This document shows, one piece after another, positions 1-50,243 of a stretch of 50,243 bases of DNA. Origin of the DNA: an uncultured Pelagibacteraceae bacterium. Lineage in GTDB: Bacteria; Pseudomonadota; Alphaproteobacteria; Pelagibacterales; Pelagibacteraceae. A program made the translations under genes and the position numbers. The notes below the pieces were generated by a model. The model saw only the letters and a list, made by a program, of their open reading frames with translations, had not been told where the DNA came from and made no database searches. The DNA is taken from assembly GCA_902587315.1 (NCBI GenBank), contig CACIKW010000006.1:1-50243 (forward strand), given 5' to 3'. Every line of letters begins with the position of its first letter. The first letter of the stretch is position 1.

Positions 1-30
1 AAAAAAAATAAGAGAAGACGTAAGAAATAA
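1..30 (+). CDS. 3' end of an upstream gene (lysine/arginine-rich C-terminus), partial
   Basis: Frame 1 reads KKNKRRRKK followed by a TAA stop at 28-30. This looks like the last codons of a gene lying mostly outside the window, 59 bases before the CHASE2 gene. The tail is strongly basic, like the lysine-rich tail of the FecR-domain protein near 22 kb, so it might be a related protein; that is inference. Ten codons are too few to prove coding. Confidence 0.3.
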   Translation, partial: KKNKRRRKK

Positions 31-89
31 ACCCTAAAAACTTAATCAAGTTTTATTTACTTTAATTATATTCTGGTTAAATTCCTAAT

Positions 90-2183
90 GTGCGTGCTTT
101 ATTATTAAAATATACAAACTATCTGATTTTTTTTGTCCTATTAATTTTGTTAATAGCCTTAAAAATTGCCAACCCAAGCTTTATAAAATCAATTTCTTTT
201 ATAAGTTTTGATTTGTATCAAAAGATATTTCCATTAGTAAAACAGGACTCTAATGTAGTAATCATTGATATTGATGAAAAAAGCCTAGGTAAATTTGGCC
301 AGTTTCCTTGGAACAGATCTGTCTTTGCAAAAATTATAGATCAGGTTCATGCTGCAGAACCAAAAGCAATTGGATTTGACGTTTTTTTTACTGAAAAAGA
401 TAAACAATCTCCAGATGAAATTATTAAATCTTATAATTTGATACCAACCGATGTTGTTCAATTTCAAGAAATTAAAGGTCATGACGAAGTGTTTAGAGAA
501 GGATTAGAAAAATCAAAATCGGTTATTGCAGTTCTAGGAAGCAATGTTTCATCGCATGGAACTTATGATAGATCTGCAAAAGCTAAATTTCTCTCAAAAG
601 GTGGCGATCCAAAACAGTTTACTTATTCTTTTCCTTACTCAATAGGTTCTCTTGAAATGTTAGAAAAAAGTGCAAAAGGGTTAGGTTCAATTTCTTTTCT
701 TGATCAAACGGACGGTATTATTCGATCTCTACCATTAATAGTTCGTTTTAATGAAAAATTATATCCCACAATGGGACTCGAAATGGTTAGAGTTGGAGGC
801 AATCAAAAAAATTTATACGTTGAATTAAATGAAGTTGGAATTACAAGAATAAGTTCTAGACCACATAGAATTTTTTCTGATCCAAATGGAATAATCTGGA
901 TAAGATATAAAGAATCACAAAAAAGTCAGTACATATCTGCTAGTTCAGTATTTGATGGAAAGTTTGATGATAAAAAATTTAAAGATAAATATGTTTTGAT
1001 TGGTGCATCAGCTCAAGGTTTGTTCGACTTAGTTAAAACTCCTTTGGGTGTTACAATTCCTGGAGTTGAAGTTCATGCCAATGTTATAGAAAATATTTTA
1101 GATCAAAGTTATCTTATTCGAAATCCAAACACTTATGTTTTTGAGCTATTATTTTCAATTATAGTTGCTTGTGTTACATTTTTCTTTTCACAAAGGATCA
1201 AACCTAAATTTAGCTTATCAATATTTTTTGGAAGCTTTATATCTGTAGTTATAATTGGTTTTAGCGTATTTTTGTTTAGATCTGAATTAATCGATATAAG
1301 TTATCCTATTTTCATGCTTACGATAACTTTTTTAACTGGACTTTATTTTAGGTTCGTTGAAGAAAATAAAATTGCATTAGCTAATTTACAAAAAGAAGCG
1401 AAATTATTAAAAGAAAGAGAATTAGCAGGAGAAGTTCAAAAAAGCCTTTTTCCGGATATTTCAAGGTTTGAAAATTTTATTTATGCGAGCAACGTTCCTG
1501 CAAGAGATGTATCAGGAGATTATTTTGACGTAGTTAGCGTTGGTAAAAGTGAATACTTTTTTACATTAGCAGATGTGTCTGGAAAGGGAATTAAGGCTGG
1601 TATGTATATGGCAAAAGCTTCTTCAATATTTAGAACTCTTTCTAATTTGTCTTATCCTCTTGAAAAAGTTGTATTTGGAGTAAATAATGAATTGGTTGAA
1701 GCAAAATTTAAAGGAATGTTTGTTACAGCAGTATTTGGTAAGTTTAATATTGAAACTGGAGAAGTTACCTTTGTAAATGCTGGACACGAAAGCATTATGG
1801 TTTTTGACAGAAGTAAAAATTTTGAATTTATTAAATCAGAATTACCGCCTATAGGTATTATTAAATACTTCACAGAATCAATGGTTAAATCAAATACTAT
1901 CAATCTAAAAGATAAGACATTTGTAGTTTATACCGATGGAGTGACAGAGGGTTATTTAAAAAATGGTCAAGAACTTGGAGCAGAGGGTGTTCAAAGAATT
2001 GTAAATGGACTAGACAATATAACGCCAAAAAACATCGTAGATACTATTTCAAATGAACTTAATTGGGGGGCAGAAAAATTAAGAGACGATATTACTTGTC
2101 TTGCTTTAGATTTAAAAAACACAGAGTTAATTAAAAAAGCAAAAAAGAAATCTGAAAATAAACCTGTAGGTGATAATAAATAG
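90..2183 (+). CDS. CHASE2 sensor - SpoIIE-type (PP2C) serine phosphatase, membrane-bound
   Basis: This is a 697-residue sensor phosphatase. An N-terminal membrane helix (about 8-28) is followed by an extracytoplasmic CHASE2 domain (about 35-340); typical segments are VVIIDIDEKSLGKFGQFPW and YVLIGASAQGLFDLVKTPLG. Three membrane helices (about 345-425) and a short coiled linker precede a SpoIIE/RsbU-like domain (about 440-675). The metal-binding acidic motifs are present: SGDYFD, LADVSGKG, YTDGVTEG and RDDIT. The family dephosphorylates a phosphorylated STAS protein in partner-switching pathways. The STAS/HATPase pair at 26.4-27.1 kb and the second phosphatase at 43.3-44.5 kb are candidate partners. 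The start is GTG at 90; an in-frame stop at 78-80 leaves no longer alternative. The signal sensed is unknown. Confidence 0.92.
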   Translation: MRALLLKYTNYLIFFVLLILLIALKIANPSFIKSISFISFDLYQKIFPLVKQDSNVVIIDIDEKSLGKFGQFPWNRSVFAKIIDQVHAAEPKAIGFDVFFTEKDKQSPDEIIKSYNLIPTDVVQFQEIKGHDEVFREGLEKSKSVIAVLGSNVSSHGTYDRSAKAKFLSKGGDPKQFTYSFPYSIGSLEMLEKSAKGLGSISFLDQTDGIIRSLPLIVRFNEKLYPTMGLEMVRVGGNQKNLYVELNEVGITRISSRPHRIFSDPNGIIWIRYKESQKSQYISASSVFDGKFDDKKFKDKYVLIGASAQGLFDLVKTPLGVTIPGVEVHANVIENILDQSYLIRNPNTYVFELLFSIIVACVTFFFSQRIKPKFSLSIFFGSFISVVIIGFSVFLFRSELIDISYPIFMLTITFLTGLYFRFVEENKIALANLQKEAKLLKERELAGEVQKSLFPDISRFENFIYASNVPARDVSGDYFDVVSVGKSEYFFTLADVSGKGIKAGMYMAKASSIFRTLSNLSYPLEKVVFGVNNELVEAKFKGMFVTAVFGKFNIETGEVTFVNAGHESIMVFDRSKNFEFIKSELPPIGIIKYFTESMVKSNTINLKDKTFVVYTDGVTEGYLKNGQELGAEGVQRIVNGLDNITPKNIVDTISNELNWGAEKLRDDITCLALDLKNTELIKKAKKKSENKPVGDNK

Positions 2184-2197
2184 TTAAATATTTATGC

Positions 2198-2206
2198 CCA
2201 AATTGG
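2198..2206. promoter_or_regulatory. dyad CCAWWWTGG, intergenic copy 1
   Basis: CCAAATTGG, flanked by GC and TC, lies 15 bases after the phosphatase stop and upstream of the lipoprotein gene. It matches a short dyad found in four other intergenic spots here (6456, 23447, 26366, 35406). It is a possible shared operator; no binding protein is known. Confidence 0.25.
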
Positions 2207-2268
2207 TCTTAAATTAACTTTTTAATTGTCTTTTTACAAAATAATATTTATTTATCTAATTTAGGGAG

Positions 2269-2571
2269 ATGAGAAAAATTATTTTATTTATATTTGTTTC
2301 TGTGCTTTTAAATGGTTGTGCTGAATATTCTTCTTTTTTGGGTCCAAGCATAACAGTTGCAAAAACTGGTAATATCACAAGAGCCGGTAGCACACTTGCT
2401 GCCTCTTATGGTGTTGAATATGGAACTGGATTATCAACAAAAGAATTAGTAAACGAAAGTACAGAATTAAGAGAATGTGAAATTTTACATTCCGCAGAGC
2501 TTAACCAGATCTTTTTTTCGACTTTAGATGAAATGGGTTGTGTGAGATACGATCCTAGTATTCTTAGATAA
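2269..2571 (+). CDS. small predicted lipoprotein, unknown function
   Basis: This 100-residue protein has a lipoprotein signal peptide: MRKIILFIFVSVLLNGC, with the lipobox L-N-G-C and the lipidated Cys at residue 17. The mature part is about 84 residues and contains two further Cys residues (in RECEI and MGCVRY) that could form a disulfide. I do not recognise a domain family. A purine-rich AGGGAG directly abuts the ATG, closer than a normal Shine-Dalgarno. It lies downstream of the CHASE2 phosphatase on the same strand, 85 bases away, so it may be co-transcribed or have its own promoter. It is probably anchored to the periplasmic side of a membrane. Confidence 0.7.
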   Translation: MRKIILFIFVSVLLNGCAEYSSFLGPSITVAKTGNITRAGSTLAASYGVEYGTGLSTKELVNESTELRECEILHSAELNQIFFSTLDEMGCVRYDPSILR

Positions 2572-2671
2572 ATAATAGATAAAAATTCAAATATACACCT
2601 CATAATTGTAACCGCGCTAATCTTATAGATGGAAAAATTAATTTAAATTAATTATCTATTAACAATATTAA

Positions 2672-3910
2672 ATGGATAAAAAAAAAAGAATTGGAATAAT
2701 CGGTGCTGGCATTCAAGGAGTGTGCAATGCTCTTTTTTTACAAAAAAAAGGTTTTGAAGTAACTTTGTTTGATAGAGATGAACCAGGAAATTCTGCTTCA
2801 TATGGAAATGCTGGCCATTTCTCTCCTTATGCATCAGTTTCTTTAAATAGACCTGATGTGCTTTTAGATGTCCCAGCAATGTTGTTAAGTTCAAGAGGAC
2901 CTCTAGCTTTAAAATGGAACTATGTTCCAAAAATGATACCTTGGTTTGTAAAATTTTTATTTAATTGCTCAAAAAGTAAAATGATGCATACAGCAAAATA
3001 TATGCATCAAATATTAGATATAGCACTTCCTGCATTTGATGAACTTTTTGAAGACATCGATATTGAAGGAATGGTTGAAAAAAAAGGCATATTGTACATT
3101 TGGGACAAAAGTAATCTTAAAAGTCGAGAATTAGAAATTAATATGCGAAAAGAAATAGGTGTTGAACAACAAATAGTAACTCCAAAAGAAATTCATGATC
3201 TAGAACCAAACATTAAGCCATTTTATCATGGAGGTGTTTATTATAATTATGCAAGACACGCCACAAACCCTAAAAAATTATTATTAAAGCTTTTTGATTT
3301 ATTTTTAAACAAAGGTGGAAAGTTTTTAAAATTAAATATAAATGATTTGGATTTTGATGAAGATAAACCAGTATTACGTAGCGAAAATCAAAGATTTATT
3401 TTTGATAAATTAGTTATTTGTTGTGGCGCTTTTTCTAAAAAATTAACTGACAAGCTTCATGAAAATGTGCCATTAGATACTGAAAGAGGTTATCATATAC
3501 ATTTTAAAAATTGCGGGCATTTAATTTCTAGGCCCATAGTGTATCAAAATAGAGGCTTTGGCATGACTCCAATGGAACAAGGTTTAAGAGTAGTAGGTAC
3601 AGTAGAGTTTGGCGGACTAAATAATCCTTTATCAAAATCTAGAATAAAGAACTTAATTTTAAATTCAAAAGATATGCTAGATGGACTGTCAGAGCATTCA
3701 GATGAGTGGCTAGGTTTCAGGCCAACATTACCAGATTTTTTACCAGTAATTGGACCTTCAAAAAATTACAACAATGTCTACTATTCTTTTGGACATCATC
3801 ATTTGGGATGGACTTTAGGTGCCATATCTGGGAAGATAATTTCTAAAATGATTGCAAATGAGAAAACTAATCTAGATTTACAACCTTACAGCTCTTCAAG
3901 ATTCAATTAA
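2672..3910 (+). CDS. FAD-dependent amine/D-amino acid oxidoreductase (DadA/DAO family)
   Basis: This 412-residue flavoprotein starts with a Rossmann dinucleotide-binding motif, GxGxxG at residues 11-16 (IGIIGAGIQGVCNALFL), with an acidic residue ending the second strand (FDRDEPG). The DAO fold continues through the substrate domain (about 90-330) to the C-terminal FAD-contact region (GFRPTLPDFLPVIG, then HHHLGWTLG). Length and order match DadA-type D-amino acid dehydrogenases, which oxidatively deaminate D-amino acids and pass electrons to the respiratory chain. The exact substrate cannot be read from sequence; related enzymes act on sarcosine, glycine or hydroxyproline. It leads a run with an EamA exporter, a hydroxyacid dehydrogenase and MsrB, with gaps of only a few bases, so the four are likely one operon. 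Confidence 0.88.
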   Translation: MDKKKRIGIIGAGIQGVCNALFLQKKGFEVTLFDRDEPGNSASYGNAGHFSPYASVSLNRPDVLLDVPAMLLSSRGPLALKWNYVPKMIPWFVKFLFNCSKSKMMHTAKYMHQILDIALPAFDELFEDIDIEGMVEKKGILYIWDKSNLKSRELEINMRKEIGVEQQIVTPKEIHDLEPNIKPFYHGGVYYNYARHATNPKKLLLKLFDLFLNKGGKFLKLNINDLDFDEDKPVLRSENQRFIFDKLVICCGAFSKKLTDKLHENVPLDTERGYHIHFKNCGHLISRPIVYQNRGFGMTPMEQGLRVVGTVEFGGLNNPLSKSRIKNLILNSKDMLDGLSEHSDEWLGFRPTLPDFLPVIGPSKNYNNVYYSFGHHHLGWTLGAISGKIISKMIANEKTNLDLQPYSSSRFN

Positions 3911-3914
3911 TTCC

Positions 3915-4814
3915 GTGAAACAAAAAAATAATTTAGCCTATTTGTTGTTAATTTTAACTACTATTTTCTGGTCAGGAAATTTTATAGTTGGAAAAGCAGC
4001 AAGCATTTATGAAATTCCTCCTTTTTCATTAAATTTTTATAGATGGTTTTTTGCAGGATTAATTTTAATGCCTTTTACAATAAAGGAACTGATTGATAAA
4101 AAAAATTATATTTTCAGCAATTTAGGTTTTTTTATAATTTTGGGAATAACAAGTATTACAATATTTAATTCTATTGTTTATTATTCTTTATATTATACAC
4201 AAGTAATAAGTGGAGTATTAATGATATCTACAATTCCAGTTTGGATTATTTTTATTTCATCAATGTTAAATATTGAAAAAACAAATATTTTTCAAATCAT
4301 AGGAGTGGCTCTTTCACTAACTGGTGTTATTTTTATTATTACCAAGGCTGATATTAATTTAATAAAAAATTTAGATTTTAATAAAGGGGATTTGACAATG
4401 GTAATTGCAATGTTTTCCTGGGCACTTTATTCATCACTTTTAAAAAAAAAGAAATATAAAATTTCCCAAATAGCTTTGCTACAAGTAGTAATAATTACAG
4501 GATTAATTTTTTTAATACCTATTTATTTTATAGAGATGAACATGGGAAATTTAATCAAATTAGGAAAACCATTTTATTTAACGCTGACATACGTAGTTTT
4601 ATTTCCAGGTCTTGCATCATTCTTCTTTTGGATAAAAGGTATTGGTATAATTGGAGCTAATAGAGCTGGAGCATTTCTCCATCTAATGCCAATTTTTGGA
4701 GCCATCATGGCAATGATTATATTTGATGAAAAATTTATGTTTTATCATTTTCTTGGCGCAGTATTTATTATTGCTGGAATAACTCTTTCAAACAAAAAAA
4801 CTTCAAATGATTAA
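3915..4814 (+). CDS. EamA/DMT-family transporter
   Basis: This 299-residue integral membrane protein has about ten hydrophobic helices arranged as two EamA repeats, typical of the drug/metabolite transporter superfamily. The N-terminal helix has the familiar TIFWSGNFIVGKAAS pattern, and the second repeat begins near LTMVIAMFSWALYSSLLKKK. Such proteins usually export amino acids or other small metabolites across the inner membrane. The start is GTG at 3915, four bases after the preceding stop, which keeps the first helix. The gene overlaps the dehydrogenase start by 8 bases, which indicates translational coupling. The substrate is unknown; the neighbours suggest an amino or hydroxy acid. Confidence 0.9.
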   Translation: MKQKNNLAYLLLILTTIFWSGNFIVGKAASIYEIPPFSLNFYRWFFAGLILMPFTIKELIDKKNYIFSNLGFFIILGITSITIFNSIVYYSLYYTQVISGVLMISTIPVWIIFISSMLNIEKTNIFQIIGVALSLTGVIFIITKADINLIKNLDFNKGDLTMVIAMFSWALYSSLLKKKKYKISQIALLQVVIITGLIFLIPIYFIEMNMGNLIKLGKPFYLTLTYVVLFPGLASFFFWIKGIGIIGANRAGAFLHLMPIFGAIMAMIIFDEKFMFYHFLGAVFIIAGITLSNKKTSND

Positions 4815-5757
4815 AGTTGCAATATTAGACGATTATCAGAATGTTGCGCAAGAGTTTATAGATATTAAAAAACTTAATGGAAAATACGATATAGAAATTT
4901 TTAACCATCCTTTTGAAAATGAAGATATTGCTATAGAAAAATTAAGAGATTTTGAAGCATTATTAATAATGAGAGAAAGAACTAAAATCACAAAAAATTT
5001 AATTAATAGTTTAAAAAATTTAAAATTTATAATTACTAGTGGAATGAGAAACAAAGCTATAGATCTTGATGCTGCTAAAAAAAATAAAATAGTAGTATCG
5101 GGAACTGATATAAATATAAATCCTACCTGTGAATTAACGTGGGCATTAATTTTAGGATTAGCTAGAAACATCAAAATTGAGGCAGAAAATATGTACCAAG
5201 GCTATTGGCAAACAACGATTGGTGTTGAAATAAAAGGAAAAATATTAGGACTCATTGGACTTGGAAAAGTGGGATCACAGGTTGCTAAAATAGGAAAAGC
5301 TTTTGGGATGCAGGTGATGGTTTGGAGTGAAAATTTAGATTTAAACAAATGTAAAGAGCTAGAAGTTTTACCATCTAGCAAAGAAGATTTGATTAAAAGC
5401 TCTGATTTTATTTCAATACATGTTCAAGGTGGCGAAAGATACAAAGATTGTATTAAACTGAAGGAATTTGACATGATGAAAAAAACCGCTTTTTTAATTA
5501 ATACATCAAGAGGTCCAATCGTTAATGAAGACGATTTAATTATAGCTTTATCTACAAATGTAATTGCTGGAGCAGGTATAGATGTCTATGAAAAAGAACC
5601 GCTTCCTTCCGGTCATAAATTGAGATTTGTTCAAAATATTTTGTTGCTTCCACATCTTGGCTATGTAACAGCTGAAAATTATTCTATATTTTATAACCAG
5701 ATGATTGAAAATTTAGAGGCCTGTGTTAGTGGTAACCCTATCAGAACAATTGAATAA
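4807..5757 (+). CDS. D-isomer-specific 2-hydroxyacid dehydrogenase
   Basis: This 316-residue NAD-dependent dehydrogenase belongs to the D-2-hydroxyacid family (the fold of phosphoglycerate and glyoxylate/hydroxypyruvate reductases). The Rossmann motif is GLIGLGKVGSQVAK near residue 145. The catalytic triad is visible: Arg in LINTSRGPIVNE, Glu in DVYEKEPLP and His in LLLPHLGYVT. The family interconverts 2-keto acids and D-2-hydroxy acids using NAD(P)H in the cytoplasm. There is no C-terminal ACT domain, so it is probably not a regulated SerA. The ATG lies inside the 3' end of the EamA gene, and MsrB follows after 3 bases. The substrate cannot be assigned from sequence. Confidence 0.9.
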   Translation: MIKVAILDDYQNVAQEFIDIKKLNGKYDIEIFNHPFENEDIAIEKLRDFEALLIMRERTKITKNLINSLKNLKFIITSGMRNKAIDLDAAKKNKIVVSGTDININPTCELTWALILGLARNIKIEAENMYQGYWQTTIGVEIKGKILGLIGLGKVGSQVAKIGKAFGMQVMVWSENLDLNKCKELEVLPSSKEDLIKSSDFISIHVQGGERYKDCIKLKEFDMMKKTAFLINTSRGPIVNEDDLIIALSTNVIAGAGIDVYEKEPLPSGHKLRFVQNILLLPHLGYVTAENYSIFYNQMIENLEACVSGNPIRTIE

Positions 5758-5760
5758 ATA

Positions 5761-6135
5761 ATGCCAAAAGAAATAAATATTAATTTAACATCAGAGCAAA
5801 GAAAAATTATGTTTGAGGAAGGCACAGAACGACCTGGATCAAGTTCGCTGAACTATGAAAAAAGGGAAGGAAGTTATCATTGCGCAAATTGTGGAATAAA
5901 ACTTTTTGAATCAAGTGCAAAGTTTGATAGCGGAACTGGTTGGCCATCATTCTCAGAAGCGTTGCCAGGAGTGTTTGAAACTAAAACAGATTATTTGCTA
6001 GGTTATGCTAGAACGGAATATCACTGTAAAAATTGCGGCGCACATCACGGGCATATTTTTGATGATGGTCCAGAGCCTACGGGAAAAAGATACTGTAACA
6101 ACGGTATATGTTTAATTTTTAAGCCAAAAAGTTAA
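5761..6135 (+). CDS. msrB: peptide-methionine (R)-S-oxide reductase MsrB
   Basis: This 124-residue protein covers the full MsrB fold. Two zinc-binding CxxC pairs are present (Cys41/Cys44 in HCANCG and Cys89/Cys92 in HCKNCG). The core substrate motif GTGWPSF and the histidine stretch HHGHIFDDGPEPTGKRYC are intact; Cys112 in RYCNNG is the expected catalytic residue. The enzyme reduces methionine-R-sulfoxide in oxidised proteins, normally recharged by thioredoxin. An extra Cys117 close to the catalytic one could act as a resolving residue, but that is inference. There is no signal peptide, so it is cytoplasmic. It is the last gene of the operon starting at 2672 and converges on the glutaredoxin gene. 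Confidence 0.95.
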   Translation: MPKEININLTSEQRKIMFEEGTERPGSSSLNYEKREGSYHCANCGIKLFESSAKFDSGTGWPSFSEALPGVFETKTDYLLGYARTEYHCKNCGAHHGHIFDDGPEPTGKRYCNNGICLIFKPKS

Positions 6136-6150
6136 TTTTTTTAAAATAAA

Positions 6151-6405
6151 TTATTTAACTTTATTTAATAGTTCGCCTTTTCTTTCTAATTCTCTTAGTT
6201 CTTGATACCCGCCTATGTGATATTCGTCGAAAAATATTTGCGGTATAGTTCTTCTTCCATTAGCTTTTTTTATCATTTCATCTCTTAGACCATCTTTTGA
6301 TGAAATATCTATTTCTTTATATTTTAAACTATTTCTAGAAAATAGTCTTTTTGCAGCATCGCAAAAATTACACATTGGGCCTGTGTACATTGTTATAATT
6401 TTCAT
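6151..6405 (-). CDS. grxC: glutaredoxin (GrxC type)
   Basis: This 84-residue small glutaredoxin carries a dithiol active site C12-N-F-C15 (GPMCNFCDAAKRLF), a variant of the usual CPYC. The cis-proline segment RRTIPQIFFDEYHIGGYQEL contains the TxPQIF and GGY(Q/D)EL signatures that bind glutathione. It reduces disulfides and mixed disulfides at the expense of glutathione in the cytosol. It is encoded convergently with msrB, another repair enzyme for oxidative damage, with 15 bases between the stops. The upstream region (6406-6601) is shared with the divergent LysE gene and contains a CCAATTTGG dyad. Confidence 0.95.
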   Translation of the reverse strand: MKIITMYTGPMCNFCDAAKRLFSRNSLKYKEIDISSKDGLRDEMIKKANGRRTIPQIFFDEYHIGGYQELRELERKGELLNKVK

Positions 6406-6455
6406 ATTTTATATATAGTCATTTTTTTTGTTTTTTCTATAAGAGACAATCCGAC

Positions 6456-6464
6456 CCAATTTGG
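6456..6464. promoter_or_regulatory. dyad CCAWWWTGG, intergenic copy 2
   Basis: GACCCAATTTGGTC spans 6453-6466, between the divergent glutaredoxin and LysE-type genes. It has the same core as the sites at 2198, 23447, 26366 and 35406. The rest of 6406-6601 has no gene; it holds a weak long-range pairing (GTCCTA near 6550 with TAGGAC near 6585) that I would not call a defined RNA. Confidence 0.3.
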
Positions 6465-6601
6465 TCAGAAAATTTCTTAAAATTCAGCAAACCATTAAAA
6501 TTGAATTATGGAGTTTTCAAAAGCATTGTGATAAAGTGGATTTAAGATGGTCCTACTTAGCCATTTTTAGCTCCCGGTTTTTTAGGACTGTCTTCCAATA
6601 G

Positions 6602-7216
6602 ATGCTCCCTCTAGAATATTTTCTTTTTTTACAGATTATACTTTTTTTGTTCATTACTCCCGGAACCCCAAGAATAGTGATTATTTCATATTCAATGAAT
6701 TACGGAATTAATAATTGCATATGGACAGCCTTGGGAGACATAAGTGCTAATTTTATACAAGGATTACTTGTTATATTTGTTATTGGTTCTTTTTTTTCAG
6801 ATAATCCAAATATTTTAAATGTTATTAAATGGGTAGGAATACTTTATTTGCTTTATTTGGCTTACGATATTTATAAAACTAATCCAAAAGAAATAAAATC
6901 TACAGGCTTATTAGGGAAAAGTATATTTTCATTTTTTAAAGATGGTTTTATAGTTGCTGGAACAAGTCCAAAAGCATGGATGTTTTTTCCATTAATATTT
7001 CCACAATTTATTGATTTTAATTCTAATTATATTGCTCAATTTTTTATTTTAATTCTAACATATATGATTTTGGATTTTGTTTCTTTAATTGGATATGCAG
7101 TTTTAGCGAACAAATTAATTATTTGGATAAAAGCAAATCCAAAAGTAATTAATTCAATTTCAGCGTGTGTATTAGTTATAATTGCAGTTATAATTGCGAT
7201 AACACAAAGATATTAA
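6602..7216 (+). CDS. LysE/RhtB-family amino acid exporter
   Basis: This 204-residue inner-membrane protein has about six helices and the family hallmark near the N-terminus (LFLFITPGTPRIVIISYSMNYG), equivalent to the conserved TPGP region of LysE/RhtB. A second typical stretch, GFIVAGTSPKAWMFFPLIF, matches the NPKA motif of the family. Members export basic amino acids, homoserine, threonine or similar molecules and protect against overaccumulation. The ATG at 6602 has no clear Shine-Dalgarno sequence. It stands alone, between the divergent glutaredoxin gene and the binding-protein gene at 7301. The substrate is not predictable from sequence. Confidence 0.88.
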   Translation: MLPLEYFLFLQIILFLFITPGTPRIVIISYSMNYGINNCIWTALGDISANFIQGLLVIFVIGSFFSDNPNILNVIKWVGILYLLYLAYDIYKTNPKEIKSTGLLGKSIFSFFKDGFIVAGTSPKAWMFFPLIFPQFIDFNSNYIAQFFILILTYMILDFVSLIGYAVLANKLIIWIKANPKVINSISACVLVIIAVIIAITQRY

Positions 7217-7300
7217 ATCAATATATTTTTATCACTTGCTTGCATTAAAACTAATTTCTTAGTTAAATAAAGTATTAATTAATTAATAAAGGGGAAATAA

Positions 7301-8536
7301 ATGAAAATAAAAAACATTATAATCACATTTATTTCTGCAATTGCACTTGTTTTATCTTCTTCAAGTATTTCTTTAGCTAAAGTAGTTGGAGATAAAATAA
7401 TTTTAGGTGCAGCAGTTTCTCTAACAGGAAAATATTCTACCAACGGAGAACACACAAAAAATGGATACAACTTTGCTGTAGAAAGAATAAACAGCATGGG
7501 TGGTATAAAAGTTGGTGGCAAAACTTACAAATTTGACATTATTTACTATGATGATGAGTCAAATTCTGGAAGAGCAGCACAACTTGCAGAAAGATTGATT
7601 AAACAAGATGGTGTACAATACATGTTAGGACCTTATAGTTCAGGACTAACCAAAGCTATTGCGCCAGTAACTGAGGAAAATAAAATTCCTATGGTTGAAG
7701 CAAATGGTGCATCAAGATCACTATTTACAAAAGGATATAAATATCTTTTTGCAGTTTTATCGGCAGCGAATCAATATTTAGAAGTAGCTATTGATCTAGC
7801 AGTTGAGAAAAATGGTGGTAATCCAGTAAAAATTGCAATGGCATTTGAACAAGATGCTTTTTCTCAAGACGTAAGAATTGGTGTTGTAGAAGCAGCAAAA
7901 AGAACTGGATCTAAGATAATTATAGATGACAAACTTCCAAAAGAGTTAAATGATATGGCTGCAACATTGGCTAAGGTAAAAGCTACTAAGCCAGATGTAT
8001 TAGTTGTATCAGGACACTCAAAAGGAGCTTTGACTGCAATCAGACAAATAGCCGAAATGAAAGTTGATGTTAAGATGTTAGCGATGACACACTGCGATGC
8101 GTCTAAACTAGCAAAACAACATGGTAAAAATTCAGAGTATGCATTATGTGCAGCTCAATGGCATAAATCACTTTCTTACAAAGATAAATTCTTTGGAGAT
8201 GGAATGAAGTATGACAAAGAATTTAAGGCTCAGTTCGGATATAATCCTCCTTACCAAGCAGCAGAATCTTCTGCGGCTTTATTAGTTTGGAAGGATGCTT
8301 TTGAAAGAGCAAATTCTTTAGATAAGGATAAAGTTAGAGATGCTTTATCAAAAACTGATATGCAAACTTTTTATGGAAACATAAAATTTAGTCCTGCAGG
8401 TCAAAACATTGCTAAGCCAATGGTACTTTTTCAAGTAAGATGTGAAGGGGATAAATGTGAAAACAAAGTCGTAGCTCCAACAAAATGGGCAGCAGCTAAG
8501 TTAGTACATCCAGTTCCTAAGTGGTCTGAAAGATAA
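7301..8536 (+). CDS. Liv-type ABC transporter substrate-binding protein
   Basis: This 411-residue periplasmic binding protein of the type I (Leu/Ile/Val-binding, HAAT) fold has a signal peptide ending near SSSSISLA (about residue 26). The mature protein opens with IILGAAVSLTGKYSTNGEHTKNGYNFAVE, the usual ligand-pocket start of LivJ/LivK relatives (only the family pattern is cited here). It captures a small solute, probably an amino acid or amide, for the permease genes downstream. A good Shine-Dalgarno sequence (AAAGGGGAAATAA) precedes the ATG. A strong intrinsic terminator lies between its stop and the next gene, so the binding protein is expected to be made in excess over the membrane parts. 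The ligand is not assignable. Confidence 0.9.
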   Translation: MKIKNIIITFISAIALVLSSSSISLAKVVGDKIILGAAVSLTGKYSTNGEHTKNGYNFAVERINSMGGIKVGGKTYKFDIIYYDDESNSGRAAQLAERLIKQDGVQYMLGPYSSGLTKAIAPVTEENKIPMVEANGASRSLFTKGYKYLFAVLSAANQYLEVAIDLAVEKNGGNPVKIAMAFEQDAFSQDVRIGVVEAAKRTGSKIIIDDKLPKELNDMAATLAKVKATKPDVLVVSGHSKGALTAIRQIAEMKVDVKMLAMTHCDASKLAKQHGKNSEYALCAAQWHKSLSYKDKFFGDGMKYDKEFKAQFGYNPPYQAAESSAALLVWKDAFERANSLDKDKVRDALSKTDMQTFYGNIKFSPAGQNIAKPMVLFQVRCEGDKCENKVVAPTKWAAAKLVHPVPKWSER

Positions 8537-8552
8537 AAAATAAATTATATTT

Positions 8553-8581
8553 GCCCCCGATAAATCGGGGGCATTTTTTTT
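8553..8581 (+). terminator. intrinsic terminator between binding protein and permease
   Basis: An 8-bp GC-rich stem (8553-8560 pairing with 8565-8572) closes a TAAA loop and is followed by T8 after CA (8574-8581). It ends exactly at the base before the permease ATG at 8582. It is the clearest intrinsic terminator in the window and should act as a partial terminator setting the ratio of binding protein to permease. Confidence 0.93.
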
Positions 8582-9475
8582 ATGGACTTATTAATTTTTC
8601 AAGCACCAATACTTATGGTGCAAGCATCGCTAGATGGAATTCTTTTAGGAATTCTGTTTGCGTTGATTGCTTATGGAATGGCACTCCAGTGGGGTGTTAT
8701 GAACATAATTAATATTGCTCAAGGAGAATTAGTAATAGTTGGTGGATACATTGCATACTTTATGTATAAAGCAGGAATTCATCCAGGTTTTGGAATAATT
8801 GTTTCTCCAATAATTATGTATTTTGTTGGATGGGGTCTTTACAAACTAGTAATTAATAAAGTTGTAGATAGGGATTTATTTATTTCTATCTTAGCAACAT
8901 TTGGAATAAGTATTTTAACTCAGCAATTAATGAACTTTATTTTTGGCTCTGATGTAGTAGTTGCTCAGTCTAATTTTGGCACAACAATGTTTTTTGATGG
9001 GATGGTAACTCTTCCAAATGCAAAAATATTTGCTGCAATAGTAAGTATAGCATTTGCAATAGGCTTAGTGATTTATATGAGAAAATCTAAATTAGGCAGG
9101 GCAATAAGAGCAACAGCACAAAATGCAAGAGCAGCAAAGATTATGGGAGTTAATACAGAAAAAGTTTATGCTGCCACATTTGGAATAAATGCAGCACTTT
9201 GTGGAGTTGCTGGATCTTTAATAGCAATAACATTTACTTTACATCCCTATGTAGGATTGCCCTACACTGTAAGATCTTTCATGATTGTGATTATTGCAGG
9301 CCTTGGAAATTTGCCAGGCGTTGCATTATCTGGCATGGGACTTGGAGTTTTTGAGGAATTTGCAGATTATATTTTAGGAACTGAATTTAGAATTGGATCT
9401 GTATTTACGCTTCTAGTTTTAATTTTAGTTTATAGACGATTTAAATTATCAAGAAAAAGAGAATATTTAAAATAA
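8582..9475 (+). CDS. Liv-type ABC permease (LivH family)
   Basis: This 297-residue inner-membrane permease has about eight helices. Family segments include the N-terminal LDGILLGILFALIAYGMAL, the MNIINIAQGELVIVGGY motif, and the ATPase-coupling region RAIRATAQNARAAKIMGVN near residues 176-194, which has the EAA-like pattern of HAAT permeases. It pairs with the LivM-type protein at 10654 to form the channel. The ATG follows directly on the T-run of the terminator, so there is no room for a Shine-Dalgarno sequence. Its translation after read-through must use a weak or unconventional initiation site. It is followed 12 bases later by a hydrolase gene. Confidence 0.92.
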   Translation: MDLLIFQAPILMVQASLDGILLGILFALIAYGMALQWGVMNIINIAQGELVIVGGYIAYFMYKAGIHPGFGIIVSPIIMYFVGWGLYKLVINKVVDRDLFISILATFGISILTQQLMNFIFGSDVVVAQSNFGTTMFFDGMVTLPNAKIFAAIVSIAFAIGLVIYMRKSKLGRAIRATAQNARAAKIMGVNTEKVYAATFGINAALCGVAGSLIAITFTLHPYVGLPYTVRSFMIVIIAGLGNLPGVALSGMGLGVFEEFADYILGTEFRIGSVFTLLVLILVYRRFKLSRKREYLK

Positions 9476-9487
9476 AGAAAGAAAAAA

Positions 9488-10621
9488 ATGAAAAAAATAA
9501 TTATAATATTAATAACAATTTTCTTCACGTCAAATGTATATGCCCATTCTACAAAAAATTATAAATTTGACCTCAAAGCAAATTGTACGAAAAAAAAATC
9601 CACACTCAACTGGGTTTCAAAAAATAAAAATACCAAAGATGGTGAGCTAATAAAATTTCAGTCTTACACTGGTTTTGACCAAAGAACTGTTATTATTGGT
9701 GGTCACAAAAATAATCCTATTGAAATAACAGGATATCTACAATTACCAAAAGGTTCAGATAAAGTGCCAATAGTTATTTGGACACATAGCAGTGGTGGTC
9801 CTAAGGAATATGTATGGAATCAATTTATCTATCATGGCACTAAAAACCTTTTAGAAGCAGGAATAGGAGTAATGTATGTAGATAATTTTTGTCATAGAGG
9901 TGCAAGAGAAACTTGGAGAGATCAATCGAAAGTACCACTTATTAATGGAGCTATAGATGCTATTATGGCTTATAAATTATTACAATCTCATTCAAGATCT
10001 AATGGTAAATTTGGAATTACTGGACATTCAAGAGGTGGGAACAACAGTCTTTATGTAGCAGATGTAAAATTTACATCTTTGTTTTTGGAAGGTACTAGGG
10101 GATTTGATGCAATATTACCTGAGGCAGCAGAATGTAAGCTTGCAGGTTTCTTTGATAAGCCAGAACTAACATCAAATTCTAAATTACTTTATGTTCATGG
10201 TGCAGCAGATGACTACACATTGCCAAATCATTGCGAAGATTATGTAAAAAAAATTAAATCTGAACCTGGCCAGATTGAGATTGATTTAAAAAAAGGTTGG
10301 TATCATGGATTCCATTTCGATCAAAAACCTAAAAAATATAAAGCAATGACAGTTCATAATTGTCCCGCTTTTTTTGTTGATAATGATGGTTTTGTTGTTG
10401 GAAATGAATGGCCTGATATGGTGTTAACTAAACATAAACTTTTTCCATCTATGGATGCTTTTTATGAATTAGCGCAAGTTGACCCAAATAAATTATGGAA
10501 AAAAACATTTAAAATTTTAAAAAAAGAAAAATGTCTTAAAAGAGGAGTTACAATTGGTGGGGGCCACATGGACGAATATATGCCTCAATTTATAAATTTC
10601 TTTAAAGAAAATTTACTGTAG
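9488..10621 (+). CDS. secreted alpha/beta hydrolase (dienelactone-hydrolase-like) inside the ABC operon
   Basis: This 377-residue protein has a signal peptide (MKKIIIILITIFFTSNVYA, cleavage near 19-20) and is presumably periplasmic. It has the alpha/beta-hydrolase layout. The oxyanion region is VIWTHSSGGPKEY, the nucleophile elbow GITGHSRGGNNSL (G-H-S-R-G-G), a candidate acid loop VHGAADDYTLPNHC, and a catalytic His candidate in GWYHGFHFD. Six or more Cys residues could form disulfides. It resembles dienelactone hydrolases and prolyl-oligopeptidase-like esterases or peptidases. It sits between the two permease genes, so it probably releases the transported solute from a larger ester, amide or peptide before uptake; that role is inference from position. 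Confidence 0.8.
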   Translation: MKKIIIILITIFFTSNVYAHSTKNYKFDLKANCTKKKSTLNWVSKNKNTKDGELIKFQSYTGFDQRTVIIGGHKNNPIEITGYLQLPKGSDKVPIVIWTHSSGGPKEYVWNQFIYHGTKNLLEAGIGVMYVDNFCHRGARETWRDQSKVPLINGAIDAIMAYKLLQSHSRSNGKFGITGHSRGGNNSLYVADVKFTSLFLEGTRGFDAILPEAAECKLAGFFDKPELTSNSKLLYVHGAADDYTLPNHCEDYVKKIKSEPGQIEIDLKKGWYHGFHFDQKPKKYKAMTVHNCPAFFVDNDGFVVGNEWPDMVLTKHKLFPSMDAFYELAQVDPNKLWKKTFKILKKEKCLKRGVTIGGGHMDEYMPQFINFFKENLL

Positions 10622-10653
10622 ATGAAATATTTAGGACAAAAATAAAAAATTAT

Positions 10654-11709
10654 ATGAAGAAAAATAATTTAATTCTTTATGGTACAATATTAATTTTAGG
10701 TTTAGTTGCACCATTTATTTTTCCAGGATTTAAACTACAGATATCATTTCTTTGGATATTAATTGTTTTAGCTATGACATGGGATGTTCAGGGAGGTCAA
10801 ATGGGATATAACACATTTGGTAATATTCTATTTTTTGGTGTTGGTATGTATTTATGTGCCAGCGTTCAAATTGGAATGTTTTTCCCTTTGGCTGAATGGA
10901 CAGAAGCTGGCGGAGAAAAAACATTTGTTCACACACCACCTCAATATTTTCAAGGCCTACTATTTGGATTAATTTTGGCAGGTATAATTCCAGCTATTGT
11001 TGCAGGTTTAATAGGATATGGAATTTTAGGATTAAGAGGTCATTATTTTGCAATTTGTACTTTAGGACTTGGAATAGCAGCTGGTGAAATTGCAGGAGGA
11101 ATAGAAATAATTGGTGCGGGACAAGGAATGACCACACCACCTTGGCCAAAAAATATTGGCGATACTGAACTTAGGTCTCAATTTTTTTATTATATTTGTT
11201 TTGGATTAGTTATTTTTACATTTTTGTTTTTACAATGGGCTTACAAGACAAGATTTGGATTAGTTTTAAATGCTATTAGAGACAATGAAGACAAAGCTGA
11301 GGCAATGGGAATTTATACCATGAGATATAAAATAATTGGCTGGATGGTTTCCGCTTTCTTTGTTGGAATTGCAGGAGGACTAATGGGTAATATGGTTGGC
11401 TACATAGAGCCAGTGGAAGTAGCATTCGCAGGACCAACTTTTGGTGTCTTTATGGTTTTAATGGCAATTCTTGGAGGCAAAGGAACTCTCTGGGGACCTG
11501 TAATCGGTGCAACTGTATTTCATTTATTTAAAGAAGGTTTTTGGACTTTCTTTTTAGGCTGGCAGTACGTTGCTCTTGGGGTTTTAATAGTTGTGATTGT
11601 TGTATTTTTCCCAGAGGGAATAATGGGTTGGTTAAGAGAAAAATATCCAGAAAAATTTGGAGAAGTAATAGATGAAGCAGACAGAAAAGCACAGGTAGAA
11701 TTAAAATGA
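10654..11709 (+). CDS. Liv-type ABC permease (LivM family)
   Basis: This 351-residue inner-membrane protein has around ten helices. The LivM signature LRGHYFAICTLGLGIAAGEIAGG lies mid-protein, and the coupling helix RFGLVLNAIRDNEDKAEAMGI matches the family contact with the ATPases. The C-terminal segment GPVIGATVFHLFKEG and PEGIMGWLREKYP are also typical. It forms the translocation path with the LivH-type permease at 8582, from which it is separated by the hydrolase gene. Its last bases overlap the next ATPase start by four (ATGA), which indicates coupled translation. The length is normal for the family. Confidence 0.92.
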   Translation: MKKNNLILYGTILILGLVAPFIFPGFKLQISFLWILIVLAMTWDVQGGQMGYNTFGNILFFGVGMYLCASVQIGMFFPLAEWTEAGGEKTFVHTPPQYFQGLLFGLILAGIIPAIVAGLIGYGILGLRGHYFAICTLGLGIAAGEIAGGIEIIGAGQGMTTPPWPKNIGDTELRSQFFYYICFGLVIFTFLFLQWAYKTRFGLVLNAIRDNEDKAEAMGIYTMRYKIIGWMVSAFFVGIAGGLMGNMVGYIEPVEVAFAGPTFGVFMVLMAILGGKGTLWGPVIGATVFHLFKEGFWTFFLGWQYVALGVLIVVIVVFFPEGIMGWLREKYPEKFGEVIDEADRKAQVELK

Positions 11710-12446
11710 GCATTCTAGAAGTTAAAAATGTAAGTAAATCATTTGGCGGTGTAAAAGCTAACGTTGATATTTCAATGTCAGTAAAAGAAGGATCTATAGT
11801 TGGCTTAATTGGACCAAATGGATCAGGTAAAACTACTTTATTTAATTCAATAGTTGGAACTCATCCTATAGATAATGGATCTATAAAATTTAATGAAAAA
11901 GAAGTTTCTCATTTACCAATTCCAGTAGTTGCAAAATTAGGTTTACTTAGAACATTTCAACAAACAAGAATTTATGGAAAGCTAAATTGTGTAGATAATA
12001 TGCTTATAAGTAACAAACCAAATAATGATGGAATATTTTCTGTATTTTCAAAAGTCCCAAAAGAACTTAATGAAAAAGCTGAAAATCTTTTAAATTTTGT
12101 AGGACTGTACCAGAAAAGAAAATTAAGGGCTGGAGATTTGTCATTTGGACAACAAAAGCTTTTAGAACTTGCAATGGCACTAATGAATGAACCAAAAATG
12201 CTTTTGTTAGACGAACCAACGGCAGGAATAAATCCTACTTTAATTAACGGAATTATCGATAGATTAATAAAAGTAAATAAAGAATTTGGAATTACTCTTT
12301 TTGTAATAGAGCACAATATGAAAGTGATAATGCAATTGGCTCAACATATTTTTTGTTTAGCACATGGCCAGCTTTTAGCAAATGGAACACCAAAAGAAAT
12401 TAAAAACGATAAGCGAGTAATAGATGCATATCTAGGAGCACAATAA
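11706..12446 (+). CDS. Liv-type ABC ATPase (LivG family)
   Basis: This 246-residue cytoplasmic ATPase has Walker A GPNGSGKTT near residue 37, signature DLSFGQQKLLELAMAL (an LSFGQ variant of LSGGQ), Walker B MLLLDEPTAGINP and the switch His in VIEHNM. The C-terminal extension ending GTPKEIKNDKRVIDAYLGAQ is characteristic of LivG. It powers uptake with the LivF partner next door. It overlaps the LivM-type gene by 4 bases at its start and shares one base with the next gene (TAATG at 12444-12448), so the membrane and energy-coupling parts are translated as a coupled series. Confidence 0.94.
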   Translation: MSILEVKNVSKSFGGVKANVDISMSVKEGSIVGLIGPNGSGKTTLFNSIVGTHPIDNGSIKFNEKEVSHLPIPVVAKLGLLRTFQQTRIYGKLNCVDNMLISNKPNNDGIFSVFSKVPKELNEKAENLLNFVGLYQKRKLRAGDLSFGQQKLLELAMALMNEPKMLLLDEPTAGINPTLINGIIDRLIKVNKEFGITLFVIEHNMKVIMQLAQHIFCLAHGQLLANGTPKEIKNDKRVIDAYLGAQ

Positions 12447-13231
12447 TGACAGATCAATATTCAGTATTAGGAGATGCGCCAAAAGACAGTGATTTAAAAA
12501 AACTATCTTCTAAAGATACCCATCTAACTATTAGCAATTTATCAGCAGGTTATGGAAAAATGGAAATATTACATAACTTCGATTTGTTTGTAAGCAAAGC
12601 CCAATCACTTTGTTTAATTGGACCTAACGGTGCAGGAAAATCGACAATACTTCATTCAATATATGGATTTACAAATATTTTTTCTGGAAAAATACAAATT
12701 GATGGAAAAGAAATTACAAATTTGTCCCCTGCAGAAAAACTTAAAAATGTTGGAATAGCATACATATTGCAAGACAATTCAGTTTTTCCAGATATGACAG
12801 TAGAAGAGAATTTATTAATGGGTGGATATATAAAAGATAAAGTTGAAGAGTCATATGAAGAAGCGGAAAAAATATTTCAAAAATATGACAGATTAAGAAA
12901 TAGGAGAAATCAACCGGCAAAAGTTTTATCAGGCGGTGAGAGAAGATTACTTGAAATTTCAAGAGCTTTAGTAATGAAACCATCAGTACTTTTAGTAGAC
13001 GAACCATCAATCGGATTAGAACCAAGATATATTCAAATGGTTTTTGAAATACTCCACGATCTCCAAAAAAATGAAAAAAAAACAATAATACTAGTGGAGC
13101 AAAATGCTAAAAAAGGACTTGAGTTTGCTGACATTGGATATGTTTTAGTATCTGGACAGACTGCAATAGCAGGAACAGGAGATGACCTTCTTAAAAATCC
13201 AGATGTTGGTAGATTATTTTTAGGTGGTTAA
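12446..13231 (+). CDS. Liv-type ABC ATPase (LivF family)
   Basis: This 261-residue ATPase partners the LivG-type protein. Walker A is GPNGAGKST near residue 58, the Q-loop is in AYILQDNSVFPDMTVEENL, the signature is VLSGGERRLLEISRAL, Walker B is VLLVDEPSIGLEP and the switch His is replaced by Gln in LVEQNAK, which is normal for LivF. About 25 residues precede the usual LivF start (ending near KDTHLTISNLSAGYGKM); this N-terminal extension is polar and of unknown purpose. An internal start is possible, but the coupled TAATG favours the annotated one. It is the last gene of the first transporter; a 51-base gap follows. Confidence 0.93.
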   Translation: MTDQYSVLGDAPKDSDLKKLSSKDTHLTISNLSAGYGKMEILHNFDLFVSKAQSLCLIGPNGAGKSTILHSIYGFTNIFSGKIQIDGKEITNLSPAEKLKNVGIAYILQDNSVFPDMTVEENLLMGGYIKDKVEESYEEAEKIFQKYDRLRNRRNQPAKVLSGGERRLLEISRALVMKPSVLLVDEPSIGLEPRYIQMVFEILHDLQKNEKKTIILVEQNAKKGLEFADIGYVLVSGQTAIAGTGDDLLKNPDVGRLFLGG

Positions 13232-13282
13232 TAATTTTTGTAGTTTGTTAAAAGGGCTTGTTTTGTATATTGTTCTTCAATT

Positions 13283-14053
13283 ATGAAATTAGGTTTTATA
13301 GGAACTGGTAAAATTACGTTCTCAGTCGTTACAGGTGTATGTAGATCAAAAATATCTTTTAAAAAGATAATGCTATCCCCTAGAAACAGAAATATTGCAA
13401 AAAAACTTAAAAGAAAGTTTAGAAAAGTTTCTATTGCTAAAAACAATCAAGAAATAATTAATTCTTGTAATTGGATTTTCTTAGCGGTCACACCAACAGT
13501 AGGTCAAAAAATTATAAGAAATTTAAAATTTAAATCTAATCAAACAATAATTAGTTTTATTTCCACAATGACTTTGCCTCAACTGAAGAAAGCAATAAAA
13601 GTAAAAGCAACAATACTAAGAGCAATACCTTTGCCACCAATCTCATTGAGAAAAGGTCCAGTTCCAGTTTTTCCACCAAACAAAAAAGTTAGAAATTTTT
13701 TCAATAAACTGGGAACGACAGTTGAAATTAGAAATGAAAAACTTTCCAAAAACTTTTGGTCTACTTCTGGAATGATGGCGCCTTTTTACGAATTGCTTAG
13801 TATTATGTCTAATTGGTTAGTTAAACGTGGGGTTAAAAGAGATAAAGCACAGCAGTATATAACATCTCTATTTGTAGCATTGTCTGAAGATGCGGTCGTA
13901 AATTCAAAAAAAGATTTAAAATTTTTAGTAAAAGATTCTCAAACTCCAAAAGGTTTAAACGAACAGGGAGTTAAAGAGCTAAGAAAAGCTGGTTTCTTTA
14001 GATCAACTGAAAAAACATTAAATAGTATTCTAAAAAGATTAAACAAAGTATAA
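13283..14053 (+). CDS. pyrroline-5-carboxylate reductase-like NAD(P)-binding protein
   Basis: This 256-residue cytoplasmic protein starts with a Rossmann motif typical of ProC (MKLGFIGTGKITFSVVTG). The NADP-binding strand loops (NWIFLAVTPTVGQKII, then ISFISTMTLPQL) and the conserved proline-rich turn (ILRAIPLPP) follow the family order. The C-terminal dimerisation domain has SQTPKGLNEQGV in place of the usual TxPGGTT substrate motif of true P5C reductases, so it may act on a different imino or keto substrate. It lies 6 bases upstream of the second ABC transporter, so it is probably co-transcribed and may process the imported compound. Family assignment is firm; reaction is uncertain. Confidence 0.8.
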   Translation: MKLGFIGTGKITFSVVTGVCRSKISFKKIMLSPRNRNIAKKLKRKFRKVSIAKNNQEIINSCNWIFLAVTPTVGQKIIRNLKFKSNQTIISFISTMTLPQLKKAIKVKATILRAIPLPPISLRKGPVPVFPPNKKVRNFFNKLGTTVEIRNEKLSKNFWSTSGMMAPFYELLSIMSNWLVKRGVKRDKAQQYITSLFVALSEDAVVNSKKDLKFLVKDSQTPKGLNEQGVKELRKAGFFRSTEKTLNSILKRLNKV

Positions 14054-14059
14054 TCATCT

Positions 14060-14857
14060 ATGCAGTCAGATCCAAACATTCTGCAAATAGATAATCTTTC
14101 AAAATATTTTGGAGGTTTGGCAGCTGTATCAAATTGTACACTAAAAATTAAAAAAGGTTCGATAACAGGTATTATTGGTCCTAATGGTTCTGGAAAAACT
14201 ACATTATTTAATTTAATTGCAGGAAATTTAAAAGCTTCAAATGGAAAAGTCATATTTAATAATGAAAACATTACTGATGTTCCTTCTTATGAGTTGTTTT
14301 CAAAAGGTTTGTTAAGAACTTTCCAAATTGCACATGAGTTTAGTAATCTTACCGTTCTTGAAAATTTAATGATGGTTCCAGGAAATCAGTCTGGAGAAAA
14401 TCTTCTTACTGCATTATTGAAACCAAAATTGGTTAGTAAGGAAGAAGAGCAAGTTAGAAATAAAGCTTACGAAGTAATAGAGTTTTTAAATTTAAAACAT
14501 TTGGCAAATGAATTAGCAGGAAATTTATCTGGAGGACAAAAAAAACTTTTAGAACTTGGAAGAACTATGATGGTAGATGCAAAATTAGTTCTTCTAGACG
14601 AAGTAGGTGCAGGAGTTAATCGAACATTGTTGAAAGATATTGGAACTTCAATAGAAAGATTAAATAAAGAAAAAGGTTATACATTTTGTATGATCGAACA
14701 TGATATGGATTTTATAAGTCGATTGTGTGATCCAGTAATTGTAATGGCAGAAGGATCTGTTCTATTTGAAGGAACTTCCGACGAAGTAAAAAAAAATGAA
14801 AAAGTTATTGAAAGTTATTTGGGTAGAGCCAACAAAGATTTAGGGAAAAAAAATTGA
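14060..14857 (+). CDS. Liv-type ABC ATPase (LivG family), second system
   Basis: This 265-residue ATPase has Walker A GPNGSGKTT near residue 40, a LivG-specific FSKGLLRTFQIAHEF stretch, signature NLSGGQKKLLELGRTM, Walker B VLLDEVGAGVN (Val replaces the common Pro after the catalytic Glu) and switch His in MIEHDMDF. The C-terminal DEVKKNEKVIESYLG matches the family. It begins the second transporter cluster (ATPase, ATPase, permease, permease), a different order from the first, which argues against a simple recent duplication. It overlaps the next gene by 4 bases. Confidence 0.94.
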   Translation: MQSDPNILQIDNLSKYFGGLAAVSNCTLKIKKGSITGIIGPNGSGKTTLFNLIAGNLKASNGKVIFNNENITDVPSYELFSKGLLRTFQIAHEFSNLTVLENLMMVPGNQSGENLLTALLKPKLVSKEEEQVRNKAYEVIEFLNLKHLANELAGNLSGGQKKLLELGRTMMVDAKLVLLDEVGAGVNRTLLKDIGTSIERLNKEKGYTFCMIEHDMDFISRLCDPVIVMAEGSVLFEGTSDEVKKNEKVIESYLGRANKDLGKKN

Positions 14858-15564
14858 TGGCTTTTTTTGAAGGAAACAAAATGACAGCAGGATATGGTGA
14901 TGGTCCAGATATTATAACTTCTTGTTCAATAAATGTTAGTAGGGGAGAGATAGTGGCAATACTTGGTCCAAATGGTGCTGGAAAGTCTACTGCAATGAAA
15001 GCTATGTTGGGATTATTAAAATTAAAATCCGGATCAGTATCAATTGATGGAAATGATATATCTAGCTTATCTCCACAAGATAGAGTTAAAAAGGGAATTT
15101 CATTTGTACCACAAACGAGAAACGTTTTTGCGGAATTAACAGTAAGAGAAAATTTGGAGATTGGAGCTTTTTTAAGAGAAGACGACATTAATAAAGTAAT
15201 AGAGGAAATTTATGAATTATTTCCAATTTTAAAAGAAAAAAGATCTCAAATAGTTGGTCAATTATCAGGTGGTCAAAGGCAGCAAGTTGCATTGGGTAGA
15301 GCACTAATGATTAGACCTTCAGTATTAATGTTAGATGAACCTACTGCAGGAGTTTCTCCAATCGTGATGGATGAGTTGTTTGAGCATATAATAAAAGTTA
15401 AAGAAAGAAATGTTGCAATTATAATGGTGGAACAGAACGCGAAACAAGCTCTAAGCATTTCTGATCGCGGTTATGTGTTGGTTACTGGAGAAAATAAATT
15501 TGAAGGTTCAGGCAAAGAATTACTTAAAGATCCTGAGGTAAGAAGATCATTTTTGGGAGCTTAG
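14854..15564 (+). CDS. Liv-type ABC ATPase (LivF family), second system
   Basis: This 236-residue ATPase is of normal LivF length. Walker A is GPNGAGKST, the Q-loop is SFVPQTRNVFAELTVRENLE, the signature is QLSGGQRQQVALGRAL, Walker B is VLMLDEPTAGVSP and the H-loop position carries Gln in MVEQNAKQ, as expected for LivF. It pairs with the preceding ATPase to drive transport through the two permeases that follow. The start overlaps the LivG-type gene (ATGA at 14854-14857) and the next ATG comes one base after its stop, so all four subunits appear translationally coupled. Confidence 0.94.
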   Translation: MMAFFEGNKMTAGYGDGPDIITSCSINVSRGEIVAILGPNGAGKSTAMKAMLGLLKLKSGSVSIDGNDISSLSPQDRVKKGISFVPQTRNVFAELTVRENLEIGAFLREDDINKVIEEIYELFPILKEKRSQIVGQLSGGQRQQVALGRALMIRPSVLMLDEPTAGVSPIVMDELFEHIIKVKERNVAIIMVEQNAKQALSISDRGYVLVTGENKFEGSGKELLKDPEVRRSFLGA

Positions 15565-15565
15565 T

Positions 15566-16576
15566 ATGGACTTAATAAATGCTATTATTGTACTATTAAA
15601 TTATACAGTTATACCCGCACTAACTTATGGTTCGCAGTTAGCTTTAGGAGCTATTTTTGTAACTCTAATTTATGGTATTCTTAGATTTGCAAACTTTGCA
15701 ACAGGTGACATGATGTCATTTGGAACTATGTTTGCGGTATTACTTACATATTATTTCCAATCACTAGGTATCAGTTTTGGAATATTGCCAACAGCATTAC
15801 TTACTATTCCTTTTGCGATTTTCATGATGATTTTATACATGTTAACGATAGATAAGTTTGTTTTTAGTTATTATAGAGTTAAAAAAAGTCCTCCAGTGCA
15901 ACTAGCAATGGTTAGTGTGGGAGTAATGTTTGTCACTCAAGCAATTATAAGAATAATTATAGGTCCATCAGACAGAAGATTTCTAGATGGAGAAAAATTT
16001 ATTTTAAAAGCAACAGAATTTAAAGAAATGACAGGACTAAATGAAGGACTAACTCTTAAATCAACACAAGCAATTACAATAGTAGTTACGATTATTGTTG
16101 TTTCTATAATGTTTTGGTTTTTAAATAAAACTAAAACTGGCACGAGTATGCGTGCTTACTCTGATAATGAAGATTTAGCTTTATTATCAGGCATAGACCC
16201 TAAAAAAGTCGTGTTAATAACCTGGGTTATAGCTGGAATATTAGCAACAATAGGTGGAATATTATATGGTTTAGATAAAAGCTATAGACCATTTGTTTAT
16301 TTTAATAATATGTTGCCAATATTTGCTGCAGCAATTGTTGGGGGTATAGGTAATCCATATGGAGCATTTCTTGGAGGTTATGTTATAGCTTTTGCAGAGA
16401 TATTTTTAACATACGCTTACAAAAGATTTTTTATTTATCTTCTACCCGAGTCTCTAGAACCAAATTCATTGATTCAATTACTGTCTACCGACTATAAGTT
16501 TGCAATATCTTTTTCTATATTAGTGATTGTATTATTGTTTAGACCATCGGGTATTTTTGAAGGGAAAAAAATATGA
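15566..16576 (+). CDS. Liv-type ABC permease (LivH family), second system
   Basis: This 336-residue inner-membrane permease has about eight to nine helices. The LivH landmarks are LIYGILRFANFATGDMMSFG near the N-terminus, the coupling helix TSMRAYSDNEDLALLSGID, and AAAIVGGIGNPYGAFLGGYV near residue 250. It is somewhat longer than the first system's LivH-type protein because of a loop after residue 130 (segment SDRRFLDGEKFILKATEF), which is probably periplasmic. The start follows the ATPase stop by a single base, and the 3' end overlaps the next gene by 4 bases. It forms the membrane channel with the LivM-type partner. Confidence 0.92.
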   Translation: MDLINAIIVLLNYTVIPALTYGSQLALGAIFVTLIYGILRFANFATGDMMSFGTMFAVLLTYYFQSLGISFGILPTALLTIPFAIFMMILYMLTIDKFVFSYYRVKKSPPVQLAMVSVGVMFVTQAIIRIIIGPSDRRFLDGEKFILKATEFKEMTGLNEGLTLKSTQAITIVVTIIVVSIMFWFLNKTKTGTSMRAYSDNEDLALLSGIDPKKVVLITWVIAGILATIGGILYGLDKSYRPFVYFNNMLPIFAAAIVGGIGNPYGAFLGGYVIAFAEIFLTYAYKRFFIYLLPESLEPNSLIQLLSTDYKFAISFSILVIVLLFRPSGIFEGKKI

Positions 16577-17943
16577 AGCGATATTCAAACGTTATAGCCG
16601 CATATTCAATAATGATAATATTAATTATTTTGGTGGGAGTATTTCAGTCATGGTCTATAGCTTTAACAATTTTGAATTATTGTTTGATTTCAGCTGTAAT
16701 GACTATGGGAGCAAATATTCAGTGGGGTTATGCAGGCTTAATTAATTTTGGAATTATGGGTTATACAGCACTGGGTGGATTAGCTGTAGTTCTTGTTTCT
16801 GTTGCACCAGTAGGCGAAGCTTGGAAATTAGGTGGACTTAATATGTTAGCTTGTCTTGGAATAATTGCAGGTATGATATTATCTATACGCCAAGTTTTGA
16901 AAAAAATTGAAAAGTCCAAAAAAAGAAATTATTTAGTTGCAGCAATAATAGTAATTGGAGTGTTGCTGCTTAGATTTATATCTGCACCAGCTATTGAAAG
17001 CATAGAATCAGTTGAGCCTGCAAAAACAGGATTTTTAGGCGGTTTAGGAATGCCAGTTTTATTTTCATGGATTGTAGGTGGAATATTTGCAGGTGGTTTA
17101 GCGTACATTGTTGGAAAAATAGCTTTAGGATTAAGAGCAGACTATCTAGCGATAGCAACACTATTAATTGCAGAAATTATAGTTTCAATTATTAAACATG
17201 AAGAATGGCTTGCAAGAGGAGTGAAAAATGTAATTGGATTAAAAAGACCAGCGCCATATGAAATAGATCTACAAACTTCTCCCTGGTTTATAAATTTAGT
17301 TGAAAAGTTTCACTCGTCTAAATTAAAATTGATTAGTTCTATTTCAGAAAGACAAGATGTATTAAAGCAACTAGTAATTGACGCATCTTCTGTATATGTA
17401 AAACTTTGCTTTGCTGGTTTATTTTTAACTGTTGTAATTATCTTGTTAATTATAACACAAAAAGCGCTTTATTCACCCTGGGGAAGAAAGATGAGAGCAA
17501 TAAGAGATAATGAAGAAGCAGCTAGCGCAATGGGGAAAAATGTTGTTAAGGAACATCTGTTAATTTTTATTTTAGGTTCAGCGGTAGTTGGTATTGCTGG
17601 AGCCATGATGGTTACAAATGATGGATTATTTACCCCAGGTAGTTACAGACCCATGAGATATACTTTTGTAATTTGGGTAATGGTGATTGTTGGTGGAACA
17701 GGAAATAATTTTGGAGCTATATTAGGCGGATTTGTTGTATGGTTTTTGTGGGTTCAAGCGGCTCCAATGGCACTATTTTTTATAAATTTACTTACAGCAC
17801 ATTTACCTGAAACTAATGAAATTAAAATTCATTTAATTAATAGTGCGCCATACTTTAGATTTTTATTAATTGGAATTGGATTATTAGTTATAATGAGGTA
17901 TAGACCCAGAGGTATTTTGCCTGAAAAAATTATAAAGCAGTAA
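16573..17943 (+). CDS. Liv-type ABC permease (LivM family), second system, enlarged
   Basis: This 456-residue permease is about 100 residues longer than the first system's LivM-type protein. The core is recognisable: MTMGANIQWGYAGLINFGIMG, LRADYLAIATLLIAEIIVSI and the coupling helix GRKMRAIRDNEEAASAMGKN. The extra length comes from two places: an added helix-loop segment around residues 95-150 (with a basic stretch KKIEKSKKRN) and a hydrophilic insertion at about 215-275. These may shape the periplasmic docking face for a particular binding protein, which is inference. The gene overlaps the LivH-type gene by 4 bases. The only nearby unassigned binding protein is encoded at 19597-20778 on the other strand. 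Confidence 0.9.
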   Translation: MKRYSNVIAAYSIMIILIILVGVFQSWSIALTILNYCLISAVMTMGANIQWGYAGLINFGIMGYTALGGLAVVLVSVAPVGEAWKLGGLNMLACLGIIAGMILSIRQVLKKIEKSKKRNYLVAAIIVIGVLLLRFISAPAIESIESVEPAKTGFLGGLGMPVLFSWIVGGIFAGGLAYIVGKIALGLRADYLAIATLLIAEIIVSIIKHEEWLARGVKNVIGLKRPAPYEIDLQTSPWFINLVEKFHSSKLKLISSISERQDVLKQLVIDASSVYVKLCFAGLFLTVVIILLIITQKALYSPWGRKMRAIRDNEEAASAMGKNVVKEHLLIFILGSAVVGIAGAMMVTNDGLFTPGSYRPMRYTFVIWVMVIVGGTGNNFGAILGGFVVWFLWVQAAPMALFFINLLTAHLPETNEIKIHLINSAPYFRFLLIGIGLLVIMRYRPRGILPEKIIKQ

Positions 17944-17945
17944 AT

Positions 17946-18320
17946 ATGTTAAAAAAACTATATATAATATTTTTTATTTTAATTTCTTTTGATTCATTAG
18001 CAGTTGAAAAAAAAACTAATTTTACTTTAGAAAAATTTACTGAAGCAAACAAGTCTGGCAAAACAATAGTAATTAATTCTTGGAATAAATATTGTGGCAC
18101 ATGCGCTAAGCAAGTAAAAATTTTAAAGGAAGCCGAAAAGGATTTTCCCAATGCTTTATTTTTATATTATGAACAAAACAAGAATGAAGAAATCGCAAAA
18201 TTATTAAATGTAAAATATTGGGCTACAATTATTATATATAAAAATAGCAAAGAAGTTGCAAAAGAAATAGGAGTCACTAGTAAAAAAGATATTTATTCTC
18301 TTATCAAAAAAGAAATTTGA
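17946..18320 (+). CDS. periplasmic thioredoxin-like protein
   Basis: This 124-residue protein has a signal peptide (MLKKLYIIFFILISFDSLA, cleavage near residue 19) followed by a thioredoxin fold. The active site is C50-G-T-C53 in SWNKYCGTCAKQ, a redox dithiol motif. The usual cis-proline position appears to read VKYWATIIIY, without an obvious cis-Pro, which is unusual for a working oxidoreductase. It probably acts in the periplasm on disulfides or as a thiol chaperone. It starts 2 bases after the LivM-type stop, so it belongs to the same transcript, and its stop TGA shares a base with the start of a 22-codon ORF. Confidence 0.8.
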   Translation: MLKKLYIIFFILISFDSLAVEKKTNFTLEKFTEANKSGKTIVINSWNKYCGTCAKQVKILKEAEKDFPNALFLYYEQNKNEEIAKLLNVKYWATIIIYKNSKEVAKEIGVTSKKDIYSLIKKEI

Positions 18321-18388
18321 TGTATTATATTTTACTTGGAATAGGTCTGGGATTAATTTTTTATCTTTCTGACAAATATATTATTTAA
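18320..18388 (+). CDS. 22-residue single-helix membrane microprotein (putative)
   Basis: The ORF reads MYYILLGIGLGLIFYLSDKY then II and TAA. It is almost wholly hydrophobic, with a glycine-spaced core (LGIGLGLIF), and fits one short membrane helix with a small polar end. Its ATG shares a base with the thioredoxin-like stop (TGATG at 18318-18322), and its stop shares a base with the MFS start (TAATG at 18386-18390). This exact double junction is what a translated, coupled gene would show and is unlikely in a random spacer of 67 bases. The function is unknown; it could be a small partner of the downstream carrier. The very small size is the main reason for caution. Confidence 0.55.
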   Translation: MYYILLGIGLGLIFYLSDKYII

Positions 18389-19578
18389 TGAATAAAAATC
18401 TCGTAATTCTTACATTAAGTCAAATTTTTAGCTTTACTGCCGCTCCAGTAACAGTATTTTTAAGTGGAATTATTGGTTCACAAATTAGCCCTTTAAAATC
18501 ACTCTCTACCTTACCAATGTCAATATCGGTAGTTGGCATAGCAATAGGTGCAATCTTAGCAACTAAAGTTATGAGTTTAATAGGAAGAAAAGCTGGATTT
18601 ATTTCAGCATCAATTGGAAATTTTTTATTTTCTATATTGGCAGCTTATTCAATAATGGATCAGAACTTTATTCTATTTTGTTTTGCAAATTTTTTTATTG
18701 GTGTTGGTATGGCTTTCACTCACCAATATCGTTTTGCTGCAGCTGAAAGTGTTGAAAAAGATAAAGTACCTAGAGCAATTTCAATAATTTTACTAGGTGG
18801 AATTGTCTCAGCATTTTTAGGGCCAAGTATGGCAAATTATGGAAAAGATATTGTTACCGATCAATTGTATGTTGGATCTTATTTGTCACTTGCTATTCTA
18901 ACTATTATACCGTCGATTTTATTTTTATTTTATGAAAATACATCAAAATTAGAGTCTAGTATAAAAAGTTCAGGAAGAAATATTTTAGAATTAATTTCGC
19001 AACCTAGATTTTTACAGGCACTCGTAGCTTCAGCATTTGGATATGCAATAATGACATTTTTGATGACGGCAACTCCGTTAAGCATGCATGTAATGGAAAA
19101 AATGAGTCTAAGTAAAACAGGTTTGGTTATACAGTTTCATGTTGTAGCAATGTTTCTACCATCTTTGATAACTGGAAATTTAGTTAAAAAATTTGGTCAT
19201 AGTAACATAATGTATGCAGGAGTGTTTCTTTACAGCATAACTATAATAGCAAGTTTTTTTGATCAAACTTATTATAATTATATGTTCGCATTAATTATTT
19301 TAGGTTTAGGTTGGAATTTTTTATTTATATCTGGCACGAGTTTACTAGTTTTAACCTATAAAGAGGAAGAAAAATTCAAAGCTCAAGGATTAAATGATTT
19401 TATTGTATATTCTGTTCATGCTACTGGAAGTTTATCAGCTGGAGTATTAATTATGCTTACTAATTGGAAAATGATGAATTTAATATGTATACCGTTTTTA
19501 ATAATCATTATCTTAACTACTTTGAGAGCAGATATACTAATTAAAAAACAAAAAAACCCCAGCAGTTCTCACCGCTGA
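18388..19578 (+). CDS. major facilitator superfamily transporter
   Basis: This 396-residue inner-membrane protein has about twelve helices in two halves. The loop between helices 2 and 3 has the weak MFS motif KVMSLIGRKAGFISASIGN, and the equivalent loop in the second half is LVKKFGHSNIMYAG. The central cytoplasmic loop lies near residues 190-205 (KLESSIKSSGRNILEL). The substrate is unknown. It is the last plus-strand gene of this block, coupled to the microprotein by TAATG. Its final codons (SSSHR and stop) fall inside a hairpin that serves as the terminator of the opposite gene, so the 3' coding end is constrained by a second function. Confidence 0.88.
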   Translation: MNKNLVILTLSQIFSFTAAPVTVFLSGIIGSQISPLKSLSTLPMSISVVGIAIGAILATKVMSLIGRKAGFISASIGNFLFSILAAYSIMDQNFILFCFANFFIGVGMAFTHQYRFAAAESVEKDKVPRAISIILLGGIVSAFLGPSMANYGKDIVTDQLYVGSYLSLAILTIIPSILFLFYENTSKLESSIKSSGRNILELISQPRFLQALVASAFGYAIMTFLMTATPLSMHVMEKMSLSKTGLVIQFHVVAMFLPSLITGNLVKKFGHSNIMYAGVFLYSITIIASFFDQTYYNYMFALIILGLGWNFLFISGTSLLVLTYKEEEKFKAQGLNDFIVYSVHATGSLSAGVLIMLTNWKMMNLICIPFLIIIILTTLRADILIKKQKNPSSSHR

Positions 19579-19583
19579 GGTTT
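19540..19583 (-). terminator. intrinsic terminator of the minus-strand binding protein, overlapping the MFS 3' end
   Basis: On the minus strand, AAACCTCAGC (19583-19574) pairs with GCTGGGGTTT (19563-19554) around a 10-base loop, giving 10 bp with one T-G wobble, followed by a long T-rich run to about 19540. On the plus strand the same hairpin is followed by only four Ts, so it may work weakly for the MFS gene too. It overlaps the last codons of the MFS gene. Confidence 0.88.
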
Positions 19584-19596
19584 TAAAATTTAGATA

Positions 19597-20778
19597 TTAT
19601 CTTTGTTTTTTAGTTTTAAACTTACCACCTTTGATTTCTTTCTCTAAGAAAGAACCAAAAGCTTCTCCAACATCAGTAAATTCTACTGCAGTTGCACCTT
19701 CGTAGTTAACAGCTTTACCTTTAGCAAGTAAATCTAAAGCTTTTTTTAACTCGCCTGGGTAAATTTTCTTACCAGGGGCATTTGCAACAGACATTACATT
19801 TTGTTGTATAGTTGATCTGTCAGCTTTTCCACCTGCTTGCATTGCAAGTACGATTAGAGCAGCAGCATCATAAGATTCCCCAGTATATGGACCAGAAGAG
19901 TCTATACCAGCAGCTTTTGCAACATTAGCAAAAACCCCAGCACCTTTTCCAGTTGAACCTGGTAAAGAACCAAATGATTTATTTAAGTCTTTTCCAAATC
20001 TGTCAGTTAAAGAGTCACCGATCATACCATCAGACAATACAAATCTATCGAAAGATCCTGCATCTAATGAACCAGCAATAATACTTCCACCTGCTTGGTC
20101 AAGATAACCTAGTACAGCTAGTGCATCACCACCTGCGGAAGCTAAAGTCGCAACTTCAGCACCGTAATCACCTTTACCTTCTTCATGTGCAGTGACAGCA
20201 GTTACTTTTATTCCGTGAGCTTTAACAGCAGCAACATATACATCAGCTAGACCTTTTCCATAGTCATTGTTTGTATGAGTTACAGCAATACTTTTAACTT
20301 TTCTATCTTTTGTAATATCAGCTAAGATTTGACCACCTCTAGCATCAGATGGAGCAGTTCTAAAAAAATAACCATTATCTTTTAGAGTCGTTAATCCTGG
20401 AGATGTAGCAGATGGAGAAATCATTACTACTCCATTTGGTACAGCAACGTTTTTTGCTATAGCTCCTGTAACACCTGAACAGTCAGCTCCCATGATAGCT
20501 ACGACACCACCTGAAACTAAACCTTCAGCAGCAGTAGTAGCAGCAGCAGAGTCAACACATGTTGAATCAGCTCTTTCAACTGATATAGATTTTCCTCCTA
20601 ATAGCGAGCCTGAGTCCGAAGCTTCTTTAAAAGCTAGCTCTGCAGACGCAGCCATTGCAGGAGTTAGGGATTCAATAGGACCAGTAAATCCTAAAATAAT
20701 TCCCATTTTAATATCTGCAAATGTATTTGTTGTTATTGTCGAAACAAATAAAAAAGCAGCTAAAACTATTTTTCTCAT
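19597..20778 (-). CDS. Liv-type ABC substrate-binding protein, stand-alone
   Basis: This 393-residue periplasmic binding protein has a signal peptide MRKIVLAAFLFVSTITTNTFA (cleaved near 21) and then the type I binding-protein start KMGIILGFTGPIESLTPAMA. A conserved loop SADSTCVDSAAATTAAEG-like region with one Cys pair (in STCVDS and ADCSGV) and the hinge segment GMIGDSLTDRFGKDL follow. It is Ala/Gly-rich, unlike most neighbours, consistent with a highly expressed secreted protein. No permease is adjacent on its strand; the second Liv set (14060-17943) lacks its own binding protein and is the obvious partner. Translation has a GGGA Shine-Dalgarno, and a 14-base palindrome lies just upstream. 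Confidence 0.9.
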   Translation of the reverse strand: MRKIVLAAFLFVSTITTNTFADIKMGIILGFTGPIESLTPAMAASAELAFKEASDSGSLLGGKSISVERADSTCVDSAAATTAAEGLVSGGVVAIMGADCSGVTGAIAKNVAVPNGVVMISPSATSPGLTTLKDNGYFFRTAPSDARGGQILADITKDRKVKSIAVTHTNNDYGKGLADVYVAAVKAHGIKVTAVTAHEEGKGDYGAEVATLASAGGDALAVLGYLDQAGGSIIAGSLDAGSFDRFVLSDGMIGDSLTDRFGKDLNKSFGSLPGSTGKGAGVFANVAKAAGIDSSGPYTGESYDAAALIVLAMQAGGKADRSTIQQNVMSVANAPGKKIYPGELKKALDLLAKGKAVNYEGATAVEFTDVGEAFGSFLEKEIKGGKFKTKKQR

Positions 20779-20789
20779 ATATTTCCCTT

Positions 20790-20803
20790 AATTGTTAACA
20801 ATT
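20790..20803. promoter_or_regulatory. perfect palindrome upstream of the stand-alone binding protein
   Basis: AATTGTTAACAATT is a perfect 14-base palindrome located 12-25 bases upstream of the start codon, just before the GGGA ribosome-binding site on the minus strand. Its position suits an operator or a short leader structure; the protein that would bind is unknown. Confidence 0.4.
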
Positions 20804-20851
20804 TATAAAGACCAAATTAAATCTTATTAGATTTATTTTTCAATAAGTAAT

Positions 20852-21709
20852 TTATTTAATTTTTTGGAGTAAAAAGACTGATGTAATCACAATAATTCCA
20901 CCAATAACCATAATGAGTGTTGGAATTTCCCCAAATATAAAAAAAGATAACAATATTCCGAACACAGGAAATAGTGCATAGAAAGGAAGCACCTGACCAA
21001 CTGGGTAAAATTTATACAGATAGAACATTGACATATGTCCCATCAAAGAACAGAGAACACCATGATAAAGAGCAAGTAACCAAGCATCTATATTCAGACC
21101 TTTTAAGTGTACAGTTGTATTTCCTTCAATATAAATAGACAAAATTAATAAACTAACAAAACCAATTCCACCCATACAAGCATTAGTAAATTTTACATCT
21201 AGCTCTTTTAAATATCTAGAAAATACCTGTGCTAATGCATAAAAAAAAGCCATACAGCATATAAGTAAAAATCCTAAAATTTCGTCAGCTATTTTAGGAT
21301 CAAATGCAATTAACAATATTCCTAAAAAAGAAGTAAATATTAAAATCCATTTTTTTCCACTAATATTTTCACCAATAAATATTGAGCTTATTATAATTGC
21401 TATAGGAATTGATAATTGGGCACCAATAACTATTGGTGATAAAATACTTGATGCATTAACAGATAAATACAAAAATAAATTTACTGACATACCCATGGAA
21501 ATACCAAAACCAAATAATGGTAATAAGTATTTTTTATCTGGCAACTTGAATTTTAAAAAAGGTAAAAGACAGATAAATACGATTGCCATTCTTAATGATC
21601 CAAACAAAATTGGTGGGATAGATGCATTAAGACCAAGTTTTGCAGTAGGATATGCACTACCAAGCAAAAACATTACAAACAGAATTAATAATGTGTGTTT
21701 AAAAGTCAA
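20852..21709 (-). CDS. EamA/DMT-family transporter
   Basis: This 285-residue protein has about ten helices in two EamA repeats; the first helix contains LILFVMFLLGSAYPTAKLGLN and the second repeat starts near ILGFLLICCMAFFYALAQVF. It is a small-molecule carrier of the inner membrane, with the substrate unknown. The start is TTG at 21709; the next in-frame Met (about residue 13) would cut into the first helix, so TTG is preferred. It lies 4 bases after the aldehyde dehydrogenase remnant, so it may once have been the second gene of an operon with that enzyme, and now depends on transcription coming through the FecR gene or on a new promoter. Confidence 0.88.
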   Translation of the reverse strand: MTFKHTLLILFVMFLLGSAYPTAKLGLNASIPPILFGSLRMAIVFICLLPFLKFKLPDKKYLLPLFGFGISMGMSVNLFLYLSVNASSILSPIVIGAQLSIPIAIIISSIFIGENISGKKWILIFTSFLGILLIAFDPKIADEILGFLLICCMAFFYALAQVFSRYLKELDVKFTNACMGGIGFVSLLILSIYIEGNTTVHLKGLNIDAWLLALYHGVLCSLMGHMSMFYLYKFYPVGQVLPFYALFPVFGILLSFFIFGEIPTLIMVIGGIIVITSVFLLQKIK

Positions 21710-21713
21710 TTAA

Positions 21714-22004
21714 TTAACCCATAGTAAATGGATCATCCATGGGTTTGTCAGAAGTATTAAACCAGGTTGTTTTAATTCTTGTATAGTCTTTAATTGATTC
21801 AATTCCAGCTTCTTTACCATATCCACTATCTTTCATGCCACCAAAAGGAGCTGATGGAGAAATTAATCTATAAGTATTTACAAATGTAATTCCAGCACGT
21901 ATTGCGCTTGAAACTCTCAAACCTCTATTAATATCTTTTGTGTAAATTCCAGAAGATAGCCCATATTGATTGTCATTCATTTTTTCGATAACTTCTTTTT
22001 CTTC
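21714..22004 (-). pseudogene. aldehyde dehydrogenase, C-terminal remnant
   Basis: About 96 codons are homologous to the very C-terminus of NAD-dependent aldehyde dehydrogenases. They begin EEKEVIEKMNDNQYGLSSG and continue through NTYRLISPSAPFGGMKDSG and YGKEAGIESIKDYT to the stop at 21714. A full enzyme has about 480-500 residues; the NAD-binding domain and the catalytic Cys and Glu are absent, so this cannot be active. An in-frame stop lies at 22005-22007, and the DNA upstream is the lysine-codon repeat of the FecR gene. The remnant can start at an ATG at 21980, overlapping the TGA of the lysine-tail frame. It is probably left over after a deletion or insertion. Confidence 0.85.
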
Positions 22005-22380
22005 TTAACTTTCTTTTTCTTTTTAACCTTTTTTTTCTTTTTAACTTTCTTTTTAGCTTTTTTCTTCTTAACTACCTTTTTCTTCTTCTTAACTTTCTTT
22101 TTAACCTTTTTCTTTTTAGCTTTTTTCTTTTTAGCTACTTTTTTCTTTTTAGCTTTTTTCTTAGTTGCTTTTTTCTTTTTAGTTGCTTTTTTCTTTTTAG
22201 TTGCTTTTTTCTTAGTAGCTTTTTTCTTTTTACCTTTTTTCTTAGTAGCTTTTTTCTTTTTACCTTTTTTCTTTTTAGTTGCTTTTTTCTTTTTATTCTT
22301 TTTCTTTTTGTTTACTTTTTTCTTTTTATTCTTTTTCTTTTTGTTTACTTTTTTCTTTTTCTTTTTTTTTCTTTTTATTG
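21977..22380 (-). repeat. low-complexity lysine-codon repeat (shifted-frame tail of the FecR protein)
   Basis: On the minus strand this is nearly all A/G and codes for lysine-rich repeats in one open frame: VNKKKKNKKK twice, several ATKKKK or ATKKKG units, then AKKKVKKKK units, ending LSKK and TGA at 21979-21977. Exact tandem duplications are visible: a 33-base unit (22289-22321 and 22322-22354) and a 30-base unit (22211-22240 and 22241-22270). Both lengths are multiples of three. The other two minus frames contain stops. The frame is offset from the FecR gene by one base at the A9 run (22362-22370). Confidence 0.85.
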
Positions 22381-23396
22381 ACTTTCTTCTCTTTAGTTTT
22401 CTTCTCTTCTTTAATTACTTCTTTTTTTTCAATTTTTGGCGTTGTTTCGACTTCAGGAGTTTCTGGTTCTGCTATTTCAGGTTCTGCTATTTCGGGCTCT
22501 ATCACTTCTTGGTCTGCTTCCTCAGCAACTTCTCCAGTATCTATTTCTAAAGCTTCTTCATCAGCCAACTCTCCTCTTTCTTTTAATAAAACAATTCTTT
22601 TTTCTTTATCCTTTTTAAGGTTTTCTTTTATCATGGTTTTAATTTCTTCTTTTTCAAAACCTTGTGCTTTTAATTCTTTTCTAATTTTTTTTCTAAGAGC
22701 TTTTCTTTCTTCTTTTGAAGTGCTATCGAGTTTTGCAACTCTAAGAGCTTTCATTTTCTTTTTGAATTTTTTCAGTTGGTTTTTTGTAATTTGTTTTGCT
22801 TTTCCAGGTGCTTTTCCGGCTTGCATACTTGCAAAGCTATTTGGTTTGTTTAACAATGTTTTTCCAAATTTATTTCCAACTTCAACTGCGCCGGGTCTCA
22901 AGCCTAATGTATTATTTTTTCCCGGTCCTATTAACAAAGTATCTGTTCTTTTCTTTGAAACTAATGTTTGAAATTCTGTTCCTCTAGATCCTAGTGTTCC
23001 TTCTGGAACTTTTACAGTTAAGTTGTCAGGATTTTTTTTACTTATTAAACCTGAAATTACTTTTAAACTTCCTTGCTTAACACTTGCAACTATTTTTCCA
23101 TCGTTAGTACTTGGGTCATAAATAAAGGTGTCCATTATAACTTCAGAGTCTGACCCAATGGTGAAAGTTGATTGATCTAAAAGTAGTATTTGAGTGCCTG
23201 AATTTGCACCAGATAATATTGTTTCACCTAAATAAATTTTATCACCAGTTTTTAATTCTCTAGTTTGGGTTTTTACCGTACCAGATATTGCTCCCAAAAT
23301 TCCTATGAGTTGTTTTTCAACACTGATTTTTTCTGCTGCCTGAAGGTTGGTGACCATCAGCAAAAAACCAGCAACTAGTGTTAGAATTTTCTTCAT
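22326..23396 (-). CDS. FecR-domain protein with charged C-terminus; lysine-rich tail cut by frameshift
   Basis: This 356-residue exported protein has a signal peptide (MKKILTLVAGFLLMVTNLQA, cleaved near 21). A FecR domain spans about 25-200, with typical stretches IGAISGTVKT-like (here ILGAISGTVKTQTREL), GDKIYLGETILSG, STFTIGSDSEVIMD and VPEGTLGSRGTEFQ. A charged helical region (about 205-290) and an acidic repeat stretch (EIAEPEIAEPETPE) follow. Translation ends at 22326 soon after an A9 run. If one A is skipped, the frame continues about 127 codons through a lysine-rich tail to 21977. The family often sits in the periplasm and takes part in envelope signalling or assembly. It lies downstream of the TPR/barrel gene and was probably transcribed with it. 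Confidence 0.85.
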   Translation of the reverse strand: MKKILTLVAGFLLMVTNLQAAEKISVEKQLIGILGAISGTVKTQTRELKTGDKIYLGETILSGANSGTQILLLDQSTFTIGSDSEVIMDTFIYDPSTNDGKIVASVKQGSLKVISGLISKKNPDNLTVKVPEGTLGSRGTEFQTLVSKKRTDTLLIGPGKNNTLGLRPGAVEVGNKFGKTLLNKPNSFASMQAGKAPGKAKQITKNQLKKFKKKMKALRVAKLDSTSKEERKALRKKIRKELKAQGFEKEEIKTMIKENLKKDKEKRIVLLKERGELADEEALEIDTGEVAEEADQEVIEPEIAEPEIAEPETPEVETTPKIEKKEVIKEEKKTKEKKVNKKKKKEKEKSKQKEKE

Positions 23397-23446
23397 AAAA
23401 AAAAATTATATACCAATTTTTATACACTTATAAAGTTTTTTTTTCA

Positions 23447-23455
23447 CCATATTGG
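23447..23455. promoter_or_regulatory. dyad CCAWWWTGG, intergenic copy 3
   Basis: CACCATATTGGGTG (23445-23458) lies about 50 bases upstream of the FecR gene start, in the gap after the TPR/barrel gene. It is a nearly perfect dyad, with the same core as the sites at 2198, 6456, 26366 and 35406. Confidence 0.3.
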
Positions 23456-23495
23456 GTGTTTTTGTTAATATTCTGAACAAAATATTGTATATATC

Positions 23496-25217
23496 CTACT
23501 TGTTTAGATGAATTGATTTTGAAATGCCTAGTGATATAGAATCTGAGATATAGTCGTAATTTATAATATTAGCCTCTGAAAATAATTTTTCATAAGAAAT
23601 AGTTAGAGAAATTTGTTTATTTGGATCAAGTGCAGGAAAAATTTCACCTAAAGCTTTTATCGCCATTATATCAAAAGTATTTGTGTAATCAGATCTAATT
23701 CTATTTGAATCTACGCTTGTATCGACATGATAATAATCATTGAAGCTTAAAGCTTCTCCTACTGAAATGTATGCCCATGGTAAAGCAAAATTAAATCTAT
23801 AATTGAAATCATAAGTTGCAACATCATTGGTTCCGTCTACAGCTTCAGAGACACTAAATCCTAAACCAATTTCTGAAGAAACAATTTCATTAATCGCCAA
23901 TCCGTGACTTAATGAAATACCGTGGCCGATTGCATTAGTGTCATCTGCTGTCGTATCAGTTGAATTTTGATTGCCTTTTGCATTAGAAAAAGAATAGCCA
24001 TATCCAAAAGAATGTCGATCGCCTATGCTGAAGGATCCTGATAGTCCAGCAGCAAGTGAAAAGCTATCTGCATCGTCATCATAATCTGTTTTACCTAATG
24101 AAAGATAAGGGCTTAAGCTTTGATTTTTATAAATTGTATCATAACCTAAAAATAAACTATAACCTTGAAAGTCATCTGAATTTTCATCATCTTGTCTTGA
24201 TTCAGTAAAGGATGGAAGTATCGTTAGTGAAGATGTTTCACTTAAAGTTCTTACTGCCATTAAACCTAATCCTCCGGTGTATGTTCTATCTACCATAGCG
24301 CTTGCAAATGGTTCTCTACTATCAGAGCTCATTTTTAATCTTGTTTTTGAAACAGAGTTAACATTATTATTTTGTATTCCTCCAAGATCAATATTTGCAG
24401 CGATGTACCATAGCTTAGGTGCTCCTCTTGCTTTCATTTCTTCTTCAATTTCGTTTACTGTATCTAAATCTTCAGCTGTCACATCTTCATTATTCTTAAT
24501 TTCTTCTATTACAGTTAAAGCTTTATTAGGTGAATCCGCCGAAACAAGTACAGAAAGTAAATAAAGTTTTATTTCAAGATTGTCTGGATATAGCATGTTC
24601 AATCTTTCAAGAGTTGCTATGGTTTGTTTAAAATTTCCAACATCACTTTGTTGTTTTGCATACTTTAAATTTAAATCTAAGTCATTTGGATTTTGCAGTA
24701 TCTGCATGTAAGTTATATTTTTATCAGAAGAACCAGGAATTAAAGTTTCTTCTCCATTTATTGTAATTGATTTAGTCTTAGTCTCTGCGGCTAATTTAAT
24801 GGTTTCTTCAACTTTCGGAACATCAATGATATCTGTTTTTGTAGTCTCTTTTTTATCTATAATTTCTTTAATTTCTACTTTCTGCTCATTAAAACTAAAA
24901 TCATTATCAACGATTTTAGCAATGGTTATTTCTTCTTTAATAAATTCATCAAAAATTATTGATTCTTTTACCTTTTCGATAATCATTGTTTCATTGTTCT
25001 TAATTTTTAAATTATTTTTTAAATATTTTTTTTCTAAAATATTTGAATTTAATTTTGGAACTTTGTACGATATTTTAGAAAAATTTTCACTGTAGGCTCC
25101 TACGGGAATAGATCGCATTGTTTCTGAAAACAAAGATATTAATGCAACTACAAGCAAGATTGTAAGTACTCCTGTTGAGCTATTTTTTTTAACTTTTCTT
25201 TTTCTTCGTTTTTTCAT
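23496..25217 (-). CDS. TPR plus outer-membrane beta-barrel protein
   Basis: This 573-residue envelope protein has a very basic N-terminus (KKRRKRKVKK) and one hydrophobic helix at about 16-34, either an uncleaved anchor or a signal sequence. A Lys/Glu-rich spacer (about 40-165) and a TPR-like helical region (about 180-265, with NPNDLDLNLKYAKQQSD) follow. From about 270 to 573 the sequence alternates like an outer-membrane barrel, starting at YIAANIDLGGIQNNNVNS and ending in strand-like LGISKSIHLNK. The TPR-then-barrel order resembles Slam/DUF560-type outer-membrane proteins, but I would not assign that function. It lies between the pilin genes and the FecR gene, all on the minus strand. Confidence 0.7.
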   Translation of the reverse strand: MKKRRKRKVKKNSSTGVLTILLVVALISLFSETMRSIPVGAYSENFSKISYKVPKLNSNILEKKYLKNNLKIKNNETMIIEKVKESIIFDEFIKEEITIAKIVDNDFSFNEQKVEIKEIIDKKETTKTDIIDVPKVEETIKLAAETKTKSITINGEETLIPGSSDKNITYMQILQNPNDLDLNLKYAKQQSDVGNFKQTIATLERLNMLYPDNLEIKLYLLSVLVSADSPNKALTVIEEIKNNEDVTAEDLDTVNEIEEEMKARGAPKLWYIAANIDLGGIQNNNVNSVSKTRLKMSSDSREPFASAMVDRTYTGGLGLMAVRTLSETSSLTILPSFTESRQDDENSDDFQGYSLFLGYDTIYKNQSLSPYLSLGKTDYDDDADSFSLAAGLSGSFSIGDRHSFGYGYSFSNAKGNQNSTDTTADDTNAIGHGISLSHGLAINEIVSSEIGLGFSVSEAVDGTNDVATYDFNYRFNFALPWAYISVGEALSFNDYYHVDTSVDSNRIRSDYTNTFDIMAIKALGEIFPALDPNKQISLTISYEKLFSEANIINYDYISDSISLGISKSIHLNK

Positions 25218-25284
25218 CTTTCTAAATTAAGCATGTTTTAAAAAAAAAAGAAACTAGATATAATTTTTTAAGAAATTTACGCTT

Positions 25285-25731
25285 TTAACAATTGTTGTTT
25301 TCGGTCCAAGCCCCATTTTGTGTCAATTCTATTTGACAGCTTTTTGTAGTGTCTTCTAACACTTCTAGAGCTTTAATAGTGTAGCCATTTTCATCATAAA
25401 TACACATGTGATAATCGGTTTGATCCTCTCCAGTAACTGGATCAAGTTTAACATCTATGGTATCACCGCCTCCAAATAATACATTATTAATTTGAGTTGA
25501 TGTACCATCATCAGGATCGCAAGTATCTCCTTGAGTTAAATATGATTGAGTATTCGAGTATTCTTCTGTTTGTGCTAATGTGATTTGCTGCATTGTATTT
25601 TTTGCAGATGTTTTTTTTGCTCCAGCTATATATCCTTGATAAGTAATAGTGCCAACCGCAGAAAGAATTCCTATGATCGCAACAACTACCATAAGCTCGA
25701 TTAAACTAAACCCCGAGCTTTTGGTAGTCAT
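25285..25731 (-). CDS. type IV pilin, second copy
   Basis: This 148-residue prepilin has a short basic leader MTTKSSG, cleaved before FSLIELMVVVAIIGILSAVG; mature residue 5 is the conserved Glu. The hydrophobic helix is followed by TYQGYIAGAKKTSAKNTMQQ and a globular domain with four Cys residues (in GDTCDP, HMCIYD, KSCQIE and NNNC), enough for two disulfides including a C-terminal loop. It would be processed by the prepilin peptidase at 44695 and assembled by the pilus machine at 27.1-35.3 kb. It shares the N-terminal third with the pilin upstream (25768-26265) but the globular parts differ, so one may be the major and the other a minor pilin. The AT-rich hairpin between them may lower its expression. 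Confidence 0.93.
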   Translation of the reverse strand: MTTKSSGFSLIELMVVVAIIGILSAVGTITYQGYIAGAKKTSAKNTMQQITLAQTEEYSNTQSYLTQGDTCDPDDGTSTQINNVLFGGGDTIDVKLDPVTGEDQTDYHMCIYDENGYTIKALEVLEDTTKSCQIELTQNGAWTENNNC

Positions 25732-25746
25732 TAATTTTTTATTCTA

Positions 25747-25769
25747 AATTAAATTTCTTAAATTTAATT
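25747..25769 (-). terminator. AT-only hairpin between the two pilin genes (possible attenuator)
   Basis: AATTAAATTT (25747-25756) pairs with AAATTTAATT (25760-25769) across a 3-base loop, and overlaps the stop codon of the upstream pilin. The stem has no GC pair and no clean T-run, so it could be an mRNA 3' stabiliser or weak attenuator rather than a true terminator. Confidence 0.3.
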
Positions 25770-26265
25770 ACTCAACGGTAACGGTATTTTTCATAGTTGA
25801 ATCATCATCACCAGCTGTACAGCCGCCAGGGTCAGCAGCGGTATCCGCTCCTGCATCTGCTTCTGCAAAACAAGTTTCTATGGTTACTAAACTACCGTCA
25901 TCTGAAACAGTTGTTTGACCTAATACTAAAGTACCTGCAGCTGCACTTACTACCGCAGCATTTGCGGGTGAATAAGTGTTTTTAAAATCTGCTAACGCAG
26001 AAGCAGCAGAATCAGATAGATCTGCACCATCACAATCATAACCAGTACCAGCTGTATTTTTCATTACAAGTGATTCTCCCATATTACATTTTGCTAATTC
26101 AGCAGCGACATACTTTGTTACAGAAGCATGATTTGATTTAGTAGCATTTTTTTTTGCACCAGCAGTGTAACCTTGGTAAGCAACTGTTCCAACAGCTGCT
26201 AATATTCCAATAATTGCAACCACAACTAATAATTCGATTAATGTAAAACCTTTGTTATTTTTCAT
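25768..26265 (-). CDS. type IV pilin, first copy (probable major pilin)
   Basis: This 165-residue prepilin has leader MKNNKG cleaved before FTLIELLVVVAIIGILAAVG, with Glu5 of the mature chain in place. The globular part is rich in Ala, Asp and Gly and poor in aromatic residues, with Cys residues in AKCNMG, GYDCDG, ETCFAE and GGCTAG. A strong Shine-Dalgarno (AAAAGGACGGGAAA) precedes the ATG, the best in the window, which suggests high expression and the role of major subunit. It is first in a minus-strand series (pilin, pilin, TPR/barrel, FecR) and is divergent from the STAS gene; the shared 161-base gap contains a CCATAATGG dyad. Confidence 0.93.
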   Translation of the reverse strand: MKNNKGFTLIELLVVVAIIGILAAVGTVAYQGYTAGAKKNATKSNHASVTKYVAAELAKCNMGESLVMKNTAGTGYDCDGADLSDSAASALADFKNTYSPANAAVVSAAAGTLVLGQTTVSDDGSLVTIETCFAEADAGADTAADPGGCTAGDDDSTMKNTVTVE

Positions 26266-26365
26266 TTTCCCGTCCTTTTTTTTTTAATAAACAATCTTTA
26301 TTTATTCTACAGCATTAGTAAATACTATATTATTAAAGAATTTGTTAGTAAATTAAGGCAATGGC

Positions 26366-26374
26366 CCATAATGG
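26366..26374. promoter_or_regulatory. dyad CCAWWWTGG, intergenic copy 4
   Basis: GGCCCATAATGGGTC (26363-26377) sits in the divergent gap, 100 bases upstream of the first pilin and 52 bases upstream of the STAS gene. It is the most GC-rich point of the gap and nearly palindromic, so it is a good operator candidate that could act on both genes. Confidence 0.35.
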
Positions 26375-26426
26375 GTCTAATTTTCTATATTTTAATAATT
26401 TTCATTTATGCTATCAGTAATTCACA

Positions 26427-26726
26427 ATGACTTATAAGGTTACAGAAGAAGGCAACGTCAGCACAGTCTTTCTAAATGGAGAGATTGACATGGATGTTAC
26501 AGACAAAGCCAAAGAAGTTATTTTACCAATAGTAGATTCTGGAAAAGAAGTTCATTTAAACTTAAAAGACGTACAATACATGGATTCATCCGGAATTTCA
26601 GTTTTAATTGAAAGTCATCAAAGAGCATTAGAGAAAAATACAAAAGTAGTGATCAAAGAAGTGAGTAAATCTGTTTTAAAAGTAATTATGATGGCAAAAC
26701 TTGAACAGATACTTAACCTTGAATAA
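26427..26726 (+). CDS. STAS-domain anti-sigma-factor-antagonist-like protein
   Basis: This 99-residue single-domain STAS protein is of the RsbV/SpoIIAA type. The phosphorylation loop QYMDSSGISVLIE carries the acceptor Ser (Ser54) after the conserved Asp. In this family the unphosphorylated form binds the HATPase partner and releases that partner's target; SpoIIE phosphatases reactivate it. Two such phosphatases are encoded in this window (90-2183 and 43251-44531), and the kinase partner is the next gene, sharing one base (TAATG at 26724-26728). It is placed between the pilin genes and the assembly operon, on the opposite strand from both, so it may control pilus or surface functions. Confidence 0.92.
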   Translation: MTYKVTEEGNVSTVFLNGEIDMDVTDKAKEVILPIVDSGKEVHLNLKDVQYMDSSGISVLIESHQRALEKNTKVVIKEVSKSVLKVIMMAKLEQILNLE

Positions 26727-27139
26727 TGAACCTTTCAGAATCTAAAGATTTTCTTGTAAGTACCGCGAGCCTAAAAGAGGTTAGAGTTTTTTCTAGAGAT
26801 GTTTTTGAAAAAATAAATTTACCACAAGATCAAAAAGATGAGTTAGTCCTAGCAATTGCAGAAGCTGCACAAAACATCGTTAAACATGGTTATAAAGGAA
26901 TTAAAGAAACATCTGACAGAATGGAAATTAAAATATCACTAAAAGATGGTGAATTAGAAATAGGTTTTTTCGACAAAGGAAAAAAAGTAGTTCCAGAAAA
27001 TGTTCAACATAGAAAATTAGATGATATTAAACCAGGTGGCTTAGGTACTTTTTTTATAAAACAAATTATGGACAATGCGGTATTTAAAAAAGACCAAACT
27101 GGCTGGGTAAACCATTTGATATTGACGAAAAAAATCTAA
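26726..27139 (+). CDS. HATPase anti-sigma/serine kinase (RsbW/SpoIIAB-like)
   Basis: This 137-residue protein is a GHKL ATPase of the anti-sigma kinase type. The N-box is in ELVLAIAEAAQNIVKHGYKG and the G-box in KPGGLGTFFIKQIMD; the middle strand motif is LEIGFFDKGKKV. The family phosphorylates its STAS partner on serine and, when free, binds a sigma factor or another output protein. The target is not encoded here: no sigma factor is visible in the window. The start overlaps the STAS stop by one base and its end overlaps the convergent GspF gene by 4 bases (27136-27139), with no terminator between them. Confidence 0.9.
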   Translation: MNLSESKDFLVSTASLKEVRVFSRDVFEKINLPQDQKDELVLAIAEAAQNIVKHGYKGIKETSDRMEIKISLKDGELEIGFFDKGKKVVPENVQHRKLDDIKPGGLGTFFIKQIMDNAVFKKDQTGWVNHLILTKKI

Positions 27140-28380
27140 CCTATTAAAGCTCCTACATTAAATATCGGTGAATACATCGCTATCATTAATCCACCTATCA
27201 TTAATCCCATAAATACAATCATAATAGGTTCAATCAAGCTCGACATATTGTCAACGGTACCATCAAATTCTTCTTCGTAATATGATGCAACTGATCCAAA
27301 CATTTCGTCTAGCTGTCCAGTTTGTTCACCAACCGAAATTAATTGGCTAAACGTTGGTGGAAACAAAGGCTCCTTTAAAAAAAGTTTTGTTAAAGTGTCT
27401 CCTGAAAAAACTCCTTTTTTAACATTTTCTAAAGCTTCGGTTACAACTACATTATTACTTACTGATTTTGCAATTTCTAAACTTTCTAACAAATTAACGC
27501 CAGCGGCACTAAGATTTCCTAAAATCAATGATATCCTTGCAAGCAAAGATTTTAAAATCATATCTCCAAAAATTGGCATTTTTAAAACTTGCTTGTGCCA
27601 CTTATATTGTATGGTTGCATTTTTTGTTGTTAAATATCTAAAAGCAACAATAAAAACTATTATTGATACAAGCATAATAAACCCTCCTGTGCCTCTTAGA
27701 AAATCACTCATAGCCATAATAACAGCGGTCGGCTTAGGTAGTGCTATTCCCATGCCATCATACATTTTAGCAAATACTGGTACGACTTTAATTAACATAA
27801 AAGCACTAACAGTAATGGCTACAGAAAACATTATTCCCGGATACATTAATGCTCCCTTAATTTTCTTTTTAATTTTTTCTTTCTTTTCTAATGAATCAAC
27901 AATTTTTAAAAGGAACACATCTAGTTTACCACTGGCTTCACCGGCTTTAATTAGGTTAACATAAACATTGTCAAAGTACTCAGGATATTTTTCAAAACAT
28001 TTTGATAATGTTACACCTCCTTCAAGACTTTTTCTTATATCTTCAATTAAGTCTTTCATTCCAGGATTTTCAAGCTGGTCTCTTAACATTCCAAGCACTT
28101 CTAAAATTGGCAAACCTGCTTTTACCATGGTTGCAAATTGTTTTGAGAAAATAAGAATGTCTTCTACTTTTGGTTTTTTTTTACTGCTAAAAAGTGAAAA
28201 GCCACCACCCTTTTTCCCTTTTGCTTTTGCATCACCTTTTTTTTTCTTTGATCTATTTAAATTAGTAATGATTATTTTTTGTTCTTTAAGCTTATGTGAA
28301 GCCTCATCTTGATTTAACGCTTCAATATCACCCTCAACATATTTACCCTCTGAAATACCCTTGTATGTAAATGTTTCCAT
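27136..28380 (-). CDS. type IV pilus inner-membrane platform protein (PilC/GspF family)
   Basis: This 414-residue polytopic protein has two GspF domains. The first (about 75-200) includes ILIFSKQFATMVKAGLPILE and LIKAGEASGKLD; the second (about 275-400) includes ISLILGNLSAAGVNLLESLE and LISVGEQTGQLDEMFGSVA. Three membrane helices lie near 180-205, 230-250 and 385-410. A basic, glycine-rich linker (KKKKGDAKAKGKKGGG) follows the N-terminal region. It is the membrane base on which the pilus polymerises, driven by the ATPase encoded just upstream (10-base gap). It is the last gene of the assembly operon. Confidence 0.94.
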   Translation of the reverse strand: METFTYKGISEGKYVEGDIEALNQDEASHKLKEQKIIITNLNRSKKKKGDAKAKGKKGGGFSLFSSKKKPKVEDILIFSKQFATMVKAGLPILEVLGMLRDQLENPGMKDLIEDIRKSLEGGVTLSKCFEKYPEYFDNVYVNLIKAGEASGKLDVFLLKIVDSLEKKEKIKKKIKGALMYPGIMFSVAITVSAFMLIKVVPVFAKMYDGMGIALPKPTAVIMAMSDFLRGTGGFIMLVSIIVFIVAFRYLTTKNATIQYKWHKQVLKMPIFGDMILKSLLARISLILGNLSAAGVNLLESLEIAKSVSNNVVVTEALENVKKGVFSGDTLTKLFLKEPLFPPTFSQLISVGEQTGQLDEMFGSVASYYEEEFDGTVDNMSSLIEPIMIVFMGLMIGGLMIAMYSPIFNVGALIG

Positions 28381-28390
28381 TATTAATTAA

Positions 28391-30145
28391 TTATGAGGAT
28401 AAAACTCGCTCATACTCTCTAAAGCTAAGCTCCCCATTTGCAATCATTCTTCGACCCATATCTTGCATGGTTTGAAAGCCCTCTTTTATTGCAATTTCTT
28501 TTAACTCAGGAGTAGTAGCTTGTCTTAGTATGGCTTCTTTAATTGGTTTTGTAACCACTAAAATTTCATAAATTCCTTGTCTTCCCTTATAACCTGTGTC
28601 TTTACATTTTGGACAACCTTTTCCTTTAGTGGCTTTTACTCTTGATGCTTGTTCGGGAGAAAAACCTAAATCAGTTAAAACTTTTGGATTAACATCGTCA
28701 TCTGGCATTCTACATTCTTTACAGTTTCTTCTTGCAAGTCTTTGGGCTAGCACCATTTGGGTTGCAGCACTAATTAAATAATCGGGCGTTCCCATATTTT
28801 GTAATCTTGTAATTGTACTTGGTGCATCATTAGTGTGAAGTGTACTAAAAACTAAGTGTCCAGTAAGCGCAGCTTTTAATCCAATATCAACTGTTTCCTT
28901 ATCTCTCATCTCTCCAACTAGAATTATTTCTGGGTCTTGACGAAGAAAAGATCTTAATGCGGCCGAAAAAGTTAGACCTATATCATCTTTAATTTGAACC
29001 TGTCCAACTCCAGGTAACTCGTACTCTACAGGATCTTCTGCGGTTAAAATATTTAAATGTGGTTGACTTACTTCTTTAAGAATACTGTACAAGGTTGTTG
29101 ATTTTCCTGAACCAGTAGGACCTGTTACAAGAATTAGTCCTTGGGTGCTGTGAATTGCTTTTCTTAAGTTTTTTAAATCGGCATCTTCAAAATTTAATTG
29201 TTCAAGAGTTATATCTCCTGCGTCTTTATTTAGTACCCGCATAACAATTCTTTCGTTACTAGCAGTCGGTAAAATAGATAATCGTAAATCGACAACTTTA
29301 CCATCTATTTTAAAATTAATTGCACCATCTTGTGGCAATCTTCTTTCAGCAATATCTAGTTTACCCATTATTTTAAAACGAGTTACTACAGCACCATAAT
29401 TATCATGAAGAAATTTTCTGTATTGTTCCTGTTCTTGCAGCATACCGTCTGCACGATAACGAACTCTTGAAGAAAATCTATATGGTTCAATATGGATGTC
29501 ACTTACGCCCGATTTAATTGCATCGGCTACAACGGCTGTACTAAATTTTATAACTTCTGACTCATTTTCTAATGCTTCAATATCTTCTTCGGGTGGTTTC
29601 TCAAGAACTTCACCTGCTTCTCCTAAATCACTATCAAAAGTTTTTGTTTTTTCTTTTGCAACATTTTCTTCTCTAATTTTTGCAGTAGTTACATCCCCGC
29701 TTTCGCTTAGTAATTTTTCAATAAAATCAGAAATTTGTGAAACTTTTGCCGCGTGTAATTCGATATTTTTTTTTGTAATAGCTTTTAAATTTCTCATTAA
29801 ACCAAGTTTTGAGCTATCCGAAATTGCAATATGGAGTGTTTTTTTATCTACTTTAAATGGTGCTACAAAATTCATGTTTATATAATTTGAAGGAAGTACA
29901 GTTTTTATTTCATCGCTAATTTGAGCCTTTGTTAAATCAACAATTTCTAGATTTTGTTCTTTAACCAGAACATCTAAAATTTTATTTTCATCGGTTAACT
30001 TAAGTTCAAAAACAGCATCTATCTGGGACTTTTTACCTTCGTTGCTTAGTTTTTTTATATTTGGTAAATCTTTTCCTGATATGATGTCATGGTCGATCAA
30101 GACATTAATAAGATTTATTTCACTTTCTCTACTAATTTTAAGCAT
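28391..30145 (-). CDS. type IV pilus assembly ATPase (PilB/GspE/MshE family)
   Basis: This 584-residue secretion ATPase has an MshEN/GspE-N-type N-terminal region (about 10-150), then the motor domain. Walker A is LVTGPTGSGKSTTLYSIL near residue 340, the Walker B/Asp-box region is RSFLRQDPEIILVGEMRDKE and the His box is LVFSTLHTND. A tetracysteine zinc site is present (CKEC near 477 and CPKC near 512, with GYKGRQGIYEIL), which is characteristic of extension ATPases and absent from PilT. It powers pilin polymerisation. It shares one base with the secretin gene at its start. No separate retraction ATPase is found in this window. Confidence 0.95.
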   Translation of the reverse strand: MLKISRESEINLINVLIDHDIISGKDLPNIKKLSNEGKKSQIDAVFELKLTDENKILDVLVKEQNLEIVDLTKAQISDEIKTVLPSNYINMNFVAPFKVDKKTLHIAISDSSKLGLMRNLKAITKKNIELHAAKVSQISDFIEKLLSESGDVTTAKIREENVAKEKTKTFDSDLGEAGEVLEKPPEEDIEALENESEVIKFSTAVVADAIKSGVSDIHIEPYRFSSRVRYRADGMLQEQEQYRKFLHDNYGAVVTRFKIMGKLDIAERRLPQDGAINFKIDGKVVDLRLSILPTASNERIVMRVLNKDAGDITLEQLNFEDADLKNLRKAIHSTQGLILVTGPTGSGKSTTLYSILKEVSQPHLNILTAEDPVEYELPGVGQVQIKDDIGLTFSAALRSFLRQDPEIILVGEMRDKETVDIGLKAALTGHLVFSTLHTNDAPSTITRLQNMGTPDYLISAATQMVLAQRLARRNCKECRMPDDDVNPKVLTDLGFSPEQASRVKATKGKGCPKCKDTGYKGRQGIYEILVVTKPIKEAILRQATTPELKEIAIKEGFQTMQDMGRRMIANGELSFREYERVLSS

Positions 30146-31719
30146 TATAAAATCCTTGGTGCAATAAACACTAAGAGTTCATTCATTCTATCTGTTTTTT
30201 CGCTTCCTTGAAACATTTTTCCTATTATAGGTAAATTGCCGATTCCTGGAACTTGTTCCTTGGCATCAGATATTTCGTTCTTCTTAATTCCGCCTATTAC
30301 CACAATATCGCCATCTGCTATTAAAAGTTTGGTGTTTATTTCCATTTTATTAATACCGACGGCTCCTGGGTTTGTTCTATCAGGAGTGTCATTGTTTACT
30401 TTTACTTCTAGAAGCACGTTTCCATCACCAATAATACTTGGTGTAACTGTGAGTTTTAATGCTGCATCTTTAAATGATGGAGCTGTATCTCCACTTCCAG
30501 CAACTGGTATTTGTACACCTTGAGTTATAGATGCAACTTGATTGTCTAAAGTAAATAATTTTGGATTAGATATTGTTTTTCCAAGTCCTTCTTTTTCTAA
30601 AGCTTCAATTTGAAGTTTTAATACCGCTGAGCCTGTTTTTCTTAGTACTCCAATACCGCTTGTAGCACCTGCTGCATTAAAGTTAAAAAGACTGTCTGCA
30701 CCTCCGCTTCCTGCGGTACTAATTGCAGAAGTAGTAGAGCTAATATCTGCTCCTGATCCAGTTGGTGCTCCAACCGTAGTACCACCTACAGTACCTCCGG
30801 CTCTAAGTCCTCTTCTTGTGTATGCTGCTCCCAATTTGTTTCCAAGAGCTCTTTCAAAACTAGATGTAGCTTCTACTATGAAAGCTTCTATTAAAACTTG
30901 TTTAGTTCTAACATCAATTTCTCTTATAACTTTATCTACTACATCTAAATCTTTTTCTTTTCCTCTAACAATTATTGATCTTGTAGTTTTTTCTTCTGTT
31001 ATTTGAATAGGATTATAAGCTCCTTCTCCCGATGAGGTAAATAATTCTGTTATAGTCGCCTTAGCTTCTGCGGGTGTGATATAATAAAGTCTAAATATTT
31101 CAGAAACCACAGGTTCAACGGAATCTTCGAGTTCAACTTTTTTTCTAACAGCGGCAGCTCTTGCAGATTTATAGCTTTCTTGAGAAGTTAAAGTGGCCGG
31201 TGAATGAATTCTTATAATATTACTTGCTACATCAATATCTGCAGCAAAATTTTTCATATCTAATAATGCATTAAAAGCTTTATCCCAAGGAACATCCGAA
31301 AGTTCAGCAGATATAGATCCAGCAACTTCTTCTCCAACCAAAATATTTACATCTCCAACTTTTGCCATCAAGCTCATGGCTTCCTTGTAGTCTAAGTTTT
31401 GAAATTTGAATGTTACCTTTTGTTTAAGCAACATATATTCATCGGGTATCAATAGATAGTTTTTCTCTTTAACCGATGAAATTTTCTTTCTTTTCTTTAA
31501 TTTTTTTACATCTCCTTCGATAGGAGTTGGGCCCATTTTAGCACTCTTTTCGATTTCTTTTTTTCCTAATGTTTTAACGTCTTCCTTAATCAATGGTGTA
31601 TTATGTTTAAATACTTTCATTGACTTTTTGCTTTTACCAGCCTTAAGTGTCTCACAACCATTTAACAATAAAAGCAATAAAGAAAATATTGTTAGTAATT
31701 TAAAAGATTTAAAATTCAT
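30145..31719 (-). CDS. type IV pilus secretin (PilQ/MshL-like), lipoprotein
   Basis: This 524-residue outer-membrane channel protein has a lipobox in the signal peptide (LLLLLNGC), so it may reach the outer membrane as a lipoprotein, as MshL does. A basic linker (about 25-95) precedes a secretin N-domain (FQNLDYKEAMSLMAKVGDVN) and a second one (IFRLYYITPAEAKATITELF). The secretin core (about 275-524) has the gate region, ISNPKLFTLDNQVASITQG, and the closing VPGIGNLPIIGKMFQ and ELLVFIAPRIL. A Gly/Ser/Thr-rich insertion (about 300-345) replaces the periplasmic loop. It forms the exit pore for the pilus. The gene shares single-base junctions with both neighbours. Confidence 0.94.
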   Translation of the reverse strand: MNFKSFKLLTIFSLLLLLLNGCETLKAGKSKKSMKVFKHNTPLIKEDVKTLGKKEIEKSAKMGPTPIEGDVKKLKKRKKISSVKEKNYLLIPDEYMLLKQKVTFKFQNLDYKEAMSLMAKVGDVNILVGEEVAGSISAELSDVPWDKAFNALLDMKNFAADIDVASNIIRIHSPATLTSQESYKSARAAAVRKKVELEDSVEPVVSEIFRLYYITPAEAKATITELFTSSGEGAYNPIQITEEKTTRSIIVRGKEKDLDVVDKVIREIDVRTKQVLIEAFIVEATSSFERALGNKLGAAYTRRGLRAGGTVGGTTVGAPTGSGADISSTTSAISTAGSGGADSLFNFNAAGATSGIGVLRKTGSAVLKLQIEALEKEGLGKTISNPKLFTLDNQVASITQGVQIPVAGSGDTAPSFKDAALKLTVTPSIIGDGNVLLEVKVNNDTPDRTNPGAVGINKMEINTKLLIADGDIVVIGGIKKNEISDAKEQVPGIGNLPIIGKMFQGSEKTDRMNELLVFIAPRIL

Positions 31720-32234
31720 TAAAATGGCTCCGAAGTTTCTTTAATTTGGTTTTTAAAATTAATTACTAAATAAGAATCATCTCCTTTTTCAAACACTGCC
31801 TGATGAGGCTGCAATGAAATTAATTTTATACCTTTGCTTAGCTCTTCGTTCATTTGTAATGTGACTATTTCACCTGATGAATTTATTAATGATACATAGC
31901 TTTCATATTCACCTGTCATTATTGCAATAAGTTTAAAGTTATATAAACTCATCTCGCTAGCTTCTTCATCGTCATTTGTAATTATTGCTACAGTGCTTGC
32001 TCCTCCAAGAGATGCATCTCCAACAAAAGGATCATTTAAAGGTAGAGGTTCTGCTTGTTGGTCAGTTTCTGAAATAATATTTGCATTTTTTTCAGCTTGT
32101 TGTTTTTTAATTTTTTGATTAATTTCTTTTGCTTTATCTATTATGTTTTGTTCAGTGTCATGATTGTCAGCAATCGAATTGCTAAAACAAAAAACAGTTA
32201 CTAAAATCAATATTGTTATTTTCTTAAAAATCAC
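31719..32234 (-). CDS. pilus assembly protein, PilP-like
   Basis: This 171-residue periplasmic protein has a signal peptide (ILILVTVFCFSNSIA, cleaved near 22). A flexible polar stretch (about 25-75) leads to a small beta domain: NFKLIAIMTGEYESYVSLIN, then GEIVTLQMNEELSKGIKLIS and VFEKGDDSYLVINF. That pattern fits the beta-sandwich of PilP, which links the PilN/PilO complex to the secretin. No lipobox is seen, unlike many PilP proteins. Position between the PilO-like and secretin genes supports the call, and it overlaps the PilO-like gene by 11 bases. The assignment is mostly from position and fold pattern. Confidence 0.72.
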   Translation of the reverse strand: MIFKKITILILVTVFCFSNSIADNHDTEQNIIDKAKEINQKIKKQQAEKNANIISETDQQAEPLPLNDPFVGDASLGGASTVAIITNDDEEASEMSLYNFKLIAIMTGEYESYVSLINSSGEIVTLQMNEELSKGIKLISLQPHQAVFEKGDDSYLVINFKNQIKETSEPF

Positions 32235-32910
32235 CAGATAACCCCACCACAGTTAGTACACCTTTTACTTTTATCGCACCGGTTGTATCCCCTTTTACCA
32301 CTTGTATAGACTCCTTGTCAAAATTTAACATTTTTTGGGATAAAGACAGGGCTCTTTTAAACTTAATATATCCTAAAAAATTACCATCTATTTCAAAATT
32401 TACTGGTATTTTGTAATAAGCCATAGTTGATGGTTTCTTTTTTTTAGTTTTTTTCTTCTTTTTCTTCTTTTCTTTTTTACCAGACGCTGCGGCCAATGCT
32501 GCAGCTTTTGATACTCCTACAATATTTTGTTTTTCTATTTTTGAGATAACCAAATTGTTTAAACCCGCATAATAACTTAAAGTTTCGTACAAACCTTCCA
32601 CTTCTGCTTTTGTATGAAAGAGTGTTGAGTATTTTTCATAATCAGGAGTAAGTTTTTTTATCTTACTTTTTTTTGATTTTATTTCAGCTACAAACTTTGA
32701 AGTTTCTTGTTTCATTTTATTCATTTTATCTAACTGCAATTTCTTTTTATTTACTATTGGATTTAGAATTGCGTAATAGATGATTAAAAATAAAATTATT
32801 GCTCCAGCTGAAATTCCAATCTTAATTAAAGTTTTCTTATCAGCAAATTGTATAATTTTTGCTTTTATATCTTCAACTTTTAAATTTTTTAAATCTATAT
32901 TTAAATCCAT
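32224..32910 (-). CDS. pilus assembly protein, PilO-like
   Basis: This 228-residue protein has a short cytoplasmic N-terminus, one membrane helix (about 31-51, IGISAGAIILFLIIYYAIL), a coiled-coil (about 55-95) and a periplasmic ferredoxin-like domain (about 100-228). The latter is interrupted by a lysine block (KKEKKKKKKKTKKKKPS, about 145-160). The last strand region is DTTGAIKVKGVLTVVGL. PilO pairs with PilN in the inner-membrane alignment complex; here PilN is fused to PilM in the preceding gene, 3 bases upstream. The lysine block on the periplasmic side is unusual and repeats the theme of the FecR tail. Confidence 0.8.
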   Translation of the reverse strand: MDLNIDLKNLKVEDIKAKIIQFADKKTLIKIGISAGAIILFLIIYYAILNPIVNKKKLQLDKMNKMKQETSKFVAEIKSKKSKIKKLTPDYEKYSTLFHTKAEVEGLYETLSYYAGLNNLVISKIEKQNIVGVSKAAALAAASGKKEKKKKKKKTKKKKPSTMAYYKIPVNFEIDGNFLGYIKFKRALSLSQKMLNFDKESIQVVKGDTTGAIKVKGVLTVVGLSGDF

Positions 32911-32913
32911 TAA

Positions 32914-35316
32914 TTATCCTTTATTCTCCTCAATTATTACAAAAACTCTAAATCCTTTCATCGTTACTCCGCCTTTAGTTTTTCTTGGAAGTTTCATAGA
33001 TGACAGTGATGCTTGTTTAATTAATTTTTGTTTGCCCAGGTTATCAATAAATTTTAAAATATCTTGATCGCTGGATGCAACTCCCGAGATTGTAACACGA
33101 GATTTTCCATTATAATTAACGATGTTAAATTTTACTCTCTTAGGTACACTTGATGCAATTTGTGCTAATATTCTATAACTTAAATCTTTATTTGATTTTA
33201 AGCTTTTGCTTAATTGCAAAGTAGTTGTAATTAATTTTAATTCTTTTGAAATTTCCTTATTTTCCTTAGCTTTTTGTGCATGAGTTTTAGCTACTTTAGA
33301 ATAATCTCTTAGTTTTTTGTTGTACGAATGAATATTCCAAAAAGACAGTGTAAATAAAATTAAATAAATTGCAGCTATTGCACCAGCAACTCCTTTAAAA
33401 GCAAAATTTGAAATCGCTTTCATTTTTTTCTTCTTAAACATTCCCTGTCTATCAGGTAACAAGTTTATGTTTTTTACTGCTGTAACAAATTTATAATAAC
33501 CAAATACATCCAGTTTTCTAAACGCAAGTCCAATAACAGTTGAAAGGTATGATTTGTTTTCTAAATTTAATTGATCCCCTATTTGCTGTGGAATTTGCAA
33601 ACCATTTACCGGGTCAAATGGTGTAAATCCTATATTAACTAAATTTTTTCTAAAATAAGACAAGTAATCATCAATATTTTTTAAATCTGAAACAATTTTA
33701 ATATTTCTTATTCTTTTCTCATATTTAGTTTCAAAATCTTGTACAGCTTGTTTAACTTGCGTTATATATCTTCTAACCAATCCTTCTTTTTCTTCTTGAC
33801 TCTCAGATTCCATCAATATTTTTCTGTCTTGGCCCCTTAAAAATATATCAGTAATTATTGGGTTATTCTCATATAGAATCATAAGATAATTTTCATCTAA
33901 ACCAAATTCTAATACTGCAGTTAAATTTGCATCTTCGGCCTTGTTTGAAATTTGATTGATTTGGTCCACTGCAGATTTTAATGCAAAGCATTTTACATCT
34001 ATAATAACTGGATTAAGTCCACCTGATTTAATTATTGAAGTATAACTATTGATATCTGACAGCTTTGAAGCCACAAACAAAATATCCATGGTGTTGTCTT
34101 TTTGATTTCTATTTATTACTTGATGAAAGATAGAATAGTCATCAAGATTATCTGTCAATTGAACTAAGTTTTCCCAAAGTGAATTTGTTTCTATTGCTTT
34201 TTGTAATTCCTCATCTTTCATCAATGGTGCTGTTACTACTCTTATTATTGCGCTTGTTACTGGAATTGCAATTGCAGCATTAGGTGTTCGAATTTTTGCT
34301 TTCTGTATTGCTATTGATAATTCTGCTCCTATTTTGTCTGCATTATCTAAAACTGCTGCATCTTCTGGTAAATCCATTTTGTGAACAAAAAATTTATCTA
34401 ATACCCACTGATTTGCTTTATTGCTTGAGATTTGCGCTAATCTAATCTCTTTATTTGTAATCTCGACTCCAACTATTTCTTCTCCCTGCGCTGAAGATTT
34501 TCCTAATTTTGATTTAAAGAAATTTTCTAATTTTCCTTTTAAATTACTTTTTCCTCTCGCAGGTGCTTTTATTGCTTTGTCTCCACCGCCAAATGAAGGT
34601 TTTTTAAATTTAAATGCCTTTAACTTACCAAGAATATTTGTAGCGGTTTTTGGTTCTACAGTTTCAGTTGCTTCTATAGGTTTGGTAACACTTTTTTCAG
34701 CAACTATTTCAGGTTTTTTTTCTGCTGCAGGCGATGCTTCAACAGGTGGTATTTCTGTTGTTGTGGTTGTCACTTCTACTGGAGTTACAGTTTGTTCCGT
34801 TGTAGCAGATGACTGTTCACTTGTGCTAACTGATGTTTCTTGTTGTGCGGCTTCTTCTTTTCCTTTGTTTGCATGAACATCATCAAACCATTTTTCTAAT
34901 ATTGGTATTGCTTCTTCAAGATTAGGAGTTCCTGATGAAGAAATTTTTTGTTTTCCATCAATATAAAGTCTTCCTACCCAATTTTTTGATTTTAATTCGC
35001 CTTTGTACTTATCCTGTCTTACATATATATGTAGTCTTCCGTCTTTTTTATGAATTACCTCATGTTCTTTCTTTTGTTCTGTGGCAGATTCATTTTTTTC
35101 ACTAGATTCTGGGCTAGGCTGCTCTGCAGTTGCAGATTTTGCATCATCAGTTAGTTTATTTTCGCTTTCTGGTTGTTTTTCATCCTGATTTTGATTTATT
35201 TGGTTATTAGATTGATCAGAAGTATTATCAGGTGGCGAGCTTACACCTTCTGATTGTTTATCTTCAGGTTTTAGCTCTTCCTCTTTATTTATATCTTTGT
35301 TATCTTCATCATTCAT
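32914..35316 (-). CDS. PilM-PilN fusion with extra N-terminal domain
   Basis: This 800-residue protein joins functions that are normally separate. Residues 1-88 are polar and disordered. Residues 92-147 form a small domain (GRLHIYVRQDKYKG, KNWVGRLYIDGKQ, EEAIPILEKWFDD) with a strand-strand-strand-helix pattern like arm-type/AP2 DNA-binding domains. Residues 150-235 are Thr/Glu/Pro-rich and 235-275 basic. PilM, an actin-like ATPase fold, covers about 280-600 (IVGVEITNKEIRLAQI, AAIAIPVTSAIIR). The PilN motif NINLLPD is at 616-622, a membrane helix at about 641-660 and a periplasmic PilN domain at 662-800. The INLLP peptide normally docks on PilM, so the fusion ties both in one chain. First gene of the assembly operon. 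Confidence 0.88.
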   Translation of the reverse strand: MNDEDNKDINKEEELKPEDKQSEGVSSPPDNTSDQSNNQINQNQDEKQPESENKLTDDAKSATAEQPSPESSEKNESATEQKKEHEVIHKKDGRLHIYVRQDKYKGELKSKNWVGRLYIDGKQKISSSGTPNLEEAIPILEKWFDDVHANKGKEEAAQQETSVSTSEQSSATTEQTVTPVEVTTTTTEIPPVEASPAAEKKPEIVAEKSVTKPIEATETVEPKTATNILGKLKAFKFKKPSFGGGDKAIKAPARGKSNLKGKLENFFKSKLGKSSAQGEEIVGVEITNKEIRLAQISSNKANQWVLDKFFVHKMDLPEDAAVLDNADKIGAELSIAIQKAKIRTPNAAIAIPVTSAIIRVVTAPLMKDEELQKAIETNSLWENLVQLTDNLDDYSIFHQVINRNQKDNTMDILFVASKLSDINSYTSIIKSGGLNPVIIDVKCFALKSAVDQINQISNKAEDANLTAVLEFGLDENYLMILYENNPIITDIFLRGQDRKILMESESQEEKEGLVRRYITQVKQAVQDFETKYEKRIRNIKIVSDLKNIDDYLSYFRKNLVNIGFTPFDPVNGLQIPQQIGDQLNLENKSYLSTVIGLAFRKLDVFGYYKFVTAVKNINLLPDRQGMFKKKKMKAISNFAFKGVAGAIAAIYLILFTLSFWNIHSYNKKLRDYSKVAKTHAQKAKENKEISKELKLITTTLQLSKSLKSNKDLSYRILAQIASSVPKRVKFNIVNYNGKSRVTISGVASSDQDILKFIDNLGKQKLIKQASLSSMKLPRKTKGGVTMKGFRVFVIIEENKG

Positions 35317-35334
35317 AATAATTTTTTTTTAAAT

Positions 35335-35680
35335 CTCTAACACAAATATACGAATCTCTAACACAAATATGAAAAAAGTCTAACACAAAATCAAAAGTTG
35401 TGTGCTCATATTGGGTTAAAATATTCAAAAACGTTAAATAAGTCAATAAAATCAACAATTTTCTTAATTAAATAAAATTATTTAAAATTAATAAAATAAT
35501 TTAAATTTTATAAAAACTCTAACACAAAATGAAAAAACTCTAACACAAATAGAATTTTTTTATTGTGTTAGAGTATATAAAAAAATTTAAAAATTAAAAA
35601 AGCTAATAAAATCAACGTTTTTTGATTTTTCAATTTTAGATTTAATTTTTGTGTTAGAGTAATTATTTTTTGTGTTAGAG
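35335..35680. repeat. phased array of eight 11-bp motifs (CTCTAACACAA) in the gene-free spacer
   Basis: The 533 bases from 35317 to 35849 hold no gene and are extremely AT-rich. Forward copies of CTCTAACACAA begin at 35335, 35356, 35378 (first two bases GT), 35517 and 35538. Inverted copies (TTGTGTTAGAG) are at 35563-35573, 35649-35659 and 35670-35680. Within clusters the start-to-start distances are 21, 22, 21 and 21, two helical turns. Copies 2-3 and 4-5 also share the spacer ATGAAAAAA. Copies at 35538 and 35563 form an 11-bp inverted repeat. The first cluster lies 19-74 bases upstream of the PilM-PilN start. It looks like an operator or iteron array; the binder is unknown. Confidence 0.9.
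35406..35414. promoter_or_regulatory. dyad CCAWWWTGG-like, intergenic copy 5
   Basis: TCATATTGGGTT is a half-degenerate member of the CCAWWWTGG set, about 90 bases upstream of the PilM-PilN start. It is the weakest copy and is listed because it precedes the pilus assembly operon. Confidence 0.2.
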
Positions 35681-35849
35681 TAATTAATTTATATTAAATT
35701 ATTTTTTTTTTATACAAAATAATATAATTTTTTCATAAAGATTTATTAAAACTATAGGTTGTTGAAGGATTTTTTTAAAGTTTTATCGATTTTTTTTAAA
35801 ATTTACAATTTTTAATAGAATTTTTAATTAAAAATTTTTTTTTAAGTGA

Positions 35850-37079
35850 TTAAACATTTTTTACACTCATCATTAATAAAAAACCAATAAAAAAAAAAAT
35901 TGAGATAGATAATAAGCCTACTCTTTGAGAAAACATATAAGTCATTGTCCCAACTAATAATGGTCCTGCAAAAGCAGTAATACGACCAGAGAAACTAAAA
36001 AGTCCAAAACCTTTTCCTAAATCTTTTGTTTCTAATAATTTTGTCATCATAACACGACTAGCGCTTTGTATTGATCCGATGAACAAAGAAATAACCATAA
36101 CGTTATAAAAAAATTCAGTTTTAGTTTGAGCAATCATTGAACCATAAAAAACTGTTAACATTAATACAGCGATACAAATTAAAATAATATTTTTAGAAGA
36201 ATATTTATCATTTAAGTATCCTCCTATCATAACTCCAAAGAATGCAACTATGTTGGCAACTATTGCAAGTTTTAATAATTCTGCTGGAGTATAATTAAAA
36301 ACTCCTGAAGCGTAAACGCCGCCTCCAGCAATTAAAACAATTAATGCATCAGAGTATATCATTCTTGCCAAAAGAAATTTACCCGTAGTAGTAAATTTAT
36401 TATTCCAAATAATTTTAATAATTTGTGTTGAAGTGGGAGTTTCGTCAGTATCTTCATCATAAGAAACTTTTTTTTTAAAAAAATATATCATTGGCAATGA
36501 AAAAATTAAAAACCAAATTGCAACAATGAAAGGAATGAATCTTATATTTTCAAAATTACTCTTATCTAATCCAAAAGGGATTTGTTCTGGCAATACAAAC
36601 AAATATAAAGAAATTAAAATCATCGGCACACATCCAATGTAACCTAAAGCAAAACCAAAGCCAGAAGTTTTTCCAATATCATTTTCATCAGAACATTTTT
36701 TCAATAATGAATTATAAAATATTGATGCAGCTTCATAAAAATAATTTGAAATAAAAAAAATAAATAAAGTATATAAAATATAATTTGAGTTTGGCTTTGC
36801 AAACCAGAACAAACAAGTTGTAATGATACAAAGAAAAGTAAATCTTTCTAAAAATTTTATTTTACCTTTGGCTTTTTTATCTGCTATTGCGCCAAGGTAT
36901 GGCCCTGAAATTGCAATTGCAATTCCGCAGGCACCTGCGGTCCACTGCCAGTATGCAGCACCTATTTGTGGATCTCCTACTATTTGCTTTGCAAAATATG
37001 CTGAAGTAATAAATGTAATTATAATTACACTATAAGCTGAGTTAGCTAAATCATATAAAGCATAAAATAATTTATTCAT
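35850..37079 (-). CDS. MFS transporter, UMF1/Atg22-like
   Basis: This 409-residue membrane protein has about twelve helices. The N-terminal segment FYALYDLANSAYSVIIITF is the hallmark of the UMF1 (Atg22-like) branch of the major facilitator superfamily, and the first loop reads PYLGAIADKKAKGKIKFLER, the equivalent of MFS motif A. The second half has GVMIGGYLNDKYSSKNI at the matching loop. The substrate is unknown; distant relatives export amino acids from vacuoles. It overlaps the upstream HTH gene by 8 bases (37072-37079), so the pair is co-expressed. Downstream lies the motif array with no obvious terminator. Confidence 0.88.
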   Translation of the reverse strand: MNKLFYALYDLANSAYSVIIITFITSAYFAKQIVGDPQIGAAYWQWTAGACGIAIAISGPYLGAIADKKAKGKIKFLERFTFLCIITTCLFWFAKPNSNYILYTLFIFFISNYFYEAASIFYNSLLKKCSDENDIGKTSGFGFALGYIGCVPMILISLYLFVLPEQIPFGLDKSNFENIRFIPFIVAIWFLIFSLPMIYFFKKKVSYDEDTDETPTSTQIIKIIWNNKFTTTGKFLLARMIYSDALIVLIAGGGVYASGVFNYTPAELLKLAIVANIVAFFGVMIGGYLNDKYSSKNIILICIAVLMLTVFYGSMIAQTKTEFFYNVMVISLFIGSIQSASRVMMTKLLETKDLGKGFGLFSFSGRITAFAGPLLVGTMTYMFSQRVGLLSISIFFFIGFLLMMSVKNV

Positions 37080-37623
37080 TAATCCTTTCCATTTCTAACA
37101 GTTTGTTTAATGCTCCACTATTTTTCCATTTTTTAATTAATATACTTATATCCGCTGTAGTTTGTGTGACAAATTCTTTATAAATTGTTTTATAGCTAGT
37201 TCCTAATTTAATTCCTTCTAATTGATTAAATTGTAAAATGTTTATTTTACATAGTTGCAATACTTTTCTTCTCACTGTTTCTCTTGGAAGCTGAAGCACT
37301 TCAGCAATGCTTGCATATGTTAATTTTCTATGCTTTTTGTTTTCTCTTATGTTTGATATTTCGTATTCAACCTCTGAATATGTTTTTGATCCAGTTTTAT
37401 TTAGTTCGTAAAGATTATGACTAACAACAACTTGAAGGATTACGAATGACTCTATATCCATCTTTAATGTACTTCTAACTCTAGAATAAAAATCAATTAC
37501 AAACATTATCCAATGGTAAAGTCCTTTAGAAAAGATTGGCTCTCCCTTTGCAGTTACATTTGAAATATTCTCAAAAGAAACTACAGTATTATCGTCGCCT
37601 ATTTTAGTTTTACTAATGCTCAT
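37072..37623 (-). CDS. helix-turn-helix transcriptional regulator, unclassified
   Basis: This 183-residue cytoplasmic protein has a helix-turn-helix near residues 100-130: LTYASIAEVLQLPRETVRRK, the form used by GntR/Crp-type winged helices. The N-terminal half (about 25-95) is helical, with WIMFVIDFYSRVRSTLKMD, and could be for dimerisation; no ligand domain is recognisable. It is divergent from the surface-protein gene at 37727, sharing a 103-base gap, and overlaps the MFS gene downstream. Likely targets are its own promoter and the surface-protein promoter; the inverted repeat AAACTAGG/CCTAGTTT in the gap is a candidate site. The motif array at 35.3-35.7 kb is another possible target. Confidence 0.7.
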   Translation of the reverse strand: MSISKTKIGDDNTVVSFENISNVTAKGEPIFSKGLYHWIMFVIDFYSRVRSTLKMDIESFVILQVVVSHNLYELNKTGSKTYSEVEYEISNIRENKKHRKLTYASIAEVLQLPRETVRRKVLQLCKINILQFNQLEGIKLGTSYKTIYKEFVTQTTADISILIKKWKNSGALNKLLEMERINE

Positions 37624-37663
37624 GTTAGGTAATTATCTCCCTGTAATAGTTATTTTACAACCT

Positions 37664-37715
37664 AAACTAGGCAGAATCAATCTTTTTCCCTGGTTTGGGT
37701 CTTGTAACCTAGTTT
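37664..37715. promoter_or_regulatory. inverted repeat in the divergent regulator/surface-protein gap
   Basis: AAACTAGG (37664-37671) and CCTAGTTT (37708-37715) form an 8-bp inverted repeat spaced by 36 bases; the left arm is itself part of CCTAAACTAGG, a small dyad. The right arm ends 11 bases before the surface-protein ATG at 37727. Confidence 0.35.
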
Positions 37716-37726
37716 TATTAAATATT

Positions 37727-40552
37727 ATGAGAAGATTAATACTTTTAGCTCTCATTTCGTTTTTTTATAGCGGTTCTGCCTCGGCTGGACCGTGTGATAC
37801 AACGGTTTCGGGCACTTCAACTTCCACATTAAATTGTGACGACAATGACTCTTTAATTGTTAGTGGTTCGATAACTTATGATGGTCAGAATGCTGTCAAT
37901 GCACAACAGGATGAAGGTGTAACAATCACAAACACAGGAACTATTCAATCAACAAACCATTCTGCTATCAAAGGACAGAGTTCATTAAGTCTTGAAATAA
38001 CTAATAGCGGCACAATATATTCTGAAAATAACTATGGTATTAAACTTATAGAAGCTGAAAAAGTAACCATAACAAATGAAGCGGGTGGTATAATTAAAAC
38101 TGACCCTAGTGCGTCCGCTGATTCAATTGCAATTGGTGGAACTAAAATCGGAAATTGTGTTGTCACTTGTGTAGATGAATCAACAACATCTTCTGGAGAA
38201 GGTTTGACTTTGAAAAACTATGGCACCATAGATTCTTATGCATCAACTTTATACGGAGGATCGAATAGCGCACATGCTTCAAAAAAAACTAAAATATATA
38301 ACTATGATGGCGCTACAATTGATGCCACAAATATATTTGCAATTAGATTTGATCACGCAGAAGATTTTACACTGAATAATTATAGTGGAGCAACTATACA
38401 AACTGATAATAGTTATGGAGCTGTTAGTTTATTAAGTGCAGAAACTGTTGCAATAGATAATGAAGGAGCAATTACAGCGGCTAACAAGTGGGGCGTATAT
38501 TGCTATTATTGTGAAGACATTACACTTACAAATTCCGGAACTATAACTGCCACCGTAAGAGCTGTAGACTTGGGAGAAATTACTGGTACAAATACTTTTA
38601 CAAATTCAGGAACCATCACTGGAACTGCTGATACTTCAAATGTTGGAGCGGTAAATTTATTAAAAGCAACTGGTGTAACTTTAACAAACTCAGGAACAAT
38701 TTCATCAGAGAGTCAGTATGCAATTGACGCCGAAAATGCTTACAGTCCAACTATAATAAATTCTGGAACAATTAGTTCTTCAACAACTCTTAATAATGGC
38801 AATGCTATAGAATTGTCGCAATCTGGATCAGGAACTGCTGGAAGCGGTGCAACGATTACTAATTCAGGAACAATTAAAGCACCAGGAGGAACTGGTGGAA
38901 CTGGAATAAGAATTGGCTCTGGTTCAATACCTTATAATGATGTGACAATTACAAACTCAGGAACTATATCAGGTACTAATGATTCTATATATGTCCAAGA
39001 AAGCGATACAACAGGAACTAATATCATTACAAAAGAAGAAGCAACTTACACAGGTGAAATTAATATGGGAAGTGCTGTTGTTGAAATGACTTTAGATTGT
39101 AGCATTAAAAAAGATATGGACATTGAAATACATAGCAAAACCAACATGACGGTTACCAATAATTTATGTGGAAATGACACTTATGAAATTTTAGATTCTT
39201 CAAAAAATGCTGATGCTGATAACTCTGAAACGAACGGATATTTAAGAGTTCTTGGAGAAGATCTTGAAATAGCTCAAGACAATCCAAAATACAGAAGCGA
39301 AAATGTTTTAACTAAGTTTAAAGGTTTGTTTGATGCGGCAAATTATATAAATTGGCATGCTCCAGAAGATAAATTTTTTAAAATCTTTCACAGTGCACAA
39401 AAAAGAGAAGGAACTTACAAAGGAACAATGTCAGGTGTGGTTGGCCAACTGAGTCCTTTTATTTTAGGTGATATTAGAAATAATATTTTTCTTGGCTACA
39501 CAAGACAGGGTGGAGACTTTGACAATGGTGAGTTCTTGGGAGGAGATAATTTTGCACTGGGTCTAAAAAGTGTTTATGAAAATAATGGATTTAAAGCTAG
39601 CTTTACTCCTATGGTTGGAGTGAATGATTTGACAGTTACCGATTACGATACAGATACTAAAACTTCAATTAGTACTAATTTATTCAGTGAATTTGCTGGC
39701 ATTAATACTAAACTTGGAAAAGATATTGAGTTAAGCGAAGAAGGTTCCTTAAGTCTAAGCGTTCAATCAACTCTTGGCCTACAGAGATTTCCGGATTATC
39801 TTGCAAAATTTAGCGATGGAGATTTATCTGTTAATGAAGCTATTGAACAAGTGTTGGGCGTGGGTTTTGAAGTCAAATATATCGACGAACTTGCAGAAGG
39901 TTTTATTGTTCAGCCTTATGCGGGAATTAATATAAATAATAATCTTAACAATTCTATAAAGATTACTGCAGATGGAGAAAATAAAAATGTATCTCCTGCA
40001 TCTTCTTCAGCCACAGGTTATTTTGCGGGACTATCTATAATAAAAAATTTAGATGAAGGCTTAAATTTTGATTTCGAACTGTCCTACAGCAATGAAGACG
40101 GATTGATAAATGAAGTTGCCTCAGTTTCATTGGTTAAATATTTCGGAGTAGAGCCAAAAAACCAAATTCCAAAGCTCGATGTAAGAGATATAAGAAAAAA
40201 ACCTGATTTAGAAAAAATTAATAAATATTTAACAGCTCAAAATGATAATAAAGAAGAAAAATTAAATGTAATTATTAAAAAAACTATTCAAGAAAACTTG
40301 GTTAGTAAGCATTTGATTAAAGAACTGATTAAAGAAGTAGAAAGACTAACATTAACAAATAAAATTTTCAAAAATAAGATTATAGAAAATGAAACAAGAA
40401 GTTTTAAAAATAAAATATTTGAAATAGATTACACCGAAATTAATAGATTTTTTTTATTAGGATTTTTACTTGTTATGGCTTTTGCATCATACGGTTTTTT
40501 AATTTTCATTACCGCTGCATATAAAAAAATAATATTTAAATTAGCGAACTAG
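37727..40552 (+). CDS. giant surface protein 1: beta-helix passenger, autotransporter-like barrel, C-terminal coiled coil and membrane helix
   Basis: This is a 941-residue exported protein. The start at 37727 is chosen because it begins a good signal peptide (MRRLILLALISFFYSGSASA) and matches the paralogue at 40626; a longer start at 37616 would bury it. Residues 24-515 are repeats around (T/I)TNSGTI, a right-handed beta-helix pattern. From about 518 (DNPKYRSENVLTKFKGLFDA) comes a conserved linker and then a barrel (about 555-807), ending VSLVKYFG like a beta-signal. Instead of stopping there, the chain continues with a charged helical region (808-900) and a hydrophobic helix (906-931). Probably a surface adhesin or receptor; the role is not known. 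Confidence 0.82.
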   Translation: MRRLILLALISFFYSGSASAGPCDTTVSGTSTSTLNCDDNDSLIVSGSITYDGQNAVNAQQDEGVTITNTGTIQSTNHSAIKGQSSLSLEITNSGTIYSENNYGIKLIEAEKVTITNEAGGIIKTDPSASADSIAIGGTKIGNCVVTCVDESTTSSGEGLTLKNYGTIDSYASTLYGGSNSAHASKKTKIYNYDGATIDATNIFAIRFDHAEDFTLNNYSGATIQTDNSYGAVSLLSAETVAIDNEGAITAANKWGVYCYYCEDITLTNSGTITATVRAVDLGEITGTNTFTNSGTITGTADTSNVGAVNLLKATGVTLTNSGTISSESQYAIDAENAYSPTIINSGTISSSTTLNNGNAIELSQSGSGTAGSGATITNSGTIKAPGGTGGTGIRIGSGSIPYNDVTITNSGTISGTNDSIYVQESDTTGTNIITKEEATYTGEINMGSAVVEMTLDCSIKKDMDIEIHSKTNMTVTNNLCGNDTYEILDSSKNADADNSETNGYLRVLGEDLEIAQDNPKYRSENVLTKFKGLFDAANYINWHAPEDKFFKIFHSAQKREGTYKGTMSGVVGQLSPFILGDIRNNIFLGYTRQGGDFDNGEFLGGDNFALGLKSVYENNGFKASFTPMVGVNDLTVTDYDTDTKTSISTNLFSEFAGINTKLGKDIELSEEGSLSLSVQSTLGLQRFPDYLAKFSDGDLSVNEAIEQVLGVGFEVKYIDELAEGFIVQPYAGININNNLNNSIKITADGENKNVSPASSSATGYFAGLSIIKNLDEGLNFDFELSYSNEDGLINEVASVSLVKYFGVEPKNQIPKLDVRDIRKKPDLEKINKYLTAQNDNKEEKLNVIIKKTIQENLVSKHLIKELIKEVERLTLTNKIFKNKIIENETRSFKNKIFEIDYTEINRFFLLGFLLVMAFASYGFLIFITAAYKKIIFKLAN

Positions 40553-40625
40553 AACTTTAAACCCTTAAAAACTATCAAAACCGGTCATTGCTAAATTTAT
40601 TTTAGAATGTCATAATAAAAAAATT

Positions 40626-42947
40626 ATGAGAAGATTAATACTTTTAGTTCTCATTTCGCTTTTTTATAGCGGTTCTGCCTCGGCTGGACCCTGTGAAGGA
40701 GACATTCCATCTAAATCTAGTGGTGGAACATGGTGTAGCAATGGTGACACCGGTACAATTGCTTCTGATGTTACTTTAACTAGAGATCAACAATTCTCAC
40801 TTGTTCCTTCTGACAATACGACTATTACAAATTATGGAAACATACTGAATGATACAAATAAAACAATTAACACAGAAGCACAATACGGTGGTGATAGTTT
40901 TACTTTTAACAATAAAAGTACAGGTGTCGTAAGATCAACAAAATCTAGAGCTATATGGTTAAGAGATAACGAAGATGGAGTTGTGATTAATAATGAAGGT
41001 GAAATCTACGCATTGATGGACTGTGCAATTTGTTCATCGAATGCTTGGGGATCAATAACCATAACTAACTCGGGAACAATACATACTGGCACGACCGATT
41101 TAACTGATAGTGATTACTACCTGTGGGAGGTTTATAACACAGCCATAGGGATTACGTCCCCAAACACTGGTGCTTCATATACTATAAATAATTCAGGAAC
41201 AATTAAATCTGTAGATGATAATCTTGCAGGGATTTATGTCGAAGACGTTGCTAATGCAACTATAATTAACTCTGGCACAATCCAAGGACATGGAACAAGA
41301 AGAGCTATTAATATTCAAGATCATGGTACAGAAACAGGAACAACTATTAAACTTAGTGGTGAACCAACGTTCACTAATGGTATTGATTTAGCTAAAACTA
41401 TTACCAATATAGTTTTACAAAATGATATTACCGGCGATTTAACGGTAGAGATTTATAATTATGATGGTGATTTAACAATTACAAATGAACTTTCAGGTAA
41501 TGATACTTATACTTTAACAGAAGAAGATTTAGACAGCGATGGGACAGCTGATGACGGTACTCTAACAATTCTTGGTGAAGATCTTGAAATAGCTCAAGAC
41601 AATCCAAAATACAGAAGCGAAAATGTTTTAACTAAGCTTAGAGGTTTATTTGATGCTGCAAACTATATTAATTGGCATTTCCCTGAAGATAAAATGTTTA
41701 AAATATTTCATAGTGAACAAAAAAGAGACGGAACTTACAAAGGAGAAATGTCAGGCGTTGTTGGTCAGTTAAGTCCTTTTATTTTAGGTGATATTAGAAA
41801 TAATATTTTTCTAGGTTATACAAGACAGGACGGAGACTTTGACAATGGTGAGTTCTTGGGAGGTGATAACTTTGCATTAGGCTTAAAGAGTGTTTATGAA
41901 AACAATGGATTTAAAGCATCCTTTACACCTATGATTGGTTTGAACGATCTAACTGTTACTGATTTTGATACAGATACAAAAGCAAAAATAAGCACAAATT
42001 TATTATCGGAATTTGCTGGGTTTAATACAAAACTTGGAAAAGAAATAAAAACAAGCGAAGATAGTTCTTTAAGCTTAAATGTTCAGTCAACTTTAGGATT
42101 GCAAAGATTTCCTGAATACCTTGCAAAATTTAGTGAAGGAGACTTATCAGTCGATGAAGCAATAGAACAAGTTCTTGGTGCGGGATTTGAAGTAAGATAT
42201 GTGGAAGGACTTGGAAAGGGTTTTGTTATTCAACCTTATATTGGGGCCAATGTTAATAACAATCTTAATAATTCAATAAAGATTACTGCTGATGGAGAAA
42301 ATAAAAATGTATCTCCTGCAAATTCAACAACTACAGGATATTTTGTAGGTGTTTCTCTAACTAAAGAAGCAGCAGATATTAATTTTGATTTAGATTTAAT
42401 GTATGGAAATGAAGATGGATTAATTAATCAAATTGCAGCTATTTCATTAACAAAATCATTTGGAAAATCTGGAAAACAGGCTGAAAAAATTAAACCAGAT
42501 CAAAAATATAAAACAGTAAGTGCATTATCGAATAGAGATTTAAAAGAAATTAAAGACCTTAAGTATTTAAACGAAATTTTAGAGGCTGATAATAAACTTT
42601 TAAAAGCAGAAAACAAAAAATTGGTGGCACAAAATAAAAAGTTAGCAAATTTGAATGACAAGTTAGAAAAATTAAGCATTGAAACGCTTAAAGAAAATAA
42701 AGACAGCAAGAAATTAATTGTTGAGCTATTAAAAGAAAATGAAAAAATTAAATTAGAAAAAGAAATTTTTAAAAATAAAATATTGAAAGCTGAAAACGAA
42801 GAGTTAAAAGAAAATACAAAAATACTTCAAGAAATCGAAAAAAGTGTTTCAGAAGATGATGCCAATAGATTTAAATTATTATTATTTGTTATTATTTTAT
42901 TTTTAATTAGTTCAGCTCTTGTTTCTTTAGTTGTACGATCAAGATAA
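40626..42947 (+). CDS. giant surface protein 2: short beta-helix passenger, barrel, long coiled coil and membrane helix
   Basis: This 773-residue paralogue of the preceding protein is encoded 73 bases downstream. The signal peptide region is nearly identical at the DNA level over about 70 bases. The passenger (24-320) is shorter, with (I)TNSGTI repeats. The linker and barrel (about 324-613) are closely related, ending ISLTKSFG. After the barrel come about 105 residues of clear heptads (DNKLLKAENKKLVAQNKKL and similar, about 640-745) and a terminal helix FKLLLFVIILFLISSALVSL (749-768) with a basic end RSR. A coiled coil of this length would be about 16 nm, close to the width of the periplasm. 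The family and function are not recognised. Confidence 0.82.
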   Translation: MRRLILLVLISLFYSGSASAGPCEGDIPSKSSGGTWCSNGDTGTIASDVTLTRDQQFSLVPSDNTTITNYGNILNDTNKTINTEAQYGGDSFTFNNKSTGVVRSTKSRAIWLRDNEDGVVINNEGEIYALMDCAICSSNAWGSITITNSGTIHTGTTDLTDSDYYLWEVYNTAIGITSPNTGASYTINNSGTIKSVDDNLAGIYVEDVANATIINSGTIQGHGTRRAINIQDHGTETGTTIKLSGEPTFTNGIDLAKTITNIVLQNDITGDLTVEIYNYDGDLTITNELSGNDTYTLTEEDLDSDGTADDGTLTILGEDLEIAQDNPKYRSENVLTKLRGLFDAANYINWHFPEDKMFKIFHSEQKRDGTYKGEMSGVVGQLSPFILGDIRNNIFLGYTRQDGDFDNGEFLGGDNFALGLKSVYENNGFKASFTPMIGLNDLTVTDFDTDTKAKISTNLLSEFAGFNTKLGKEIKTSEDSSLSLNVQSTLGLQRFPEYLAKFSEGDLSVDEAIEQVLGAGFEVRYVEGLGKGFVIQPYIGANVNNNLNNSIKITADGENKNVSPANSTTTGYFVGVSLTKEAADINFDLDLMYGNEDGLINQIAAISLTKSFGKSGKQAEKIKPDQKYKTVSALSNRDLKEIKDLKYLNEILEADNKLLKAENKKLVAQNKKLANLNDKLEKLSIETLKENKDSKKLIVELLKENEKIKLEKEIFKNKILKAENEELKENTKILQEIEKSVSEDDANRFKLLLFVIILFLISSALVSLVVRSR

Positions 42948-43247
42948 TTAATTTGGCTCTCCTCTTATGTCGGTACTAAGTTCTTGAAAAATAATTACAG
43001 AGACTGTTCGTAAATTATCCATAACTCTTTCTAGGTTCCAATCCATATTAACTGAGTTGCAATTTAATTCACGAAACACATAATATCGTGCTGTGCCTAA
43101 AGACGGATCTATTTCATCGGTAACAATATTTAATATGTTTGTTTTTTTTTCTAATGCAAAATTATATTTACAAACATTTGAAGTAGCCCAAAAAAGAATT
43201 GCACTTATCACAATTGCAAAGTAAATCATTACTTTTGGAATGTTCAT
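42948..43247 (-). CDS. small membrane-anchored protein, unknown function
   Basis: This 99-residue protein has one hydrophobic helix near the N-terminus (KVMIYFAIVISAILFWATSN, about 5-24), then a polar domain of about 75 residues with Cys residues in NVCKYN and ELNCNS. I recognise no family. It follows the GAF-SpoIIE phosphatase by 3 bases on the same strand, so the two are probably one transcript; it could be an envelope partner of that phosphatase. Its stop abuts the stop of surface protein 2 (convergent). Confidence 0.6.
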   Translation of the reverse strand: MNIPKVMIYFAIVISAILFWATSNVCKYNFALEKKTNILNIVTDEIDPSLGTARYYVFRELNCNSVNMDWNLERVMDNLRTVSVIIFQELSTDIRGEPN

Positions 43248-43250
43248 AGT

Positions 43251-44531
43251 TTAATTTCCATCAATTACAACAATGGTCAGATCATCTTTTTGAATTTTTC
43301 CTGACTTAACTATATCTTCAACAATAGATTTGAGTCTTTCATTGTTTGGTGTCGATTGATATTTTTTTATATAACTTTGAAAACCTTCGGCACCTAACAT
43401 TTCTCCATTTGGATCTTTCATCTCTGTTATGCCGTCTGTAAAAATATACATTGAGCTTTCTTTAAAAGGTATTGTTGTCTCTTTATATTTAATTTTTGAC
43501 ATTATGCCTAATGGTGGACCTGCTTCAGAATAATTAGAAAATTTTCCATCTCGTGAATAAATTAATGGTGGTTCGTGTCCTGCGTTTGCAAGTAATAATT
43601 CTTTTTTGTTACTGTCATAAATCCCAACAAGCATTGTAACAAACATTCCTCGTGCAGCTGTTTCACATATTTCAGTATTTAATAAGTTTAATAATTCTGC
43701 AGCAGAAAACATTGTTTTGCTTAAACATCTATAAAGACTAGAAGCTTTTGACATAAGTAGTGATGACTTAATTCCTTTTCCTGATACATCTGCAACTCCA
43801 AAACCAAATCTTCCATCATTTAGATCTGAAAAATTATAAAAGTCTCCAGACACTACCTTTGCTGGAATATTAATTCCAGAAATAGGAAAGGGATCTTTTT
43901 TATTTTGTGAAAGCAAAGTTTTTTGAATTTCACCAACTATCTCTATTTCTTTTTGCATTCTGTTTTTATCAACAAGTTCTTTAGCCATACGTGCATTTCT
44001 AATTGCAAGGGCAGCCGGTGCTGAAAGAGTTTCTAAAAGTTTTCTGTCACTTTCTTCAAAGAGTTTGTTAGTTGTTTTTTTATTTAGACAATGGATAACT
44101 CCAATGCATTCATTGGCTGCGATAAGAGGTGCACATAAAACGGAGTATGTAGTAAAATTTGTTTTATTATCCAAATCAAAATAAAACTCAGCAATTTCTC
44201 TTACATCTTTTCTAACATCTCCTACCCTAATACATTTTTTTTGTAATACTGCTTTACCCATTACCCCTTGAGTTAAAGGTATTTCATATTCATCAAGGTA
44301 AGCTTGGTGCTTTGATGCTATGCACTGAAAAACTTGTTTTTTTTCTTCAATTAAAAAAATATTTGCTGCTTGAGCATTAATTCTCTTAATTATTACTTCT
44401 AAAGCATTTTGAAGTGTCTCATTCAAATCAAGAGTTGTGGCTAGGTCTTGATTCATTTGTGTAATTATTTTTAAATCTTGGATTCTTGAATCTTCTTTTA
44501 CTGGTTCAGTCTTTTTTGATTTAAAAAACAT
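43251..44531 (-). CDS. GAF-domain SpoIIE-type serine phosphatase (RsbU/RsbP-like)
   Basis: This 426-residue cytoplasmic protein has a GAF sensor domain (about 30-185; ANIFLIEEKKQVFQCIAS, YSVLCAPLIAANECIGVIH) joined by a helical linker to a SpoIIE PP2C domain (about 205-425). Acidic metal-site motifs are present: VSGDFYNF, VADVSGKG, IFTDGITEM and KDDLTIVV. It should dephosphorylate a STAS partner; the STAS protein at 26427 is the candidate. There is no membrane helix, unlike the CHASE2 phosphatase at the left edge, so the two could bring cytoplasmic and envelope signals to one switch. It is divergent from the prepilin peptidase gene. Confidence 0.92.
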   Translation of the reverse strand: MFFKSKKTEPVKEDSRIQDLKIITQMNQDLATTLDLNETLQNALEVIIKRINAQAANIFLIEEKKQVFQCIASKHQAYLDEYEIPLTQGVMGKAVLQKKCIRVGDVRKDVREIAEFYFDLDNKTNFTTYSVLCAPLIAANECIGVIHCLNKKTTNKLFEESDRKLLETLSAPAALAIRNARMAKELVDKNRMQKEIEIVGEIQKTLLSQNKKDPFPISGINIPAKVVSGDFYNFSDLNDGRFGFGVADVSGKGIKSSLLMSKASSLYRCLSKTMFSAAELLNLLNTEICETAARGMFVTMLVGIYDSNKKELLLANAGHEPPLIYSRDGKFSNYSEAGPPLGIMSKIKYKETTIPFKESSMYIFTDGITEMKDPNGEMLGAEGFQSYIKKYQSTPNNERLKSIVEDIVKSGKIQKDDLTIVVIDGN

Positions 44532-44637
44532 TTTTTTTTATTTCTATTTTATCTCTTTTTTGATACTTTCAACAAGGATGGAAGTTATAATATATTCGCC
44601 AAATTTTTATTTACATCTTCAAGATGCAGCATTATTC

Positions 44638-44651
44638 ATACAATATTGTAT
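44638..44651. promoter_or_regulatory. palindromes in the divergent phosphatase/prepilin peptidase gap
   Basis: ATACAATATTGTAT is a perfect 14-base palindrome in the 163-base gap. Next to it lie CATCTTCAAGATG (44613-44625) and an imperfect GATG...CATC dyad to about 44675. The spacing suits an operator for either gene; no binder is known. Confidence 0.35.
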
Positions 44652-44694
44652 AGATGGCATATTGCACATAGCATCTCACATAAAAATATAATCA

Positions 44695-45459
44695 GTGTTT
44701 TATATCTTAGTATTTATTTTAGGAAGTGTCTGGGGAAGTTTTTGTAATGTCTGCATATATCGGCTTCCCGGCAATGAAAGTATGTTTAAAAACAGATCGT
44801 TTTGTCCTTCATGCAAAAATCAAATAAATTGGTACGACAATATTCCTTTCTTCTCATATATTTTTCTCAAAGGTAAATGTAGAAATTGTGACTACAAAAT
44901 AAGTTTACAGTATTTTGGGGTTGAGTTTATTGTGGCAATTAGTTTTCTTATAATTTATTTTTTATACGGAATATCTGCTACATCATTATTGTTAATGATA
45001 TTAAGTATTTTTTTTACAATAATTTTTTTTATTGATTTAAAACATTTTATAATTCCAAATGAGTTAACATTTCCTTTAATGGCAATTGGTTTTTTGAAAT
45101 CTTTTGATCCTAATTTAAATCAAACAATATTTCCAAATTATATTAATTCAATCATTGGAGGAGTTTTTGGTTACTCGATAATTTGGTTAATAATTTTTGT
45201 CTATAAAAAAGTTAGAAAAAAAGAAGGAATGGGACTTGGTGATGCTAAGTTAATGGCTGTAGTTGGATTTTGGTTTGGCTGGATAAGTATTCCATTTACA
45301 ATATTTATTTCTTCAGTTGTTGCATTGATTATAGTAATTCCATCTTTATTAAAAAAAACTAGAGACTTGTCAGCTCAAATTCCTTTTGGACCTTATATTA
45401 TTATTGGATGCTTAATTTATGTTTCGCTTTCCAATCAAATAAAATTCTTTTTACTTTAG
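44695..45459 (+). CDS. pilD: type IV prepilin peptidase (PilD family)
   Basis: This 254-residue inner-membrane aspartic protease cuts prepilin leaders and methylates the new N-terminus. The start is GTG at 44695, giving the usual GSVWGSFCNVCIYRLP. The N-terminal cytoplasmic domain has the two zinc CxxC pairs (CPSCKNQINWYDNIPF and CRNCDYKI). Two catalytic Asp residues are present: FIDLKHFIIPNELT and GMGLGDAKLM. About seven to eight helices follow. It serves the two pilins at 25.3-26.3 kb. It overlaps the convergent PilY1-like gene by 4 bases (45456-45459). Confidence 0.95.
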   Translation: MFYILVFILGSVWGSFCNVCIYRLPGNESMFKNRSFCPSCKNQINWYDNIPFFSYIFLKGKCRNCDYKISLQYFGVEFIVAISFLIIYFLYGISATSLLLMILSIFFTIIFFIDLKHFIIPNELTFPLMAIGFLKSFDPNLNQTIFPNYINSIIGGVFGYSIIWLIIFVYKKVRKKEGMGLGDAKLMAVVGFWFGWISIPFTIFISSVVALIIVIPSLLKKTRDLSAQIPFGPYIIIGCLIYVSLSNQIKFFLL

Positions 45460-48400
45460 AATCCGCTATCTCTCCAAGCTCCTCTGTTTGTTTCTACCTC
45501 TCCAGCTGCGGATAGAACTTTGTATAATGTATCTTCAGTATCTTTTGGACCGGCAACGTTTGCAAAAAGTGTATCACCAAATACCACAAGTTCAGACAAA
45601 ATACCTTCACTTACAAATGCACATTCTTGTAGTGGTTCTGCATTCGATCCATCTGGTATTTCAGTTGCTGAAGGTAAATGGTGAGCTTTATTTGTTCCGC
45701 ATTCATCGTCAGCGACACAAATGAACGCTTTTCCTATACTACATCTATCACCTGGTGGTGGTTGATAAATTGGAAAATATACATACCCTTTAAATAACGT
45801 TGGGGGTGCAGAAGTTTTTCTATGAGAATTTTTTGTATTCGGATCGTTTGGTGCCTTTCCATCTACTGAATCTAAATGAATAACCCATGCTGTCTGATCT
45901 GGTGTAGGACCTGTTGCCTGTTGCCCTGCGTCATATCCTGCTGGCACTTCTTCACCATAGCATATAATTTTTCCAGTCGTAGAAACGCAAACATTTTCAT
46001 CTTCAATTCCTTTAGCAGCATGCGCTCCTGTGTGAGCTTTTGTTACGAAATTGCCATCTGATTCTCGTGGGATAAAATCATTATTAAGGTTTAGATGTTT
46101 AAAGTGTGGATAGTGTATATCTTTTATTCCATACAAAATATTATCCGTATACCTAGAGGCACCGCCAATGTTAAGATAATCTCCTGTTCCGCCGAATAAC
46201 CAAAAATCACCTCTTGTTTGACCAACGCCAGCATCCATTGAGAAATAACTATATCTTTCATTTGTAGTAGTGGCATCTAATCTAAATAATGTTGTTTGGT
46301 CGAATAATTTTGCATCATGTTTAGTTGAATTTGTTAGGTTAATTTTTGTAATTTTACCTTCAAGGTCATTAAAGTACACCATCGCTCCTCTCCAAGGAAT
46401 ACCATATGCAGTGTCTGGCGTTATTACTACTGGCGATGCAGGTATTGCATTATGTATGTCGCTACCGTTTGCGTGACCTAATGGTCCTGATGTTTCAGTA
46501 TCAACTATAGTGATTGGACCTTGATTTGTTGCGTGTCCAAAAATTGATCCCGGAGTATCATTATCGTCTAAATTAATAATGAATACTGCGGAACCTGCAC
46601 ATAAATTTGCATTACCCATTCCACCACCCATAACAGCTACATAGGTATCTTTAATTGAATTATAATTATTTTCTTCATCTAGAGGGTTAACCACTATATC
46701 GTCTGCTGCTAATTCACCTTCTGCTGGTTCAGGAACTTCTATTTGTTCGGCAGGAATTCTAAATATTCTTGGTGTTGACCAAGTTTCACCTAGTTGGCTA
46801 TAGTCATAATGACTAGCAATACCACTACTAGTGGTACAAGAGGTAGAAACGTTAAAATTATTACTTGGGCTTGTTTCATTTTCGCTTCCTCCTCTATTAA
46901 AAGTTTTTTCATCATCAAATGTAAGGACGAACTGGCCATTAACGTATGCTGCTGAAGCAAAATCTATAGACTTCATTGTACCTTCCACTCTTTCCGTAAC
47001 TCTTATACTGGTTTTAGGAACATTTATACCATCTGGTGCATGAGGAGTTAATCCTTCAAAAGTAAATGTCGTTCCTTTGTAACAAGTATTTGTTCCTTCT
47101 GCATGAAAAGCACCTGTAAATGCTGGTGTAACCGATCCAGCATCTGCATTTTGTTGACATACAGCGACTGTATTTTGTACATCCATAACATCACTATCAT
47201 CTCCACCATCAGCGGTTTGAGCATCTGCTAAATTAGCTGATACTTTTAAACCCTCTAAAGAATCTGCAACACTCATAGATCCTACAGAATAAGGTAGTGC
47301 TTGTATTTCACCTTCGACATCAGATATCAAAACTCTATTACCTATATAATCATTATATATTGAAACCATGTGTATTGGTTTAGTTGGATCAGTTACGTCT
47401 AGTATTGAAAATCCTGCTCCACCCCTGCCATAAGGTATAATTAAAATAGTATGCCAACTTTTCCCGTCTTCAGGTTCTCCTGTAACATCATAGCCTTCAA
47501 TATACACATCGTGAACTACTGGTGATCCATCAACACCAAATATTGGATTTGTTCCTCCATTATTACCATCAACTGCTCCATCATAGTCTGGATTTATAAT
47601 TTCTGGCAATGAGCCAGCTATAAAAGGTGGGATGAATCCCCACAGTTCTTCTCCGGCTTCACACATAGAACTACCTAATTCCTCAGCACATATTGCATGT
47701 AACATTCCACTATTTGAACCGGCATAAATTACTCTTTGTCTATTTTTCCATTTATTCTTAAAACCTGTATAATTATTTATAGACCTAAAGTACGCCTCTT
47801 CATTTGAGCTGCTAAAATCTACACTTGCATCAGGTGGTCCTACTTCTACTAACTGAGAATGATATATGTCTCCTAAAACATGACCTCTCACTTCTGTAAG
47901 ATTACAATCTCCATCATAATCAAAATAATCTTCTCCTCTCATAAAATTAATTAGGCCTATAATATCGTCAGTAATTCCATCTTTGTTTGCAAAAGCAGTT
48001 GGTTTTTTTACTCCACAATCTGATGTTGAGGTGTGGTAATCTCGAACTCTTACATTTAATTCTCCAAAAAGCTCAGTTATTGAATCTGAATTTTCATCTT
48101 TAAAGTTATCCCAATTATCAACGTAATCTGCACCATCCATTGCGGTCCAGATCTTCCTTTCGCCTTTTTTAGCTTGATTTTTTATCCTTGTTGCTGCATT
48201 CCAATTTCCACTATCAGTATCAATTCCAGTTGTTTTATCAGGTACGGTATGATCTACATTTGTATTTCCATCAATTCCTTTTCTCAAAATTGTACCCTGC
48301 CATTCACCATATTGCTCATAGGAAAACTGAGCTTGATATATTGAACCTCCTTCTTGAATTGTTGCAGTAATTGATGGTGCTGTAAATGCTAGTTTCTCAG

Positions 48401-50243
48401 CAATGATTTGTCTTATTTTACTAGTTAGTTGAGTTTTTAAATCACTTGGAGTATTTGCTACTATAGTTGGTTCACAGTCTGGATGATTAGAATCTCCACC
48501 AGGACAAGATCCTGCTATAGCCATTCTGTTGAATCTATCCATCCCTGCACTGTTAATACCGCCCCCATATGCAACAAATAATGTTTTTACAGGATTATCC
48601 ATGTCTCTTAAATCTTCAATTAAAGGTATTGCTGAACCAATGTTATTCATCATGCCATCTCCAATAACAATTATATAATTTAACTGACAGTCAGAATCCT
48701 TATCATAGGATAGATGTAGTTCAGCTTCATTGGTTTCGGGGTTAATTACTCGACTAGGAGCCTTTTCTTTAAAAAAATATTTATATCCTATTTGAGCGAA
48801 AGCGTTGGCATCTGTTCCCCAAGCAAGTCCTTGTGGTAATAATTCATCAAGTATTTGTCTGTGTCCTTGATTACTAACAGGAACATTTAAGCAGGAATCT
48901 CTATTGCATAAATCCGATTTATTTGTATCGATATTATAATCATTATAATATACGCATCCATCATTTCTGTGACAATATTTGCCTCCTCTTCCACGATGTT
49001 TGTTCCCACCGGTCTCACCTGCATTCCAGTGGCCATATCCAAAATGAGCACCAGAGGTTAAAGTGGTATCACTAACAATTGCAGACATCGCTTGTTTTAC
49101 TCCACGCCATCTTGTTACATTTCCACCACCCATTTGTTGAAGCCATGCTGTGTCTTTGTTTGTTGCATTAAAAAGATCTTCATTAAATTCATCAACCGTT
49201 CCAGAATAAGATCCAACTAAAATTCTTGTAGAAGTAACCTGTACGCCTCTAGGCTGGTTAAATCTAACATCGTCTGCTGCAAGCTCTCCTGAGTCTTCAG
49301 TGTTCATCGCAATATCGCGAACACCTTTTCCAGCTCTTGCCAGAATTGTATATGTTGTGGCGGTATCCAAACGTACTTTTTGTAAAACGTGCCTGGTGTT
49401 TGAAACAACGTATATAATCTCATCATTATCATGAGATACATCACAGCCTAATACAGGTGCTAGTTCAGAATCTACATCCCCATTATTTACAGCTGTATAG
49501 GCTCTTACAGCATTAGTTCTTCCGTTTCCTGTAAATTGATAAGTGTTTCCTGATTTTTCTAATGCAAATCCAAACAAATGCTTTCTACAAGCATACAAAA
49601 GTGATGCGTCACTATTTACTGAAATTCTCCATGTGTGTCTTATATTGTATCTAAGAGAATTTCCGCCACGACCTCTTCCAAAGTTTTGAACCGTGCCTCT
49701 CTCTCCTGTTGTTAAATTAAAAGAAACAGCACAACCGTTTCTTCTAGCTCTACGGTTTCCTCTGCATTTTCCAACAGCAATTAAATGAGTTTCACCACCT
49801 ACTGTAAATACATCTATTGCTTGCGCTGTTATTCCTGTATTTAAATAAAATATACATTCTGTTCCATCTTCAGAAATACCCATAACATTTCCATAGAGAG
49901 GACGTGACGTGGTGGTAAAAAATAGAATATCTTCATTAGTAACAGTATTGTCGTTTGTGCTAAGATCTTCAACTAATCTAAGTTTTCCACTTCCTCTTAC
50001 TGCCGTATTTCTTGTAAAACTTCTATATCCTGGAGTGCCATCAAGACCTGCCTTACAGGTATCTGATATACTTCCTGTCCATCTTCCAATATCACCATTA
50101 TACTCTCTGTCTCTTGCTCCGGCAGAGGTAAATTTTACTACTCCGAGATTTCTGTGTTGTCCTACAAGTATATCATCGTTTGAATCATAAACCGCATTTG
50201 TAACAGATGCGATTGCATTTCTATCGCTCAATCTTCTGCTCAT
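45456..50243 (-). CDS. PilY1-like pilus-associated adhesin, N-terminal part outside the window
   Basis: At least 1595 residues are visible and the frame is open to the right edge, so the Met at 50243 is probably internal; no signal peptide is seen. The first part (about 1-360) looks like a beta-propeller with extra Cys residues (FNQPRGVQVTSTRILVG). A von Willebrand A-like region (about 375-610) includes TRWRGVKQAMSAIV and YIIVIGDGMMNNIG; the DxSxS metal-site start is not present in the visible part. The C-terminal PilC/PilY1 propeller (about 700-1595) has the hallmark RVIYAGSNSGMLHA and ELWGFIPPFI. Family members sit at the pilus tip and act in adhesion and pilus priming. Confidence 0.88.
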   Translation of the reverse strand: MSRRLSDRNAIASVTNAVYDSNDDILVGQHRNLGVVKFTSAGARDREYNGDIGRWTGSISDTCKAGLDGTPGYRSFTRNTAVRGSGKLRLVEDLSTNDNTVTNEDILFFTTTSRPLYGNVMGISEDGTECIFYLNTGITAQAIDVFTVGGETHLIAVGKCRGNRRARRNGCAVSFNLTTGERGTVQNFGRGRGGNSLRYNIRHTWRISVNSDASLLYACRKHLFGFALEKSGNTYQFTGNGRTNAVRAYTAVNNGDVDSELAPVLGCDVSHDNDEIIYVVSNTRHVLQKVRLDTATTYTILARAGKGVRDIAMNTEDSGELAADDVRFNQPRGVQVTSTRILVGSYSGTVDEFNEDLFNATNKDTAWLQQMGGGNVTRWRGVKQAMSAIVSDTTLTSGAHFGYGHWNAGETGGNKHRGRGGKYCHRNDGCVYYNDYNIDTNKSDLCNRDSCLNVPVSNQGHRQILDELLPQGLAWGTDANAFAQIGYKYFFKEKAPSRVINPETNEAELHLSYDKDSDCQLNYIIVIGDGMMNNIGSAIPLIEDLRDMDNPVKTLFVAYGGGINSAGMDRFNRMAIAGSCPGGDSNHPDCEPTIVANTPSDLKTQLTSKIRQIIAEKLAFTAPSITATIQEGGSIYQAQFSYEQYGEWQGTILRKGIDGNTNVDHTVPDKTTGIDTDSGNWNAATRIKNQAKKGERKIWTAMDGADYVDNWDNFKDENSDSITELFGELNVRVRDYHTSTSDCGVKKPTAFANKDGITDDIIGLINFMRGEDYFDYDGDCNLTEVRGHVLGDIYHSQLVEVGPPDASVDFSSSNEEAYFRSINNYTGFKNKWKNRQRVIYAGSNSGMLHAICAEELGSSMCEAGEELWGFIPPFIAGSLPEIINPDYDGAVDGNNGGTNPIFGVDGSPVVHDVYIEGYDVTGEPEDGKSWHTILIIPYGRGGAGFSILDVTDPTKPIHMVSIYNDYIGNRVLISDVEGEIQALPYSVGSMSVADSLEGLKVSANLADAQTADGGDDSDVMDVQNTVAVCQQNADAGSVTPAFTGAFHAEGTNTCYKGTTFTFEGLTPHAPDGINVPKTSIRVTERVEGTMKSIDFASAAYVNGQFVLTFDDEKTFNRGGSENETSPSNNFNVSTSCTTSSGIASHYDYSQLGETWSTPRIFRIPAEQIEVPEPAEGELAADDIVVNPLDEENNYNSIKDTYVAVMGGGMGNANLCAGSAVFIINLDDNDTPGSIFGHATNQGPITIVDTETSGPLGHANGSDIHNAIPASPVVITPDTAYGIPWRGAMVYFNDLEGKITKINLTNSTKHDAKLFDQTTLFRLDATTTNERYSYFSMDAGVGQTRGDFWLFGGTGDYLNIGGASRYTDNILYGIKDIHYPHFKHLNLNNDFIPRESDGNFVTKAHTGAHAAKGIEDENVCVSTTGKIICYGEEVPAGYDAGQQATGPTPDQTAWVIHLDSVDGKAPNDPNTKNSHRKTSAPPTLFKGYVYFPIYQPPPGDRCSIGKAFICVADDECGTNKAHHLPSATEIPDGSNAEPLQECAFVSEGILSELVVFGDTLFANVAGPKDTEDTLYKVLSAAGEVETNRGAWRDSGF

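What the first reader, a model, noticed from the sequence alone, without database searches (positions are those of the whole stretch)
37727..42947. Surface proteins that may span the whole envelope: passenger, barrel, periplasm-length coiled coil, inner-membrane helix
Seen: both paralogues have signal peptide, beta-helix-type repeats and an autotransporter-like barrel ending in a beta-signal-like strand (SLVKYFG, SLTKSFG). They do not stop there. Each continues with a charged helical region and a terminal hydrophobic helix; in protein 2 the heptad region is about 105 residues, roughly 16 nm. Known: classical autotransporters end with the barrel's last strand. Inference: the C-terminus crosses the periplasm and anchors in the inner membrane, making a physical link between cell surface and inner membrane, perhaps for tethering or signalling. 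I know of no described family with this order.
Basis: partly seen in the sequence, partly recalled or inferred. Interest (0 to 1): 0.75.

Follow-up and report, generated by a model that had tools for sequence, protein, structure and literature searches.

The report
Autotransporters bolted to inner membrane
Two neighbouring surface proteins of a SAR11 ocean bacterium look like ordinary autotransporters that carry an extra tail long enough to cross the periplasm and end in the inner membrane, which would tie the cell surface to the inner membrane in a single chain; the layout recurs in SAR11 relatives but has not been shown in a living cell.

Summary
Both ORFs (941 and 773 aa) have a signal-peptide-like start, a repeat passenger, a pore helix and a 12-strand autotransporter barrel, then 134 and 160 more residues: charged helix, hydrophobic terminal helix, short basic tail. 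AlphaFold2 ends the barrel before the extension; the barrels align best with NalP, EspP, EstA and AaaA (Z 23-28). The extension is conserved: 24 different SAR11-family proteins in four genera have the terminal helix; in the 20 measured it lies 103-139 residues after the barrel (16 of 20: 119-128) and is followed by a basic tail in all 20. A sister group of 70 proteins has a shorter coil and no helix. None of 70 control autotransporter hits has such an extension. A static link from outer to inner membrane is the best reading; signalling is not supported. New here: passengers swap by recombination on a standing barrel-coil-helix platform, and pilus genes lie nearby in 71 of 80 loci (a pilus neighbourhood of SAR11 autotransporters is partly in print). 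The link is inferred from sequence and low-confidence helix models; no experiment shows it.

The parts
37727..40552 (+). Autotransporter protein 1 (P0001, 941 aa), whole gene
   Evidence: relatives
37727..37792 (+). Signal peptide (about aa 1-22), judged by eye
   Evidence: hydrophobic 4-22; protein 2 starts nearly the same
37793..39256 (+). Passenger with TITNSGTI-type repeats, 93% identical to L019 and L020 passengers
39281..40147 (+). Pore helix and 12-strand barrel ending in SLVKYFG (aa 519-807)
   Evidence: AlphaFold2; Foldseek; VIA
40148..40450 (+). Linker and charged helices (aa 808-908), inferred to lie in the periplasm
   Evidence: coil core shared with the sister group
40451..40510 (+). 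Terminal hydrophobic helix (about aa 909-928)
40511..40549 (+). Basic tail TAAYKKIIFKLAN (aa 929-941)
40626..42947 (+). Autotransporter protein 2 (P0002, 773 aa), whole gene
40626..40691 (+). Signal peptide (about aa 1-22), judged by eye
40692..41573 (+). Beta-helix passenger (aa 23-316), 98% identical to the passenger of L024's second gene
41601..42464 (+). Pore helix (aa 326-351) and 12-strand barrel (358-610) ending in SLTKSFG
42465..42875 (+). Linker and 101-residue helix 643-743 (coiled-coil-like), inferred to lie in the periplasm
42876..42935 (+). Terminal hydrophobic helix (about aa 751-770)
42936..42944 (+). Basic tail RSR (aa 771-773)
37072..37623 (-). Divergent helix-turn-helix protein, possible regulator; also near the gene in L020, L023, L026, L027
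   Evidence: (rows below Pfam cut-offs)
27136..35316 (-). Type IV pilus genes: pilC, pilB, secretin (pilQ), two ORFs without Pfam rows, pilM-pilN in one ORF
   Evidence: Pfam
44695..45459 (+). Prepilin peptidase (pilD-like)
   Evidence: Pfam A24
45456..50243 (-). PilY1-like pilus protein, reaches the contig end
   Evidence: Pfam T4P_PilY1

Best explanation
These are type Va-like autotransporters with a trans-envelope anchor. Sec exports the chain; the last hydrophobic helix stops in the inner membrane with its basic tail in the cytoplasm (inferred). BAM folds the 12-strand barrel into the outer membrane, recognising an internal beta-signal, and the passenger folds as a beta-helix on the surface (folds modelled; assembly inferred). 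The 103-139 residues between barrel and helix form a rod, probably a two- or three-chain coiled coil, that crosses the periplasm (inferred from length, heptads and models). Barrel, coil and helix act as a fixed display platform: passengers are exchanged by recombination while the platform stays (shown in sequence). Since the gene lies among type IV pilus genes, the anchor most likely holds the surface protein in place, beside the pilus machine or against shear and shedding, and does not signal (inferred).
For: Barrel before tail; best autotransporter matches Z 23-28. Terminal helix in 20 of 20 measured members, K/R of 2 or more after it in 20 of 20, no D/E after it in 19 of 20; distance 119-128 residues in 16 of 20; 4 further members; 24 different tails in all. 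One side of a branch of the barrel tree holds all 12 helix-bearing rows and no complete helix-free row, SH-aLRT 100. Control: 0 of 70 other autotransporter hits. Recombination: protein 2 and L024's second gene are 96-100% identical in DNA over aa 1-360 and 44-81% after it (dS 0.03 passenger, 1.30 barrel). Pilus context: 71 of 80 loci.
Against: No experiment. The rod is modelled with low confidence and as a single chain. Terminal-helix residues vary freely (dN/dS of helix plus tail 0.27-1.47 on 24-33 codons in seven comparisons), so hydrophobicity rather than sequence is kept. The sister group does without the helix (70 of 82 complete rows). Additive insertion energies are marginal in the other genera, -1.0 to +0.3 in 6 of 8. 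Protein 1's heptads are weak. I could not check the SAR11 periplasm width: the cryo-tomography paper is not held.
Confidence: 0.58

Rival explanations
1. Transient anchor: the terminal helix holds the chain in the inner membrane only during export, then a protease cuts it, leaving an autotransporter with a free periplasmic coil like the sister group.
For: The sister group ends just after the shared coil core; the helix sequence is less conserved than the coil.
Against: The barrel-to-helix distance is 119-128 in 16 of 20, which a disposable anchor would not need. Cleavage motifs were not searched for.
Confidence: 0.2
2. The coil or helix binds inner-membrane pilus proteins: the protein is a dedicated outer-membrane partner of the type IV pilus machine and not a general tether.
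For: A pilus gene in 71 of 80 loci, pilY1 in 63, pilD in 38; the coil core is shared by both groups, as expected for a conserved partner.
Against: The family was matched in only 56 of 399 genomes of the genus, 12 of 57 good-quality ones; whether the others have pili was not tested. No partner was tested.
Confidence: 0.25
3. The terminal helix folds back into the outer membrane, so nothing reaches the inner membrane.
For: Helical outer-membrane anchors exist in some phyla (recalled, no call); nothing run here can place a helix in one membrane or the other.
Against: Basic tail after the helix in 20 of 20 and a connector of conserved length.
Confidence: 0.07
4. Fusion, frameshift or assembly artefact.
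For: The genome is a fragmented assembly, 38 contigs, 73.89% complete.
Against: Same order in 24 different proteins from separate records.
Confidence: 0.01

Closest known systems
Type Va autotransporters (PF03797; NalP, EspP, EstA, AaaA, BrkA)
   Same: Signal peptide, beta-helix passenger, pore helix, 12-strand barrel
   Different: Those end with the barrel; here 134 and 160 residues with a coil and a hydrophobic helix follow. Of 70 control hits 65 end within 25 residues of the Pfam hit, 62 of these on F, W or Y.
SlpA of Deinococcus (PMC9388160) and OmpM of Veillonella (PMC10628300)
   Same: Outer-membrane barrel plus long periplasmic coiled coil acting as envelope connector (abstract of the first; passages of the second)
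   Different: Their coil is N-terminal and carries an SLH domain that binds peptidoglycan; here the coil is C-terminal and ends in a hydrophobic helix, and a surface passenger is present.
SAR11 autotransporter adhesin beside type IV pilus genes (PMC12636525) and the HVR1 autotransporters of HTCC1062 (PMC2217521)
   Same: SAR11 autotransporters next to pilus or pilin genes, sometimes in hypervariable regions (passages; one section)
   Different: The genes of the first paper are about 5000-9500 bp, against 2.3-2.8 kb here; no coil or inner-membrane helix is mentioned in what I read. Whether they belong to the same family could not be checked (supplements not available).
TolA and TonB envelope links
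   Same: Helical connection between the membranes (recalled; both named in a listed abstract)
   Different: They are inner-membrane proteins that touch separate outer-membrane partners (recalled).

Membership tests
Type Va autotransporter | N-terminal signal peptide | tested here: inconclusive
   Hydrophobic N-terminus in both and small-residue site judged by eye; no signal-peptide program was available
Type Va autotransporter | PF03797 barrel above curated cut-off | tested here: met
   29.5 and 31.5 bits against 26; in hmmscan 27.1 bits for protein 2, no PF03797 row for protein 1
Type Va autotransporter | 12-strand barrel with pore helix, beta-helix passenger | tested here: met
   AlphaFold2 models; best Z 23-28 to solved autotransporters; passenger of protein 2 aligns to beta-helix tailspikes, Z about 17; passenger of protein 1 was not modelled
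Type Va autotransporter | Translocator is C-terminal (chain ends with the last strand) | tested here: not met
   134 and 160 residues follow; domain order read in a passage of PMC9289746
SlpA/OmpM connector | N-terminal SLH domain, coil, C-terminal barrel | tested here: not met
   No SLH row in Pfam at E up to 1; coil lies after the barrel
Single-chain protein integral to both membranes | Helix inserted in the inner membrane, C-terminus in the cytoplasm | tested here: inconclusive
   Hydrophobicity and basic tail fit; no topology assay
Single-chain protein integral to both membranes | Rod as long as the periplasm is wide | tested here: inconclusive
   101-residue helix, about 15 nm at 0.15 nm per residue; SAR11 periplasm width not available

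The most novel reading that the evidence does not exclude
A single polypeptide that is a beta-barrel in the outer membrane and a helix in the inner membrane at once: a static bolt through the whole envelope, carrying an exchangeable surface passenger, seen only in SAR11 in my searches and placed at the type IV pilus locus.
Probability: 0.5. Interest if true: 0.86.

Novelty: new variant of a known kind. Interest (0 to 1): 0.68.

Why it matters
How the outer membrane is held to the rest of the cell is a live question, and the connectors I compared end in peptidoglycan or join separate proteins. A protein integral to both membranes would be a new way to do it, and would have to be built with an internal beta-signal while its end sits in the inner membrane. 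It occurs in SAR11, described as the most abundant heterotrophs of the surface ocean (abstract start of PMC12636525). In these relatives one OmpA-domain protein, the peptidoglycan-binding kind, was found per genome (one match in each of 26 of 31 genomes, all 15 good-quality ones included). The passenger swapping offers a way to study how SAR11 varies its surface.

Tried and rejected
Assembly or frameshift artefact: rejected, 24 different proteins share the order (two pairs among them are 96-98% identical in the last 130 residues). Last hydrophobic segment as a barrel strand: not seen, both models place 12 long strands before it and a helix at the end. Coil as a common SAR11 module: a profile of the extension matched 29 of 297 genomes of the family; of the 14 loci I read nine are helix-bearing (L129 has the same tail as L027), two are helix-free members, two look like MreC (by eye) and one (L154) printed nothing; the other listed loci were not read. 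A helix gene just downstream in the helix-free group: in L006, L007, L010, L011 and L012, about 120 codons in three frames showed no continuation; L006 has a separate pilin gene there. PDB sequence search with protein 2: two rows, E 0.56 and 0.86. VIA lists: families that do not appear there are not excluded by that.

Weak points of the control: the 70 hits are strong PF03797 matches (30 loci returned plus 40 picked by me from the list, not drawn at random), while the window family scores just above the cut-off.

Mistakes corrected: my motif missed the barrel end of three helix-bearing proteins and of L030, so its tally of 9 and 73 is wrong; one search took the wrong barrel region for three rows. 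Corrected (12 with helix, 70 without, 2 cut off). One piece of L086, a gene split into two overlapping frames, was dropped from the tree. The careful tree did not finish; one search is the quick method with a midpoint root. One search found 94 relatives and returned 80; the other 14 were not seen. In one search, 20 stretches picked from genus hits without a locus were read; one (L236) gave nothing readable, and several of the rest repeat species.

Full report
What is there. Two tandem genes, 37727-40552 and 40626-42947 on the + strand, encode 941 and 773 residues. They are 53% identical over 677 columns, most of all in the barrel. The 80 relatives are titled Pelagibacteraceae, that is SAR11, apart from L094 (Candidatus Pelagibacter ubique) and L024 (a MAG titled Alphaproteobacteria).

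Anatomy. Each has a signal peptide (judged by eye), a passenger with TITNSGTI-like repeats, then a barrel. AlphaFold2 with family alignments gives a pore helix and 12 long strands in both: last strand aa 793-806 in protein 1 (aa 474-941 modelled, mean pLDDT 65.3) and 599-610 in protein 2 (whole chain, 68.8). Foldseek's first rows are BrkA, EstA, EspP, NalP and AaaA; the second look gives best Z of 24-28 for NalP, 25-28 for EspP, 23-28 for EstA and 26 for AaaA over 270-294 residues. Protein 2's passenger aligns to beta-helix tailspikes at Z about 17. After the barrel come 134 and 160 residues. In protein 2 they are a loose linker, a 101-residue helix (about 15 nm at 0.15 nm per residue) and a 26-residue terminal helix; in protein 1, three helices. 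The extension has low pLDDT, so the rod is plausible and not proven. I could not inspect coordinates.

Is it more than chance? The family was collected by one scan of named genomes (94 relatives found, 80 returned) and by a search of 399 genomes of the genus (56 with a match; 12 of 57 good-quality ones). Of 84 rows (the window's two and those), 12 end in a hydrophobic helix, 70 do not and 2 are cut off by contig ends. The 12, with one cut-off row, lie on one side of a branch of the barrel tree with SH-aLRT 100; the 70 and the other cut-off row lie on the other side (quick method, midpoint root). A profile of the extension found 8 more helix-bearing proteins in three other genera of the family, and 20 stretches picked from the genus hits gave 4 more among 19 readable. 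All 24 tails differ. In the 20 measured together, mean hydrophobicity is 2.00-3.06, the distance from barrel to helix is 103-139 residues (16 of 20: 119-128), at least two K/R follow the helix in 20 of 20, and D/E is absent there in 19 of 20. Heptads: in 19 of 20 at most 8 of 200 shuffles reach the observed value; protein 1 is the exception (25 of 200).

Control. PF03797 hits across Alphaproteobacteria were read past the barrel: 65 of 70 end within 25 residues of the Pfam hit, 62 of these 65 on F, W or Y; none of the 70 has a coil plus hydrophobic helix (two genes counted twice; strong hits, not a random draw). The window genome's own third autotransporter also ends at its barrel.

Sister group. 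The 70 helix-free proteins have a shorter coil (52-82 residues after the barrel in the 69 that measured) whose core, EN..MK.LI..L.KEN.KLK.E, is shared with the helix-bearing group. The coil is therefore common to the family and the helix marks one branch; whether it was gained there or lost elsewhere is open, as the tree has no outgroup.

Mosaic genes. Protein 2's passenger is 98% identical to that of L024's second gene, while the barrels are 78% and the extensions 41% identical; DNA identity drops from 97% to 78% at about aa 360. Synonymous distance is 0.03 in the passenger and 1.30 in the barrel. Protein 1's passenger is 93% identical to those of L019 and L020, whose barrels are 81% and 78%; its barrel and extension are 93% and 89% identical to L025's first gene, whose passenger is 47%. 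Passengers are therefore exchanged by recombination on a standing barrel-coil-helix platform.

Context. The window holds a type IV pilus cluster: pilC, pilB, secretin, pilM-pilN, two prepilin-like genes, pilD and a PilY1-like gene. Among the 80 loci, 71 match at least one of the window's pilus proteins (tblastn, E up to 1e-6) within the fetched flank, 63 pilY1 and 38 pilD; of the nine loci of the helix-bearing branch (L026, with its end cut off, included) seven do, L021 (short stretch) and L022 do not. A SAR11 autotransporter adhesin 'always positioned next to' type IV pilus and/or type II secretion genes is in print (PMC12636525, one section read), and HVR1 of HTCC1062 lists autotransporters and pilins together (PMC2217521, passages). 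So the pilus neighbourhood is partly known; an envelope-spanning tail is not mentioned in what I read of either.

Interpretation. Shown: gene structure, barrel fold by model and comparison, conserved tail, recombination, pilus context. Inferred: that the last helix sits in the inner membrane with its tail inside, that the rod crosses the periplasm, and that this holds the passenger in place. Against it: helix-and-tail residues are weakly conserved (dN/dS 0.27-1.47 on 24-33 codons; barrel 0.07-0.12; coil 0.17-0.52; seven comparisons), insertion energies are marginal in 6 of 8 members of the other genera, and the sister group lacks the helix. A cleaved, transient anchor is the main mechanistic rival. 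Signalling is unlikely with a 2-20 residue tail.

Literature. Three searches for a barrel, coil and inner-membrane helix in one chain listed no paper that describes it in its title or abstract start; one search matched 85 papers and listed 12, so most were not seen. The nearest connectors, SlpA and OmpM, have the reverse order and a peptidoglycan-binding SLH domain (abstract; passages). The library is partial, so this is no proof of novelty.

Noticed in passing
window 43251-44531 and 26726-27139: A GAF-SpoIIE phosphatase and a HATPase_c_2 (anti-sigma-like) protein flank the pilus genes, which suggests partner-switching control of the pilus locus; the phosphatase gene is matched in 37 of 80 loci.
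   Followed up: no
window 32914-35316: PilM and PilN domains lie in one 800-residue ORF with a long low-complexity N-terminus.
   Followed up: no
L044 7075-12973: In a helix-free relative, the autotransporter gene converges with a transglutaminase-like membrane gene, a DUF58-like and a MoxR-like ATPase gene (named by eye), followed by a second autotransporter-like ORF without such a tail.
   Followed up: no
L230: The terminal helix carries a tandem IIFA-type repeat, making the hydrophobic stretch longer than in the other members.
   Followed up: no
L086 4090-6169 (also L128): The family gene is split into two overlapping frames, a likely pseudogene or sequencing error.
   Followed up: no
L024, L025 and the window: Helix-bearing genes occur as tandem pairs; L024 and L025 each hold one member of a separate sub-branch (support 100) beside another member.
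   Followed up: partly
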